From Rugalucina vietnamica (lineage: Eukaryota > Mollusca > Bivalvia > Lucinida > Lucinidae), in contig OZ024874.1 of assembly GCA_964017185.1 (NCBI GenBank), forward strand, positions 12,643,957 to 12,707,956: a stretch of 64,000 bases of DNA. The letters are read 5' to 3'. The first letter of the stretch is position 1. Every line of letters begins with the position of its first letter. The translations under genes were made by a program, and so were the position numbers. This document shows, in pieces, positions 1 to 64,000 of this stretch. A model generated the notes under the pieces. That model worked only from the letters and a program-made list of their open reading frames with translations, had not been told where the DNA came from and did no database searches.

Positions 1-17
1 CGACATGTTTTCCTGAT
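1..17 (+). mobile_element. MITE-2 right terminus (cut by window edge)
   Basis: The first bases match the terminal ACATGTTTTCCTGATG of the MITE-2 foldback family, complete copies of which lie at 8645-8923 and 24620-24898. Only the last ~17 bp are in the window. Confidence 0.6.
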
Positions 18-126
18 GTTTAAAAAAAAACAAAGCCAAAGACATATTCTCAGTCATGTCAGTTCGATCCAGTGCTTCTCAAATCTTTCTACTGAGACTT
101 TAGACAGAGGTTTTATCTTTATTATA

Positions 127-362
127 TGAGCCCTATCATGAGAAAACCGGATTTTTGCCTAGGCGAAAACAAAGGGGCAGATCAGCTTCGCGGTAACCGC
201 GAAGCTGATCAGCGCCTTTGTTTTCGCTACTCGGATAGTACAATTCCTCTTCTACCTAAATCCGAAATTTCAAGCTTCTAGCTCTTTTCTGTGCTTGTAC
301 AGGTCAGTTTGTGTTGGACCTGTTCGGAAACCACATTGTTGGTTTTCCCACGAGGTGGCTCA
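127..362 (+). mobile_element. MITE-1 copy, complete
   Basis: It begins TGAGCC and ends GGTGGCTCA, with terminal inverted repeats of about 28 bp. The internal hairpin has arms reading GCAGATCAGCTTCGCGG and its complement, followed by the family's asymmetric tail. It is bordered by TA on both sides (125-126 and 363-364). It lies in the intron upstream of the exon at 459. Confidence 0.9.
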
Positions 363-458
363 TATGGCCTTAGCTGTTGAATGGGATGTAAAACATGAAA
401 CCAACAAACCTAAATTCTCTGTATGTACCCTGTAGCCTTAATTTCTTTCGTTATCCAG

Positions 459-576
459 TTTACTAGATCGTACGGGCGTGGTATCACCTGATACACAGGT
501 ACATCCTAGTAAAGAGAATGGTGGCTCAGCAGTGAAACAGAATTATTATGGTTCCACCACAGTTACACAACAAAAG
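459..576 (+). CDS. Exon of unidentified Q/N/S/T-rich protein (internal; 5' exons outside window)
   Basis: The exon follows a pyrimidine-rich acceptor (TTCTTTCGTTATCCAG) and ends at AAG|GTAAGAG. One carried-in base completes the first codon, and 39 codons follow: LLDRTGVVSPDTQ, then a stretch rich in Ser, Lys, Asn and Gln, ending TVTQQK. It ends in phase 0, which fits the next exon at 2031. No domain, membrane segment or signal peptide is visible; the composition suggests a disordered region. The protein family is not recognised. Upstream exons must lie left of the window. Confidence 0.75.
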
Positions 577-635
577 GTAAGAGTTTATGGTGTTTTGATG
601 CTGTTAAGCTAATGAATTGAAAGTGGGTAGCTTTT

Positions 636-1492
636 TATGCCCCCAACTTAGAAAAAGTTGGAAGGGCATATTGCTTTCGGCTTGTCTGTGTGTGTGTGTG
701 TGTGCGTGTGTACGTTTGTTAACCTTTTGAACGGTGAATCCTAGGGTTTTGAAATTTCATATGCACATTCCTCGTGAAAAAATAGTTGACCCATATTTTT
801 TTCTTGTCCAAGTTATGCCCCTTTTCTGAGTTATTTCTCTTTGAAAACAAAATTTGAAAATCTTGTGTGCAAGATATCTCGAAAAGTATTTAAGCTATAG
901 CCCTCATATTTAGTATACTGGTTGGGGCTGATGAGTAGATGACCTGATTAACTTTTGAGAACTTTCCGTGAAATTTTGACAAAAATATGGAATTTTGAAA
1001 TTTTGATTGATTTTTCCACTTTTCGGTGAAATTTGAAACTTTTTGACGGTGAATACTAGGGTTTTGAAATTTCATATACAGATTCCCCATGAAAAAATAG
1101 TTGACCCGTATTTTTTTTGTCATGTCCAAGTTACGCGCCTTTTTGGAGTTATGCCCCTTTTAAAACAAAATTTGAAAATCTTGTGTGCAAGATATTTCAA
1201 AAAGTATTTAAGCTAGAGCCTTCATATTTGGTATTCTGGTTGGGACTGGGAAGAAGATCACCTGATTAACTTTTGAAGAATTTTCGTCAAATTTTGACAA
1301 AATTACTCTAATTTGAAATTTTTATTCCATTTCTAACTTGTCTGTAAAAAGCTTACATTTTGATTCTTGATCGAGGTCAAAACAGAGGCAACCGGACACC
1401 TTTTTCAGGAAATTAAATTTCACTTCATTCAAATGAAATAAATGAATCATACAGGCTGCCAGTTTAGGGACAATAATACAGTTGGGGGCATA
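636..1492. mobile_element. Element with TATGCCCCCAAC terminal inverted repeats and internal tandem repeat
   Basis: The left end reads TATGCCCCCAACTTA and the right end CAGTTGGGGGCATA, giving inverted termini of about 12 bp. Inside, a unit containing GGTGAATCCTAGGGTTTTG starts near 726 and recurs near 1042, a period of about 316 bp. A (TG)n tract lies at about 685-710. No coding capacity is seen. It occupies the intron between the exons at 459 and 2031. Confidence 0.7.
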
Positions 1493-1791
1493 GTGTTTTA
1501 CAAACACGCATTTCTAGTTGAATATTAATGATTATTTTGTGATTTTGTGTTCTTAAAATGTAAATAAGACACTACATGCATTTGTATATCATGCAAAGTC
1601 TTGAAACTACAGATCAGTTTACGGCATCCCTTCAGCTTACGTGAGTGTGTCTGTTTTTGTTACACTCAATCCTTTCACATTTACTCTCTAAATGTGAATA
1701 ACTAGCTTCTAATTGTCTAATTTTGCTTTACAGCCCAGTTTGTATCTGGTCTGGTTAGAGACATAACATGACTCTTACTACATTAATTTTG

Positions 1792-2000
1792 GGAGCCTCT
1801 GGCCTAGTGTCAGAGCGTCAGACTCTGAAACTGGAGGTCCCGGGTTCTATCCCCACTGGCATCACCATATTGTGTTCTTGAACCTGTCACTTTTACTCTG
1901 TAGAGTACTGGTAAATACCCAGGAAATGATGGCTCCGTCCCGACATGGCTGAAAATTTGTTGAATGGAAAGTTAAACTTCAAAACAAACAAATTAATAAA
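1792..2000 (+). mobile_element. tRNA-derived SINE with 15-bp target-site duplication
   Basis: The head reads as a tRNA-like gene, with a B-box-like GGTTCTATCCCC. The body contains AGGAAATGATGGCTCCGTCC, shared with the copy at 11669-12118. It ends in a short A/C-rich tail. The 15-mer ACTACATTAATTTTG is repeated exactly at 1777-1791 and 2001-2015, which marks retroposition. The downstream duplication ends 15 nt before the exon at 2031. Confidence 0.85.
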
Positions 2001-2030
2001 ACTACATTAATTTTGTAATCCTCTTTGCAG

Positions 2031-2166
2031 CAAACAAGTAACACTGGGACCAACACTCAAACTGACCAAACAAGTTCACCTGATGGTACCCAGGTCACCA
2101 AACATGACATGATCAGCTACCAGTCACCAGATGGTTCCATTTCCAACAGACTGCCAACATCTAATG
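2031..2166 (+). CDS. Exon of unidentified Q/N/S/T-rich protein
   Basis: The acceptor is TCCTCTTTGCAG and the donor AATG|GTAGGT. In phase 0 it encodes 45 residues, starting QTSNTGTNTQTDQTSSPDG and ending SNRLPTSN, plus one base that completes Gly with the next exon. The low-complexity, polar composition matches the preceding exon. An alternative donor four bases downstream (GTATTG) is possible, but it would break phase with the exon at 3745. Confidence 0.78.
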
Positions 2167-2582
2167 GTAGGTATTGAACAGGGAACCAGGCAGACTGGTT
2201 TTATGATTTTTTTTGCCTGAAAATAGTGTTTCCATAATGAAAATAGACAGAATGCAGCTAGATGCTTGAGCCTGTCTTTATTAATCAAAGTTTGTTTGAT
2301 TTGATTGCTTATGAAAGGCTCTTAATTCTAACTTTAAAATTATAATTGACCAAATAAACCGAGTATTTATGCTTGTGCCTGTCTTTTTAACAAATCTAAC
2401 ATCTATATTTATTATTCATTATTTTTTTATTTAAGTTTTAAAAGTAGTGCATGGAATTTTTGCCTGTTTGAGAATTTGTCGGAGACTGGCCTTTTTCACT
2501 GAAAGTGGTTGTTTTTATGCTAACTGAGCAAAACATCTAGAGATTAAAATTTTGCCTGGCTTTTGGTTGCAACAGCATCATT

Positions 2583-2814
2583 TGAGCTGCATCATGAGAA
2601 AACCAGCAATTTAATTACACGAAAACAAAGGGGCAGATCAGCTTTGCGGTAACTGGGAAGCTGATCAGCGCCTTTGTTTTTGCAACACGGATAGTACAAT
2701 TACTTTCTAAATCCAAAATTTCCAGCCTCTAGCCATCTTCTGTTCGTGTACAGCTTGGTTTGTGTCGGACCTGTTCGGAAACCCCGAACACCGGTTTTCT
2801 TGCGTCACGGCTCA
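2583..2814 (+). mobile_element. MITE-1 copy
   Basis: It begins TGAGCTGC and ends CACGGCTCA, with the family hairpin and tail. TT borders both ends. Confidence 0.85.
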
Positions 2815-3744
2815 TTTATTTGTGCGGTGACTTCTTTTGTCATGTCCAGTGCCAGTTGGTAGGAGATATGTGTCGTCTTGCACATTGTCTTTGTCATGTT
2901 TGGTGTGATTGTCTGGTACAAGAAATTGAAGTTGTATTGTCAAACTTGCTGTGTTAGCCACCTCAATGACATAAAGGTGTCTCTTGCCTGTTGTTGTTTT
3001 TTACCATTACCTATGATTTCAAGAACTAATTTAACTAAAGCATGGCATACCCGTATGCAATAACGCTGAAAAAAAGAAATATTCTATTTATGAAGCCAAG
3101 TCAAAGCTGCTTTATATGCAGTTTGCATTAAAAGCAATAAAATGTTCTTGACACATTTGACCCAATGTGGTGATTTTTTCCTATGCCATGTTTCATATAT
3201 TCACATGACCTATTCTCCATTTTTCTCCATTTTGGCTGCACTTCATGCTTGTTTTGACCTATTCCTGTTTTTACTCAGAAGAATTTTAATAATTTTGAAA
3301 TTATCAATTTGCCATTTTTGCATACACTGTTTCGGAATACATTATTTGTTACATATCATACAACTTTCTATTTGTTTTAAATTCAACTGTTTAGATTTGC
3401 AAATACAACATACACTTTGCAGGTCTAATATTGAGAAAAAAATGTGTTGATAGAGGCACCCCAAGGTGCAGATTTCATTAATCATTTAATTATCACTGTC
3501 TAGTGCAAGTTTGAGTCTCACAAGGAGCACATGTGAGACAAGCCATGTTCTGCTTGCAGGTGTGTCAGCGTTTTTCTTGTGGTATTACCATTTTCACCCC
3601 CTTAGTTTTGATTTAGAAATCACAAACTGCTCTTTAAGTATCATTGGATGAAAAAGAAAAAAATCCTTTCAAAGAGAAAAATTCAGTTGCTATTGCAACT
3701 TCTTAGAACGATTTACTATTTCATTTCTGTTTTTGCCGCGACAG
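2815..3744. other. Intronic sequence, no feature recognised
   Basis: This AT-rich intron sequence contains several chance open frames of 60-100 codons. None has a recognisable domain, splice context or codon pattern. Confidence 0.5.
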
Positions 3745-3801
3745 GATTTAGAAACAATAATGTTTGGAATATGACCTTGAACCAACTATCAAATGGGCGT
3801 G
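3745..3801 (+). CDS. Short exon of unidentified Q/N/S/T-rich protein
   Basis: This 57-nt exon lies between acceptor TTTTGCCGCGACAG and donor CGTG|GTAAGT. With the base carried from 2166 it reads GFRNNNVWNMTLNQLSNGR and leaves one G, which makes Gly with the exon at 9003. Both junctions keep the frame, which is the main support for this small exon. Confidence 0.75.
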
Positions 3802-4344
3802 GTAAGTTCTTGGTGGTTAAAGTCATAACATAGCACTCCTGTGTAAGTCGTAGTGAAACATTACTTCACCAGTAACTGTGCTTGCCTCTTTTTAGTTTTA
3901 TGAATTTTATAGCGAGATACATTACTAGTAATTTTGCTTTCTTTTGTTTTGCATTTCAGTAGTTATCTCACATACATGTATTTTAAATGCATCATGCTTT
4001 TTGCTTCGTTGCTGCAATATTTACATTTTTATTGCAATCGTCCTAGATGAAAGTATCTTTCTTGATGTTCTTCATTTCCCAATGAAAAACATTAAGTCAC
4101 GTGATCTAGACGCCACGCCTATGGGCGGGGCGACGTCAAAACCCATCCAGTGACGTTGTTTGTTTACTCTTGTTGTGGTGACGTTGGTCGCGTATCGCCA
4201 TGACGTTAGGCGCGAAAATTTGACGTTTTGGCTGTCCAAAATTACGTTAAGCCGGATTTAATGTCAAATAACATGAAAATGAGCGGTGATATGTGCAATT
4301 AAAAATCTGAAACTTGATTGATAATATAAAATGTAAATATAAGT

Positions 4345-4488
4345 ATTGAAATTCAGATTTTAGCTTTCACTGGATGATGAAAAACATTAGCTGTTTTACT
4401 GTCTCCGAGAAGCCCTTCGGGCTTCACAGACATTAAAACAGCCTAATGTTTTTCATCATCCAGTGAAAGCTAAAATCTGAATTTCAAT
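4345..4488. repeat. Long near-perfect palindrome (144 bp)
   Basis: The sequence from ATTGAAATTCAG to CTGAATTTCAAT folds on itself almost completely. The centre is GAAGCCC/GGGCTTC with a two-base loop, and the arms are about 70 bp. No copy of it was seen elsewhere in the window. Confidence 0.85.
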
Positions 4489-5099
4489 CCTTAATTGTTG
4501 ACCAAATAAGCAACAAGTAGAATAGATCTACAGAGCATTTTGTTGAATCTATATCGATTGAAGACACATTCTTGAAGATACGTGTATGGTCATGCAAATG
4601 CTTGTTTGCCAAGACACAGTGTATGAGGGTTAAATTGCCTTATTGGCCATCATGATCAATAGCTGGTTCATTTGTGTGTATGTTTTTAGGAGATTTGAAA
4701 ATCCCTATCTCATCACATTATTAGGAACCTACATGTAAGAGGTAAGAAACCTTTGTTGGTAACCAAGCAACCATTTGGTATCCAAACAACCGTCCTTCTA
4801 ACCCTCAGGTTTGCTCTAGTATTTGGATTGCTTCTAAGCCGCAGTTTATTCAACTAATAAGCTTTTAACAACTTTACACTAGAAATAGATCCATGCATGC
4901 AACATTTACCCTTGGCCTTTTGCAAAAGCTGGCTTAGTGTATAGAATTTCTAAATAAATCAATAAGTACCTTGGTGACATTCTATAATGTTAATAATTTT
5001 TCAGTGGTGTTTGGTTTACAAAAGTCCTGATGTAACATTAGACTAGCCATGTTGTTCCTCACTCCCCCTACCCTCAACTGATTTGCAACACACTTTTTA

Positions 5100-7841
5100 G
5101 CTCACCTGAGCCGAAGGCTCATTGGTGAGCTTATAGTATACCCATGCTCCGGCGTCCGTCCGTCGTCCGTCGTTGTCCACAATTTCAAAGATCTTCTTCT
5201 CTGAAACCACTGGGCCGATTGTTCTCATATTACACATACACCATCTACAGGTAGGGGGAAAGAATAATTGTGTTTTTTGTTTTGATCGGATTAGGACTCT
5301 GGTTGCTATGGCAACTTATGCTTCCCATAGACTTAAAATGGAAAAAAGTGAAAGTTGCCAGTTTTTGCTGTCTTGTTGGAGATATTTGAATTTTGTTTTT
5401 GCAGAAATGTTTATTGAGTTGTCCTCTACGTTTCATGTGACAATTCATAATCCTTTATTTTGATTGGTTGCAGGGGCCCCATATAGGGCAAAATGTCGAA
5501 AAACATTCAAAAATCTTCTTCTCAGAAAATGTCAAGGGGATTAAGCCTGTACTTTGTATACATATTCCTGACAGTGGCCTCTACATAATTTGTGTTTTTT
5601 ATTCCAGGCGGATAAGAACTCTGGTTGCTATGGCAACTTAGTTTCCATAGACTTATAATCGGAAAAGTGGAAATCGGCTATTTTTCCGCTAAAATTGCAG
5701 ACATTTGAATTTTGTTTTTGCAGAAATGTTTATTGAGTAGTGTTTGATGTTTCTTGTGAGTTTTGTCCTAATCCTTTTGTTTGATTGGTTGCTGGGGCCC
5801 CATAAAGGGCAAAATTTTGAAGAAAAAAAAACATTCAAAAATCTTCTTCTCAGAAACTGTCAAGTGGATGAATCCTGTACTTTGTATACATGTTCCTGAC
5901 AGTAGCCTCTACATAATTTGTGTTTTTTATTCCAGTGGGATAAGAACTCTGGTTGCTATGGTTTCCATAGACTTATAATGGGAAAAGTGGAAATTAGCTA
6001 TTTTTTCTGGACCAATTGTAGGTATTTGAACTTTGTCTTTGCAGAAATATTTATTGAGTATATCTCTATGTTTCATGTGACTTTTTTCCTAATCCTTTAT
6101 TTTGATTGGTTGCTGGGGCCACATAAAGGGTAAAATTTCGAAAAACATTTAAAAATCTTCTCCTCAGAAATTGTCTACGGCATGAAGCCTGTACTTTGTA
6201 TACATGTTCCTGACAGTAGTCTATACATAATTTATGTTTTTTATTTCAGACGGATAAGAAATCTGGTTGCTATGGCAATTTAAAGTTTCTATTGACTTAA
6301 AACGGGAAAAGTGGAAGTAGGCTATTTTTAGCTCACCTGAGCCGAAGGCTCACAGGTGAGCTTATAGGATAGGCAGGCATCCGTCGTCGTCGTCCGTCCG
6401 TCCACAATTTCAAAGAAGAATATTTCTGAAGCTAGAAGGCTGATCTTGATCAAATTTAATGTGAACCATAATTGGGTTAGGGGATTGATGGCATTAGGTT
6501 TTGGAGCAGATTGTATCAAAATTGTGGTTTCCATGGCAACAGATAGGTCCCATAGACTTACAATGGGAAAAACTAAAAAAATCTTCTTCTCTGAAACCAC
6601 TAGGCCCACAGCTTTGATATTTGGTATGTAGCAATGGCTAATGGTCTTCTACATAAATTGTGCCATTCATGCCCCTGGGGTCAATTTTGGCCACGCCCCG
6701 GGGGTCAATAGTCTCCATTGACTTACTATGGGAAAAAAATTCAAAAATCTTCTTCTCTGAAACCACAGGGCCCACAGCTTTGGTATGTGGCAATGGCTAA
6801 TGGTTCTCTACATAAATTGTGCCAGCCATGCCCCTGGGGTCAAATTTGGCCACGCCCCGGGGGTCGATAGTCTCCATAGACTTACAATTGGAAAAACTAA
6901 AAAAATCTTCTTCTCTGAAACCACAGGGCCCACAGCTTTGATATTTTGTATGTGGCAATGGCTAATGGTCCTCTACATAAATTGTGCCAATCATGTCCCC
7001 GGGGTCAGATTTGGCCACGCCCCGGGGATCGATAGTCTCCATAGACCTACAATAGGAAAAACTAAAAAAATCTTCTTCTCTGAAACCACTAGGCCCACAG
7101 CTTTGATATTTGGTATGTTAGCAATGGCTAATGGTCCTCTACATAAATTGTGCCATTCATGCCCCTGGGGTCAAATTTGGCCAGGTCCCGGAGGTTGATA
7201 GTCTCAATAGACTTGCTATGGGAAAAAAATTCAAAAATCTTCTTCTCTGAAACCACAGGGCACACAGCTTCGATATTTTGTATGTGGCAATGGCTAATGG
7301 TCCTCTACATAAAATGTGCCAGCCATGCCCCTGGGGTCAAATTTGGCCACGCCCCGGGGGTAGATAGTCTCCATAGACTTACAATGGGAAAAACTAAAAA
7401 AAACTTCTTCTCTGAAACCAAAAGGCCCAGAGCTTTTATATTTTGTATGTAGCAATGTTTGGTAGTCCCCATTATAAATTGTGCCAGTCATGCCCCTGGG
7501 TCAAATTTGGCCATGCCCCGGGGGTCAATAGTGTCCATGCATAGACTTTCATTGGTCGATTCTCAATTAATTTAAATCTCTTGAGCTTACAATGTGATAA
7601 TCTCTCAGGTGAGCTACAGGACCAATGGTCCTCTAGTTTTCTGGTCTAATCGCAGATATTTGAATTCTATTTTTGCAGAAATGTTTATAGAGTAGTCTTC
7701 TACAGTTTGGTTGACTTTTGTCCTAATCCTTTATTTTGATTGGTTGGTGGGGCCCCATAAAGGGCAAATTTTTTGAATAAATATTTGGTTAATATAGCAG
7801 ATCTCAGGTGAGCGTTTACAGGGCCATTGGTCCTCTGGTTT
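5100..7841 (+). mobile_element. GCTCACCTGAG-family element, interrupted by a second copy
   Basis: It begins AGCTCACCTGAGCC followed by GAAGGCTC and a CCGTCC-rich stretch. It ends CTCAGGTGAGCG, then a block containing CCATTGGTCCTCTGG. Internal units near 5518, 5846 and 6161 repeat at about 325 bp. The unit is interrupted near 6330 by a whole second element of the same family and resumes near 7641. Confidence 0.8.
6330..7641 (+). mobile_element. Nested GCTCACCTGAG-family element with six ~165-bp tandem units
   Basis: It has the same terminal structure as its host element. Units carrying CTTCTTCTCTGAAACCAC start near 6584, 6750, 6910, 7074, 7241 and 7405. They contain a GC-rich block resembling CACGCCCCGGGGGTC. 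Open frames across the array are products of the periodicity. Confidence 0.75.
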
Positions 7842-8357
7842 CATACTTTTACACATATTTACTCAAGCATGTCTGCTTCATGCATGGCTTTTGCTAACCT
7901 AAAGATGTAAAATATGGCCTGAATACGAATGCAACAGTAATCCATTCAACACTTGTTTTTATGTTTTTGATTTTTTGTGCATTTATGTTGAATAGCCTCT
8001 GTTTTCTTTTTCAAATATTTTCTTTTCCAATTAATTTCTTGTTGTTGTTTTCTAGCACTTAAGCGACACCCAACCATTGATGGTGTTTAATTAAAATCTA
8101 CAATAACATGCTTAAAATGATATATATGATGTCAGATTGGATAACATCATTTACTCACAGTTTAATCAATGTCTAAAACACTTTAATATGTGGGATATGT
8201 ATGGTCTGCAAAGTGATTTTGTCAATACCAAGACAAACATTTGATGCAAGATAGCGTTAAAAAGCATTTATGAAGAAACATTGGAAGGGATATGCCATGT
8301 TTGAAAACTGTTTTTGCAGCTCGGCTGATAAGCCCTTCTACTGATGCAATTTACATT
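7842..8357. other. Intronic sequence, nothing recognised
   Basis: AT-rich intron of the + strand gene; no repeat or exon was identified. Confidence 0.5.
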
Positions 8358-8593
8358 TGAGCCTCCTCATGAGAAAACCAACAATCTGCATATGCGAAAA
8401 CAAAGACGCAGATCAGCTTCGCGGTAACCGCGAAGCTGATCAACACCTTTGTTTTCGCTACACAGATAGTACACTACCTCTTCTTCCTAAATCCGAAATT
8501 TCAAGCTTCTAGCCTGCTTCAGTGACTGTACAGCCTGATTTGTGTCAGACCCGTTTGGAAACCACATTGTTGGTTTTCCCAGGAGGCGGCTCA
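8358..8593 (+). mobile_element. MITE-1 copy, complete
   Basis: The TGAGCC and GGCGGCTCA ends, hairpin and tail are all present. TT borders both ends. Confidence 0.9.
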
Positions 8594-8644
8594 TTTTTTT
8601 ACCAAGAAGAAAATGTAGATTAGACTTACTATACCATCCGTATC

Positions 8645-8923
8645 CATTACGAAAACATGCCCATGCGATATAAAGATTTTTGGAAAGTTGTAAAAATTGA
8701 AAATTTTCAGTAGAAAAATGTTGATATTTTTCTTATTTTTGCTCAAAACATAGATTGTGGGTACACGTTAGAACCGCCCCGGCGAGGCGGTTCTAATGAG
8801 TACCCACAATCTATGTTTTGGAGCAAAAATAAGAAAAATAGGTATACCCCTGAATACCCCAGTTTTACTATATAAAAGTGGGGTTCAAGGGGGTATACGT
8901 TTTACGGACATGTTTTCCTGATG
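8645..8923 (+). mobile_element. MITE-2 foldback copy, complete
   Basis: It runs from CATTACGAAAACATGCCCATG to ACATGTTTTCCTGATG; these ends are imperfect inverted repeats of about 20 bp. The centre is a large stem in which TTATTTTTGCTCAAAACATAG pairs across a GC-rich tip, CCGCCCCGGCGAGGCGG. It ends 79 bp before the last coding exon of the + strand gene. Confidence 0.88.
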
Positions 8924-9002
8924 TCCTTCAGCAAGTGTTTCATACGCTTAGAGTGATTAAAGCAAACCCCACAATAAATAATACTAGTTTGGTATGATTC
9001 AG

Positions 9003-9241
9003 GTAAAGTTGCCTCAACTAGTCCTTCACCAGAAGTCATGTGGCCTAAGTCAGATCCCTGGGAACAGAAGACAGCCAATCAGAGGGAACATGTGAATTAT
9101 CCAGCCAATCAGGTGGCAGGAATTCACCAGTCAACCAATCGCTATCCAGCAGTGTTTTCAGGCACCAATCAGATGCCAGTACATTACACTCCTAACAGCT
9201 ATGGGATGAAATATTCAAATTTGGTGTCTGAAAGAGCATAA
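9003..9241 (+). CDS. Terminal coding exon of unidentified Q/N/S/T-rich protein
   Basis: The acceptor is GTATGATTCAG. The base carried from 3801 completes Gly, and 78 residues follow to TAA at 9239-9241. The reading starts GKVASTSPSPEVMWPKSDPW and continues with spaced ANQ/TNQ motifs and aromatic residues, ending YSNLVSERA. The four exons together give about 182 residues with no recognised domain; they look like the disordered tail of a larger protein. An ATG at 9038 lies inside this exon and is not a likely start. Confidence 0.8.
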
Positions 9242-9419
9242 GAACGAAGTTTAGATACATTGTTGATAGACGAAACAGTTTAAGTATTTGTTATGCCCCA
9301 GACATTTGCAACCACCCCGCTATCTTCCACCTACGAGACATTGCAGGTATTATGACTTTTCAGTTTTCTGTGTCCTGCTATAAACTCCTACCCCAGGGAT
9401 GCACTGTCCTGGACTTGGT

Positions 9420-9425
9420 AATAAA
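9420..9425 (+). terminator. Possible polyadenylation signal of the + strand gene
   Basis: AATAAA lies 179 nt after the stop codon. It abuts the left end of a MITE-1 copy, so the signal may depend partly on that insertion site. Confidence 0.4.
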
Positions 9426-9637
9426 TGAGCCGCATCGTGAGAAAACCGGATTTTTGCCTATGCGAAAACAAAGGCACAGGTCAGCTTCACAGTGACTGCA
9501 AAGCTGATCAGCACCTTTTTTTTCCGCTATATGGATAGTACAATTCCTCTTCATCCTAAATACAAAATTTCAAGCTTCTAGCTATCTTCTGTGGCTGCAC
9601 AGGCCAGTTTGTGTCAGACCTTGTCGGAAAACCCGAA
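9426..9637 (+). mobile_element. MITE-1 copy, right end missing
   Basis: The left terminus TGAGCCGC, hairpin and tail are present. The sequence leaves the family after GGAAAACCCGAAGG. Confidence 0.75.
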
Positions 9638-10023
9638 GGTGGGGGGTGGGGATAGTTACAAATGACGGTTGCTATAATACCTTTATATAAAATTATGTAT
9701 GTTATTATAAAACAAGAAAGTGATATATGACATTGTTGTTGTTCAAAGATGGTTTTGGGCGGTTTTCATTTAGGTTGTGCTAATAATTATTATCAAAAAC
9801 TGTTTTGGACAAAATCAGAAAAAAAACAATATGTAACACTAATTATATGAATGTGTTGGCATTATACAATAGTCGTGAATGGATTCGGGAATTGCAAAAG
9901 CTAGGCCACATAAACCAAAGTGAACAAAGAAGCATATAGTGAAAAAGAGCACCCATGACAGTGTGAAATGAAAACTATTTTGAAAAATCTTACCATTTTT
10001 TGTACAAGTATGTAGGGAACAAG
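9638..10023. other. Intergenic, nothing recognised
   Basis: AT-rich sequence without a recognised gene or repeat. Confidence 0.5.
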
Positions 10024-10184
10024 AAAGCTGATCAGCAATTTTGTTTTCGCTACACGGATAGTATACTTCCTGTTCTTCTTAAATCCGAAATTTCAAGCTT
10101 CTAGTATGTTTCTGTGACTGTACAGCCTGATTTGTGTCAGACTGTTCGGAAACCACATTGTTGGTTTTCTCATGAGACGGCTCA
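10024..10184 (+). mobile_element. MITE-1 copy, left half missing
   Basis: It starts inside the hairpin (AAGCTGATCAGC) and runs through the tail to GAGACGGCTCA. Confidence 0.75.
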
Positions 10185-10518
10185 AATGAAGTTTACAGGG
10201 TATTCAATAACTTGAAGAGCTACATCATGAGAAACCAGACTTTCTTTTGTCAAGTTTAAAAATCTGATGTATTTCGTTCATACACATGATAATGTTGAGT
10301 TGATAAATTTCTTTGTTTTCACTTCATAGATACAAACACTTCCTCCACAAATCGAATCTAACTTTTAATCTTCCAGACATTAACTTTGGCTATTAAGTGC
10401 AGTTTGTGTCAAACTGTTAATGATTTAGACAGTTTCACATTACATAGCAAGTTTTATCTCTTTGTTGCACATCGATTGGAAATGAAGATTTTCATGTACA
10501 GGAAAAATTTAAATTAAA

Positions 10519-10755
10519 TGAGCCTGTGCATGACAAAACCAACAATTTGGATTTCCGACCAGGTCCGACACAAACCGGCCTATACAATCACAGAAGCAGA
10601 CTAGAAACTTGAAATTTCGGATTTAAGAAGAAGAGGGATTGTACCATCCGTGTAGGGAAAACAAAGGCGCTGATCAACTTCGCGGTTACCGCGAAGCTGG
10701 TCTGCGCCTTTGTTTTCACATATGCAAATTGTTGGTTTTCTCATGCGGCTGCTCA
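10519..10755 (-). mobile_element. MITE-1 copy, complete
   Basis: The tail comes before the hairpin, so the element lies on the minus strand. AA borders both ends. Confidence 0.85.
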
Positions 10756-10858
10756 AATTATTATAGTCCATAAATCATTAAATTGTAGGAAGTGATGTCA
10801 TATTTCTTTGAATTCTGTTTTGTGTTGATGTTGTCCTGAAAATCAGTAACAAATTTTA

Positions 10859-11250
10859 AGTCCGATTCGCATGCGCAAAAAATACACGCGTGTAAATATA
10901 CTCAGGTGTGTAAATATACTCAGATGTGCAAATCAACCTGTGAGTAAATTTAAATTGTGTTCGCATGGGTTTTATCACCAGGAGTATTTTTGTATGTAAA
11001 TTTATCATTTCTGGATTAAAACCTGTTCATTTAAGTTTTCTGTATTTGCAAAACAAGAAGGTGTTCTTGTAGACTTTGGCAGCAGAGGAGAATCATGTAA
11101 TGGTCAGGCATAACCTTAGCAGTTATGCAGTTCCCTTTTATCATCCTTTCACAAGGAATTACTATTAAAATGATCAAAGAATCCTCACCAAGAATGATGA
11201 AGAAATAGTATATTTACACGCGTGTATATTTGGCGCATGCAGATTGGACT
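10859..11250. mobile_element. Harbinger-like MITE with TTA target-site duplication
   Basis: The left end reads AGTCCGATTCGCATGCGC and the right end is its imperfect complement, GCGCATGCAGATTGGACT. Similarity continues inward through TACACGCGTGTAAATATA for about 40 bp. TTA borders both ends (10856-10858 and 11251-11253). A 3-bp TWA target is characteristic of PIF/Harbinger elements; that family assignment is inference. Confidence 0.7.
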
Positions 11251-11396
11251 TTAGTTGACATAGACAAATGTAGTTTAAAATTTGTGTATGAGCCATGTTG
11301 TGGATTTCCATCACATCCAACACAAATGGAATGTATGCTTACAGAGGCTCAGAATGTTAATGTAATGTTAAGAAAATATAGAGATTTGAAGACTAT

Positions 11397-11633
11397 TGAG
11401 CCGCTGCATCAGAAAACCAACAATCTGCATATGCGAAAACCAAGGCGCAGACCAGCTTAGCGGTAACCGTGAAGCTGATCAGCGCCTTTGTTTTTGCTAC
11501 ACAGATAGCACATTTCCTCTTCTTCTTTAATCCAAAATCTCAAGCTTCTAGCCTGCTTCTGTGACAGTACAGGTTGGTTTTTGTCGGCCCTGGTTGAAAA
11601 CCCAAATTGTTTGTTTTCTCAGGCGAAGGCTCA
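11397..11633 (+). mobile_element. MITE-1 copy, complete
   Basis: It has TGAGCCGC and AAGGCTCA ends. AT borders both sides. Confidence 0.85.
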
Positions 11634-11668
11634 ATTTTGCAGTTACTCAGCAATGTTACTACACAGGG

Positions 11669-12118
11669 ATCTTGGTGACCTAGCTGTATAGAGTTTAGAC
11701 TCCTAATGGGGAGGTCCTAGGTTTGAACCCCACTAGCACCTGGCCCCAAGGTTGTAAAACTTTATTCATGCTCAGCTCAGCTGAGACTAAAATTAATCCT
11801 GCTCATAAATGTTGAAATGCAGACAACTGTCGGCATTTTAACATTTATAAGCAGAATAAATTTCAGGCTTTGATGATCTAAATCAGAAAATTCAATTTAT
11901 TTGGGCTATTTTAGTATTTATGAACAGTTTTAATTTCATGCTCAGCTGAGTTGAGCATGGACATATTTGTATAACCTGGGGACCAGGTCGCATCCTTGAG
12001 CAAGACACATTAACCCGTGTTGATTTTGGTTAATACCAAGGAAGTGATGGCTCCTTCTTGCCATGGCTGCAAAACGTTGTTGAATGGGTGTGTCATTAAC
12101 CACAAATCAAACAAATTG
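11669..12118 (+). mobile_element. tRNA-derived SINE interrupted by MITE-5
   Basis: The tRNA-like head (B box GGTTTGAACCCC) is at 11674-11741 and the body with AGGAAGTGATGGCTCC follows at 11990-12118. The two parts are separated by a MITE-5 element. Body and tail match the SINE at 1792-2000. Confidence 0.7.
11742..11992. mobile_element. MITE-5 copy nested in a SINE
   Basis: The inverted ends contain AAGGTTGTAAAACTTT and ATGCTCAGCTCAGCTGAG on the left, with their counterparts on the right. Related copies are at 29286-29517 and 58321-58558. Confidence 0.7.
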
Positions 12119-12228
12119 TTTGTTTTCTCATGAGGCGGCGCAAATGTTATCACACAGCTGCTCTGCACCTTTAATTTTCCATACGCAGAAAGCAGGATTT
12201 CTTATGACATAGCTCATGTATAGATTCT
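12113..12228. mobile_element. Degenerate MITE-1 fragment
   Basis: It contains TTTTCTCATGAGGCGGCGCA and decayed hairpin remnants. Confidence 0.45.
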
Positions 12229-12382
12229 TAAAATAGTGTAATATAGTCAGCATTAAGTGAATGTGGTGAAATACGCGTAAGCTTGTGACTGCTTCTTTGT
12301 GATTTTAAATGAGTTATGAACATTTCACTGCAAGTCAGTTGTGATATTGAATTAATTCATATAAAAATATCTGTCCATACAA

Positions 12383-12931
12383 CCTCTTTCAGAAACTCCT
12401 TTTTTCCAAATCTCAGTTTTCTAAAACACCTCTAGCAAAATATGATCATGTCACCCATTTGCATTTTTGAAATCTTAAATTGTGCCGCAAAAATTTTGAA
12501 AATTGGTTCACAAATATACATTTTATACCAAAAAATAATTTTGAATAGAGCTTTTCCATTGGAAAAATGGGGGCAAAGGAAGTACATTTAATTATTTTCT
12601 CAGAAAAATCGAAATTGATTGTTCTGTCTTTGAAATGCACAAAAGCAAAATAGGATTTTATATTTAACATAACTGAACTCCAAACACTTAAAATCATTCC
12701 ACAGATTTGCCAGAATTTCAATTTTGACAGTTTGGATTACCTTTCTTGTACATGCAAAATGCCTATCCAAAACGATTATTGGGCATAATTTTTTTTTTTA
12801 TTATTATTATTTTTTTTTTTAGGAACAGATTTTCATTTTTTTTTTTTTTTGTGGCACTTTTGGAATGCAAAAGGATGACATTTTCAAAAATCTCTCGAGG
12901 TGTTTCAGAAAAGGGTTTCTGAAAGATGGTG
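12383..12931. mobile_element. Foldback element with ~75-bp imperfect inverted repeats
   Basis: The sequence after CCTCTTTCAGAAACTCC at the left matches the complement of the sequence ending CTGAAAGATGG at the right. Both arms include AAACACCTC and a CCATTTGCATTTTTG-like block. No coding capacity is seen. Confidence 0.6.
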
Positions 12932-12957
12932 TAAGGATAGTAGTATTTCATTATTAT

Positions 12958-14131
12958 ACCCCGCCACTTCAAAAAGTGCGGGGTATTATGTTATACCCTC
13001 CGCAAAAAATTTGCGCTCGAGTGTCCGTCCGTCCGTCTGTCCGTCCGTCTGTCCGTCCGTCCGTCAGCGCTTCGTTTCCGTGCTCTAACTTGAGCATTTA
13101 TTGACCATTTTTCTTCAAACATTGTATAGGAGTTTATATCAGGAAGGAGTGGTTTGGGATTGAAGATGGGCAAATTTCGTCAAATAAGTACAGAGTTATA
13201 GCCCTTGATTTACTTTAAAATTTTGTTTCAGTGCTCTATCTTGAGCATTTATTGACCAATTTTCTTCAAACTTTGTATAGGAGTTCATATTAAGAAGGAG
13301 TGGTTTGGGATTATAGATGGGTAAATTTCGTCAAATAAGTACAGAGTTATGGCCCTTGATTTACGTTAAAATTTCGTTTCCGTGCTCTATCTTGAGCATT
13401 TATTGACCAATTTTCTTCAAACTTTGTAGAGGAGTTCATATTAAGAAGGAGTGGTTTGGGATTAGAGATGGGTAAATTTCGTCAAATAAGTACAGAGTTA
13501 TGGCCCTTGATTTACGTTAAAATTTCATTTCCGGGCTCTATCTTGAGCATTTATTGACCAATTTTCTTCAAACTTTGTATAGGAGCTAATATTAGGAAGG
13601 AGTGGTTTGGGATTGAAGATGGGTCAATTTTGTTGAATACGTACAGAGTTATGGCCCTTGACTTATATTAAAATTTCGTTTCCGGCCTATATCTTGGGCA
13701 TTTATAGACCAATTTTCTTCAAACTTTGTATAGGAGTTCATATTAGGAAGGAGTGGTTTGGGATTGAAGATGGGAAAATTTCGTCAAATAAGTACAGAGT
13801 TATGGCCCTTGATTTACGTTAAAATTTCATTTTAGGGCTCTATCTGGAGCATTTATTGACCAATTTTCTTCAAATTTTGTATAGGAGTTCATATCAGGAA
13901 GGAGTGGTTTGGGATTGAAGATGGGTAATTTTCGTCAAATAAATACAGAGTAATGGCCCTTGATTTATGTTACAATATTGTTTCTAGGCCCTATCTTGAG
14001 CATCTGTAGACCAATTTACTTCAATCTTTGTTAAGGAGTTCATATCTGGAAGATGTGGTTTGGTATTGTAGATTGATGTCGTCAAGATATTATGTGCATT
14101 TGTACTAAATTAAATTTGCGTGGCGGGGTAT
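12958..14131 (+). mobile_element. TATACCCCGCCAC element with seven 151-bp tandem units
   Basis: It begins ATACCCCGCCACTT and ends GCGTGGCGGGGTAT. A CCGTCC microsatellite follows the left end at 13019-13065. A unit containing GAGTGGTTTGGGATTGAAG then repeats with a very regular spacing of about 151 bp, near 13150, 13301, 13452, 13602, 13753, 13904 and 14055. No protein is encoded. Confidence 0.85.
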
Positions 14132-14334
14132 CATGCATGCCTGCAGCGCTTTTTATTGTTTACTGCCATACTTTAATGTTTTTGTTTGATTTTGTTAGAT
14201 GATTTGCTATAACATTCCTCAAGTGCTCGTACTGTATCATGTTCATTGTTTATTATCATGATGAAATCATATTGTAGTTTATTCTATGTGTTGTGTGATT
14301 ATTATGGAGAACATGCTGTTGAACATTTGTAATC

Positions 14335-14614
14335 CATCAGGATAACATGTCCGTGCAATGTATACCCACTTAAACCCCACTTTTAAAAGGTAAAACTGGG
14401 ATATGCAGGGGTAAACCTATTTTTCTTTTTTTTTGCTCCAAAACATAGATTGTGGGTACTCGTTAGAACCGCCTCCGTGAGGTGGTTCGTACGTGTACCC
14501 ACAATCTATGTTTTGAGCAAAAATAAGAAAAATATCAAACATTTTTTACTGAAAATTTTCTAATTTTACAACTGAAGAAAAATCTGTATATTAGATGGGC
14601 AAGTTTTTGTAATG
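14335..14614 (-). mobile_element. MITE-2 foldback copy
   Basis: It begins CATCAGGATAACATGTCC and ends near TTTTTGTAATG. The central stem tip is CCGCCTCCGTGAGGTGG. Confidence 0.85.
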
Positions 14615-14705
14615 GAAAATTTGTAATCACATTGTTGCAAGAGGATTGTTTTGTGGTTGTGTACTAATTATGGAGAACAGTACAGTTGAAAAATTTGAAA
14701 TAACA

Positions 14706-14940
14706 TTGTTAACACATTTAAGCCTGGCGTCTTTTTTATGGGACATAGGCAAACAGTATAGCCACAGATGTGATGCCACACAATGCGGCGTCCCATGTAT
14801 GGCTATTCTGTTTGATAAGACGATTTTCATCAAAAATTTACATGAAAATTAAAGTTCACTCCTGATGCCCCTAAAAATGAAAGTGGACTCACCTAAATGA
14901 TAACGATGGGAAAATCCATTTTGGTCAGATATGGGTTAAT
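14706..14940 (+). mobile_element. MITE-4 copy
   Basis: The ends GTTAACACATTTAAG and ATATGGGTTAAT are roughly inverted. The internal palindrome is GGCAAACAGTATAGCC with GGCTATTCTGTTTG. Related copies are near 28670-28830 and 50480-50705. Confidence 0.65.
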
Positions 14941-15094
14941 CGAGGGTGAGGTATGGGTATGCAGGCTGGTCATGATCTGCTCTTTTGTTTCGCTTGCCCT
15001 ATATATGATCTGTCTACTTTTTTAACTCCATGAAAATAAGTATTTTGCATCAGGCAAGCCTGGTGTTACACGTCTAATTTTGATATAGCCAAAG

Positions 15095-15165
15095 CTGATC
15101 ATGAAATAGGTCCTGCTCATAATGTTAAAATGCCAGCAAAAGTATGCCTTGCAATAACACAGTAA
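15095..15165. mobile_element. MITE-5 fragment
   Basis: A short match to the family interior (CCTGCTCATAATGTTAAAATG). Confidence 0.4.
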
Positions 15166-15216
15166 ATTGTTCATAATATTGCAAAAGATGGTTTTGTTAA
15201 AAGATATGGTACAATT

Positions 15217-15455
15217 TGAGCCACGGCATGAGAAAAAAACGGATTTTTGCCTATGTGAAAACAAAGACGCAGATCAGCTGTGCAGTAACTGCCCAGCTGA
15301 TCAGCACCTTTGTTTTTGCTTCTGGGATAAAACAATTCCTCATCTACCTCTACCCAAAATTTCAAGATTCTAGCTTTCTTCTGTGACTGTACAGGTCGTT
15401 TTGTGTTGGACCTGGTCGGAAACCCATAAGACTGGGTTTCTCGCGTCACGGCTTA
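15217..15455 (+). mobile_element. MITE-1 copy, complete
   Basis: It runs from TGAGCCACGG to CACGGCTTA. TT borders both ends. Confidence 0.85.
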
Positions 15456-15457
15456 TT

Positions 15458-15640
15458 TGGTGTGGGATGACATAGTGGTAGAGCACAGGACTCCGGAACG
15501 TCACGAGAGTCTCCCATAATTCTAAATGTAGTGTCCTTGGTAATGCTCTTTAAACTCCCCCTTATACTTGTTAATTCCAAGGAAGTGGAAGCACTGGTAG
15601 GCGATTTGCTGAAAAGTTGTTGATAAGGTCACCAAATATA
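15458..15640 (+). mobile_element. tRNA-derived SINE
   Basis: A tRNA-like head (ACATAGTGGTAGAGCACAGG) is followed by a body with CCAAGGAAGTGGAAGC, related to the SINE at 1792-2000. It abuts MITE-1. Confidence 0.6.
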
Positions 15641-15824
15641 CTCATCCGGTGTATTTGTAAATCAAATTTATTATATATAAATTGTATGTGCTCATGTATA
15701 AGTAATTAATTGTAATGGTCCTAAATTTCCAGATATTCGGGTATGGCAAAATATCGGAGACTTGGACTGCTCCAGGATAGCACAGACTGCTCTAATCACA
15801 CACATTCTTTTATGAAGATACATA

Positions 15825-15942
15825 TGAGCCACATCATGTGAAAAACTACTTTGCATATGCGAAAACAAAGGCGCAGATCAGCTTCGCAGTAACTGCGAAG
15901 CTGATCAGCGCCTTTGTTTTCGCTACACGGATAGTACAAATT
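15825..15942 (+). mobile_element. MITE-1 copy, tail missing
   Basis: The left terminus and a well-preserved hairpin are present. The element breaks off after GATAGTACAA, where a SINE begins. Confidence 0.75.
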
Positions 15943-15944
15943 CA

Positions 15945-16118
15945 TCTCCATGGCGCAGTGGTTATGTCGCTTGCCTTGTAATTCAGTGGCTTGTCTTGCC
16001 TTGTAATTCAGAATAATCCCGGGCTTCTTCAGTCTGTCAGATGAGACTGAGGTCCCGTCTCCATATGACCTTAGTTGTTAGGGGGACGTTAAACCCCAAA
16101 TCAACCAACCAACCATCT
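15945..16118 (+). mobile_element. SINE with GACGTTAAACCCCAAATCAA tail
   Basis: The tRNA-like head (GGCGCAGTGGTTATGTCGC) has a local duplication of TTGCCTTGTAATTCAG. It ends in a CCAACCAACCAACC tail that abuts the truncated MITE-1 copy. Confidence 0.65.
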
Positions 16119-16298
16119 CCATATGACCCTGTTGAGTGGGTCATAAAAGATCAAATCAGCCAATCAATTTGAAGCACACAAAAACATTTTTTATAGCTTA
16201 CCCTCCATTGATGGGTTGACTACATCAAACTTTGGTGTCAGGAAATTTAGGGCATTTACAGTATTTTTTCCATGTACGATTTTTATTGACTCTATTTC

Positions 16299-16390
16299 AC
16301 ACCGTACATAGGGCTCGTCAAATTCCAACTGGTACGTCAAATTCCAGATGTTTAAGTCAGCGCGTGCGTTTTGGCGGCTAAATTATTTTT
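16299..16390 (+). repeat. Left arm of a ~95-bp inverted repeat (partner at 18731-18826)
   Basis: This arm contains CTCGTCAAATTCCAACTGG and CAGCGCGTGCGTTTTGGCGG. The complement occurs 2.4 kb downstream with few differences. The intervening sequence may be a non-autonomous element or an inverted duplication. Confidence 0.75.
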
Positions 16391-17005
16391 GTTGTTTTTT
16401 CTTGTTTTAGTATACTTTAGCTAATGGTTTCAAAAGAATAATAATCGGCAGTCGTGTGTGGACCTCCACGCATCTGTACATACAGGTGTCATGGTCAGCT
16501 TATCCGTGGATTGGCGAAAACATTGCACGAAAGTCTTGAAACGGCACGTTTTCAGAAAACATCCATACTTTTTGCCAAATATCTCCATAACTAGAAATAA
16601 TTGAAAATCGCATGCTCGAATATTTATAGCTTAGTATCTATTTAAAAGCCTGATTTAAGCTTTTATTCAAATTAATTACTACTATTGATAGCGCAGCTCA
16701 TTCTATTGCACCATGTGTGATTTTACATGATACGAACCACGACAGTCGCTTTATACTTGAAAACCAGACGGACAATAGCTTTTGATACTTCAAATAACAG
16801 ACGTAGAAACGACTTTGGATACGTGTCGCATCAGACGTGTTGAGTGCGATTATTTCAAATACCCATGGCACCCTGGTATTGTTTGGCCTTCTTAAGCGGT
16901 CAACTTGGAAGTATACGTTCAAAAAATAAATTGTATTTCTTGAATTGGAAATGTTATGGATGTCATACAGTTTATAGATGGGTAAAGAGAAAATGGCCAC
17001 CTTAA

Positions 17006-17218
17006 AGACACACGACATTGATTCACTATATCAACATTTGCACAAAATGTTGAAACCGTAGAATCAACATTAAGACACACATTGTTGAAATATTGTTAAA
17101 ATAATGTTGGTTCGGTCAACCTTTAAACATTGTTGAATCAATTCGATTCAATGAATCAACATTGATTCTACAACATTGTTTCAAAGTTGAATGAATCAAC
17201 ATTGGTACTTTGTGTGTC
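17006..17218. repeat. AATCAACATTG-rich repeat flanked by AGACACAC/GTGTGTCT
   Basis: Short inverted ends (AAAGACACAC and TTGTGTGTCT) surround many direct and inverted copies of AATCAACATTG. It is probably a small MITE. Confidence 0.5.
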
Positions 17219-17417
17219 TGCTGTTTTGTTTCCACTCAAACACAGTATAACTTTATGAGAGTGATATAGTGGTCGGGGTTTGAAAAGGTACAAGCAGACA
17301 AAGATCAGGAAAAGGCATAATCAGAAAAAGATTTCCACCTGATTGTCTCAGTTCTTGATCCTTGGTTAATCTTGTTTTAAAGGCGCTGATAGTCAGCGAC
17401 CTTAACCACGGCCGGTT

Positions 17418-17885
17418 GTGCGGTCGTGTGATCTAGTGGGTAGTTAGTTCCCATCATCCTCCAGAGGTTTTGGTCTCGAACCCCGACCGACACATACGCG
17501 TGTCATGTTGATGACTTTTGAGCCCCCGGACTCTGTGGCAGTATGCAGGATGCACAATATATACATCAGTATATGTATTTGAAGGTGGTCGGGTTGCGAT
17601 ATGGGCACTCACCCATTGGGGGCTAAAGAAATAGATGGGCTGCTTGTACATCCAGGTAAAGCTTATACACTACTGACCGACCATCTGATTACTGGTTAAC
17701 CCCTCTGGTCTGAGCTTGCCCAAAACGTAAGTTGGCTTAGTTGGATGGTTATATTTCAAGCACTTGTAGGATGTCATGACATCCTCATTTTGCGTAAAAG
17801 TCCCATAAAATAGAGGCAACCTCCCGACATGACCTTTTCTGTTGACTGGGATGTAAAGCATCAATTCAAACAAACAAAAGCACAT
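17418..17885 (+). mobile_element. Long tRNA-type SINE
   Basis: The head has TGTGATCTAGTGGGTAG and a B-box-like GGTCTCGAACCCC. The far end carries GTTGACTGGGATGTAAAGC and an A/C-rich tail, like the SINE at 15945. Confidence 0.55.
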
Positions 17886-18730
17886 GTTTTTGTTCCGTTG
17901 GTATAAACATTAAATTCCATCAAAGAAGCACATTGGCAAACAAATAAAGCACAGGTTATGCCATGGTGTTTCTAGGGTGAAGACTCAACCGAGCAAAACC
18001 AGCAATCAGTTTGAACCCTGGTATGCCCAGGCACAGACCGCAAAGTTCAGTTCCGGCCCATGCCATACTGAATTTATAGTCAAAATTAGGGGTATACATA
18101 TAATTAAAGCTAGAAACAATGCGCTATTCGTAAATAATTCCCCGTCTCATGGCGCTTATACATGTGCGTGTACTGAGTCGCGTAGTGTTTCTATTTGAAT
18201 ATTTGAAATTGCTTTGCAGTAGCCATGTATCAGTTAAGTTATGTGGAATATTATCAAATGTTCACACTATCTGCTTTCATTTTTTTCCAAATTTCTATAT
18301 AGTCAAAAGTACAATCAGCTTTTTGTTCATCGACTGGCCATCTTGAGTAAAAAAGCGGCATATAAAATCGTTTAAAGACAATCGTTTCCTTCCCAAGTAA
18401 TGTTTTCTTTATGCAATTTATGGTTTGTAGCGATGCAAATTAAACCATATACTGACTATTGCATAACAAAGAAGTGTTTTAGTAGACCCGTATCATAAAA
18501 CGTTGATCTACCGTCTGGGTCATTCCGTATCGGCCGTCTGTAATTTCACTTATCATATGACATTCGCCCGTCTGTACTTTGGCGTATTGTTTTTGTCGCC
18601 AAGCGACAGAATAAAACGATAAATACACTGTAAAAGTTGATTATCAATGATCCTTCAGATGGAGATTGAAAAAATATAAGCCTCAATAAGATTATACCAT
18701 GAAAAGTTTAGGTATTCTTTGTAAAATACA
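17886..18730. other. Intergenic, nothing recognised
   Basis: No gene was recognised; open frames here are short and featureless. Confidence 0.5.
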
Positions 18731-18826
18731 GCAAAATAACTTACCCGCCAAAACGCACGCGCTGACATAAACATCTGGAATTTGACGTACCAGTTGGAAT
18801 TTGACGAGCCGTATGTACGGTGTGTA
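18731..18826 (-). repeat. Right arm of inverted repeat (partner at 16299-16390)
   Basis: Read on the minus strand it repeats the left arm, including GTACGTCAAATTCCAGATG and GCGCGTGCGTTTTGGCGG. In this arm the motif is followed by GTAAGT, a splice-donor-like hexamer absent from the other arm. Confidence 0.75.
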
Positions 18827-18896
18827 TTTATCCAGTAAGAATCTTGTTTCAATTGGTTCTCAACTTGTGTTTTGAAAACGAGTCACTGTATAAAAA

Positions 18897-19130
18897 TGAG
18901 CCTGTGCGTGAGAAAACCAACACTTTGGGTTTTGGCCCAGGTCTGACATAAACCAGGCTGTACAGTCCCAGAAGCAGGCTAGAAGCTTGAAATTTCGGAT
19001 ATAAGAAGAAGAAAGAGTGATCTATCTTTGTAGCAAAAACAAAGGCGCTGATCAGTTTTGCAGTTACTGCACAGCTGATCTGCGGCTTTGTTTTCACTTA
19101 TGCAAATTGGTTTTCTCACACACAGGCTCA
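18897..19130 (-). mobile_element. MITE-1 copy, complete
   Basis: TGAGCCTG and CAGGCTCA ends; AA borders both sides. Confidence 0.85.
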
Positions 19131-19541
19131 AATTGTTTGTAGATCTAGTAGTTCTATAGTATTGTACTCTCAATGCAACATTAATGATTTATCAACAAAT
19201 ATTTATACAGTAGTCTTCACTCAGATAATCATGCAAAATGCAGTATACATTTAAGAATTTTCAGAAATTACTTCTTTTCTACAGCATTTGTATTTTGAAT
19301 ATTAATCATGTTAAAAAGCACTAAATACACCTTCAGAACAAAAATGAGCACAAAAGATACATTTGGAAAATTTTGCACTTAAATGTCTTAGTCCAGTTAA
19401 ATTTGTGTGTTCTACGATGCTTCCTATGTGTTTCTATTGCATTTGTCACAAGTAAAATTATAAAATAAAAACCTTTTTGTTTTTCCAAACGATTTGTTTT
19501 CATTTCCTTCCAGTCAGGAAGAGCCTGCAGAAGCTTATAAT

Positions 19542-19772
19542 TGAGTCTCAATGTGAGAAAAATGGTCTTTGGGGTTTTTGACCAGGTCCGACACAAACCG
19601 GTTTTTACAGCCTCAGAAGCAGGCAAGAAGCTTGAGATTTTGGATTTAAAAAGGAGATGGATTGTACTATCTGCAGGCGCCGATCAGCTTTGCGGTTACC
19701 GCAAAGCTGATCTGCGCCTCTGTTTTCACATGCATGCAGATTAACATGTTTGTTTTCTGGTACGGCGGCTCA
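19542..19772 (-). mobile_element. MITE-1 copy, complete
   Basis: TGAGTCTC and GGCGGCTCA ends; AT borders both sides. Confidence 0.85.
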
Positions 19773-19920
19773 ATCATTTTTCCCTCTTCCATATTTCAGG
19801 AAGAGCATTTGCGAGTTAGTCGTAAAAAAATGTGCACTAAGTACTGATTGTATGCTTCTGTGAAGACTTGACAATGAGCAGCAGAGAGGGCATCAGTTAT
19901 GATTATGATTACCCATTTTT

Positions 19921-21450
19921 AGCTCACCTGAGCCGTCAGGCTCACAAGGTGAGCTTATAGTATACCCATGCTCCGTCGTCCGTCCGTCCGTCGTCCGTCC
20001 GTCCGTCGTCCGTCGTCCACCATTTTCAAAGATCTTCTCCTCTGAAACCGCTTGGCCAATCAAAGCCAAATTTTACATGAAGCATCTATGGGAAGGGGGA
20101 ACCAATGTGTATATAAATAATCCAGGTCACATGACCAAGAAGGCCGCCATGCCCATATATGGTAAAAACCCTTCAAAAATCTTCTTCTCCGGAACCACTG
20201 GACCGATTTCAACCAAACTTGGCATGAAGCATTAATGGCTCAAGCACTACAATGTATATATAAATCATGACCCTATGATGACCTTGACCTATTTTACGGC
20301 AAGGTCAACATAGGTCGCGAATGCATTTGAATGGGAAAAATTGTTAAATTGTCATTTAAAGGAAAATTCTTGCAGAAAATGAGCAGTAGGACTGAATATT
20401 AATGATTCTGAAAAAAATTGGGCACCAGGGGCTCATCCGCCCCCACCCCGGGGCAATATACATGTATATCTCCATAATATTCAAACATCTTCTCCTCTGA
20501 AACCGCTTGGCCAATCAAAGCGAAATTTTATGTGAAGCATCAATAGGAAGGGGTAACATATATGTATATAAAAAATCCAGGTCACATGACCAAGATGGCC
20601 GCCATGCCCATATATGGTAAAAACCGTTCAAAAATCTTCTTCTCCAGAACCGGTTGACCGATTTCAACGAAACTTGGCACGAAGCATCGATGGCTCAAGC
20701 ACTACAATGTATATATAAATCATGACCCTGTGATGACCTTGACCTATTTTACGGGAAGGTCAACATAGGTCACCAATGCATTTGAATGGGGAAAACTTTT
20801 AAAATGTCATTTAAAGTGAAAGTCTTGCAGGAAATGGGCAGTAGGACTGGATATTAATGATTCTGAAAAAAATTGGACCCCAGGGGCTCATGTGCCCCCA
20901 CCCCCGGGGCAATATACATGTATATTTCCATAATATTCAAACGTCTTCTCCTCTGAAACCGCTTGGCCAAACAAAGCCAAATTTTAAGTGAAGCATCTAT
21001 AGAATGGGGGAATCAATGTGTATATAAATAATCTAGGTCACATGACCAAGATGGCCGCCATGCCCATATATGGTAAAAACCCATCAAAAATCATCTTCTC
21101 TGAAACCAATAGACTGATTTCAAGGAAACTTGGCGTGAGGCATCGATGGCTAAAGTACTCCAATGTATATATAAATCATGACCCTGTGATGACCTTGACC
21201 AAGTTTATGGCAAGGTCAACATGGGTTGCCTGTGCATCTGAATTGGGAAAACTGTTAAAATGTCATTTGAAGGAAAAAGCCAACAGGAAATTGGCAAATG
21301 GACAGAATATTGAAGATTCTGAAAAAAGAAAATGGCCCAAGGGCTTATCTGCCCCTGCACTGGAGTTAAATACCATAATATTCAAACATGTTTATTGGTA
21401 TATGCAGCTGATCTCAGGTGAGCGTTTACAGGACCATTGGTCCTCTGGTT
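19921..21450 (+). mobile_element. GCTCACCTGAG-family element with three ~457-bp units
   Basis: The left end is AGCTCACCTGAGCC, then a CCGTCC-rich tract. Units recur at about 457 bp, marked by AATCTTCTTCTCC-type blocks near 20177, 20633 and 21090. Each contains TGACCTTGACC and ATGGCCGCCATGCCC. The right end is CTCAGGTGAGCG, then a block with CCATTGGTCCTCTGG. Confidence 0.82.
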
Positions 21451-22110
21451 TCAAGAGTAATTGATTAAATTATGACTGCTATCACAGAGGTATCAGATTA
21501 CTTTTATGATTATTGATTACATTTTTTTTATGTTATTTTTTTTATTTTTTGAACCGGCAATGCTTATTTTTTTCTGATGTTAAACCATATACCAGACCCA
21601 GTAGAATCAATAGAAACCAGACAGATGATGCTGGCCTGGCCATCAGAGATCTACCATTGAAGAAACATTGTGAGGAGACCTTGAACAATGTTGAAATTAC
21701 TATTTCTAATGCTATACATAGCTTCTGAACGAATTTATTGATTTTGACCAAACTTGCATAGAGACATTATGTTGATTAGATTTTGGTGACCATGACCTAA
21801 TTTTCAAGGTCAAAGCCCCTTTGAGACGATTTTTAGGTGCAATATCTTCTGAACCAATGGATGGATTTTGATCAAAATTGCACAGACAATGACATTGCTT
21901 GTAGGAGATTTGGTTCACTAAATGTTGGTGAAAAAATTTCTGATTATAATTACCCAATCTCTGATGAGCAGTGTGGCTAGGACAGCTGACCGTCCCGGCA
22001 GTGGATGTACAACAAATGTACAACCAAAAAATTATGACATTCTTCCTTGAAGACTGGAGTTGTAAGATAGTTCCCTTTTGTACCATGAATTTCATTTTAA
22101 CCATTATCAG
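21451..22110. other. Spacer between two related elements; faint repeat remnants
   Basis: Around 21720-21900 there are degenerate blocks with GATTTTGACCAAACTTGCA and AAGGTCAAAG, typical of the repeat arrays nearby. No gene is recognised. Confidence 0.4.
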
Positions 22111-23558
22111 CTCACCTGAGCCGAAGGCTCACAGGTGAGCTTATAGTATAGCCATGCTCCGGCGTCATCCATCATTTTCAAAGATCTCTGAAACCGCTTG
22201 GCCAATCAAAGCTAAATTTTATATGAAGCATCTGTAGGAAGGGGGAACCAATGTGTATATAAAAAAATCCAGGTCACATGACCAAGATGGCTGCCATGCC
22301 CATATATGGTAAAAACCCTTCAAAAATCTCCAAAACCGGTGGACCAATTTCAACGAAACTTGGCATGAAGCATCAATGGCTCAAGCGCTACAATGTGTAC
22401 ATAAATCATGACCCTGTGATGACCTTGACCTATTTTACGGCAAGGTCAACATAGGTCGCCAATGCATTTGAATGGGGAAAACTTTTAAAATATTTAAAGT
22501 GAAATGGGCAGTAGGACTGAATAATAATGATTCTGAAAAAACTTGAACCCAGGGGCTCATGTGCCACCACCTCAGGGCAATATACATGTATATCTCCATA
22601 ATATTCAAATGTCTTCTCCTCTGAAACCGCTTGGCCAATCAAAGCCAAATTTAATGTGAAGCATCAATAGGAAGGGGTAACCAATGTGTATATAAATAAT
22701 CCGGGTCACGTGACCAAGATGGCCACCATGCCCATATATGGTAAAAACCCTTCAGAAATCTTCTGGACCGATTTCAATGAAACTTGGCATGAAGTATTGA
22801 TGGCTCAAGTACTACAATGTATATATAAAGCATAACCCTGTGGTGACCTTGACCTATTTTATGGCAAGGTCAACATAGGTCGCCTATGCATTTGAATGGG
22901 GAAAACTTTTAAAAAAGTCATTTGAGGTGAAAATCTTGCAGGAAATGGGTAGTAGGACTGAATATTAATCAGTCTTAAAAAAGTTGGACCCAACGGCTTA
23001 TATGGCCCCACCCCGGGGCAATATACATGTATATTACCATAATATTCAAACATCTTCTCCTCTGAAACCGCTTTGCCAATCAAAGCCAAATTTTATGTGA
23101 AGCATCTATAGAATGGGGGAATGAATGTGTATATAAATAAACTAGGTCACATGACCAAGATGGCCGCCATGCCCATATATGGTAAAAACCCTTCAAAAGT
23201 TCTCTGAAACCAATAGACTGATTTCAAGAAAACTTTGCGCGAAGCATCTATGGCTAGAGTACTCCAATGTATATATAAATCATGACCTTGTGATGACCTT
23301 GACCAAGTTTATGGCAAGGTCAACATTATTGGGTTGCCTATGCATTTGAATGGGGAAAACTGTCAAAATGTCATTTGAAGGGAAAAGCCAGCAGGAAATT
23401 GGCAAATGGACAGAATATTGATTATTCTGAAAAAAAGAAAATGGCCCAAGGGCTTCATCTGCCCCTGCACTGGGGTTAAATACCATAATATTCAAACATG
23501 TTTATTGGTATATGCAGATCTCAGGCGAGCATTTACAGGACCATTGGTCCTCTGGTTT
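22111..23558 (+). mobile_element. GCTCACCTGAG-family element, second copy
   Basis: It has the same ends and the same internal units as the element at 19921-21450, with some units shortened. It ends CTCAGGCGAGC and a CCATTGGTCCTCTGG block. Confidence 0.8.
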
Positions 23559-23738
23559 TGGTTGTGCTTTTTGGTGGATGTAAAAATTACCATGAAAGGG
23601 ATACACACGCTGTTAAACTTTTGTGAGAGGTGGTTTAATTCTGTGATTATTTTATTCAGGGCTTCTCCAGTTATTTAGACAAGAATCTAAACCAATGTTC
23701 CTTCTCCATATGACGAGGCTCAACATAAAACTTTATAA

Positions 23739-23885
23739 GAGCTGCAACATGAGAAAACCAATACTTTTCATATTTGAAAACAAATTGCGAAGCTGATCAG
23801 TGCCTTGTTGTTGCATGGATAGTAAAATTCCTCTACTTTTTAAACACAAAAATTTCAAGCCCCTAGCCATCTTTTGTAAACAGTC
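23739..23885 (+). mobile_element. MITE-1 fragment
   Basis: The left terminus, hairpin and part of the tail survive; the right end is lost. Confidence 0.55.
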
Positions 23886-24004
23886 CAATTTGGATAATAC
23901 AGTCCAATTTGGATAACACCGATTTTTCAAAACTACCAGATTTTTCGAAGACATCTGACGATCCCAAAAATTTCCGCTATTGTTTATTGTTAAAATATTA
24001 CCAA

Positions 24005-24144
24005 TTTTTCGAATTTCAATTTTTCAAAAAATTCAATTTTTCGAACAATTCTGCCAGTCCCGATCAAAGGAATTCATATTAAAATACCCTTTGAAACTCG
24101 AAGCTGCAAACTGCCAATCAAGGTCACACACGATGAACAAGATT
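24005..24144 (+). repeat. Direct repeat flanking a MITE-1 copy (first copy)
   Basis: This ~136-bp block, from TTTCAATTTTTCAAAAAATT to GATGAACAAGATT, recurs with few changes at 24400-24530 on the other side of the MITE. Confidence 0.8.
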
Positions 24145-24380
24145 TGAGCCGCCTCGTGGGAAAACCAACAATGTGGTTTCCGAACTGGTCTGACACAAAC
24201 CGACCTGTACAAGCACAGAAAAGAGCTAGAAGCTTGAATTTTCGGATTTAAGTAGAAGAGGGATTGTACTATCCGAGTAGCGAAAACAAAGGCGCTGATC
24301 AGCTTCGCGGTTACCGCGAAGCTGATCTGCGTCTTTGTTTTCGCCTATGCAGATTGTTCGTTTTCCCATGGGATGGCTCA
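24145..24380 (-). mobile_element. MITE-1 copy, complete, within a direct duplication
   Basis: TGAGCCGC and GATGGCTCA ends. The bordering dinucleotides differ (TT and TA), unlike most copies. Confidence 0.85.
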
Positions 24381-24399
24381 TATTACTGATTTTACGACT

Positions 24400-24530
24400 T
24401 TCAATTTTTCAAAAAATTCAATTTTTCGAACAATTCTGCCAGTCCCGATCAAAGAAATTCATATTAAAATACCTTTGAAACTCAAAGCTGCAAACTGCCA
24501 ATCAAGGTCACACACGATGAACAAGATTTT
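24400..24530 (+). repeat. Direct repeat flanking a MITE-1 copy (second copy)
   Basis: Matches 24005-24144 with a few substitutions and one single-base deletion. Confidence 0.8.
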
Positions 24531-24619
24531 TTTGTAGAGCGAGATCAATTATTACACACTCGAGTGATTTTACAGGTATATTCACTTCAGGTAACAGACT
24601 TCGGATTAATGGTCACACT

Positions 24620-24898
24620 CATTACGAAAACTTGCCCATGCAATAAACAGATATTTTTTGAGCCTTAAAAATTGAAAATTTTCAGCTGAAAAATATTGAT
24701 ATTTTTCTTATTTTTGATCAAAACATAGATTGTGGGTACACGTTAGAACCGCCTCGCCGAGGCGGTTCTAACGAGTACCCACAATCTATGTTTTGGAGCA
24801 AAAATAAGAAAAATAGGTATACCCCTGTAAACCCCAGTTTTACTATATAAAAATGGGGTTTAAGGGGGCATTGATTGCACGGACATGTTTTCCTGATG
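24620..24898 (+). mobile_element. MITE-2 foldback copy, complete
   Basis: The termini are CATTACGAAAAC and TTTTCCTGATG. The stem tip is CCGCCTCGCCGAGGCGG, a perfect palindrome apart from its central base. Confidence 0.9.
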
Positions 24899-25474
24899 CT
24901 GATAAGTGGTGATCCAAAACTTGAGTAAATGGTGTCTTTAACTGAGATTGATTGCAACAATTACAGTGTTTGATTAAAATTAATGGAAAATTATTGACTT
25001 TTCTCATCCTCAGACATGTGCACAGATTCCCATATACGCAAAAATGCCTAACTGAAGCTGCCAATTCTAGCCATACTATTGTTTGAATGAAAATGTCCGA
25101 ACATATCCAATTTTTTGTGATTCTCAAAAGTTCAAACTCTCGATCATTCGAAAGATTTTATGCGGTCCCTTGCGTTTCGATTTCCTGAACTTCGACTGTA
25201 TGTACAGGTCCTTATGCGTTGGACCACAATGTTTTCTCATGATGCGCTCATATTCAATTGTCATTTGTCAAGGAATGGATATCATGCATTTAGCTGACTT
25301 TGTGATCATTTCCAATAGATTTTAATTGTGGCATGGAAAGAAAATAAAGTCATATGCTGGATATGTTTACTTTAATATGAGCTGCGAAAAACTAATGCTA
25401 AGTTAAATAAGTGAACATGAGAGGGTCTATGGATGGTTTTGTGCCATATAAGGATACTTAATGTTTTGTATATA

Positions 25475-25710
25475 TGAGCCATCTCGTGGAAAAACCAACA
25501 ATGTGGTTTCCGAACAGGTCCGACACAAACCGGCCTGTGCAGCTACAGAAGTAGGCTAGAAGCTTGAAATTTTTGAGTTAAGTAGTGTAGGAATTGTACT
25601 ATCCGAGTAGCGAAAACAAAGGCGCTGATCAGCTTCTCGGTTACCGCGAAGCTGATCTGCGCCTTTGTTTTCGCCTATGCAGATTGTTGGTTTTCCCATG
25701 AGGCGGCTCA
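25475..25710 (-). mobile_element. MITE-1 copy, complete
   Basis: TGAGCCATC and GGCGGCTCA ends; TA borders both sides. Confidence 0.9.
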
Positions 25711-26021
25711 TATATTATACCCTAACTATGTTGCTCCTATGTGGGCCGAAAATTTCTAATAAAGATCTTGTATTCTTGTCAAGAGAAAACTCCTCACTCT
25801 TTACATAATGGTAACAAAAACTGTATCCAACTACCAATCACAAAATATACTATAAAGCAAAGAAAGAAACACAACTTTAGATTGAAATATTCAGTACTTA
25901 GTTGCAAAACAAATTAACGTCTGAATTATTTTGCTGTGAAAATTAAGATGTGAGAAAACGAAGTGTTTATATCCTCGCAGATAACAGCAGCTACAACGCA
26001 AACAACCATACCTTCATAAGA
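25711..26021. other. Intergenic, nothing recognised
   Basis: AT-rich sequence; no feature seen. Confidence 0.5.
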
Positions 26022-26258
26022 TGAGCCACCTCGTGGGAAAACCAACAATGTGGTTTCCGAACAGGTCTGACACAAACCAGCCTGTACAAGCACAGGAAAG
26101 AGCTAGAAGCTTGAAATTTCAGATTTTAGTAGAAGAGGAATTGTACTATCCGAGTAGCGAAAATAAAGGCGCTGATCAGCTTCGCAGTTACTGCGAAGCT
26201 GATCTGCGCCTTTGTTTTCGCCTATGCAGATTGTTGGTTTTCCCATGAGGCGGTCTGA
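26022..26258 (-). mobile_element. MITE-1 copy, right terminus altered
   Basis: Well-preserved hairpin and tail; the right end reads GGCGGTCTGA instead of GGCGGCTCA. Confidence 0.85.
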
Positions 26259-26362
26259 TGTTTCTAAATGAGTTTTTCTTCTTAAACTTAACTCTGATAT
26301 GCCATAAATTATTCTATTATAGAAAACTTTCAAAACGTCATCAAACCCAGCTATTATACATA

Positions 26363-26598
26363 TGAGCCGCCTCGTGGGAAAACCAACAATCTGCATAGGC
26401 GAAAACAAAGGCGCAGATCAGCTTCGCGGTAACCGCGAAGCTGATCAGCGCCTTTGTTTTTGCTACTTGGATACTACAATCCCTCTACTTCCTAACTACG
26501 AAAATTCATGCTTCTAGCTGTCTTCTGTGCTTGTACAGCCCAGTTTGTGTCAGACCTGTTCGGAAACCACATTGTTGGTTTTCCCACGAGGTGGCTCA
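26363..26598 (+). mobile_element. MITE-1 copy, complete
   Basis: TGAGCCGCC and GGTGGCTCA ends; TA borders both sides. It lies 104 bp from the inverted copy at 26022, so the pair could form a long hairpin in RNA. Confidence 0.9.
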
Positions 26599-26847
26599 TA
26601 TTTTTGACAGCTGTGTTTCTTGTTTTGTTTAGTATATTTCATATCGAAGTACACATTAGATGTTACTGGCGAGTGTTTTTCTACTTCCATTACTTTCCCA
26701 TGTGAACTCATTACCAACTCATTGTACATGAATGTATTTCCTATCCAGCAAGTAAATTGTTTCTAAAACTTCAAGTGTACATTTCTACCTCTTGACATTT
26801 ACTGAAATTTAGTTGATTGTCTTAAGACATTTTAAGTCAGGGAGGGC

Positions 26848-27123
26848 ATCAGGAAAACATGTCCGCGTAATATGTACCCCCTCACACACCACTTTTATAT
26901 AGTAAAACTGGGGTATGCAGGGGTATATCTATTTTTCTTATTTTTGCTCTAAAACATAGATTGTGGGTACTCGTTAGAACCGCCTCAGCGAGTCGGTTCT
27001 AACGTGTACCCACAATCTATGTTTTAAGCAAAAATAAGTAAAATATCAGAATTTTTCTACTAAAAAAATCATTTTTACAACTTAAAAAATCTCTGTATAT
27101 TGCATGGGCAAGTTTTCGTAATG
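26848..27123 (-). mobile_element. MITE-2 foldback copy
   Basis: Termini CATCAGGAAAACATGTCC and AGTTTTCGTAATG; stem tip CCGCCTCAGCGAGTCGG. Confidence 0.88.
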
Positions 27124-27776
27124 AGGAGAGAAAAAAAGATTGACATGGTCACAAGAATTTTAGCAAAATAAAGTGTTGGCACAAAAGCATCATAGATTCA
27201 ATCTTAATGTGAAATGATAACATGATTTTACATGCATTGAGCGATATAACACTGAAAGATATTGTCAAACAAACAAATCTGATGCAAAATATATGATCCA
27301 GGTACAAAAACAAGAGACATAATATACTGTATCTGTAAAATTATGTGTATAACAGTTCAGATAGCGTTACTACCCTTTTATTTCAAAACATTCATGAAAG
27401 ACCAAAAGTTAATTACACCTTTTATGCTCAGCTGATCATGATCTTTTAGCTGCTTTTATGTATCAAAATAGCCAGCAGAATCAATAGAATTTTCAAGACA
27501 AATTGCCTGACATCAGTAATTTTATGTCAATATTAGCTTTATAGGAACTTAAGGTTAAGTTTATTTACCCACAAAAAATATAACAATGACTTTTTGTAGA
27601 TTTTCATTTACATAATGTTTACAAACTAATTTCTTCTAAACTTTTTCTATACATCACTCAGTTTCCCACAGACAATTGTAATGATGGATAAAAATCATAA
27701 ATAACAATATACAGACATGTACATGTCTGACGAGGACATTACATCATAATAAAGTTAATCTTTAAACGAGCCGCAT
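27124..27776. other. Intergenic, nothing recognised
   Basis: AT-rich sequence; no gene or repeat was recognised apart from a short ATGCTCAGCTGATCATGA block near 27425. Confidence 0.5.
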
Positions 27777-27984
27777 CTTTGCCTATGCAAAAACAAAGGC
27801 ACAGATCAGCTGAACAGTAACTGCACAGCTAATCAGCGCCTTTGTTTTCGCTACATGGATAGTACAACTCTTTTTCTTCCTAAATCCGAAATTTCAAGCT
27901 TCTTGCTTTTTTCTGAGTGTACAGGCCGGTTTGTGTCGGACCTGGTTGGAAACCCTGAAGACCAGTTTTCTTGCCTCGGGGCTC
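27777..27984 (+). mobile_element. MITE-1 copy, degenerate ends
   Basis: CGAGCCGC and GGGGCTC ends; the left arm is shortened but the hairpin and tail are present. Confidence 0.75.
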
Positions 27985-28236
27985 TGATTTACTCTGATAT
28001 AAAACTCTGAGGTACAACAAACATAATAAAACATCAATTTTTCCTGATATCATCCTAAAACCAATACAAACCATGTCATCCAGTAAAACTTTTGCAAACA
28101 TGTCTTCATTCACTCACATAAACTCTACAAGTAACAGCCAGATAAACTCATTACAACTGCATCAAAAATAATCGTAAAAACAAGGGACGGACATATCTTT
28201 AAGACAATAATGGACGGACATAATGAGTAGAATAAA

Positions 28237-28467
28237 TGAGCCACCTCATGGGAAAACCAACAATCTGCAGAAAACAAAGACGCAGATCAGCTTCGCGGTA
28301 ACCTCGAAGCTGATCAGCGCCTTTGTTTTCGCTACTCGGATAGTACAATTCCTCTTCTACTTAAATCTGAAATTTCAAGCTTCTAGCTCTTTTATGTGCT
28401 TGTACAGGCCGGTTTGTGTCGGACCTGTTCGGAAACCACATTGTTGGTTTTCCCACGAGGCGGCTCA
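28237..28467 (+). mobile_element. MITE-1 copy, complete
   Basis: TGAGCCACC and GGCGGCTCA ends; AA borders both sides. Confidence 0.9.
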
Positions 28468-28669
28468 AATAACATAATTGTTGCCACAGGAAAGCCAATC
28501 TGTGGAGTTCAAAGCCTGTCTGACACAAATTTGAAGTAAATGGACAGGGCATGCATTTTGCATTTGCAAAAACCAAAGCACAGATCAGCTGAAATATTCA
28601 GTGGCTGCATTTTTAGTTCAGTCACATAAATAGTGCATTCACTCAATCAAAAAGTCTCCCGATATCTGT

Positions 28670-28830
28670 GAAAGTACAGCCGGAATTTTGCATGGGCATA
28701 GTAGAATTTTCTCTTTGCAAACAGAATAGCCCCAGATGCAACGCCGCATTTTGGGGCGTCGCATCTGGGGCTATACTGTTTACCTATGTCCCATAAAAAG
28801 AAGGCCATGCTTAAATGAATTAAGGAAGTA
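28670..28830 (-). mobile_element. MITE-4 palindrome
   Basis: CAAACAGAATAGCCCCAGATG pairs with CATCTGGGGCTATACTGTTT across GCGTCGC-like sequence. It is the reverse of the copy at 14706. Confidence 0.65.
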
Positions 28831-28938
28831 TGTGGAACATCTGGGAAACTTCTGCCACACAACAATATCAACTTTAAAGTAAGATATCACAAAATTTGCT
28901 GAAATGATATCATTTTCATATATATGATATTCAATAAA

Positions 28939-29174
28939 TGAGCCGCATCATGGGAAAACCAACAATAAGGTTTCAGACCAGGTCCGACACAAACCAACCT
29001 GTACAAGCACAGAAAAGAGCTAGAAGCTTGAAATTTTGGATTTAAGTAGAAGAGGAACTGTACTATCCAAGTAGCGAAATCAAAGGCGCTGATCAGCTTC
29101 GAGGTTACCGCGAAGCTGATCTGCGTCTTTGTTTTCGCATATGCAGATTGTTGGTTTTCTCATGAGGCGGCTCA
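28939..29174 (-). mobile_element. MITE-1 copy, complete
   Basis: TGAGCCGC and GGCGGCTCA ends; AA borders both sides. Confidence 0.9.
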
Positions 29175-29285
29175 AATTATATCAACTTTACAAACATGAC
29201 ATTCTCTTGATTTACAGTTTATCAACAAACATGCACACAATGAATCTCATAACAAACTTGGCATCATCTTCAAAACATTGATAGA

Positions 29286-29614
29286 CCTGGTCCCGAGGTT
29301 ATAAAACTTTGTTCATGCTCAACTCAGCTGAGCATAAAATTTAAACTGTTCATAAACATTGGTATTTTAACATTTATTAGCAGGATTTAATGTTTTTGGT
29401 GATCTAAACCGGAAATTTCAGTTTATTTTAGCTATTTCAATATTTATTGTCAACTTTAATTTTAGACTCAGCTGAGCTGAACATGAAAAATGTTTTATAA
29501 CCTTAAGACCTGGTCCCGAGGTTAAAAAAAAAATTATGCTTTAACATTTATAAGCAGAATGAATTTTAGTCTCAAAGAGAGCCTGAGATGAGCATGAAAG
29601 GTTATAACCTCAGG
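29286..29614. mobile_element. MITE-5 copy plus partial second copy
   Basis: A full element runs from CTGGTCCCGAGGTTATAAAA to its inverted end near 29517. A partial copy follows directly, to about 29614. Confidence 0.65.
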
Positions 29615-30286
29615 ACAAGATACTAACCTCACATTATACATTATAAACGTCACACATGATAACATCACAAATATGACATCAAAGTCACACAACATACATA
29701 TGAGCCTCATCATAAGCCAATCTGGCTGTACTTAAATCAACCTATCTCAATGATGTGTGACAGTTTACCACTGTTTTGTGGATTGATTGGTGAAACAGTC
29801 TCAAAAGTGTCGCAAAACTTTCACAATATGGTCACATCACAAGGGTTTGCAAAAATTCTGAACATGTTTACATTGCTTGCAAACACCTCACACTAGAGAC
29901 TAGCTAAGGGCTTAGTTTAAACATATTTAAACTAATTTATTTCATCTGGGCTCAGAGCGTGCAATTTCTGATATAGATATCTAAGGTTTTAGCAAAATCG
30001 AATATATTGTTGTATGAGATTTTCTTATAGTGAAGCTCATAATAACTTCATTTACCCTAGACATGCAAATTAGGTGGTTTTAGTTTATGTTTGTTTGACT
30101 TGGCACTTAACGCCCAGTCAACATCTAAGGTAATGTCATGCTAGGCAGTTATCTAAGCTATTTCAAACTACAGTACTTCTGGGCTGGTCAGCACCTACAA
30201 GGCATATAACCAGTACACAGTGCACCTTTCTTTATCCATTAACTGACAACTGCTCTTTTTGAATCAGAGGAAGGATCAAGGATGTA
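29615..30286. other. Intergenic; SINE tail remnant near 30083-30230
   Basis: Mostly unrecognised. The stretch with TTAACGCCCAGTCAACATC resembles the tail regions of SINEs at 44300 and 56473. Confidence 0.4.
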
Positions 30287-30515
30287 TGAGCTGTGACGCG
30301 AGAAAACTGTTATTTGGGATTCCCGACCAGGTCTGACACAAACCAGCCTGTAAAGTCTCAGAAGGCTAGACTCTTGAAATTTTTGGTATACGTAGAAGAG
30401 GAATTGTACTATCCGTGTAGCAAAAACGAAGGCACTAATCAGCTGTACAGTTACTGCACAGCTGATCAGCGCCTTTGTTTTCGCATAGGCAAAAGTCCGG
30501 TTTTCTCGCGGCTCA
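30287..30515 (-). mobile_element. MITE-1 copy, complete
   Basis: TGAGCTGTG and CGCGGCTCA ends; TA borders both sides. Confidence 0.85.
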
Positions 30516-31142
30516 TATTTTCATGACCAGTCTTCAAAAAGAAATGCACCTGGCAAGAGGTTCGATCACAAGTCAACTTCAATATGACATAGACATGCTA
30601 CCATAACAACAGTTACTATAACCACCTATTTTGGAACCCCTTGTTACATATCACAGCCTTTGGCTTTGGGCTCAAGATTAAAACGCAAATTAAAAAAAAA
30701 AAAAAAAAAAAAAAAGAAAATGAATAAAAATCTGTCTGTCTGGCATCCATCGACGTTTATATATTCTCTGAATACACTATCTATATTCCTCTTACATAAA
30801 ATGAAGCTGCTTACAGCATTCTGTTTTCGTCATAAGTCAAAACAACTGTAATCATCTGACAGAATCTAAATAGCCAAGACACATCTCCTTGTTAATGGAT
30901 TTTGTTGATCATTTAAGGTCCTCAATATCACCACTTCTTGTTAGAAACTTCTAGTACAACCTCAATGAGGCAAGTGAGTGAAGATAAAAAATTTCCTCAA
31001 TGAGCGATACAAAAATGTGTTGTCTTCAACATGGAGAAACTGTCATATTCCAAACAACTCTTCTGATGTGACTGTCTTGCCCTCTGTGTCTGATATGTAC
31101 TGTCTATATACACTGAGATCCTTGCTGTCTCCATAACGAGTG
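30516..31142 (-). other. Probable RPGR 3' untranslated / downstream region
   Basis: This lies downstream of the RPGR stop codon on the minus strand. It contains a 24-base A-run on the + strand at about 30690-30714. No canonical AATAAA was found close to the stop on the minus strand, so the transcript end is not placed. Confidence 0.4.
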
Positions 31143-31166
31143 TCACAATATTGTACAGAAACTGGA
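31143..31166 (-). CDS. RPGR: RPGR terminal exon encoding the CaaX box CTIL
   Basis: The acceptor is TTCTTTTGTTTTCAG. Phase 0 carries over from the exon at 39019-39111 and gives SSFCTIL followed by TGA (31145-31143). The previous exon ends KKK, so the C-terminus is a basic patch plus CaaX, typical of a prenylated tail. In human RPGR1-19 a CTIL terminus is geranylgeranylated and bound by PDE6D. Two other frames of this region stay open longer, but neither fits the phase of the upstream exon. At eight codons this exon would be missed by most gene finders. Confidence 0.85.
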   Translation of the reverse strand, partial: SSFCTIL

Positions 31167-34100
31167 CTGAAAACAAAAGAATACATTTATTAAAGATCCT
31201 CTTGGTTGGATTAAATTTACAAAATTAAATGCAATGCGACATGAGAAATCCAGTCTCCTGGATTTCCGACCAGGCCTGGCACAACTCGGCCTATACACCC
31301 ATAAAAGCAGGCTTGATGTTTTGAAATTTTGGATATATGTAGGAGAGGAATTTTACTATCCATGTAGTGCTGTTTTCTATTATCTCCACTTTTTGTATTC
31401 ATTCAATAACACATCAATTTGAAGACCTTTTAGTTCTTTTTTCTATAAAACTAGAAATTGGCTGCAAGCAAGGCTTTCAGTATACCCCCCGCAAAATTAT
31501 CTGAAGCTGGCCAATAACTTCCTAAGTCAAACATGCAAAAAATTTGTCAAAGATATCTTTTCAGCATTATAAGCCTTCATGTACATCCCCAGTATGCCAG
31601 TCACATCTATAAGATATTAAAAGAATATATTGAAAGCTTGAGGTTGATTTCACTGTATGCACTATGATCATTGTTTATCATGAGAAATGGTAAAAATTGG
31701 CTAAGTTAAATAAAAGCTGTAAGTTTGTCAAAAATTAAATTTTCAGCATGAAAATTATTCATGCACATCTCAAATATATCTGGAACAAATCTACAAAGAA
31801 TCTTAAAGAAACATTGAAAGCCCTAGGAGGAGTTGATTTCACAAAGTATGCATTACCAACCATTATTGTATATAAGCAATGGTCAAGAAATGGCTATGTT
31901 GAAAAATGATGTAAATTTGTCAAATATCACTTTTTCAGTATTATAATTATTCATGCACATCTTCAATATGTGTGGAACATGTCTGCAAAGTATTGAAAAG
32001 AAATACTGAAAGCCCCAGGAGGAGTTGATTTCACAAACCATCATTGTATAAAAGCAATGGTCAAAAAATGGCTATGTTAAAAAATGCTGTAAATTTGTCA
32101 AAAATTAATTTTTCAGTATTATAATTCTTCATGCACATCTTCAATATGTGAGAAACATGTCTGAAAAGTATCCAAAAGAAATACTGAAAGCCCTTGGAGG
32201 AGTTGATTTCACAAAATGTGCACTACCAACCATTTTTGTATATAAGTAATGGTCAAAAAATGGCTATGTTGAAAAATGCTGTAAATTTGTCAAAAATTAT
32301 TTTTTCAGCATTATAATTCTTCATGCACATCTTCATTACGTGTGGAACATATCTGCAAAGTATTGAAAAGAAATACTGAAAGCCCTAGGAGGAGTTGATT
32401 TCACAAAATATGCACTACCAACCATTATTGTTTAAGCAATGGTCAAAAAATGGCTATGTTAAAAAATGCTGTAAATTTGTCAAAAATTATTTTTTCAGCA
32501 TTATAATTCTTCATGCACATCTTCAATATGTGTGGAACATGTCTGTAAAGTATTGAAAAGAAATACTGAAAGCCCTAGGAGGAGTTGATTTCACAAACTA
32601 TGCACTACCAACCATTATTGAATATGGCAATTATCGAAAATTGGCTAAGTTCAAAATGCCGTAAATTTGTCAAAATTCATTTTTTCAGCATAATACTTCT
32701 TCATGCATATCTTCAATATCTCTGGCACATATCTGCAAAGTATCAAAAGAGAATATTGAAAGCTGTAGGAGGAGTTGTTTTCACAAAGTATGCACTATTA
32801 GCACTATGGCAAACATTCTATGTATAGGTTTAAAAAGTCCCATAACTCTTGCAAAACTGACCCTTTGGCCCCTAAATTCATATCACACATGTGTTGTCTA
32901 ATGGTGCAGGTGTGTTGAAAATTTGAAGAACATCGGGCAAAAACTACTTAAGTTATTCAGCAAAGATGTCAAAATGTTGACGGAATGACGGAATCACGGA
33001 ATGACGGAATCACGGAATTACGGACAGACTGAAAACAGTATACCCCCCTAAAACTTCGTTTTGCGGGGGGTATAATCAAGATTAGGTTACTTATTAGAAA
33101 CATGCATACAGTTAATGCTAACCCATTTATTATACCCCCCGCAAAACGAAGTTTTAGGGGGGTATACTGTTTTCAGTCTGTCCGTAATTCCGTCATTCCG
33201 TCATTCCGTCATTCCGTCAACATTTTGACATCTTTGCTGAATAACTTTAGTAGTTGTGGCCCAATGTTCTTCAAATTTTCAACACACCTGCACCATTAGA
33301 CAACACATGTGTGGTATGAATTTAGGGGCCAAAGGGTCAGTTTTGCAAGAGTTATGGGACTTTTTACACCTATAAATAGAATGTTTGCCATAGTGCTAAT
33401 AGTGCATAGTTTGTGAAATCAACTCCTCCTACAGTTTTCAATATGTTCTTTTGATACTTTGCAGATATGTGCCAGAGATATTGAAGATATGCATGAGGAA
33501 GTATTATGCTCAAAAAATGAATTTTGACAAATTTACAGCATTTTGAACTTAGCCAATTTTCGATAATTGCCATATTCAATAATGGTTGGTAGTGCATAGT
33601 TTGTGAAATCAACTCCTCCTAGGGCTTTCAGTATTTCTTTTCAATACTTTGCAGACATGTTCCACACATATTGAAGATGTGCATGAAGAATTATAATGCT
33701 GAAAAAATATTTTTTGACAAATTTACAGCATTTTTTAACTTAGCCATTTTTTGACCGTTGCTTATATACAATAATGGTTGGTTGTTCATAGTTTGTGAAA
33801 TCAACTCCTCCTAGGGCTTTCAGTATTTCTTTTCAATACTTTGCAGACATGTTCCACATATATTGAAGATGTGCATGAAGAATTATAATGCTGAAAAAAT
33901 AATTTTTGACAAATTTACAGCATTTTTCAACATAGTCATTTTTGACCATTGCCTATATACAATAATGGTTGGTAGTGCATAGTTTGTGAAATCAACTCCT
34001 CCTAGGGCTTTCAGTATTTCTTTTCAATACTTTGCAGACATGTTCCACATATATTGAAGATGTGCATGAAGAATTATAATGATGAAAAAATAATTTTTTA

Positions 34101-35676
34101 CCAATTTACAGCATTTTTCAACATAGTCATTTTTGACCATTGCCTATATACAATAATGGTTGGTAGTGCATAGTTTGTGAAATCAACTCCTCCTAGAGTT
34201 TTCAGTATTTCTTTTCAATACTTTGCAGACATGTTCAACAGTGCATGAAGAATTATAATGCTGAAAAAATAATTTTTGACAAATTTACAGCAATTTTTAA
34301 CATAGCCATTTTTTATACCCCCCGCAAAACGAAGTTTTAGGGGGGTATACTGTTTTCAGTCTGTCCGTAATTCCGTCATTCCGTCAACATTTTTACATCT
34401 TTGCTGAATAACTTAAGTAGTTTTTGCCCAATGTTCTTCAAATTTTCAACACACCTGCACCATAAGACAACACATGTGTGGTATGAATTTAGGGGCCAAA
34501 GGGTCAGTTTTGCAAGAGTTATGGGACTTTTTAAACCTATACATAGAATGTTTGCCATAGTGCTAATAGTGCATACTTTGTGAAATCAACTCCTCCTACA
34601 GCTTTCAATATTCTCTTTTGATACTTTGCAGATATGTGCCAGAGATATTGAAGATATGCAGGAAGAAGTATTATGCTGAAAAAATGAATTTTGACAAATT
34701 TACAGCATTTTGAACTTAGCCAATTTTCGATAATTGCCATATTCAATAATGGTTGGTAGTGCATAGTTTGTGAAATCAACTCCTCCTAGGGCTTTCAGTA
34801 TTTCTTTTCAATACTTTGCAGACATGTTTCACACATATTGAAGATGTGCATGAAGAATTATAATGCTGAAAAAATAATTTTTGACAAATTTACAGCATTT
34901 TTTAACATAGCCATTTTTTGACCATTGCTTATACAATAATGGTTGGTAGTGCATATTTTGTGAAATCAACTCCTCCTATGGCTTTCAGTATTTCTTTTCA
35001 ATATTTTGCAGGTATGTTCCACACATACAGTCCTAACCACAGCCTCAGATTTCCCCAGAAAACAAGAAAACATACAGTTCATAAAAGATAATTAAGTGGC
35101 TACTTATCACAGCATGCTGTTCTGTTCTGGGAATATGTTAATTAGGACATACCTAGTTACAGCCTGCATGTGGTCCAGACCATATGGCACAGATAAAGCT
35201 GCCCTTTCAATTTATATTTCTTTCCTGGTTTATGTCAAATTATTTTTAAGCTTTATAAGGGCAAAACTATTGTTTGATTACATATTGTGAAATGGTTAAA
35301 AATTTGTGATAGGACACAGAAGACGCAAACAAAAAGCTAAACCATCCATTTTTGAATGAAAAAAAAAAAACCAGTCATGGTAGTACCAAACATTCGTCAA
35401 TTGTTTCTATCTGAAATGAGAAGAATGCCACAAAATATGTGTGTGTGGTTGACACACAGAATAGATATTAACCAATCCATGCAGATACAAAATGTATGCT
35501 CGTATTAAAAAAAAAAATATTGTATGTGCAATAACAACAAATGACGCTGATCTATTTGCATGAAGGTTAATTTTAAAACATACATTTCATATGACAAATG
35601 TTTTTTTTTTTTTCCTTTTTTTTTTTTAAATTTGATAAACGTAATAGAATGATGCCACTCTTAAACATGGGACTTA

Positions 35677-35729
<53 letters not shown>

Positions 35730-38700
35730 AAAAAAAAAAAAGCATTAGTTACTCTGAACTATGTCATCACATTTGCTCCTGAGAATTTTGAAAGTGATTG
35801 AATGTCCCCCATTTTCTTGAGTGCGAGAACATAACATTTTTGAATATATACTAGCGCACATATTTTAATCAGCGCTCACCCATGTATGAGCCGCGTCATG
35901 TAAAAACCAGCAATGTGGTTTTCGACCAGGACAGACAGACACAAACTGTGCAGTACAAGCACAGAAGAAGGCTAGAGGGTAGAAATTTCGGATTTAGAAA
36001 GTAGAGGCATTGTGTAGCGACAACAAAGGTGCTGCTAAGCTCAGTTACACGCAAAGCCGATCTGCGCCTTTAGTTTCGCATATGTAGATTGTTTGTTTTC
36101 TCATGAGGCGGCTTGTTCTTTATAATGAAAATCTTTGATGGGGCTGACATAAACATGTGTTGTTGGTGTATTGAACTGTTGATGTTTTTTTTTTTTATAT
36201 ATATATAGGTTGATTAAATGAATCGGGTGCACAAAGCGTAAGTGACATTTAGAGCCTGTTTGTACATACTAGAACATGTGCACGCAGCGCGCATCAAAAA
36301 GTTGCCGAAAACCTTAAATTGACTGAACTATGTCTTTCCCGCATGCATGATATTTTTATGACACACAAGTATGACACACAAGTGTATTCATTTACTCAGG
36401 GAGGGGGGTTGTTAATATCTTACACATATTTGGTTCACTGTAGGGGTTTTAATAAAGTCTGACTCAAAATGTGCTGTACAGCACTAAAACCCTTGATTTG
36501 AAACTTACTATTCATAAACATCACTTGATTTGGTGCAGCTGATACCAACCCTGCTAGCATATACTGAGTTCCACAGCCAACGCAACTCGTCATTAAATTT
36601 TTAATTTAAACTCAGTATATGAATGGGCCACTGCATGAGAAAACCAATAATTTGGGGTTTCAACTAGGTCTGAAACAAACCACCCTCACAGTCACAGAAG
36701 CAGGCTAGAAGTTTACTTTTTTGGATTTAGAAAGAATGGTCACTGTTCTATCTGTGTAGCGAAAACAAAGACACTGATCATCAAAACATTTAATGCACAG
36801 CTGATCTGTGTCTTTGTTTTCGACTATACATGTTGTTTGTTTTCTTATGCGGTGGCTCAAATATTTTCTAATTATGAGTGCTTATTTATTGGAAAATTGT
36901 GTTTAAGATGTCATTTTTTTTATTTATTTTTTTTTTTTTGCTAAAATGTAGAATGAAGGTACATATATACCCATTGAACTTATCAGTTTCCACACATAAT
37001 TATTTCACCTGTTAAAACTGTTTATTTGTATTTGAAACAGAAAAACATAAATATGCTTGTTGATTTATATGACACACATTGTTTCATTTGAAATGATACT
37101 TTCTATACAATAAAATGCTAATTAATTACAGATAGTGTATCTCAGTATCTTCCTTCCAGTCGGTCCAAGTGGTCCTAATTAGTGACCACATTGTGAGGCA
37201 ATGATAATATCTATCCCTGCTGGGATTATTAACTCCTGCCAATTATCTCATGAGGCTCAAAAATGAGCCAGGTATTGAGTCTGTGGTTAGGACTGCATAT
37301 TGAAGATGTGCATGAAGAATTATAATGATGAAAAAATAATTTTTGACAAATTTTCAGCATTTTTCAACATAGCCATTTTTTGACCATTGCTTATATACAA
37401 TAATGGTTGGTAGTGCACATTTTGTGAAATCAACTCCTCCAAGGGCTTTCAGTATTTCTTTTTGATACTTTGCAGACATGTTCCTCACATGTTGAAGATG
37501 TGCATGAAGAATTATAATACTGAAAAATTAATTTTTGACAAATTTACAGCATTTTTTAACATAGCCATTTTTTGGCCATTGCTTATATACAATGATGGTT
37601 TGTCAAATCAACTCCTCCTAGGGCTTTCAGTATTTCTTTTCAATACTTTGCAGACATGTTCCACACATATTGAAGATGTGCATGAATAATTATAATACTG
37701 AAAAAAGTGATATTTGACAAATTTACATCATTTTTCAACATAGCCATTTCTTGACCATTGCTTATATACAATAATGGTTGGTAGTGCATACTTTGTGAAA
37801 TCAACTCCTCCTAGGGCATTCAATGTTTCTTTTAGATTCTTTGTAGATTTGTTCCAGATATATTTTAGATGTGCATGAATAATTTTCATGCTGAAAATTT
37901 AATTTTTGACAAACTTACAGCTTTTATTTAACTTAGCCAATTTTTACCATTTCTCATGATAAACAATGATCATAGTGCATACAATGAAATCAACTTCAAG
38001 CTTTCAATATATTCTTTTAATATCTTATAGATGTGAGTAGGATACTGGGGATGTACATGAAGGATTATAATGCTGAAAAGATATCTTTGACAAATTTTCT
38101 GCATGTTTGACTTAGGAAGTTATTGGCCAGCTTCAGATAATTTTGCGGGGGGTATACTGAAAGCCTTGCTTGCAGCCAATTTCTAGTTACAAATAAGTGC
38201 AATGCGTCATCTGATAGTTGAGCTAGTCATTTGAGCCGCAATGCGAGAAAACCGGTCTTTGGGGTTTTTTATCAGGTCCGACACAAATCTGCCTGTATAG
38301 TCATAGGAGAAGGCTAGAAGCTTGAAAAAAGCTTGAGTTTTAAAAGTAAATGAGGCATTGTACTATCCATGTGGCAAAAACAAAAGTGCTGATCAGCTGT
38401 GCTGTTACTGCACAACTGACCTGTGCCTTTGTTTTCGCATACCGGTCTGCAAAAATCTGGTTTTCTCATGACGCGGCTCATTAAGTTTTATGTCTTTCTC
38501 AAGATCATCTCAGTTCAACTGAGACAGGCCAATTATTAGGTGGAGCAAATATGGAAAAACCCTTAGAAAATCCACCTAGCACACCCCAAAGCAGAATTTG
38601 GCTTGTCTCACATGTGCCTTGTATTGGGTTTGAACCCACACTGGACAAAGAGGTAATATGATAGAATGACTAGGCTCGTAAATGAAATCAGAGTTCTTAA

Positions 38701-41700
38701 CCACTTGACCACACGGGCTGCTGTCAATGATTTCAGCAAATAATAAAATAATATGCAAAAGAGAACTTAAGAATTGTTAAGATCTTTTGCGCCTTCACAT
38801 GAAAAAAAACAAGAATTTGGGTTTCCGACCCAGTCTGACACAAACCAGCCTGTACAGTCACAGGAGCAGGCTAGAGGCTTGAAATTTTAGATTTAAGTAG
38901 AAGAGGAATTTACTCTATCCATTTAGCAAAAACAAAGGTACAGTAGCTGCACAGCTGATCTGTGCCTTTGGTTTCGCATATGCAGATTGCTGGTTTTCTG
39001 ATGCAGCAGATCTTTTACCTTTTTCTTTGGTGGTTGTTGTTCATCCTTCTTTTCTTCTGTTTTTTCTCCTTCTTTCTCTCCAGACTTCTCCTTCTCTGTG
39101 TCTTCTTTCTCCTGAAGAAATGTATCAGGAAAAGATGTTCATGAAATAAATATCCCCTTACATCCATTGTGGGGTTAACAGGGGTATACAATTTTTTCAT
39201 GTTTTTCACCCAAAACATTGTGGGTACTCCTTAGAACTGCCTCTTCTAACATGCACCCACAATCTATGTTTTGTGCATAAAAAGACTTTCAAAGTTCTGA
39301 AAAGTTTCATAAATTACATCTCTAAAATTCTCGGTACAGAGCATGGACATGTTTTCATAATGTGCAATGCAATATTCGTCGCATTGGGATAACAATTCAG
39401 GGCTTTTTCTCACCATTTGGGTAAAATTTTGGTACAAATGAAATTGGTTAGCCAAATTTAAAACTTATCTTTAAAATTGGGATCATTTCTATTCATTGGG
39501 AAAATTTCAGGTCATTTGGGAATTTTTTCAGCCAGTTGGGGAAAAACTGATACTGGAAACCATCTGAAGTTATTCTGTTTGATTAGAAAAATTTCATCCA
39601 AAAATAAAATGAAAATCCAAAATCACTGACCTGGACAGTAGACTCAATCCAATTTGTCATAAATGGGTAAAAATTCTACCTTATCTGTGTCTTTATCTTT
39701 TTCTTTATCTTTGTCTTTATCTTTTTTCTTCTTATCTTTCTTCTTTTTATCCTTCTTTTCATCCTTTTCCTAGAAAATAAGTTAGATATCAATTGGTGCA
39801 AATTGATAATTGTTGTTCTTTTTTTTTCCAAAATCAGAATCAGAATAGTTTACTTGTGAAATGCCAAACTGAGAATGACACACCAGCGGTTTGGGCTTGA
39901 CTGAAGGAGAATTAGACCCTAATTCTTTCCACCAGTGCTGATAACCAGTAGACAGAAAACACATTATTACATAGCAAACTTTAAGTTATGACATCAAAGT
40001 ATATAATATGAACCACTGCATAAGACAACCAACAATCAGAAAAAAAAAAGGCGCAGTCCAGCTTCGCGGTAACCGCAAAGCTGATCAGCGCTTTTGTTTT
40101 CGCTACATGGGTAGTACAATCCCTCTTCTTCCTTCATCCAAATTATCAAGCTTCTAGCTATCTTCTGTGAGTGTGCAGGCTGGTTTGTGTTGAACCTGGT
40201 TGAAACCTAAATAGTTGGTTTTCTCACCCAAAGGCTCATATAAATAAAAATCTCTAATTCTCAACACCAGGATTAAAAATCAGTGTAATGTATACCCGCT
40301 TTAACCCACTTTTACATATTCAACGTGTGGATGACATGAGCAATCAAGTTTTTCTTATTTTGCTTTAAAACATGAATTGTGGGTACATGAAGCCACAAAT
40401 TATGTACTGAGCAAAAATAAGAAACATATCACAATTTTTGAACTGAAAATTTTCATTCTTTACAGCTGAACAATCATCAGTTGTAGTATAGGGGTGTTTT
40501 CGTAATGACAACTGACCTTCTCTTCTTCCTCTTCCTCCTCGTCTTCTTCATCTTTCTCCTTATCCTTCTTTCCTTTCTTCTTCTTATCTTTCTTTTTGTC
40601 CTTCTTGTCTTTAGTTTTAACTTTGTCATCTTTCTCTTCAGCTGAAATTCAACAGAATATGAGCCTCTGCATCAGAAAACCAACAATTTGGGTTCCTACC
40701 AGGTCAAACACAAACCAGTCTGTACAGTCACAGAAACAGGCTAGAAGCTTGAAATTTCAGATTTAAGAAGAAGAAGAAGAATTGTACTATCTGTGTAGCA
40801 AAAACAAAGGCGCTGATCAGCTTCGCAGTTACCGCAAAGCTGATCTGTGTCGCATATGCAGATTGTTGTTTTTTTCCATGCGGCAGCTCATATGTACATG
40901 CAAATTTTCAGCTGTGACATTTTTTTCATACTCTTTGAATTCAGGACAGTTCCTAGCCATTAAATAAATTTAACTTCTTTTCATAAGTCATGCTTCAGAA
41001 TGTGTGCCCCAACTTGGCTATCACAGACTAACTTCTCATCACGTTTGTACGCTTTTCTCATAACATATCAGTTTGGCTAGCTAGTTTTTCTTCCGACACA
41101 TAGAATAGTGCTATACAGAGATTGATATTAGCCGCCGCATGGGAAAACCAACAATCTGCATGGTGAAAACAAAGATGCAGATCAGCTGAGTGCCTTTGTT
41201 TTCGCTACATGGATAGTACAATTCCTCTACTGCCTAAATCCAAAATTTCCAGCCTCTAACCTTCTTCCGTGACTGTACAGCCCAGTTTGTGTCAGACCTG
41301 GTCAGAACCCAAATTGTTGATTTTCTCATACACAGGTTCATTTATGTCATGTTACATCCAAGTAAGCATTCTTCTGTCATATAAACCACTATAAAACTTT
41401 GAACTCCTCTTACAGCAACATACCCTCTTCCTCCTCCTCTTCTTCTTCATCTTCTTCTTTCTTTCCTTTCTTATTCTTCTTATCCTTCTTTTTATCTTTA
41501 TCCTTTTCTTTCTTCTCCTTTTCTTTCTTATCTTTTTCTTTCTTTTTCTTTCCTTTTTTCTCTACTTCCAATTCTGCAGTCTTCTCTTCTTTTTTGTCTT
41601 CTTCCTCTTCTTCTTCGTCTTCTTCTGATTCTTCTTCATCTTCTGAAATTCCCGTATGTTTCCTTCCAAACAGGCCTAAACCTTTACCCTTCTCTGAAAA

Positions 41701-44700
41701 AAGCCAAATGAGAAACTATATATGTCTTCAGAGGTTTCTGAACAGTAATGACAAAACCTGGGTTGGTTGTCCAGCCATAGAGGATGACTAGACATCAGGG
41801 GCCAGTTGTTCAAAACTAACGACGTCGTTAGTTAACGTTTCGTTAAAATTTCAAATATTAATATTACAAATACACTGTTATTTTTTGTTGAAAAAATGTG
41901 AGAATCCTTTGCATTGCAAAGGATCCTCACATTTTTTCAACAAAAAATAACAGTGTATTTGTAATATTAATGTTTGAAATTTTAACGAAATGTTAACTAA
42001 CAACTGGGCCCAGGATAACATGTCCGTGAAATGTATACCCGCTTATACCCCAATTTTATATAGTAAAACTGGGGTTTGCAGGCGTTTAACCTATTTCTCT
42101 TATTTTTGCTCCAAAACATAGACTGTGGGTACTCGTTAGAACCGCCCTGTCGAGGTGGTTCTAATGAGTATCCACAATCTATGTTTTGAGCAAAAATAAA
42201 AAAAAGTGTCAAAAATTTTCTGCTGAAAATTTTCAATTTTTACAGCTTCAGAAAATTCTATATATTTCATGGGCATGTTTTCGTAAAGGGCTTGAAATTG
42301 GTAGAGCAATGTAATCTAATGTATGGTTGGAAATTCATGCTTGATCTTTATTTCGTCAATTTCCTATTTCTGAATTATTCAGGAGTTCTCGAACTTGCAA
42401 GACACAATATCTTTTAGAAGCCCTGATTCCTTTAGTGTGAACCCTGTTAGGATACCCTTCTAGGAACAGGCTAATCAGATTCAGCAATATTCAGACCTTA
42501 CTTTGGAAATAATTTCATAATTGTAGTGGGATATTGCAGGCAGGGAAATCTGCCAGAGTTATATATAGTAACAATGAATATTTTATGATAATATCTTGAC
42601 AAATCTTACTCTTTTTCACTTTTTTCTTCTTTTCTTTCTTTGCCTCTTCCTTCTTCTTCTCTTCTTGCTTTTCTTCTTCCTCATCCTCTTCCTCCTCTTC
42701 TTCTGAGTCTTCTTCCTCTTCCTGTCTCTTTGGTAAAGCTCTAGGTGGGGGTATTGGTGCTGCATGGACACTCTGAAATTTTTATGCATTTGTTTTAATG
42801 AATTACAGTCCAACCTGTGTTAAGCAAGCCCTGTATTAAGCAAGCACCTGCCTTAAGCTAGCACTTTCATTTCCCCCCAATTGATTTTACACGTAAATGA
42901 ACCTCTATTAAGCAAGCACCTCTCTTATGTGTCCAGAGGCCACTAGTTTCTGTCCCAATTGTGGCTCTAAGCAGCCACTCATTTCATCAATTACATAAAA
43001 AAGAAATAATTTGACATGGATATTTAAACTGGTCAGGTGTCAAAATTGTCTTCACACCTTCCAGATGCCATAATTCATTGTTTATTATCTCAAAAGATAA
43101 TCCTAGACAGCTTGTCTGGGCAGTTTGGAAACTCAGTAACAGTCACCACTGACAGTGGCAGTGCTATTACATTGTATTTATTTCTAGCCAATATGGTTTG
43201 GTTAGGACAGCCACCGTAGTGTTAGAACATAACCTCTATTAAGCAAGCGCCTGTCTTAAGCAAGCAATTTTAATGGTTCTCTTGGCCGCTTGCTTAAGAC
43301 AGGTTGGACTGTATTTCTTTTCATTACAAAAACTTCATGATTACTTAGGAATTTCTTTTAATTACATATTAAATATCTTATAATCTATCATTTATGAACT
43401 AAATTTTTAGTTTCACAAATATTTACCTTGCCTATCATAAAATAATGTTTAATCATGTTGATTTTTGTAAGAATTTAGCATTTTTGACTTTTAAATTACT
43501 TAATTACATAAATTATTGATTTTTTCTCTTGACCCTGTCAAACCTCCATTTCACTGTATAAGTATAGGTTTGAAGGGGTTAAGTTACACACGGAGATGTT
43601 TCCATGATGTCACACATTTTTTCGTTGCTCAACAGCTTAGGTCATGCACACTGTTCCTGGGCAAGCTTCCCAGAGGCAGATTATCAGTATTTATTTCACA
43701 TTTGAGCCGCCACATGGGAAAACTAACAATCTGCATAGGCGAAATCAAAGGCGCAGATCAGCTTCGTGGTAACCAGGAAGCTGATCAGCGCCTTTGTTTT
43801 CGCTACTCAGATAGTACAATTCCTCTTCTACTTAAATCCGAAATTTCAAGCTTCTAGCTCATTTCTGTGCTTGTACAGGCCGGTTTGTGTCGGACCTGTT
43901 CCGAAACCACATTGTTGGTTTTCCCACGAGGCGGCTCATTTCTCTTACCACCAACTGTCATAATTATTGCCCTTCTCAGCTTCTTGAATCATCAGAGATG
44001 AATGGCCTTAGAAATGTTAATGACCAAATTTTTGTGAGGGAGTGAAAACTGAGTTTTTTCTTTAAATGCTGTTAATAGTCTCAATGACATTGTTACATAG
44101 TTTGCAATTTATCACGAGAAAAATTTCACTAAGTTGTATTCCGAAATTGGTGGCCATGCAAATTCAAAGTTTGTCTATATATTGAAAATATATTAATTTA
44201 ATTAAATCTGGTTAAAAAAGAGCTTGTGAATAATTGATATATGGAAAATTTGAAAATTAAAGAGCACTTCTAACTTACAGTACTTTGTTTAAATCATTTG
44301 TTTGATTTGTTGCTTTACGCACCAATCAACAGCTATGGTAATGTCCTCCATTTTTTTACATCTACCCAACATTTGGGATGTCATGATGCCTAAAACCTGC
44401 TATAAAATATGACCACTCCAAATAGATTACTAAGGCTTAAATGTACGGACAGTTTGACTAAACTGCTTTTGCTGGGCAGCCTCAGACCTTCTAAGCAGTA
44501 AACCAGTAATCAAATTGTCGGTCTGTTGGTTAAAAGCTATGCATGGAGACACAAGCAGACAATCTGTTTCTCAAAGCCCCTTTGGGCTGGGGCCCACACG
44601 GGGTCCATAGTTTGTTCGGACTTACAGGGACTAGTTGTTCTTTCATCTCCTCTTCCTCCTCTTCCTCTTCTTCACTCTCTTCAGGAGTTGCCTGGTAAAA

Positions 44701-47700
44701 TATAATAATCTCACATATTAATGTGTTTATTTGATTTGTGGTTTTATGTCCCAGTTAACAATATATCAATCATATTGGGATGAAGCCACCGCTTACTTGG
44801 TATTAACCTGGGGCCAGTTGTTCAAAATTTATGACGTCGTTAGTTAACGATTCGTTAAAATTTCAAATGGCAATATTACAAATACACTGTTATTTTTCGT
44901 CGAAAAAAAATGTGAGAATACTGCAAAGGATTCTCACATTTTTTCGACAAAAAATAACAGTGTTTTCCTTTTTGAAGTCAATATATAGTTAACAAAGTGA
45001 GGGCTTATTGACAGCTTAAAGCTATCGAAGTTTTGAACAGCTGGGCTAGTACTTTTCTTACTCAAGGTTACAACATGGCACCTCTGTGGAGGTAAAGACA
45101 ACTCCAGGACGTCTTGATTCATAGTACCCACACTCTACCAAAAAGACTACCACACTCCCCTATAATAATGTGTAGCAAGGTGGTTCTAATTAGTACCCCA
45201 CAACATAGGTTTTTATGAAGAAATTAGCAAAATAATTTTCTTAGCTATCATCAATTATTGCATTGGTCATCTAAAAGGTCTATCTTAAACATTTTAGAAA
45301 AGGTATATGTACAGTTGGACACAATTAAATGGCATATAAGTTGTTAGAAAAATAACTATAAAAAGTAAAACCCAATAACCCCTCTACCCTATGTTTTTAT
45401 TATTATCTAGACATAACAATAAGACTTTTAGTCATGAAACCTATCAAAGTTATCAATGTTATCCTGTTATAACTAAATAAAAATAGCAATTTTTTAAGTA
45501 TATACAGACCATGTTGCATTTGAAAACCCATAGTTAGGCTATAAATTTATAGATGTAAAATAAAGGCACAAATAAGATCACATGGCATTGCTGAATGTCA
45601 TATCAACTATATTTAATTTATAAATTGACTTTTAAATGACCACATGAAAACAGAATAGCCCAAGATAGACACAACAAAATACAGAAATGCAGAATGCAAA
45701 ATACAACTTCATCGACACCTGATAATGACACAAACTTTTATACAACATCCAACATAATCAAAGTAATAAACCAGAGGACCAATGGTCTTGTAAATGCTCA
45801 CCTGAGATCTGCTTCATATACCATTAAACATATTTGAATATTATGGTATTTAACCCCAGTGCAGGGGCAGATGAAGCCCTTGGGCCATTTTCTTTATTTC
45901 AGAATAATCAATATTCTGTCCATTTGCCAATTTCCTACTGATTTTCCCCTTCAAATAACATTTTAAAAGCAGATGAGCCCTGGAGTCCATATTTTTTTCA
46001 GAATCATTAAAGTTCTGTCCTACTGCCCATTTCCTGCAAGACCCACTTAAAATGACATTTTAAAAGTTTTCCCCATTCAAATGCATTGACGACCTATGTT
46101 GACCTTGCCATAAAATAGGTCAAGGTCACCACAGGGTCATGATTTATATATACATTGTAGTACTTGAGTCATCCATACTTCATGCAAAGTTTCCTTGAAA
46201 TCGGTACACCGGTTCTGGAGAAGAAGATATTTTAAGGGTTTTTACCATATATGGGCATGGCGGCCATCTTGGTAATGTGACCTGGATTATTTATATACAC
46301 ATTGATTCCCACTTCCTATAGATGCTTCATATAAAATTTGGCTTTGATTGGCCTAGTCGTTTCAGAGAAAAAAATCTTTGAAAAGTGTGTATGGACAACA
46401 GTCCGGCCAAGGTCAAGAGATGACCTTGACCTTAATTAATCATATACCTTCATCTAATCCATTAGTTGTTTGCATCTACCACTTTTCAGATCTCAGGCTG
46501 CAATAGTTTTCAAAAAATAGCTAATTTCCACTTTTCCCATTATAAGTCTATGGAAACTTAAAGTTACCATAGCAACCAGAGTTCTTATCCGACTGGAATA
46601 AAAAACACAAATTATGTAGAGGCTACTGTCAGGAACATGTATACAAAGTACAGGATTCATCCACTTGACAGTTTCTGAGGAGAAGAACTTTGTATGTTTT
46701 TTTCAAAATTTTGCCCTTTATGGGGCCCCAGCAACCAATCAAAATAAAAGGACAAAACTCGCAAGAAACGTCAAACACTACTCAATAAACATTTCTGCAA
46801 AAACAAAATTCAAATGTCTGCAATTTTAGCGGAAAAATAGCCGATTTCCACTTTTCCCATTATAAGTCTATGGAAACTTTAAGTTGCCATAGCAACCAGA
46901 GTTCTTATCTGCCTGGAATAAAAAACACAAATTATGTAGAGGCCACTGTCAGGAACATGTATACAAAGTACAGGCTTCATCCCCTTGACAGTTTCTGAGA
47001 AGAAGATTTTTGAATGTTTTTCGAAATTTTGCCCTATATGGGGCCCCTGCAACCAATCAAATTGAAGGACTAAGAAAAAAGTCACATGAAACGTAGAGGA
47101 CTACTCAATAAACATTTCTGCAAAAACAAAATTCAAATATCTCGAACAAGACAGCAAAAACTGGCAATTTTCACTTTTTTCCATTATAAGTCTATGGGAA
47201 GCATAAGTTGCCATAGCAACCAGAGTCCTTATCCGATCAAAACAAAAAACACAAATATTCTTTCCCCCTACCTGTAGATGGTGTATGTGTAATATGAGAA
47301 CAATCGGCCCAGCGGTTTCAGAGAAGAAGATCTTTGAAATTGTGGACGACGGACGACGGACGGACGGACGACGGACGGACGCCGGAGCATGGGTATACTA
47401 TAAGCTCACCTATGAGCCTTCGGCTCAGGTGAGCTAAAAAACAAGTAGCCCAAGGGCAGCGATCGCTCACCTAGTCAAGAAGCATGCTGGACAAAAGTAG
47501 TTGGGGTCTTAGTCATGTGGCCTGGATTTTTTTATATACAAATTTGGTTCACTCTTCCTATCGATGCTTCCGTAAAAAATAGGTCGAGGTCATCACGGGG
47601 TCAAGATTTATATATACATTGTAGTACTTTAGTTTTAGAAACGCTTATACTTGTGTTAAAATTTAATATTTATTTATCATATTAAAGTGTAATATTTATT

Positions 47701-50700
47701 TATCATATAAGGGACACAACTCATTGATAACCACAGTTACTAAACTTTATGATATTATGACATCATCAACGTCAGGAAACTATAGCGACGACGTCATGAA
47801 TTTACTTTTGTTTGTTACAGTGTACAGTGTTGCAGTCATACTAATTTACTAGTATTTTGTATTTGTTGTTGACTTTATCAATTTATATACACATTGGTTC
47901 CCCCTTCCTATAGATGCTTCATATAAAAGTTGGCTTTGGTTGGCCAAGTGGTTTCAGAGAAAATGTGGCCGCATGGATGGATGCATGGATGCATGCACGG
48001 ACGCCGGCTCGAGTACTATACTATAAGCTCCCCATGAGCCTTTGGCTCAGGTGTGCTAACAACACGGACAATGCAATAGATAGATTGGTTAGCAAATTTG
48101 TTAAATGAACCGCCTCAAATCAAAAGTTTAAAGAGCTAAAGAAACCAAAAATACTACAACATTACTTTCTCTAAATTAAACTGCAATTTCCTCTCCTGAA
48201 AGTGCAGAATGTTAATTTAAGTCTATTATTCTTACTCAACACAAAGCAAACATTGTAATATCTCTGTATGTTGATCCTTCTCCAAACTTCTTTAGTGACC
48301 CCCATTTGGTGTACAGATTCAATAATAGTTTGAAATTTACATATTTATAAACTTCTTATTACATTTTCATTCAAATATGAGCCGCGACGCAAGAAAACCG
48401 GTCTTCGGGGTTTCCGACAAGGTCTGACACAAACCGGCCTGTACAAGCACAGAAAAGAGCTAGAAGCTTGAAATTTCGGATTTAAGTAGAAGAGGAATTG
48501 TACTATCCGTGTAGCGAAAACAAAGGCGCTGATCAGCTTCGCGGTTACCGCGAAGCTGATCTGCGCCTTTGTTTTCGCATAGGCAATAATCCCGTTTTCT
48601 CACGATGCGGCTCATATTATAGTAAGTAACAAATATGACTGCTGAGATTTTTTTTTATTGTTTTTGTTTTTATCTCAGAAAATGCAAAACTATTTGCACA
48701 TTGTCATAAATAATGGAGACACTGACAGTACAATTCCTCTTCTACTTTTACCCAAACATTTATGCTTCTAGCTTTATTCTGAGACTGTCTTGGCGGGTTT
48801 ATGTCGGACCTGATAGGAACCTCAGAATTCTGGTTTTCTTGCGTCAAAGACTTACAGGTTTTCTTGGCACAGGTCTAGGTAGAGGTTTTGGTGAGGACTG
48901 TACTTCTTCTTTCTTTACCGCCTAAAAGATAGGAGGAACATCATGAATGAAAAGTGCTCATGATATGGCCCATAAAACACAAAAATTGTCTATAACATAA
49001 CAGATTAAAGGAATTAAAAACAATTTTCCAGACAATAATATTTACTAGGTTTTCATTACGAAAACACACCCATGTAATATACAGATTTTTTTTAAGTTGT
49101 AAAACATAGATTGTAGGTACACGTTAGAACCACCTCGCCGAGGCGGTTCTTACAAGTACCCACAATCTATGTTTCAGAGCAAAAATAAGAAAAATAGGTT
49201 AAACCCCTGCCTACCTCAGTTTTGCTATATAAAAGTGGGGTATAAGGGGGTATATATTGCATGGAAATGTTATCCTGATGAAAGAATTTTGTGGCAAATA
49301 ACAGATCAAACTCAAGACAATCTACGTCATGAAAACTAAAACACCTGATTCATGCAAAGTAAAAATAACAATTTTGAAAATCAAGCATGCAAAGATGTAT
49401 TTAGAAAGCATGTGACTAGTATAGTTCATCTACTTTCTAAATCCAAAATCTAACGGCTCTAAACATCTCCTATTGTATAGTCATCACATTTGCGCCACAT
49501 CGTGAGAAAACGGGATTGCCTATGCAAAAACAAAGGCGCAGATCAGAGTGCAGTAACTGCACAGCTGATCAGCACCTTTGTTTTCGCTACAAGGATCGTG
49601 CAATTCCTCTTCTTCCTAAATCCCAAATTTCAAGCTTCTAGGCCGGTTTGTGTCAGATACCCCGAAGACCAGTTTTCTCGGGTCACAGCTCATTAATGTT
49701 AGAATAAGTCAGATTATTCCAAGTCAACTTTTCTCGAAATATGGCTCAAAAGTGATGTCCTTACTGTTGTGGCTTCCTCATGGACTTCATTTTCTTGTAA
49801 ATCTTCTCTCACACCTTCAAAACAAAGAATACGTTTCAGGATAATTTTCAATATCAAAGCTGTTCATAATGTCCTTCGCCTTACAATATTGCGCAGAGAT
49901 TGATTTGTTGCACATCTAAGTCTCTGCATGAGAAAACCAACCATCTGCATATGCGAAAACAAAGGCGCAGATCAGCTGTGCAGTAACAGCTGATCAGCGC
50001 CTTTGTTTTCGCTACATGGATAGTATGATCCCTTTACTTCTTAAATCCAAAATTTCAAGCTTGTAGCCTGCTTCTGTGGCTGTATAGGCCGGTTTGTGTC
50101 AGATCTGGTCAGAAACCCAGATTGTTGGTTTTGGCATGCAAAGGCCCATCTGTCAATTAACTACAGTTATTTTTTTCAAAAGAAATGAACAGTTTGTCAT
50201 GTTAAGGTTTTGAGCTTAATGAAACATTTAACAACCATAGGCCGATTATTCAAAACTTTGCTAGCTTAACATCATCATTAAGACCTTAACTTGTTAAGTA
50301 AATGCCGACTACATAAGCAAATACACTGTTATCTTTTGTTGAAAAATGAGAGAATCCTTTGCATGCATGGCAAATGATTCTCACATTTTATCAACACAAG
50401 ATAATGATGTATTAATAATTTTTTTTTTTTTTTTTTTTTATGTTTGAAATTTTAAGAAATTGTTAACTAACAATCTTGTTAACTCATTTAAAGACTGGCG
50501 TCCTTTTTGTGTGACATAGGCAAACAGAATAGCCCCAGATGTGACGCTGCAGAACGCGGTGTCCCATCTGGGGCTATTCTGCTTGCTTAAAGAATATTCA
50601 CTGAAAAATTGAATAAAATTTAAAAATCACACCTGATGCCCCTAAGAACTGAAGTGGACTCACCAAAATGATAATAATGGGAAAAATTCATTTGTCAAGT

Positions 50701-53700
50701 ATAGGTTAATTTTGAACAACTGGGCCATGTATTGATGCAAGTTCAACTCAAACTAATTAAGGGGAGCACAAGGGCCGGTTGGTAGAACATAGGACTCCAA
50801 ACCAAGAGGTCCTTGGTTTGATCCCAACATGGCGCACCGTGTTGTATCTAACTTTTGATACCATAATGTACCGTTAATTTTCCTTTGTTTCGGTGGTGTA
50901 ACAGGATGTCGCTGTGATTTCACTGCTGGTACAGTTTTATACAAATTCTCGATATTTTCCGCATCTTCTTTCTTTAGAGGTGGAAGAGTTCTATTCAAGT
51001 CTATTTTAAACTGAAATGAAGAATATATAAAGTTACAAGCTCTAAAGTGTTTGTGGACAAAATTATATAAAATTTATTAAATAAGCCTTTGATCAGTTTT
51101 ATAAATTTCAAATAAAATGAGCATGAGTGTAAGATTTTTTAAAATGGGATTTTCTCGCCTTCAAAAATTCAGTGTTGTCTGTTAATATATTTGTGGTTGT
51201 ACCATAATTGAGCTGTGTCATGAGAAAACCAGATTTTATGCCTATGCAAAAACAAAGGCGCATGAGCTTCGAGGTTACCGCGAAGCTGATCAGCGCCTTT
51301 GTTTTCGCTACTTGGATAGTAGAATCCCTCTTCTTCCTAAATCCAAATTTTCAAGCTTCTAGCCTTTTTCTGTGACTGTGCAGTCCGGTTTGTGTCAGAC
51401 CAGGTCGGAAAACGCATTGTTGGTTATCTCATGAGGCAGCTCAGTTAACTACTTATTAATAAGTCAAATGATATATATTTTTTTTTCTAATTCAGTTTTA
51501 CGTCCCTTTCAAGATTATTTCAGCTCATATGAGACGGGCCAATCAGTAGGTGGGCGAAAACGAGAGAACCCCGAGAAAAAACACCTGGCACACCCGCAAG
51601 CAGAACTTGGCTTGTCTCACATGGTGACCAGAGCGGGGTTCAAACCCACACCAGACACAGCGGTGAGATGCCAAATGATAAAACTAAACTTGTTGCTATC
51701 AAAGTGAATTGATACTTACAGAATCATTATGTTTTCTCCGCCTATCTCTCGCTGTAACACTGTTATTTAAGTCTATTGACCCGTCAGGTCGTAACGAATG
51801 ATTTAACAGTCCGTTCATCTTTGGTTCTGACAGAATTTCTTCATCTGAACTGTACGACTCATTGTCCAATCGTAATTTACCTAAGCAGATCATGTGACAC
51901 CCTCCACATGATACCTATAATTAAGGAACAGGAAGGTATATTTAGAAAATGGTGATACCTTCAACATGAAAACCATTATTCTTTTTTCAAGATCATTTCA
52001 CTCATATTAGGCAGTCACTTAGCAGGGCAAAAAGTGGGTGTGGCCCCTTCACCCTAATACACACACAAGCTGTGCTTGACTTGTCTCACATGTGCTCTAT
52101 GTGGGTTAAAAATGTCTTGACTGCATTTATAAGCAAAGGCTAGTCTTTAACTAAATGTTTTAAAAAAAATAATCTTCAACCTTTCCACTAAATTTTGATA
52201 TATCTAAAGAAAACTAAAAAATACTTTCAGTAAACCATTAAAGTTGGGCAGATATGAACTTGATTATAGCTTTGCTGTAATATAAAATGAGCCGCCTCAT
52301 GGGAAAACCAACAATTTGCATATGCGAAAACAAAGGCGCAGTCAGCTTCGCAGTAACCGAGAAGCTGATCAGCGCCTTAGTTTTCGCTACACGGATAGTA
52401 CAATCCTTCTACTCTCTAAATACAGTTCAACCTCATTATAATGCGCCTCATTATAATGCGGTTTTCAATATAACACGGCCATGCCATGGCTCCCAAATTG
52501 ATTATTTTGCTATATGTCTATAGTAAGTAACCTCATTATAACACGGTTCACTTATAACATGGTCTGCTCCTATGGACCCCAAAGATAGCGTTATAATGAG
52601 GTTTGTTGTGGATTAACCACCTGTACGCAATTTCATGCTTCTAGCTGTCTTCTGTTATTGTGCAGTCCGGTTTGTGTCGGACCTGGTCGGAAATCACTTT
52701 GTTGGTTTTCCCACGAGGCGGCTCAAATTATGACTGCACACTGAAAGAACAATGGTCCTACCTTTTCTACATTGAACTTTGAGAAGCGTTTGACTCGTTG
52801 TGGTGTGAACTGATTTGAGAAACTTTCCTGGCCTAACCCTAACTTTCCATGCCGACCATCCCCAAATGTGTATAACTGGCCTTTGTCTGGAAATGACAGT
52901 AAAAAAGAAAATATGAAGAATCATAAGAATTTTCCCAAAAATGAGCTCTGTCTGGAGAAAACCAGTCTTTGGGAGTTACGACCCAGTGCAACATAAACTG
53001 GCCTGTACAAGAAAACTTGTACACAGAAAACTGTTCACTAAAGATTTGAGTATGATGAAATTTTGGATTTATAAAGAAGAGGGATTGTACAATCTATGTA
53101 GTGAAAACAAAGGTGACGATCAGTTACTGCACATCTTTGTTTTCACTTACGCTATAAGCTGGTTTTCTTATGATGCAGCTTAAATAGTATTGTACATGCA
53201 TGTTGGGCAAATAAGTCCTTTGGGTAAAGTTTATGTAAAGTTTTCTTCATCTTGGACTATTTATGTACATGTTGCTTCCCCCTTCCTATAGATACTTCAT
53301 ATAAAATTTGACTTTAATTGGCAAAGCTGTTTCAGAGAAGAAGATCTTTGACCAGAGGACCATTGGTCCTGAGAACGCTCACCTGAAGCCTCATCTTGGA
53401 GTATTAGGTCATCATGAAATGACCTTGACCTTGAATACTCACACACCTTTATTGAGTTGTCTGCATCCGCAAAGTTTCAGGTCTCGGGCTGCAATAGTTT
53501 CCAAACCCAGTGATTTCTGAGAAAACCATAATTTTAATTTTGATATTTAAATGACCTTGGGTCAAGGTCAAGAAATGACCTTGGCCTTCATTAATTACTT
53601 ACCTTCATTGACTCCATTAGTTGTCTGCATCTATCAACTTTCAGGTCTCAGGCTGCAACAGTTTCCAAAATATCCATTGTTTTCGCCTTTTCCCATGTAA

Positions 53701-56700
53701 AAGCCTATGTTTCCAAAATTGACCTTGCCGTAAAATAAGTCAAGGTCATCCTAAGGTCATCATTTCAACAAACTATGATGGGCTGGAGTCCCAAATGGTC
53801 CAAGTTTCGCGTAAATCGGCCAGCCAGGTTCTGGAGAAGAAGATTTTTGAGTGGTTTTTACCATAGTTGGGCATGGCCGCCATCTTGGTCATGTGACCCG
53901 AATTTTGCGATCAAACTTTCGTTCCCCCTACCCATGGACGCTCCACACAAAATTTCACTTTGATTGGCAAAGCAGTTTCAGAGAAGAAGATCTTTGAAAA
54001 GTGTGTATGGACGACAGACTGGCCAAGGTCAAAAGATGACCTTGACCTAAATTAATTACATACCTTTATCTACTCCATTAGTTGTTTGCATCTACCACTT
54101 TTCAAGTCTCAGGCTGCAACAGTTTTCAAAAAATCCATAGTTTTCACTTTTCCCATGTAAAAGCCTATGTTTCCAAAATTGAAATTGCCGTAAAATAGGT
54201 CAAGGTCATCTTAGGGTCATTATTTGGTCAAACTATGATGGGCTGGAGTCCCAAATGCTCCATGCCAAGTTTCATGAAAATCGGCCTGCCGGTTCTGGAG
54301 AAGAAGATTTTTGAGTGGTTTTTACCATATATGGGCGTGGCGGCCATCTTTGTCATGTGACCTGGATTTCACTATCAAACTTTCGTCTCCCCTACCCATG
54401 GATGCTCCACATAAAATTTCACTTTGATTGGCTAAGCAGTTTCAGAGAAGATCTTTGAAAAGTGTGTATGGACGACAGACTGGCCAAGGTCAAGAAATGA
54501 CCTTGACCTAAATTAATCACATACCTTCATCTACTCCATTAGTTATTTGCATCTACCACTTTTCAGGCCTCAGGCTGCAATAGTTTTCAAAAAATCCATA
54601 GTTTTCACTTTTTTCCATGTAGAAGCCTATGTTTCCAAAATTGACATTGCTGTAAAATAGGTCAAGGACATCCTATGGTCATCATTTGATCAAACTATGA
54701 TGAGCTGTCCCAAATGCTACATGCCAAGTTTCATGAAAATTGGCCTGCCGGTTCTGGAGAAGAAGATTTTTGAGTGGTTTTTACCATATATGGGCGTGGC
54801 GGCCATCTTTGTCATGTGACCTGGATTTCACTATCAAACTTTCGTCTCCCCTACCCATGGATGCTCCACATAAAATTTCACTTTGATTGGCCAAGCAGTT
54901 TCAGAGAAGAAGATCTTTGAAAAGTGTGTATGGACAACAGACTGGCCAAGGTCAAGAGATGACCTTGACCTATATTAATCACATACCTTCATCTACTCCA
55001 TTAGTTGTTTGCATCTACCACTTTTCAGGCCTCAGGCTGCAATAGTTTTCAAAAAATCCATAGTTTTCACTTTTTCCCATGTAAAAGCCTATGTTTCCAA
55101 ATTTGACCTTGCCGTAAAATAGGTCAAGGTCATCCAAGGGTCATCATTTTATCAAACTATGATGGGCTGAGGTCCCCAATGCTACATACCAAGTTTCGTG
55201 GAAATCGGCCCACCGCTTCTGGAGAAGAAGATTTTTGAGTGGTTTTTACCATATATGGGCGTGGCGGCCATCTTGGTCATGTGACCAAGATGTCGCAAAC
55301 AAAATTACAATGCCACTACCCAAGGACGCTCCACATACAATTTCAACTAGATCAGCCAAGCGGTTTCAGAGAAGAAGATCTTTGAAATTGTGGACGACGA
55401 CGACGGACGGACGACGGACGGACGCCGGATCATGGGTATACTATAAGCTCACCTGTGAGCCTTCGGCTCAGGTGAGCTAAAAATGGTGGACGATGTAGAC
55501 GACGGACAGACAACGGACGGACAGAATGACGGGCACATGCCTATCCTATAAGCTCACCTTGTGACCCTACAGCTCAAGTGAGCTAAAAATAGAAAATTTG
55601 CCAAATAAAAGTCATAAAAAAATTCTGAATTTACTGTATTAAACTATTAGTGTAAAACTAACCTGAGATTAAACATGTGTGGTTCTCTCCACAAGAAATG
55701 GCTTGTACTTTGAAGTTGATTGGAAGTTTTCTGGGCGTAGTTGACTGTAGACAATGGGTGCCGTGACCTAGCTGGCCACTGGGACCATCACCGAATGTGT
55801 AGACATTGCCTGTCTCTGAAAAATGTTTAAGGTAAAGAACCATAAAAATGCTGATCCATAGATTTTTTTTATTTTTTGATATTTTAGAGAAAATATTTAT
55901 ATCTGTCGATTCGTGTAATAAAAAAACATGGTTACCAGGTTGGTTTTTCCGCAAACCGCTCCCCTAAAATGGCTAAAAATGCCTTTATTTGTACGTGACG
56001 TAATGGGAAAGTAATGAAAACGCGTCGCTTTTTGCACATGAGCGCCGTTTGCAAGAGAACTAATCCATAGAATTTTTTTAAAAACTAAAAATAGTCTCGT
56101 TTTTATATTGTGTGTCAAAAAGTAAAATAAGAGTCCTTGACTACCAGGTTGGTTTCGGCGGTATTTGTCAACGAATGAAGACAGGTAAGCTAAAATTCTT
56201 AATTATCCGTAAGTGACGTTGACGTCATGAGAATGGCGCCTTTTGATTTTTCAGACGAGTTTCATAAACGTTCGGCATTTGGTCTATTAGAATGAGCTTT
56301 AGGCGGTGAATTAAGATCATTAATTAACTTGTGCTTGTATCTGAGTAATTTTCAACTCAAATGACCTTTCAGTCATATTACGAAGGGTGAATGGTTTAAA
56401 TACGGCCTAGGTTCAATAGTATGTATAGCCGTACTGTTCAAAATGTTTGACCCTAAATTTCAATCATATGTACTTGTTTGTTTGAATTGATGCTAAAAGT
56501 CCCAGTCAACAGCTATGGTCATACCGGGACGTTGCCTCCATTTTATTAGGGTTTAAAAATAACCACCAAACTAAGCCAACAATGCGTATATGTATGGATG
56601 GTTTGACTTGAAACCACTTTTCCTGGGCAGGCTTAACCAGTAATCAGATGGCCTTCGATCAAACTTATTCAATTGTTCTACATAAATATCATTTCATCAA

Positions 56701-57367
56701 ACGCGCAATGCATGCGATGTAAGGTCTGTAAAGTATATGATCTGTTTTAGTTTTATTATTTCCATTGCGCGACTTATTACAAACGAAAGTGAAAAAAGGG
56801 ATAATCCCGAGAAAAAACCATCTGGCACACCCGCAAGCAGAATTTGGCTAGCTCACATATGCCTGATGTGGGGCTCGAACCAACACCAGACACAGCGCGT
56901 TAATGAAGCGCGTTTATGAAATCAGCGTTCTTAACAACTCGACCATCGACCATGGGTCGCTGGATAAAGTTTTTTCAGATGATTATGTTTAATATAATAC
57001 ATTAGGTCGGTTTTTAATGCTTTTTGTTTAAATTATAGAAGCCGTTAATTTCATTTCAAGTGCCTCTCTTTTCTGTACCGTTAAACTAATATGCGAGCAC
57101 AGAATCAGAAAACCAAAAATCCGCATATGCGAAACCAAAGGCCCAGATTAGCTATGCATTGACTGCACAGCTTATCAGCATACTTCTCTTCTACTTAAAT
57201 CTAAAATTTAAAGCTTCTATCCTGCTTCTGTGGCTGTACAGTCTGGGTTGTGTCAGATCTGGTCCGGAACCCCGATTGTTGGTTTTCTCATGCAGAGGCT
57301 CATTCTAAAGCTAAAGTTCCTTCCACGAGGATTGAAAAGCTCGATCGGATAAGCCAACAAAATATCA

Positions 57368-57398
<31 letters not shown>

Positions 57399-57508
57399 AT
57401 CTATTTACATAATATTTATTTATATAAATAAATTCATTTACATAACATAAATAAATTTATTTACATAAATAAATTTATTTACATAATTGAATAAATGAAT
57501 AAATTTAT

Positions 57509-57568
<60 letters not shown>

Positions 57569-60500
57569 ACAAATTAGATTTAATAAAAAATAAATTATCG
57601 GGCGAATGAACAGAATGAATAAATAAACATGATAATAAAGAGGCTTTGGCGGGCTCGATCCTCGAGTCCCTCACATCACCTTCCACACGATAAAGCCGAC
57701 CGAAATGAATGGGTGTACGAAATAACGTACACCAGCTTTCTGGAAATTCTATAAATTCATTTTGTTTTTGTCTTTATGTCGCCAGTTTTATACTTTAGCC
57801 TAAACCGACAGCACACACTCGTAATCTAAAATAAAGCAATATGCATTAAGTTGGAAACGGCATTCTCATTCTGGACCTTCTTTTCTCTCCATTATAATGC
57901 GTTTGTTCGTACAAATTAACAACAAAAGCGGTCCGTTTCTTTGTTTCTGTCGATATTTACTGTGTGTTCGGACCGCACACTTACAACCGACGCCATCTTG
58001 AAAACGACGTCATTGGCGCGACGTTATGGCATTTCGTCCTTCGCGACGCACGGACCTTTAAGCGCCACGGTTTTTATGGTTCTTTACCTTAAATGATAAT
58101 TGTTAATAAGAACAAGAATATGACTGTAGACAGTGGAAACCATAACCTTGCTGATCACTCATGTGTACAAGTTGACACCCCTGGGATTCACACCCCTGAA
58201 CTCAATTTTTGGAGTCCAACTTGCTAACCATTGGGCCACAGGACTCCCTGGCCTTAAAATTGTGGGTTTCAGTATCCGTTAAAGCTACCGTATAAGCTCT
58301 CAACAACTGACTCTCTCTGTTCCCAAGGTTATAAAACTTTTTTCATGCTCAACTCAGCTGAGACTAAAATTTATCCTGCTCGTAAATGTTAAAATGCTGA
58401 CAATTGTTGGCATTTTAACATTTATGAGCAGGATAAATTACTAGTCTTTTAGTTTTGAGCCTGAATTTTCCACTAATTTGGACTATTTCAACATTTATGA
58501 GCAGCTGAAATTTCATGCTCAACTGAGCTGAGCTCGAAAAAGGTTTCATAACCTTGTGGTATCTGTGGCATATCTGTGTCGTCAGTGTACCATTAGATCC
58601 TCTACAGTATATAGTCAACGTACCTGTTAAAACTACTGTATGAGCTCCACCGCAGGCCACTGATTTGACTTTCTCTGATAACAACACTTTCTGTGGCGCA
58701 TCTGTATCGTCGGGGTCGTCTCCCAGGCCCAGTTTCCCACCCTCACTCTCACCAAATGTGTACAATTCACCAGACTCTGAAAGGTAGAAATGCTTAAGTG
58801 AGTGCCTGTCCAACAAGCCTAATAACTTAAGGCAGAAAACACTAAACATACCTTGTCACCTGCCAAGTAACTGGATGAAAACGAAAACTTGCCCATGCAA
58901 TATACAGAGATTCTTAAAGTTGTAAAAAATGAAAATTTTCAAATGAAAAAAATTGATATTTTTCTTATTTTTGCTCAAAACATAGATTGTGGGTACACGT
59001 TAGAACCGCCTCCGCGAGGCGGTTCTAACGAGTACCCACAATCTATGTTTTGGAGCAAAAATAAGAAAAATAGGTATACCCCTGCATACCCCAGTTTTGC
59101 TATATAAAAGTGGGGTTCAGGGGGGTAAACATTACATGGACATGTTTTCCTGATGTATTGATATGGGTTCCTAAATGGACATTAGACTGACAAGACAATG
59201 CAAATACCAAATCTGTGTCTTAGATTGGTTTAAATTACATTTATTTCGACGTGTAGTAATTTCAAATTTGCATTTATGTTAAATTTCAAAAATAAATTCT
59301 TTTACAGCCAGCTAAAAACAGGAAGCCTTTAACATGCTTACCTCAGAAAATGCCTTGATGCCCTGTCCCACCAAACCAGTGGCCTCCTATCCCCATGCAA
59401 CTGACCTGTGACTAAAGCTATGATAGTAAACACACAAATTGAAGGTGACCAAATCCTCTATTTCTAGGGTCAAGACATTCTGTTTCCCGCTCATACCTAG
59501 TTGCCCTTTACCCACTCTGTGCCCCTCTCCCCTACACCACCCACCAGACTCACCTGTGACATAACTGTCTGATAGTAACCGCACGATACACAACATCCTC
59601 TATTCGTATTTCCTCGGGGTCGGGCCATTCTGTTTTCCTTCCCATACCTAGCTGACTTTGTGCCCCTCCCCCCACCCTTTACAACACCCACCAGACTCAC
59701 CTGTGACATAAGCTGTATGATAATAACCACAAGATATACAAGTGACCACATCCTCTATGTGTAGTTCCTCAGGGTCGGGATATTCTGTTTTCCTTCCCAT
59801 AACTAGCTGCCACTTACCCACTTTGTGCCCCTCTCCCCTACACCACCCACCAGACTCACCTGTAACATAAGCTGTATGATAGTAACCGCACGATACAAAA
59901 CATCCTCTATTTGTATCTCTCGGGGTCGGGCCATTCTGTTTTCCTTCCCATACCTAGCTGACTTTGTGCCCCTCCCCCCACCCTTTACACCACCCACCAG
60001 ACTCACCTGTGACATAACTGTATGATAGTAACCGCACGATACACAACATCCTCTATTCGTATTTCCTCTGGGTCGGACCATTCTGTCTTCCTTCCCATAC
60101 CCTGCTGATTTTGTGCCCCTCACCCCACCCTTTACAACACCCACCAGACTCACCTGTGACATAAGCTGTATGATAATAACCACAAGATATACAAGTGACC
60201 ACATCCTCTATACGTAGTTCCTCAGGGTCGGGACATTCTGTTTTCCCGCCCATACCTAGCTGCCCCTCTCCTCCTGACCCCCACACATACACAGCACCAT
60301 CATCTGGTCATGTGAAATATACAAACAATAAAATATGAAGCATATTTGTACTCAAGAATATCGTTGGCTCGTTGACAAAACCTCGTAACTGCACTTTTTT
60401 CAAAAAATCGTTTTTTCACATGGCGCGATTCAAAACATTCAAATTCAGCTTGTGACAAAGCATTGTAGGTTATGTCCAATGGGAAGTTAGTTTTTCGATG

Positions 60501-62289
60501 GCCTTACAAAACCTCGTAACTACAAATGGTAAACGGACTTGAAAAAAGGTGACAAAACCTCGTATATGCAATTTCAAAAAAATTAAATACAAGAAAATTT
60601 TTATCTTTTAGATATGCAAAAGTTGCATATGAATGATTTCTCATAAATGCATTCTTTAATCCATCATTAGAATCTGCTTCTAGCTTTCATTTATCAAGTT
60701 TTGTATATACGACAATTTGTAAACATGCACATTTATATATTATTTATATACAAGTTTTAGTGTTTTGCTTCTCCTGAAAAAATTTGTTTTTTTGCAGTTA
60801 CGAGGTTTTGTAAACGAGCCAACGATATGTTAATCTTTGAAAAAAATTACTAGTACAGTTTCAGTCTTCAAAACTTAAAACTAAAGCTTAATTCCAATAT
60901 ATTCATAATATTTGTATATTAGGTTGTATCTTTTTCAAATTTATTAGAAGTCAGTCTATAGATGCAAGTTTTTGTTTTGTAATGTTTTGGTTTCTCAGTA
61001 TACATGTAATCTGCTCCATATCGCAAAACCAACTACACACATTCATTAAAATATGTTACGACAGAATTGCAGAGTATATACATAATGATGAACAAAAGAA
61101 ATAAAAGATTATTCTAAAACTGATGATGCTATTATATTGTGAGCTTTCAATATTTTTCCATTAGGTTATGTGTTGTGATCATAATAGATTTCTACCACTA
61201 GTTTACATCAAGATGTGTATTTTTGCAGATGCAGTTAAAAATAATCAAACTTCCATCACCCACCTGTGAGAGCAACAGAGTGATCTGCCCCTGCTGCCAG
61301 CATACTATACTGCTGATCAACAAGACTGTCGATACACTTCGGAACATTACTGTTGGGCGAGTCATCCACGCCGAGCTGACCCTCGCCATTGGCACCAAAT
61401 GAGTAGATCTTTCCTGACTCTGTAATATAGATTGACAAACTAGTATTATACAATGTGAGCTTGATACATTGGTAGCTTGATGCAAGGACTGTTTAAGGCA
61501 AACTGTGCTCACACATTCTAAACTGGTCCTGCTTGGATAAATATTAGACTTTGGAATTAATTTGAGCCGTGTCATGAGAAAACAAACAATATGGCTTTTA
61601 AAAAGGTCCGACACAAACCACAGATGGCCAGAAGCTTGAAATTTTGGACTTAAAAAGTACCTGAATTGTACTATCTGTGTAGTGTTAACAAAGGCTCTGA
61701 TCAGCTTCCCAGTTACCGCGAAGCTGATATGCATCTTCGTTTTCACATATGCAGATTGTTGATTTTCTCATGATGCGGCTCATTTTTTGTTGTAACTCCC
61801 AACTGTAGTTTGAATCATTTGTATTTTATAGCCAACTTGCAGCATGTGTCACTTATTTAAAGGTTAAGAAACAAACTATTGAAACAGGTTCATCTCTTTC
61901 AAATGACTTCTCCACTCTTGTAGGAACTCACTTCCATAGTGTCCACGAATTTCAATAATTGAGCCACCACATGGGAAAAACAACAATCTGCATATGCGAA
62001 AACAAAGACGCAGATCAGCTTCGCGGTAACCGCGAAGCTGATCAGCGCCTTTGTTTTCGCTACATGGATAGTACAATTCCTCTTCTACTTAAAATCCGAA
62101 ATTTCAAGCTTCTAGCTCTTTTTCTGTGCTTGTACAGGCCAGTTTGTGTCAGACCTGTTCGGAAACCACATTGTTTGTTTTCCCACGAGGTGGCTCAATT
62201 TATAGTGATAGAAACACTAGACCTACCTGTTGCTACAATTGTATGCACTCTGCCACAAGCCACCAGCTTTACTTTCTCATGTTTTAATG
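31143..62289 (-). CDS. RPGR: RPGR orthologue (17 exons; N-terminal ~80 residues outside window), whole-gene span
   Basis: In vertebrates RPGR is a ciliary protein: its RCC1 propeller binds RPGRIP1, PDE6D and ARL3, and it acts at the transition zone. Here 17 minus-strand exons join with every phase consistent to give about 692 residues, close to the ~815-residue human RPGR1-19 isoform once the missing N-terminus is allowed for. Diagnostic matches are EKVKLVACGR, CISCGYYHTAYVT, ACGGAHTVVLT, ISCGENHTCLIS, YTFGDGRHGKLGLG, VSCGGCHM and NRTLPPL. Then come Pro-rich and Glu/Lys/Asp-rich exons and a last exon ending SSFCTIL. CTIL is a CaaX box; Leu in the last position predicts geranylgeranylation, as for human RPGR1-19. 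The orthology is firm; the isoform and cellular role are inferred from family knowledge. Confidence 0.95.
31229..31369 (-). mobile_element. MITE-1 fragment
   Basis: Only the tail half survives, ending before the hairpin at ATCCATGTAG. It lies in the last RPGR intron. Confidence 0.65.
31447..33075 (-). mobile_element. TATACCCCCCGC element, left arm of a giant inverted repeat
   Basis: It runs from AACTAGAAATTGGCTGC and TATACCCCCCGCAAAATT to CGTTTTGCGGGGGGTATA. Six units of about 180-190 bp, marked by AGGAGGAGTTGATTT-type blocks near 31821, 32012, 32191, 32380, 32571 and 32763, precede a 200-bp end block. That block holds an ACGGAATG microsatellite (32984-33025). Confidence 0.8.
35678..35741. 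repeat. (CA)n microsatellite followed by poly(A)
   Basis: About 23 CA dinucleotides are followed by 17 A residues. Confidence 0.95.
35887..36114 (-). mobile_element. MITE-1 copy nested in the 2.27-kb element
   Basis: TGAGCCGC and GGCGGCTTG ends; a decayed hairpin indicates an older copy. Confidence 0.75.
36624..36859 (-). mobile_element. MITE-1 copy nested in the 2.27-kb element
   Basis: TGGGCCACTGC and GGTGGCTCA ends; AA borders both sides. The hairpin is degenerate. Confidence 0.75.
38232..38480 (-). mobile_element. MITE-1 copy, complete
   Basis: TGAGCCGC and CGCGGCTCA ends; TT borders both sides. Confidence 0.85.
38490..38745 (-). mobile_element. tRNA-derived SINE (family A)
   Basis: On the minus strand a tRNA-like head (GTGTGGTCAAGTGGTTAAG, B box GGGTTCAAACCC) is followed by a body with TGTGAGACAAGCCAAATTC. 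Related copies are at 51480-51690 and 56740-56965. Confidence 0.7.
38788..39013 (-). mobile_element. MITE-1 copy ending at the RPGR splice donor
   Basis: TGCGCCTT and AGATCT ends (degenerate), with TT on both sides (38786-38787 and 39014-39015). The element's right edge is five bases from the exon 39019-39111 donor junction, and its duplication is part of the GTAAA donor sequence. Confidence 0.75.
39019..39111 (-). CDS. RPGR: RPGR exon: Glu/Lys-rich, ends QQPPKKK
   Basis: The acceptor is ACATTTCTTCAG and the donor AAAAAG|GTAAAAG. In phase 0 its 31 codons read EKEDTEKEKSGEKEGEKTEE, then KKDEQQPPKKK. It precedes the CaaX exon, so it supplies the basic residues upstream of the prenylated cysteine. 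The exon is squeezed between a MITE-1 copy (5 nt beyond the donor) and a MITE-2 copy (about 8 nt beyond the acceptor trinucleotide). Confidence 0.85.
39123..39362 (-). mobile_element. Degenerate MITE-2 copy at an RPGR acceptor
   Basis: It begins TATCAGGAAAAGATGTTC and ends TGTTTTCATAATG; part of the central stem is deleted. On the minus strand its terminus supplies TCTTTTCCTGATA just upstream of the exon's CAG. Confidence 0.7.
39680..39769 (-). CDS. RPGR: RPGR exon: Lys/Asp-rich
   Basis: The acceptor is TTATTTTCTAG and the donor GATAAG|GTAGAA. It holds 30 codons in phase 0, almost entirely Lys, Asp and Glu (EKDEKKDKKKKD, then KDKDKEKDKDTDK). Only the charged, low-complexity character is conserved, so exact homology cannot be judged. 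Both junctions fit the neighbouring exons. Confidence 0.78.
40009..40238 (+). mobile_element. MITE-1 copy, complete
   Basis: TGAACCACTGC and AAGGCTCA ends; TA borders both sides. RPGR intron. Confidence 0.8.
40266..40507 (-). mobile_element. Degenerate MITE-2 copy next to an RPGR donor
   Basis: It ends GTTTTCGTAATG, nine bases inside the intron that follows exon 40517-40641. The central stem is reduced. Confidence 0.65.
40517..40641 (-). CDS. RPGR: RPGR exon: Lys/Glu/Asp-rich
   Basis: The acceptor is GTTGAATTTCAG and the donor GAGAAG|GTCAGT. With one carried base it reads AEEKDDKVKTKDKKDKKK and ends in an acidic run (DEEDEEEEEEEK). A basic block followed by an acidic block recurs in the exon at 41424-41693. 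It is flanked by MITE-2 (9 nt past the donor) and MITE-1 (18 nt before the exon). Confidence 0.85.
40660..40890 (-). mobile_element. MITE-1 copy just upstream of an RPGR acceptor
   Basis: TGAGCCTC and GGCAGCTCA ends; TA borders both sides. It lies 18 nt upstream of the exon at 40641. Confidence 0.85.
41129..41340 (+). mobile_element. MITE-1 copy with shortened hairpin
   Basis: TAGCCGCC and CAGGTTCA ends; one hairpin arm is largely deleted. Confidence 0.7.
41424..41693 (-). CDS. RPGR: RPGR exon: large Glu/Lys-rich exon with KGKGLGLFGRK motif
   Basis: The acceptor is TTGGCTTTTTTCAG and the donor GAGG|GTATGT. It encodes 89 codons plus split bases. It opens KKGKGLGLFGRKHTGISEDE, passes through an acidic block, a long Lys-rich block (KEKDKKEKEKKEKDKDKKK) and a final acidic run. 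The pattern suggests an extended charged helix. It differs from the Gly-spaced acidic repeats of vertebrate ORF15. Confidence 0.88.
41799..42011. mobile_element. MITE-3 palindrome
   Basis: The ends are GGGCCAGTTGTTCAAAACTA and AACTAACAACTGGGCCC. The interior is nearly all stem: TGTTGAAAAAATGTGAGAATC pairs with its complement around GCATTGC. Related copies are at 44810-45049 and 50238-50727. Confidence 0.85.
42010..42288 (-). mobile_element. MITE-2 foldback copy abutting MITE-3
   Basis: It begins CCAGGATAACATGTCCGTG and ends GGGCATGTTTTCGTAA; stem tip CCGCCCTGTCGAGGTGG. It shares its edge with the right end of MITE-3. Confidence 0.85.
42289..42609. other. RPGR intron, nothing recognised
   Basis: AT-rich intronic sequence. 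Confidence 0.5.
42610..42772 (-). CDS. RPGR: RPGR exon: Pro motif then Glu-rich and Lys-rich blocks
   Basis: The acceptor is GAATTACAG-less AAATTTCAG and the donor AAGA|GTAAGA. In phase 0 it reads SVHAAPIPPPRALPKRQ, then an acidic run of about 18 residues, then a Lys-rich block ending KKEKKKKVKK. One base carries over to make Lys with the next exon. The short PIPPPRALPKR segment resembles an SH3-type ligand, but that is only a composition-based remark. Confidence 0.86.
42805..43311. mobile_element. pogo-like 507-bp element in a TA target
   Basis: TA-CAGTCCAACCTGTGTTAAGC on the left and GCTTAAGACAGGTTGGACTG-TA on the right are inverted repeats. CTTAAGCAAGC motifs recur inside both arms. CAGT ends in a TA site fit pogo/Tigger-type elements. 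It sits 32 bp upstream of the RPGR exon at 42772. Confidence 0.8.
43703..43938 (+). mobile_element. MITE-1 copy, complete
   Basis: TGAGCCGCC and GGCGGCTCA ends; TT borders both sides. Confidence 0.9.
44300..44600 (-). mobile_element. SINE-like sequence
   Basis: It contains GCACCAATCAACAGCTATGG and CTGGGCAGCCTCAGAC, shared in part with 56473-56690 and, inverted, with 17690-17885. Confidence 0.5.
44626..44691 (-). CDS. RPGR: RPGR exon: acidic (ATPEESEEEE...EMKEQLVP)
   Basis: The acceptor is TATTTTACCAG and the donor CCCT|GTAAGT. It holds 22 codons in phase 0: ATPEES, nine Glu, then MKEQLVP. It is symmetrical (phase 0-0), like the exon at 48856-48921, so either could be skipped without a frameshift. 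Confidence 0.83.
44810..45049. mobile_element. MITE-3 copy
   Basis: GGGGCCAGTTGTTCAAAATT on the left; right end TTTTGAACAGCTGGGC. The stem AAAAAATGTGAGAATAC and its complement are preserved. Confidence 0.8.
45050..45769. other. RPGR intron; decayed MITE-2 fragment near 45170-45260
   Basis: A fragment reading CAAGGTGGTTCTAATTAGTA matches the MITE-2 stem. The rest is unrecognised AT-rich sequence. Confidence 0.4.
45770..47436 (-). mobile_element. GCTCACCTGAG-family element, chimeric interior
   Basis: It starts CCAGAGGACCAATGG and ends CGGCTCAGGTGAGC, after a CCGTCC-type tract in inverse. The first 600 bp match the ~457-bp units at 19921. The remainder matches the ~325-bp units of the element at 5100. 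One element thus carries both unit types. Confidence 0.78.
47440..48058 (-). mobile_element. Degenerate GCTCACCTGAG-family element
   Basis: It has recognisable ends (GATCGCTCACCTAGTCAAG; GGCTCAGGTGTGC) and a few unit remnants. Confidence 0.55.
48378..48614 (-). mobile_element. MITE-1 copy, complete
   Basis: TGAGCCGC and GCGGCTCA ends; TA borders both sides. The hairpin is intact. Confidence 0.9.
48724..48854 (+). mobile_element. MITE-1 right-half remnant merging into an RPGR donor
   Basis: The tail from GACAGTACAATTCC to TTTTCTTGCGTCAAAGACTTA is recognisable. The last bases overlap the splice donor of exon 48856-48921. The left half is absent. Confidence 0.65.
48856..48921 (-). CDS. RPGR: RPGR exon: Pro-rich (AVKKEEVQSSPKPLPRPVPRKP)
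   Basis: The acceptor is CCTATCTTTTAG and the donor AAACCT|GTAAGT. It holds 22 codons in phase 0, starting AVKKEEVQSS and ending in a Pro/Arg/Lys segment (PKPLPRPVPRKP) like a proline-type ligand. The intron side of its donor aligns with a MITE-1 terminus. The exon is symmetrical in phase. Confidence 0.8.
49054..49280 (+). mobile_element. MITE-2 foldback copy with left-arm deletion
   Basis: Termini CATTACGAAAACACACC and TTATCCTGATG; stem tip CCACCTCGCCGAGGCGG. Confidence 0.85.
49491..49692 (+). mobile_element. MITE-1 copy
   Basis: TGCGCCAC and ACAGCTCA ends; TT borders both sides. A further tail-like fragment lies just upstream (49420-49480). Confidence 0.75.
49765..49814 (-). CDS. RPGR: RPGR exon: short linker exon
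   Basis: The acceptor is TCTTTGTTTTGAAG and the donor ACAACA|GTAAGG. One carried G plus 50 nt encode GVREDLQENEVHEEATT and end in phase 0. No domain is visible; the fit of both splice phases supports it. Confidence 0.72.
49917..50148 (+). mobile_element. MITE-1 copy, degenerate ends
   Basis: TAAGTCTCTGC and AAGGCCCA ends; hairpin and tail are clear. Confidence 0.75.
50238..50727. mobile_element. MITE-3 copy interrupted by MITE-4
   Basis: The MITE-3 stem (GAAAAATGAGAGAATCC and complement) runs to about 50475. Its right end, TTTTGAACAACTGGGCC, appears at 50711-50727, displaced by MITE-4. A long T-run lies at 50420-50440. Confidence 0.7.
50476..50708 (+). mobile_element. MITE-4 copy nested in MITE-3
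   Basis: It has TTAACTCATTTAAAGACTGG at the left, GTATAGGTTAAT at the right, and the CAGAATAGCCCCAGATG palindrome inside. Confidence 0.7.
50757..50857 (+). mobile_element. tRNA-like SINE head next to an RPGR donor
   Basis: It contains GCCGGTTGGTAGAACATAGG and a B-box-like TTGGTTTGATCCC. It begins about 15 nt inside the intron after exon 50872-51010 and extends that exon's open frame spuriously on the minus strand. Confidence 0.65.
50872..51010 (-). CDS. RPGR: RPGR exon: linker with NRTLPPL
   Basis: The acceptor is ATTCATTTCAG region (CTTCATTTCAG) and the donor AACG|GTACAT. In phase 0 it reads FKIDLNRTLPPLKKEDAENI and continues to PPKQRKIN. RTLPP after an Arg-rich segment is conserved with vertebrate RPGR just after the propeller. 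The donor GTACAT is weak, but it is the only nearby one that keeps frame with the exon at 49814. Confidence 0.87.
51209..51443 (+). mobile_element. MITE-1 copy
   Basis: TGAGCTGTG and GGCAGCTCA ends; bordering dinucleotides AT and GT differ. Confidence 0.8.
51480..51690 (-). mobile_element. tRNA-derived SINE (family A)
   Basis: On the minus strand GGGTTTGAACCCC forms the B box and TGTGAGACAAGCCAAGTTC the body, as at 38490-38745. Confidence 0.65.
51720..51914 (-). CDS. RPGR: RPGR exon: end of RCC1 propeller and Arg-rich linker
   Basis: The acceptor is TCCTTAATTATAG and the donor GATTCT|GTAAGT. It has 65 codons in phase 0. VSCGGCHMICLGK closes the last RCC1 blade. An acidic/serine segment (YSSDEEILSE) and TARDRRRKHNDS follow, matching in position the RMRRRERERSPDS segment of human RPGR. 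This exon and the next carry the strongest RPGR-specific signal outside the propeller. Confidence 0.95.
51985..52112 (-). mobile_element. SINE family A fragment
   Basis: It shares AAGATCATTTCACTCATATT and GACTTGTCTCACATGTGCTC with the family; degenerate. Confidence 0.5.
52288..52725 (+). mobile_element. MITE-1 copy interrupted by a pogo-like insertion
   Basis: TGAGCCGCC and GGCGGCTCA ends; AA borders both sides. The tail is split at CTCTAAA by a foreign segment at about 52423-52615. Confidence 0.85.
52423..52615. mobile_element. pogo/Tigger-like MITE nested in MITE-1
   Basis: It starts TA-CAGTTCAACCTCATTATAAT and contains repeated CCTCATTATAACACGG motifs in both orientations. Its right part, CGTTATAATGAGGTT, is the inverse of the left end. 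The exact right border is unclear. Confidence 0.6.
52762..52886 (-). CDS. RPGR: RPGR exon: RCC1 blade, DKGQLYTFGDGRHGKLGLG
   Basis: The acceptor is ACTGTCATTTCCAG and the donor GAAAAG|GTAGGA. One carried base plus 125 nt encode DKGQLYTFGDGRHGKLGLG, then QESFSNQFTPQRVKRFSKFN, then VEK. The YTFGDGRHGKLGLG stretch is nearly identical to human RPGR. It enters in phase 1 and leaves in phase 0. Confidence 0.96.
52942..53182 (-). mobile_element. MITE-1 copy
   Basis: TGAGCTCTG and ATGCAGCTTA ends; AA borders both sides. One hairpin arm is eroded. Confidence 0.75.
53202..55590 (-). mobile_element. GCTCACCTGAG-family element(s), one nested in another
   Basis: The main copy runs from ACCAGAGGACCATTGG (53351) to CGGCTCAGGTGAGC (55478). 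It has four units of about 460 bp marked by TTCTGGAGAAGAAG near 53831, 54295, 54753 and 55219. Flanking pieces at 53202-53350 and 55482-55590 are the split halves of an older related copy. Confidence 0.8.
55663..55815 (-). CDS. RPGR: RPGR exon: RCC1 blade, ETGNVYTFGDGPSGQLGHG
   Basis: The acceptor is TTAAACATTTTTCAG and the donor CTCAG|GTTAGT. It is a 153-nt phase 1-1 exon: ETGNVYTFGDGPSGQLGHG, a divergent loop, then VQAISCGENHTCLIS. It corresponds to the human ISCGENHTALIT blade. Only 15 nt separate the exon from the end of a 2.26-kb transposon. Confidence 0.96.
56473..56690 (-). mobile_element. SINE-like sequence inside the TTAA element
   Basis: It contains CCCAGTCAACAGCTATGGTC and CTGGGCAGGCTTAACC, shared with 44300-44600. 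Confidence 0.5.
56740..56965 (-). mobile_element. SINE family A copy
   Basis: On the minus strand, GGTCGAGTTGTTAAGAACGC and a B-box-like GGTTCGAGCCCC are followed by the shared body. Confidence 0.6.
57092..57302 (+). mobile_element. MITE-1 copy, degenerate
   Basis: GCGAGCACAG and AGAGGCTCA ends; the hairpin is partly lost. Confidence 0.65.
57365..57570. repeat. (AAAT)n microsatellite
   Basis: Two long runs of AAAT, with a degenerate middle section in which the repeat appears in both orientations. It produces a spurious LFIY-repeat reading frame on the minus strand. Confidence 0.95.
58165..58258 (-). mobile_element. tRNA-like SINE head
   Basis: On the minus strand TGTGGCCCAATGGTTAGC and GTGTGAATCCCAGG form A- and B-box-like motifs. 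Confidence 0.55.
58321..58558. mobile_element. MITE-5 copy
   Basis: CCAAGGTTATAAAACTTTTT on the left and GGTTTCATAACCTTGTGG on the right. The interior hairpin is TTTATCCTGCTCGTAAATG with its complement. Confidence 0.75.
58624..58776 (-). CDS. RPGR: RPGR exon: RCC1 blade, ESGELYTFGESEGGKLGLG
   Basis: The acceptor is TTCTACCTTTCAG and the donor ACAG|GTACGT. It is a 153-nt phase 1-1 exon reading ESGELYTFGESEGGKLGLG, an acidic DDPDDTDAP loop, then VKSVACGGAHTVVLT. It matches the human blade with GKLGLP and VACGGEHTVVLT. Confidence 0.96.
58873..59155 (+). mobile_element. MITE-2 foldback copy, complete
   Basis: The central stem has tip CCGCCTCCGCGAGGCGG. The right terminus is ACATGTTTTCCTGATG. 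Confidence 0.88.
59406..60153 (-). pseudogene. Tandem array of partial RCC1 exon copies
   Basis: Five truncated copies of the last ~105 nt of the exon at 60154-60303 follow it, each with ~45 bp of intron. Their donor-like ends are at 60007, 59860, 59701, 59554 and 59406, spaced about 147-159 bp. Four keep CAG|GTGAGT; the last has GTCAGT. The copy ending at 59701 is still open (LVMGRKTEYPDPEELHIEDV, then VTCISCGYYHTAYVTG). The others are frameshifted or decayed. All lack the exon's first ~45 nt, and their only acceptor-like site (CAG|CTAG) is in the wrong phase, so they look non-functional. Confidence 0.85.
60154..60303 (-). CDS. RPGR: RPGR exon: RCC1 blade, DDGAVYVWGSGGEGQLGMG
   Basis: The acceptor is TTCACATGACCAG and the donor CACAG|GTGAGT. 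It is a 150-nt phase 1-1 exon: DDGAVYVWGSGGEGQLGMG, then ECPDPEELRIEDV, then VTCISCGYYHTAYVT. It matches human GRLFMWGDNSEGQIGL and WISCGYYHSAFVT. It is the parent of the tandem fragment array lying directly downstream in its intron. Confidence 0.96.
60358..60828. mobile_element. 471-bp element with ~37-bp terminal inverted repeats
   Basis: ATATCGTTGGCTCGTTGACA on the left pairs with TAAACGAGCCAACGATAT on the right. The match continues through AAAACCTCGTAACTGCA. ACAAAACCTCGTA recurs inside. No coding capacity. Confidence 0.8.
60829..61263. other. RPGR intron, nothing recognised
   Basis: AT-rich sequence. Confidence 0.5.
61264..61419 (-). CDS. RPGR: RPGR exon: RCC1 blade, ESGKIYSFGANGEGQLGVD
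   Basis: The acceptor is CTATATTACAG and the donor CACAG|GTGGGT. It is a 156-nt phase 1-1 exon: ESGKIYSFGANGEGQLGVD, then SPNSNVPKCIDSLVDQQ, then YSMLAAGADHSVALT. It aligns with human GGNNEGQLGLGD and QLSAGSNTSAALT. Confidence 0.95.
61563..61782 (-). mobile_element. MITE-1 copy
   Basis: TGAGCCGTG and ATGCGGCTCA ends; TT borders both sides. Confidence 0.85.
61960..62197 (+). mobile_element. MITE-1 copy, complete
   Basis: TGAGCCACC and GGTGGCTCA ends; AT borders both sides. It ends 29 nt inside the intron after the exon at 62227. Confidence 0.9.
62227..62289 (-). CDS. RPGR: RPGR exon: first exon in window, LKHEKVKLVACGRVHTIVAT
   Basis: The acceptor is TTTGAATTTCAG and the donor CAACAG|GTAGGT. 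It is a 63-nt phase 1-1 exon reading (A)LKHEKVKLVACGRVHTIVAT. This aligns with human [20 protein letters not shown] near residues 80-100, so the first ~80 residues (start codon and first blade) are encoded further upstream. No matching exon was found between 62290 and 64000. Confidence 0.94.
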
Positions 62290-62396
62290 CTGAAATTCAA
62301 ATGATACATAAACTTGGAAAGTTATGGCTTACAGTGAAAGAAGACAAACTGTTGCCAAGGTGCCTGAATGGTATTTGTGTAGTTCTTAATCTTTAA

Positions 62397-63340
62397 GGAT
62401 GTTCGCTGCCAATGAAAAAGTATTCAAACTTTTTTTCTAACCGCTCTTTTTTGATTCCAAAATACAACATAAGACATTTGAAAGCAAAATAAATATATGG
62501 TAGTGTGCATTTTTTCAAGCTACGGGCCTCTGAATGAGACCTCTGAGCATCATGTTTTAAATTTAGTAAATTTAATTTAATTTTTAATTCTTTAAAACAA
62601 ACCTGTCATGAACAAAAATACACCTAGAATGCTTTCAACAGTCATAATATTTACGTAACGCAGACTATTTTGGACCAAATGCATAGAAAAATTTGCAACT
62701 GGAAGTGGATGACAAAAGTTTACGAGTATTTTTCCAACCCTACCCCCATACTTGAAAAGTCGGAAAAAATTAATATTTTGAAATGTGCCAAACCCATATT
62801 TGTTTATTCAAACTTTTTCTTATATTTTCACACAACATAGAACTTTGTAATATTGTTCGAATAAAAGAAAGAAATATATAGGGTAGTGTGCATATAAGAG
62901 AGAACCAACAACTTGAAAATCACCATTTTCAGCCTTTTGCCAGCTGTTTTGTTTCTTTAAGCCCATTTCATAAAACCACCTAAAATTTTAAAACCAGCAC
63001 ACCAAAGACACAAAGACTGACTTAGAAGACCATGTACACATATACTGCAGCTAAAATAAACAAAGAAATAGTGCAATTAATTTGAAAATGTGTAATATTC
63101 AAGTTTAATCTACCCTACCCCCTAAATTTCACTGACAACTAAATTTTTCTGAAAAGTTGCAGAAAATGGGGTGAAAAAATGAAGTTTCTTAGATTGACAA
63201 TTTTCATCGCTTGTTCAATGCATATCATCATTATGTATCCAAATATAAAATATTGGGAAAATATCTGCAACCAATTACGAGATATTCAACAAAAGAAAAA
63301 CCGGAAGTTCCGAAATGTCAAATGTTAGCAGCGAACATCC
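62397..63340. mobile_element. 944-bp TTAA-flanked element
   Basis: GGATGTTCGCTGC at the left and GCAGCGAACATCC at the right are inverted, with TTAA on both sides (62393-62396 and 63341-63344). The interior is AT-rich and non-coding. The target site suggests a piggyBac-type mobilising enzyme (inference). Confidence 0.75.
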
Positions 63341-63344
63341 TTAA

Positions 63345-64000
63345 ATTGATTAGGGTGGCCAAACTTATTCTTCCTACTCTTCCACAATTCAAATCAATTG
63401 CAAATTGCCCTGGTCAACCCTGAAGAGAACCAACAATAGGTGGCCAAATCTGCTGATTTCAACTGTATACCAATCTAACTTGATTTATAAATAAATCACC
63501 ACATGAAGATTGTTAGGAAGATTAGTTTCGTGTTGGAAATTGATTGGGCAATCATCAAAGCTTTGCAAAGAAGTTTAATAGTCTATCAACAAATTTGAAT
63601 AGAATGTTTGTACATTTGTAACATATTAGAGAGACCTCAGGTGTTACACTGGCCAAACTTAAGACTTCCCCCACTGTAACTTCTCAGACAACAATTTTTC
63701 AGTAAGTTTTTGTAAGATGGACCCTATATTTCTGATATGTCTGTTACTACTAAGACTAGATTCGAAGGTTATGTTGCTGTTTACTTTAGCCAGCTGTTAA
63801 CTTTAGCCAAATTATTCATTCTTCAGTTTTATAGGAAAAAAGTAAGCAATGGGCAGAAATTGGTAAGACTAAAAGCAACCATGTGTCCTTGATAACCCTC
63901 TTTTCCCAAACATATGACTGAAACTAAACTTTGATTCACAAAGGTTTTGTGTCTGGTAGTGTTTTGCATCAGAAGTTTACATTATTTTACCATTAGGGAT
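63345..64000. other. Unassigned, probably RPGR 5' intron
   Basis: No exon matching the RPGR N-terminal blade was recognised here on the minus strand. Confidence 0.45.

Follow-up and report, generated by a model that had tools for sequence, protein, structure and literature searches.

The 64,000-nucleotide stretch of Rugalucina vietnamica DNA analysed here (the window: contig C6, OZ024874.1, positions 12,643,957-12,707,956, of a genome of 1.09 Gb in 47 contigs) contains, on its minus strand, a gene of the RPGR type whose coding sequence would end in a tiny exon that preserves the CaaX box CTIL. Our best reading, in which we have considerable confidence, is that this exon (31143..31166) is the last one of an RPGR ortholog and that the encoded protein would resemble RPGR1-19, being geranylgeranylated and carried by PDE6D. 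The exon itself is a prediction from the DNA and is very probably real.

The identity of the gene is given by its RCC1-like domain. When the exons coding for this domain were joined and compared with proteins of solved structure, the best match was human RPGR (4jhp; E = 1.9e-118, 399 bits), and the next families were HERC2 (E = 7.4e-66, 226 bits) and UVR8 (218 bits). Thus, among solved structures, the domain is nearer to RPGR than to other RCC1 proteins and, as far as such structures can tell, the gene is the RPGR ortholog that the original prediction had named. A Pfam search with the whole predicted chain returned only RCC1-type models (E values up to 0.001), and RCC1 repeats were matched at many further loci of the genome, unsorted by family.

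The exon chain was assembled manually from splice sites and phases. It comprises 18 exons on the minus strand (E2 to E19) that form a single open frame with its sole stop at the end. Each of the 17 junctions is of the GT/AG type and consistent in phase; exon 1 of RPGR was not found. The chain begins past the right end of the window with E2 (66102-66227) and E3 (64306-64398), both given in window numbering continued beyond that end. It then proceeds through E4 (62227..62289, placed by splice and phase reading and by the structure match), E5 (61264..61419), E6 (60154..60303), E7 (58624..58776), E8 (55663..55815), E9 (52762..52886) and E10 (51720..51914), where the RCC1-like domain ends with VSCGGCHM; the exons of this domain, consequently, run from beyond the right end of the window down to approximately 51.7 kb. 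Downstream are E11 (50872..51010), which includes LNRTLPPLKK, and E12 (49765..49814), followed by exons of a more biased composition: E13 (44626..44691) has a glutamate run, E14 (42610..42772) has proline and then glutamate and lysine runs, E15 (41424..41693) has glutamate and lysine runs, E16 (40517..40641) is rich in K and E, and E17 (39680..39769) is rich in K, D and E. E18 (39019..39111) reads EKEDTEKEKSGEKEGEKTEEKKDEQQPPKKK, with a basic run at its end. One of the domain exons, E6, shows a peculiarity of its own, as it is overlapped by a tandem array (59533-60262; unit of 147 bp, 4.8 copies) that continues into the next intron. The additional units of this array translate as degenerate copies of E6 with broken open frames and, apparently, this RPGR exon has been turned into the unit of a tandem array.

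Direct reading of the minus strand confirmed the end of the chain as it had been predicted. E18 reads in frame and ends in phase 0 (AAA AAG, followed by the donor GTAAAA). At the other side of the last intron (31167..39018, minus strand) and immediately after ...TTGTTTTCAG, the codons TCC AGT TTC TGT ACA ATA TTG TGA (31166..31143) give SSFCTIL and a stop. The joining of E18 to E19 therefore leads to QQPPKKK-SSFCTIL-stop, with a tail that reads ...EKKDEQQPPKKK-SSFCTIL. The basic run PPKKK before the end of the chain would aid membrane binding. The description of the intron as 7.9 kb long and filled with repeats also held, since it measures 7,852 bases and is rich in repeats, among them a tandem array with a unit of approximately 190 bp and 5.9 copies (31686..32797) and another with a unit of approximately 191 bp and 8.4 copies (33400..35027). 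Copies of the ~190-bp unit are also found at 37296-37943 of the same intron.

As this intron is full of repeats, E19 might be thought to belong to a repeat, or to another gene, instead of RPGR. We consider this extremely unlikely. The 261 bases that span E19 have one match in the 1.09-Gb genome, and the idea of a repeat-derived exon was rejected for this reason; moreover, the nearest listed repeat copy (family D6, 31259-31329) ends short of the exon. Regarding a second gene, none was seen by eye near E19 among the 35 ORFs of at least 85 aa that overlap positions 1-38000 of the window, all of which look like repeats or noise. Elsewhere in the window, a dispersed repeat with translations such as ENKGADQLR...DQRLCFRYTDSTIPLLLKSEISSF occurs on both strands and at many places (e.g., 26103-26417 and 48463-48654).

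The acceptor of E19 (GTATTCTTTTGTTTTCAG, 31167..31184, minus strand) has 12 pyrimidines in the 16 positions from -20 to -5. With a matrix built from the other 17 acceptors of the gene, its score was 7.21, within the range of 2.0-10.4 observed for those acceptors in a leave-one-out comparison. Such a score is ordinary, as 23 of the 368 AG sites in the last intron score higher and the acceptor ranks 24th. With a cruder rule, it is the last of 14 good acceptors in the intron. The claim that 31167 is the next good acceptor in phase, consequently, did not stand, and splice strength was discarded as a property that singles out this site; the choice of the site rests on the peptide. Several of the stronger acceptor-like sites are located in the two tandem arrays mentioned above (31686..32797 and 33400..35027), where they could act as competing decoys.

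Given these circumstances, it could be argued that the real last exon is at another position, or that the gene has another splice end, and that CTIL-stop is a coincidence picked with the human end in mind. The many acceptor-like sites in tandem repeats, together with the 23 that outrank the one of E19, would favour this explanation, and so would the frequency of generic CaaX boxes. In control DNA (both strands of 20 stretches of 10 kb taken from other parts of the genome), 10 of 1,578 acceptor-phases at least as strong as that of E19 led to a canonical CaaX, from which approximately 0.15 would be expected over the 24 intron sites of such strength. Similarly, another acceptor rule applied to 94 kb gave a strict CaaX in 7 of 891 cases, E19 included. 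A generic CaaX was, therefore, rejected as convincing evidence, and the case depends on the exact CTIL. The yardstick for this match is the C-terminus of human RPGR, which we take to be CTIL.

Judged by that yardstick, a coincidence seems quite unlikely. CTIL-stop occurs once in 94 kb read in six frames, at E19, and is absent from both strands of the 20 control stretches; none of their 1,578 acceptor-phases yields CTIL. Among simulated introns (20,000 from each of two third-order Markov models, with the phase fixed), 4 and 5 had an in-phase CTIL preceded by an acceptor as good as that of E19, and a single one under each model had CTIL together with a serine at -3, which E19 also has. If the search range is extended from the end of the intron to position 1 of the window, simple arithmetic raises the chance of an in-phase CTIL approximately fivefold, to roughly 0.001. 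Over that longer range there are 53 AG sites that score at least as high as the acceptor of E19, and four of them, E19 included, give a C-x-x-x end, which is a point in favour of chance. By contrast, the cruder rule gives 50 good acceptors from the donor down to position 1, and only that of E19 leads to a canonical CaaX end.

The rarity of the arrangement was also observed at the scale of the genome. A strict pattern, consisting of four pyrimidines, NCAG, three codons and C-T-I-[LF] followed by TAA or TGA, had one match in 1.09 Gb (C15:30579032-30579063), which reads SLICTIL. No gene was seen by eye around this site, and the match appears fortuitous. E19 falls outside the pattern by one purine, so this count illustrates how rare the arrangement is and does not count E19 itself.

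Published work on human RPGR, a protein involved in eye disease, sets the terms for a comparison. In human RPGR, the prenylated cysteine is residue 812 of 815, Ser809 (at -3) is required for PDE6D binding, and the C812S change abolishes ciliary localisation (PMC5051646). These constraints agree with CTIL as the human end, although the last three residues are spelled out in none of the consulted parts of PMC5051646, PMC8037643 and PMC3690454. The predicted protein shares with human RPGR1-19 the RCC1-like domain, the serine at -3 (PMC5051646) and, as a sequence prediction, a C-terminal CaaX coded at the 5′ end of the last exon, which in the human gene is exon 19 (PMC8037643). The two differ in the residues before the cysteine. 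Human RPGR is reported to be geranylgeranylated and to fit the 14-3-3 phospho-prenyl motif [RK]-X-K-[ST]-C-X3, with K-[ST] at -2/-1 (PMC3690454), whereas the predicted chain has S-F at these positions. Its end, K-K-S-S-F-C-T-I-L, does not conform to this motif and, because Phe directly precedes the cysteine, neither the strict nor the relaxed form described in PMC3690454 fits. This departure counts against an RPGR1-19-like protein, as do the ordinary acceptor and the lack of a poly(A) signal close to the stop of E19, the nearest AATAAA being 1,201 bases downstream and a TATAAA being 381 bases downstream.

Regarding the lipid, CTIL has the characteristics of a GGTase-I substrate (leucine as the last residue and an aliphatic a2), and, in yeast, human GGTase-I has been observed to geranylgeranylate it completely (PMC11152559). 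Nevertheless, CTIL is also within a set described as containing many motifs that cross-react between farnesyl- and geranylgeranyltransferase (PMC1175975), so the type of lipid is uncertain. As for the carrier, farnesylated peptides of INPP5E and GRK1 with a serine at -3 and a hydrophobic residue at -1 bind PDE6D with nanomolar affinity and are released specifically by ARL3 (PMC5512577). The S-S-F-C of the predicted chain, with Phe at -1, follows this rule for high-affinity cargo; however, the rule was measured on farnesylated peptides, while CTIL predicts a geranylgeranyl group.

A putative carrier is coded in the same genome. On contig C14, 76 residues match human PDE6D (E = 5e-41; 66 of the 76 identical by eye) and, with numbering counted from the alignment, they keep V80, E88, W90, M118 and L123, described as cargo contacts (PMC5512577); over the residues compared, the cargo pocket is thus present. 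A second GMP_PDE_delta cluster is found at C13:41424675-41447555, with a best match of 97.7 bits, compared with 46.3 bits for the PDE6D exons on C14.

The combination of CTIL, Ser at -3 and Phe at -1, and a PDE6D in the genome makes the route of human RPGR1-19 the best explanation of these data. According to it, 31143-31166 would be the coding part of the last RPGR exon and the counterpart of the 5′ end of human exon 19, and the splicing of E18 to E19 would produce a chain that ends in a basic run followed by Ser-Ser-Phe-Cys-Thr-Ile-Leu. GGTase-I would then attach a geranylgeranyl group to the cysteine, and the last three residues would be removed and the end methylated, as in other CaaX proteins. 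PDE6D, aided by Ser at -3 and the hydrophobic residue at -1, would take the lipid and carry RPGR to the cilium, where ARL3-GTP would release it and further signals, the RCC1-like domain among them, would retain it. As judged from sequence, the inclusion of E19, the prenylation and the use of PDE6D and ARL3 very probably correspond to this known route. It should be considered, however, that the last nine residues of human RPGR bind PDE6D but are insufficient for ciliary targeting (PMC5051646); a CaaX alone, consequently, would not prove the route, and other parts of the protein must contribute.

The region between the domain and the CaaX brings in a second vertebrate isoform. From VSCGGCH onwards, the predicted tail has 404 residues, of which 99 are K, 99 are E and 16 are G, with seven acidic runs; the long glutamate and lysine runs are a feature of this chain. 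As in vertebrate RPGR-ORF15, acidic low-complexity stretches follow the RCC1-like domain, but ORF15 is rich in Glu and Gly and has no CaaX according to the accounts consulted (PMC5051646, PMC6770968), whereas here the tail is rich in Glu and Lys, is not Glu-Gly-rich and ends in a CaaX. Vertebrates have the acidic ORF15 tail on one isoform and the CaaX on another (PMC5051646). That a single predicted chain bears both a glutamate-run tail and a CaaX could be hiding a splicing choice.

E19 might, in fact, be real and still be only one of several alternative ends, the others stopping in or after the exons rich in glutamate and lysine. This is compatible with the best explanation, and we regard it as possible, although it is not what we would expect. 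In humans and zebrafish, RPGR and rpgrb, respectively, give rise to the two isoforms (PMC5051646, PMC10282147) and, in the gene described here, read-through past the donor of E18 gives a short tail, partly a repeat copy, that ends in CFC-stop, so an end with a retained intron is conceivable. Against it, ORF15 has been stated to be absent from invertebrates (PMC6770968, PMC5701211). A bolder proposal takes the predicted chain at face value: a single RPGR would combine a glutamate-run tail, possibly a substrate for polyglutamylation, with a geranylgeranyl anchor. In vertebrates, the tasks of one ancestral tail would subsequently have been divided between RPGR1-19 and ORF15, and the 14-3-3-type switch at -2/-1 would also have been acquired later. 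We put this forward as a speculation that is unlikely to hold in full.

With E19 read as the last exon of an RPGR1-19-like protein, these results extend a known feature of RPGR to another animal and do not describe a new system. Among the literature matches listed, no title or opening of an abstract dealt with RPGR prenylation outside vertebrates, although this is no proof that such work has not been published. A last exon of seven residues behind a 7.9-kb intron is easily missed by gene finders and, consequently, the gene sets of invertebrates may list fewer RPGR CaaX boxes than there are. An ancestral origin of RPGR prenylation would be a fair hypothesis, drawn from two end points, this genome and the human one. 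It is also a testable idea, as rpgr is expressed in the ciliated larval photoreceptors of a chiton, another mollusc (PMC5648526), and in the prototroch of a scaphopod (PMC6800502). If transcripts and related species confirm the exon, the ciliary delivery of RPGR that depends on prenylation and PDE6D would likely predate the vertebrates.
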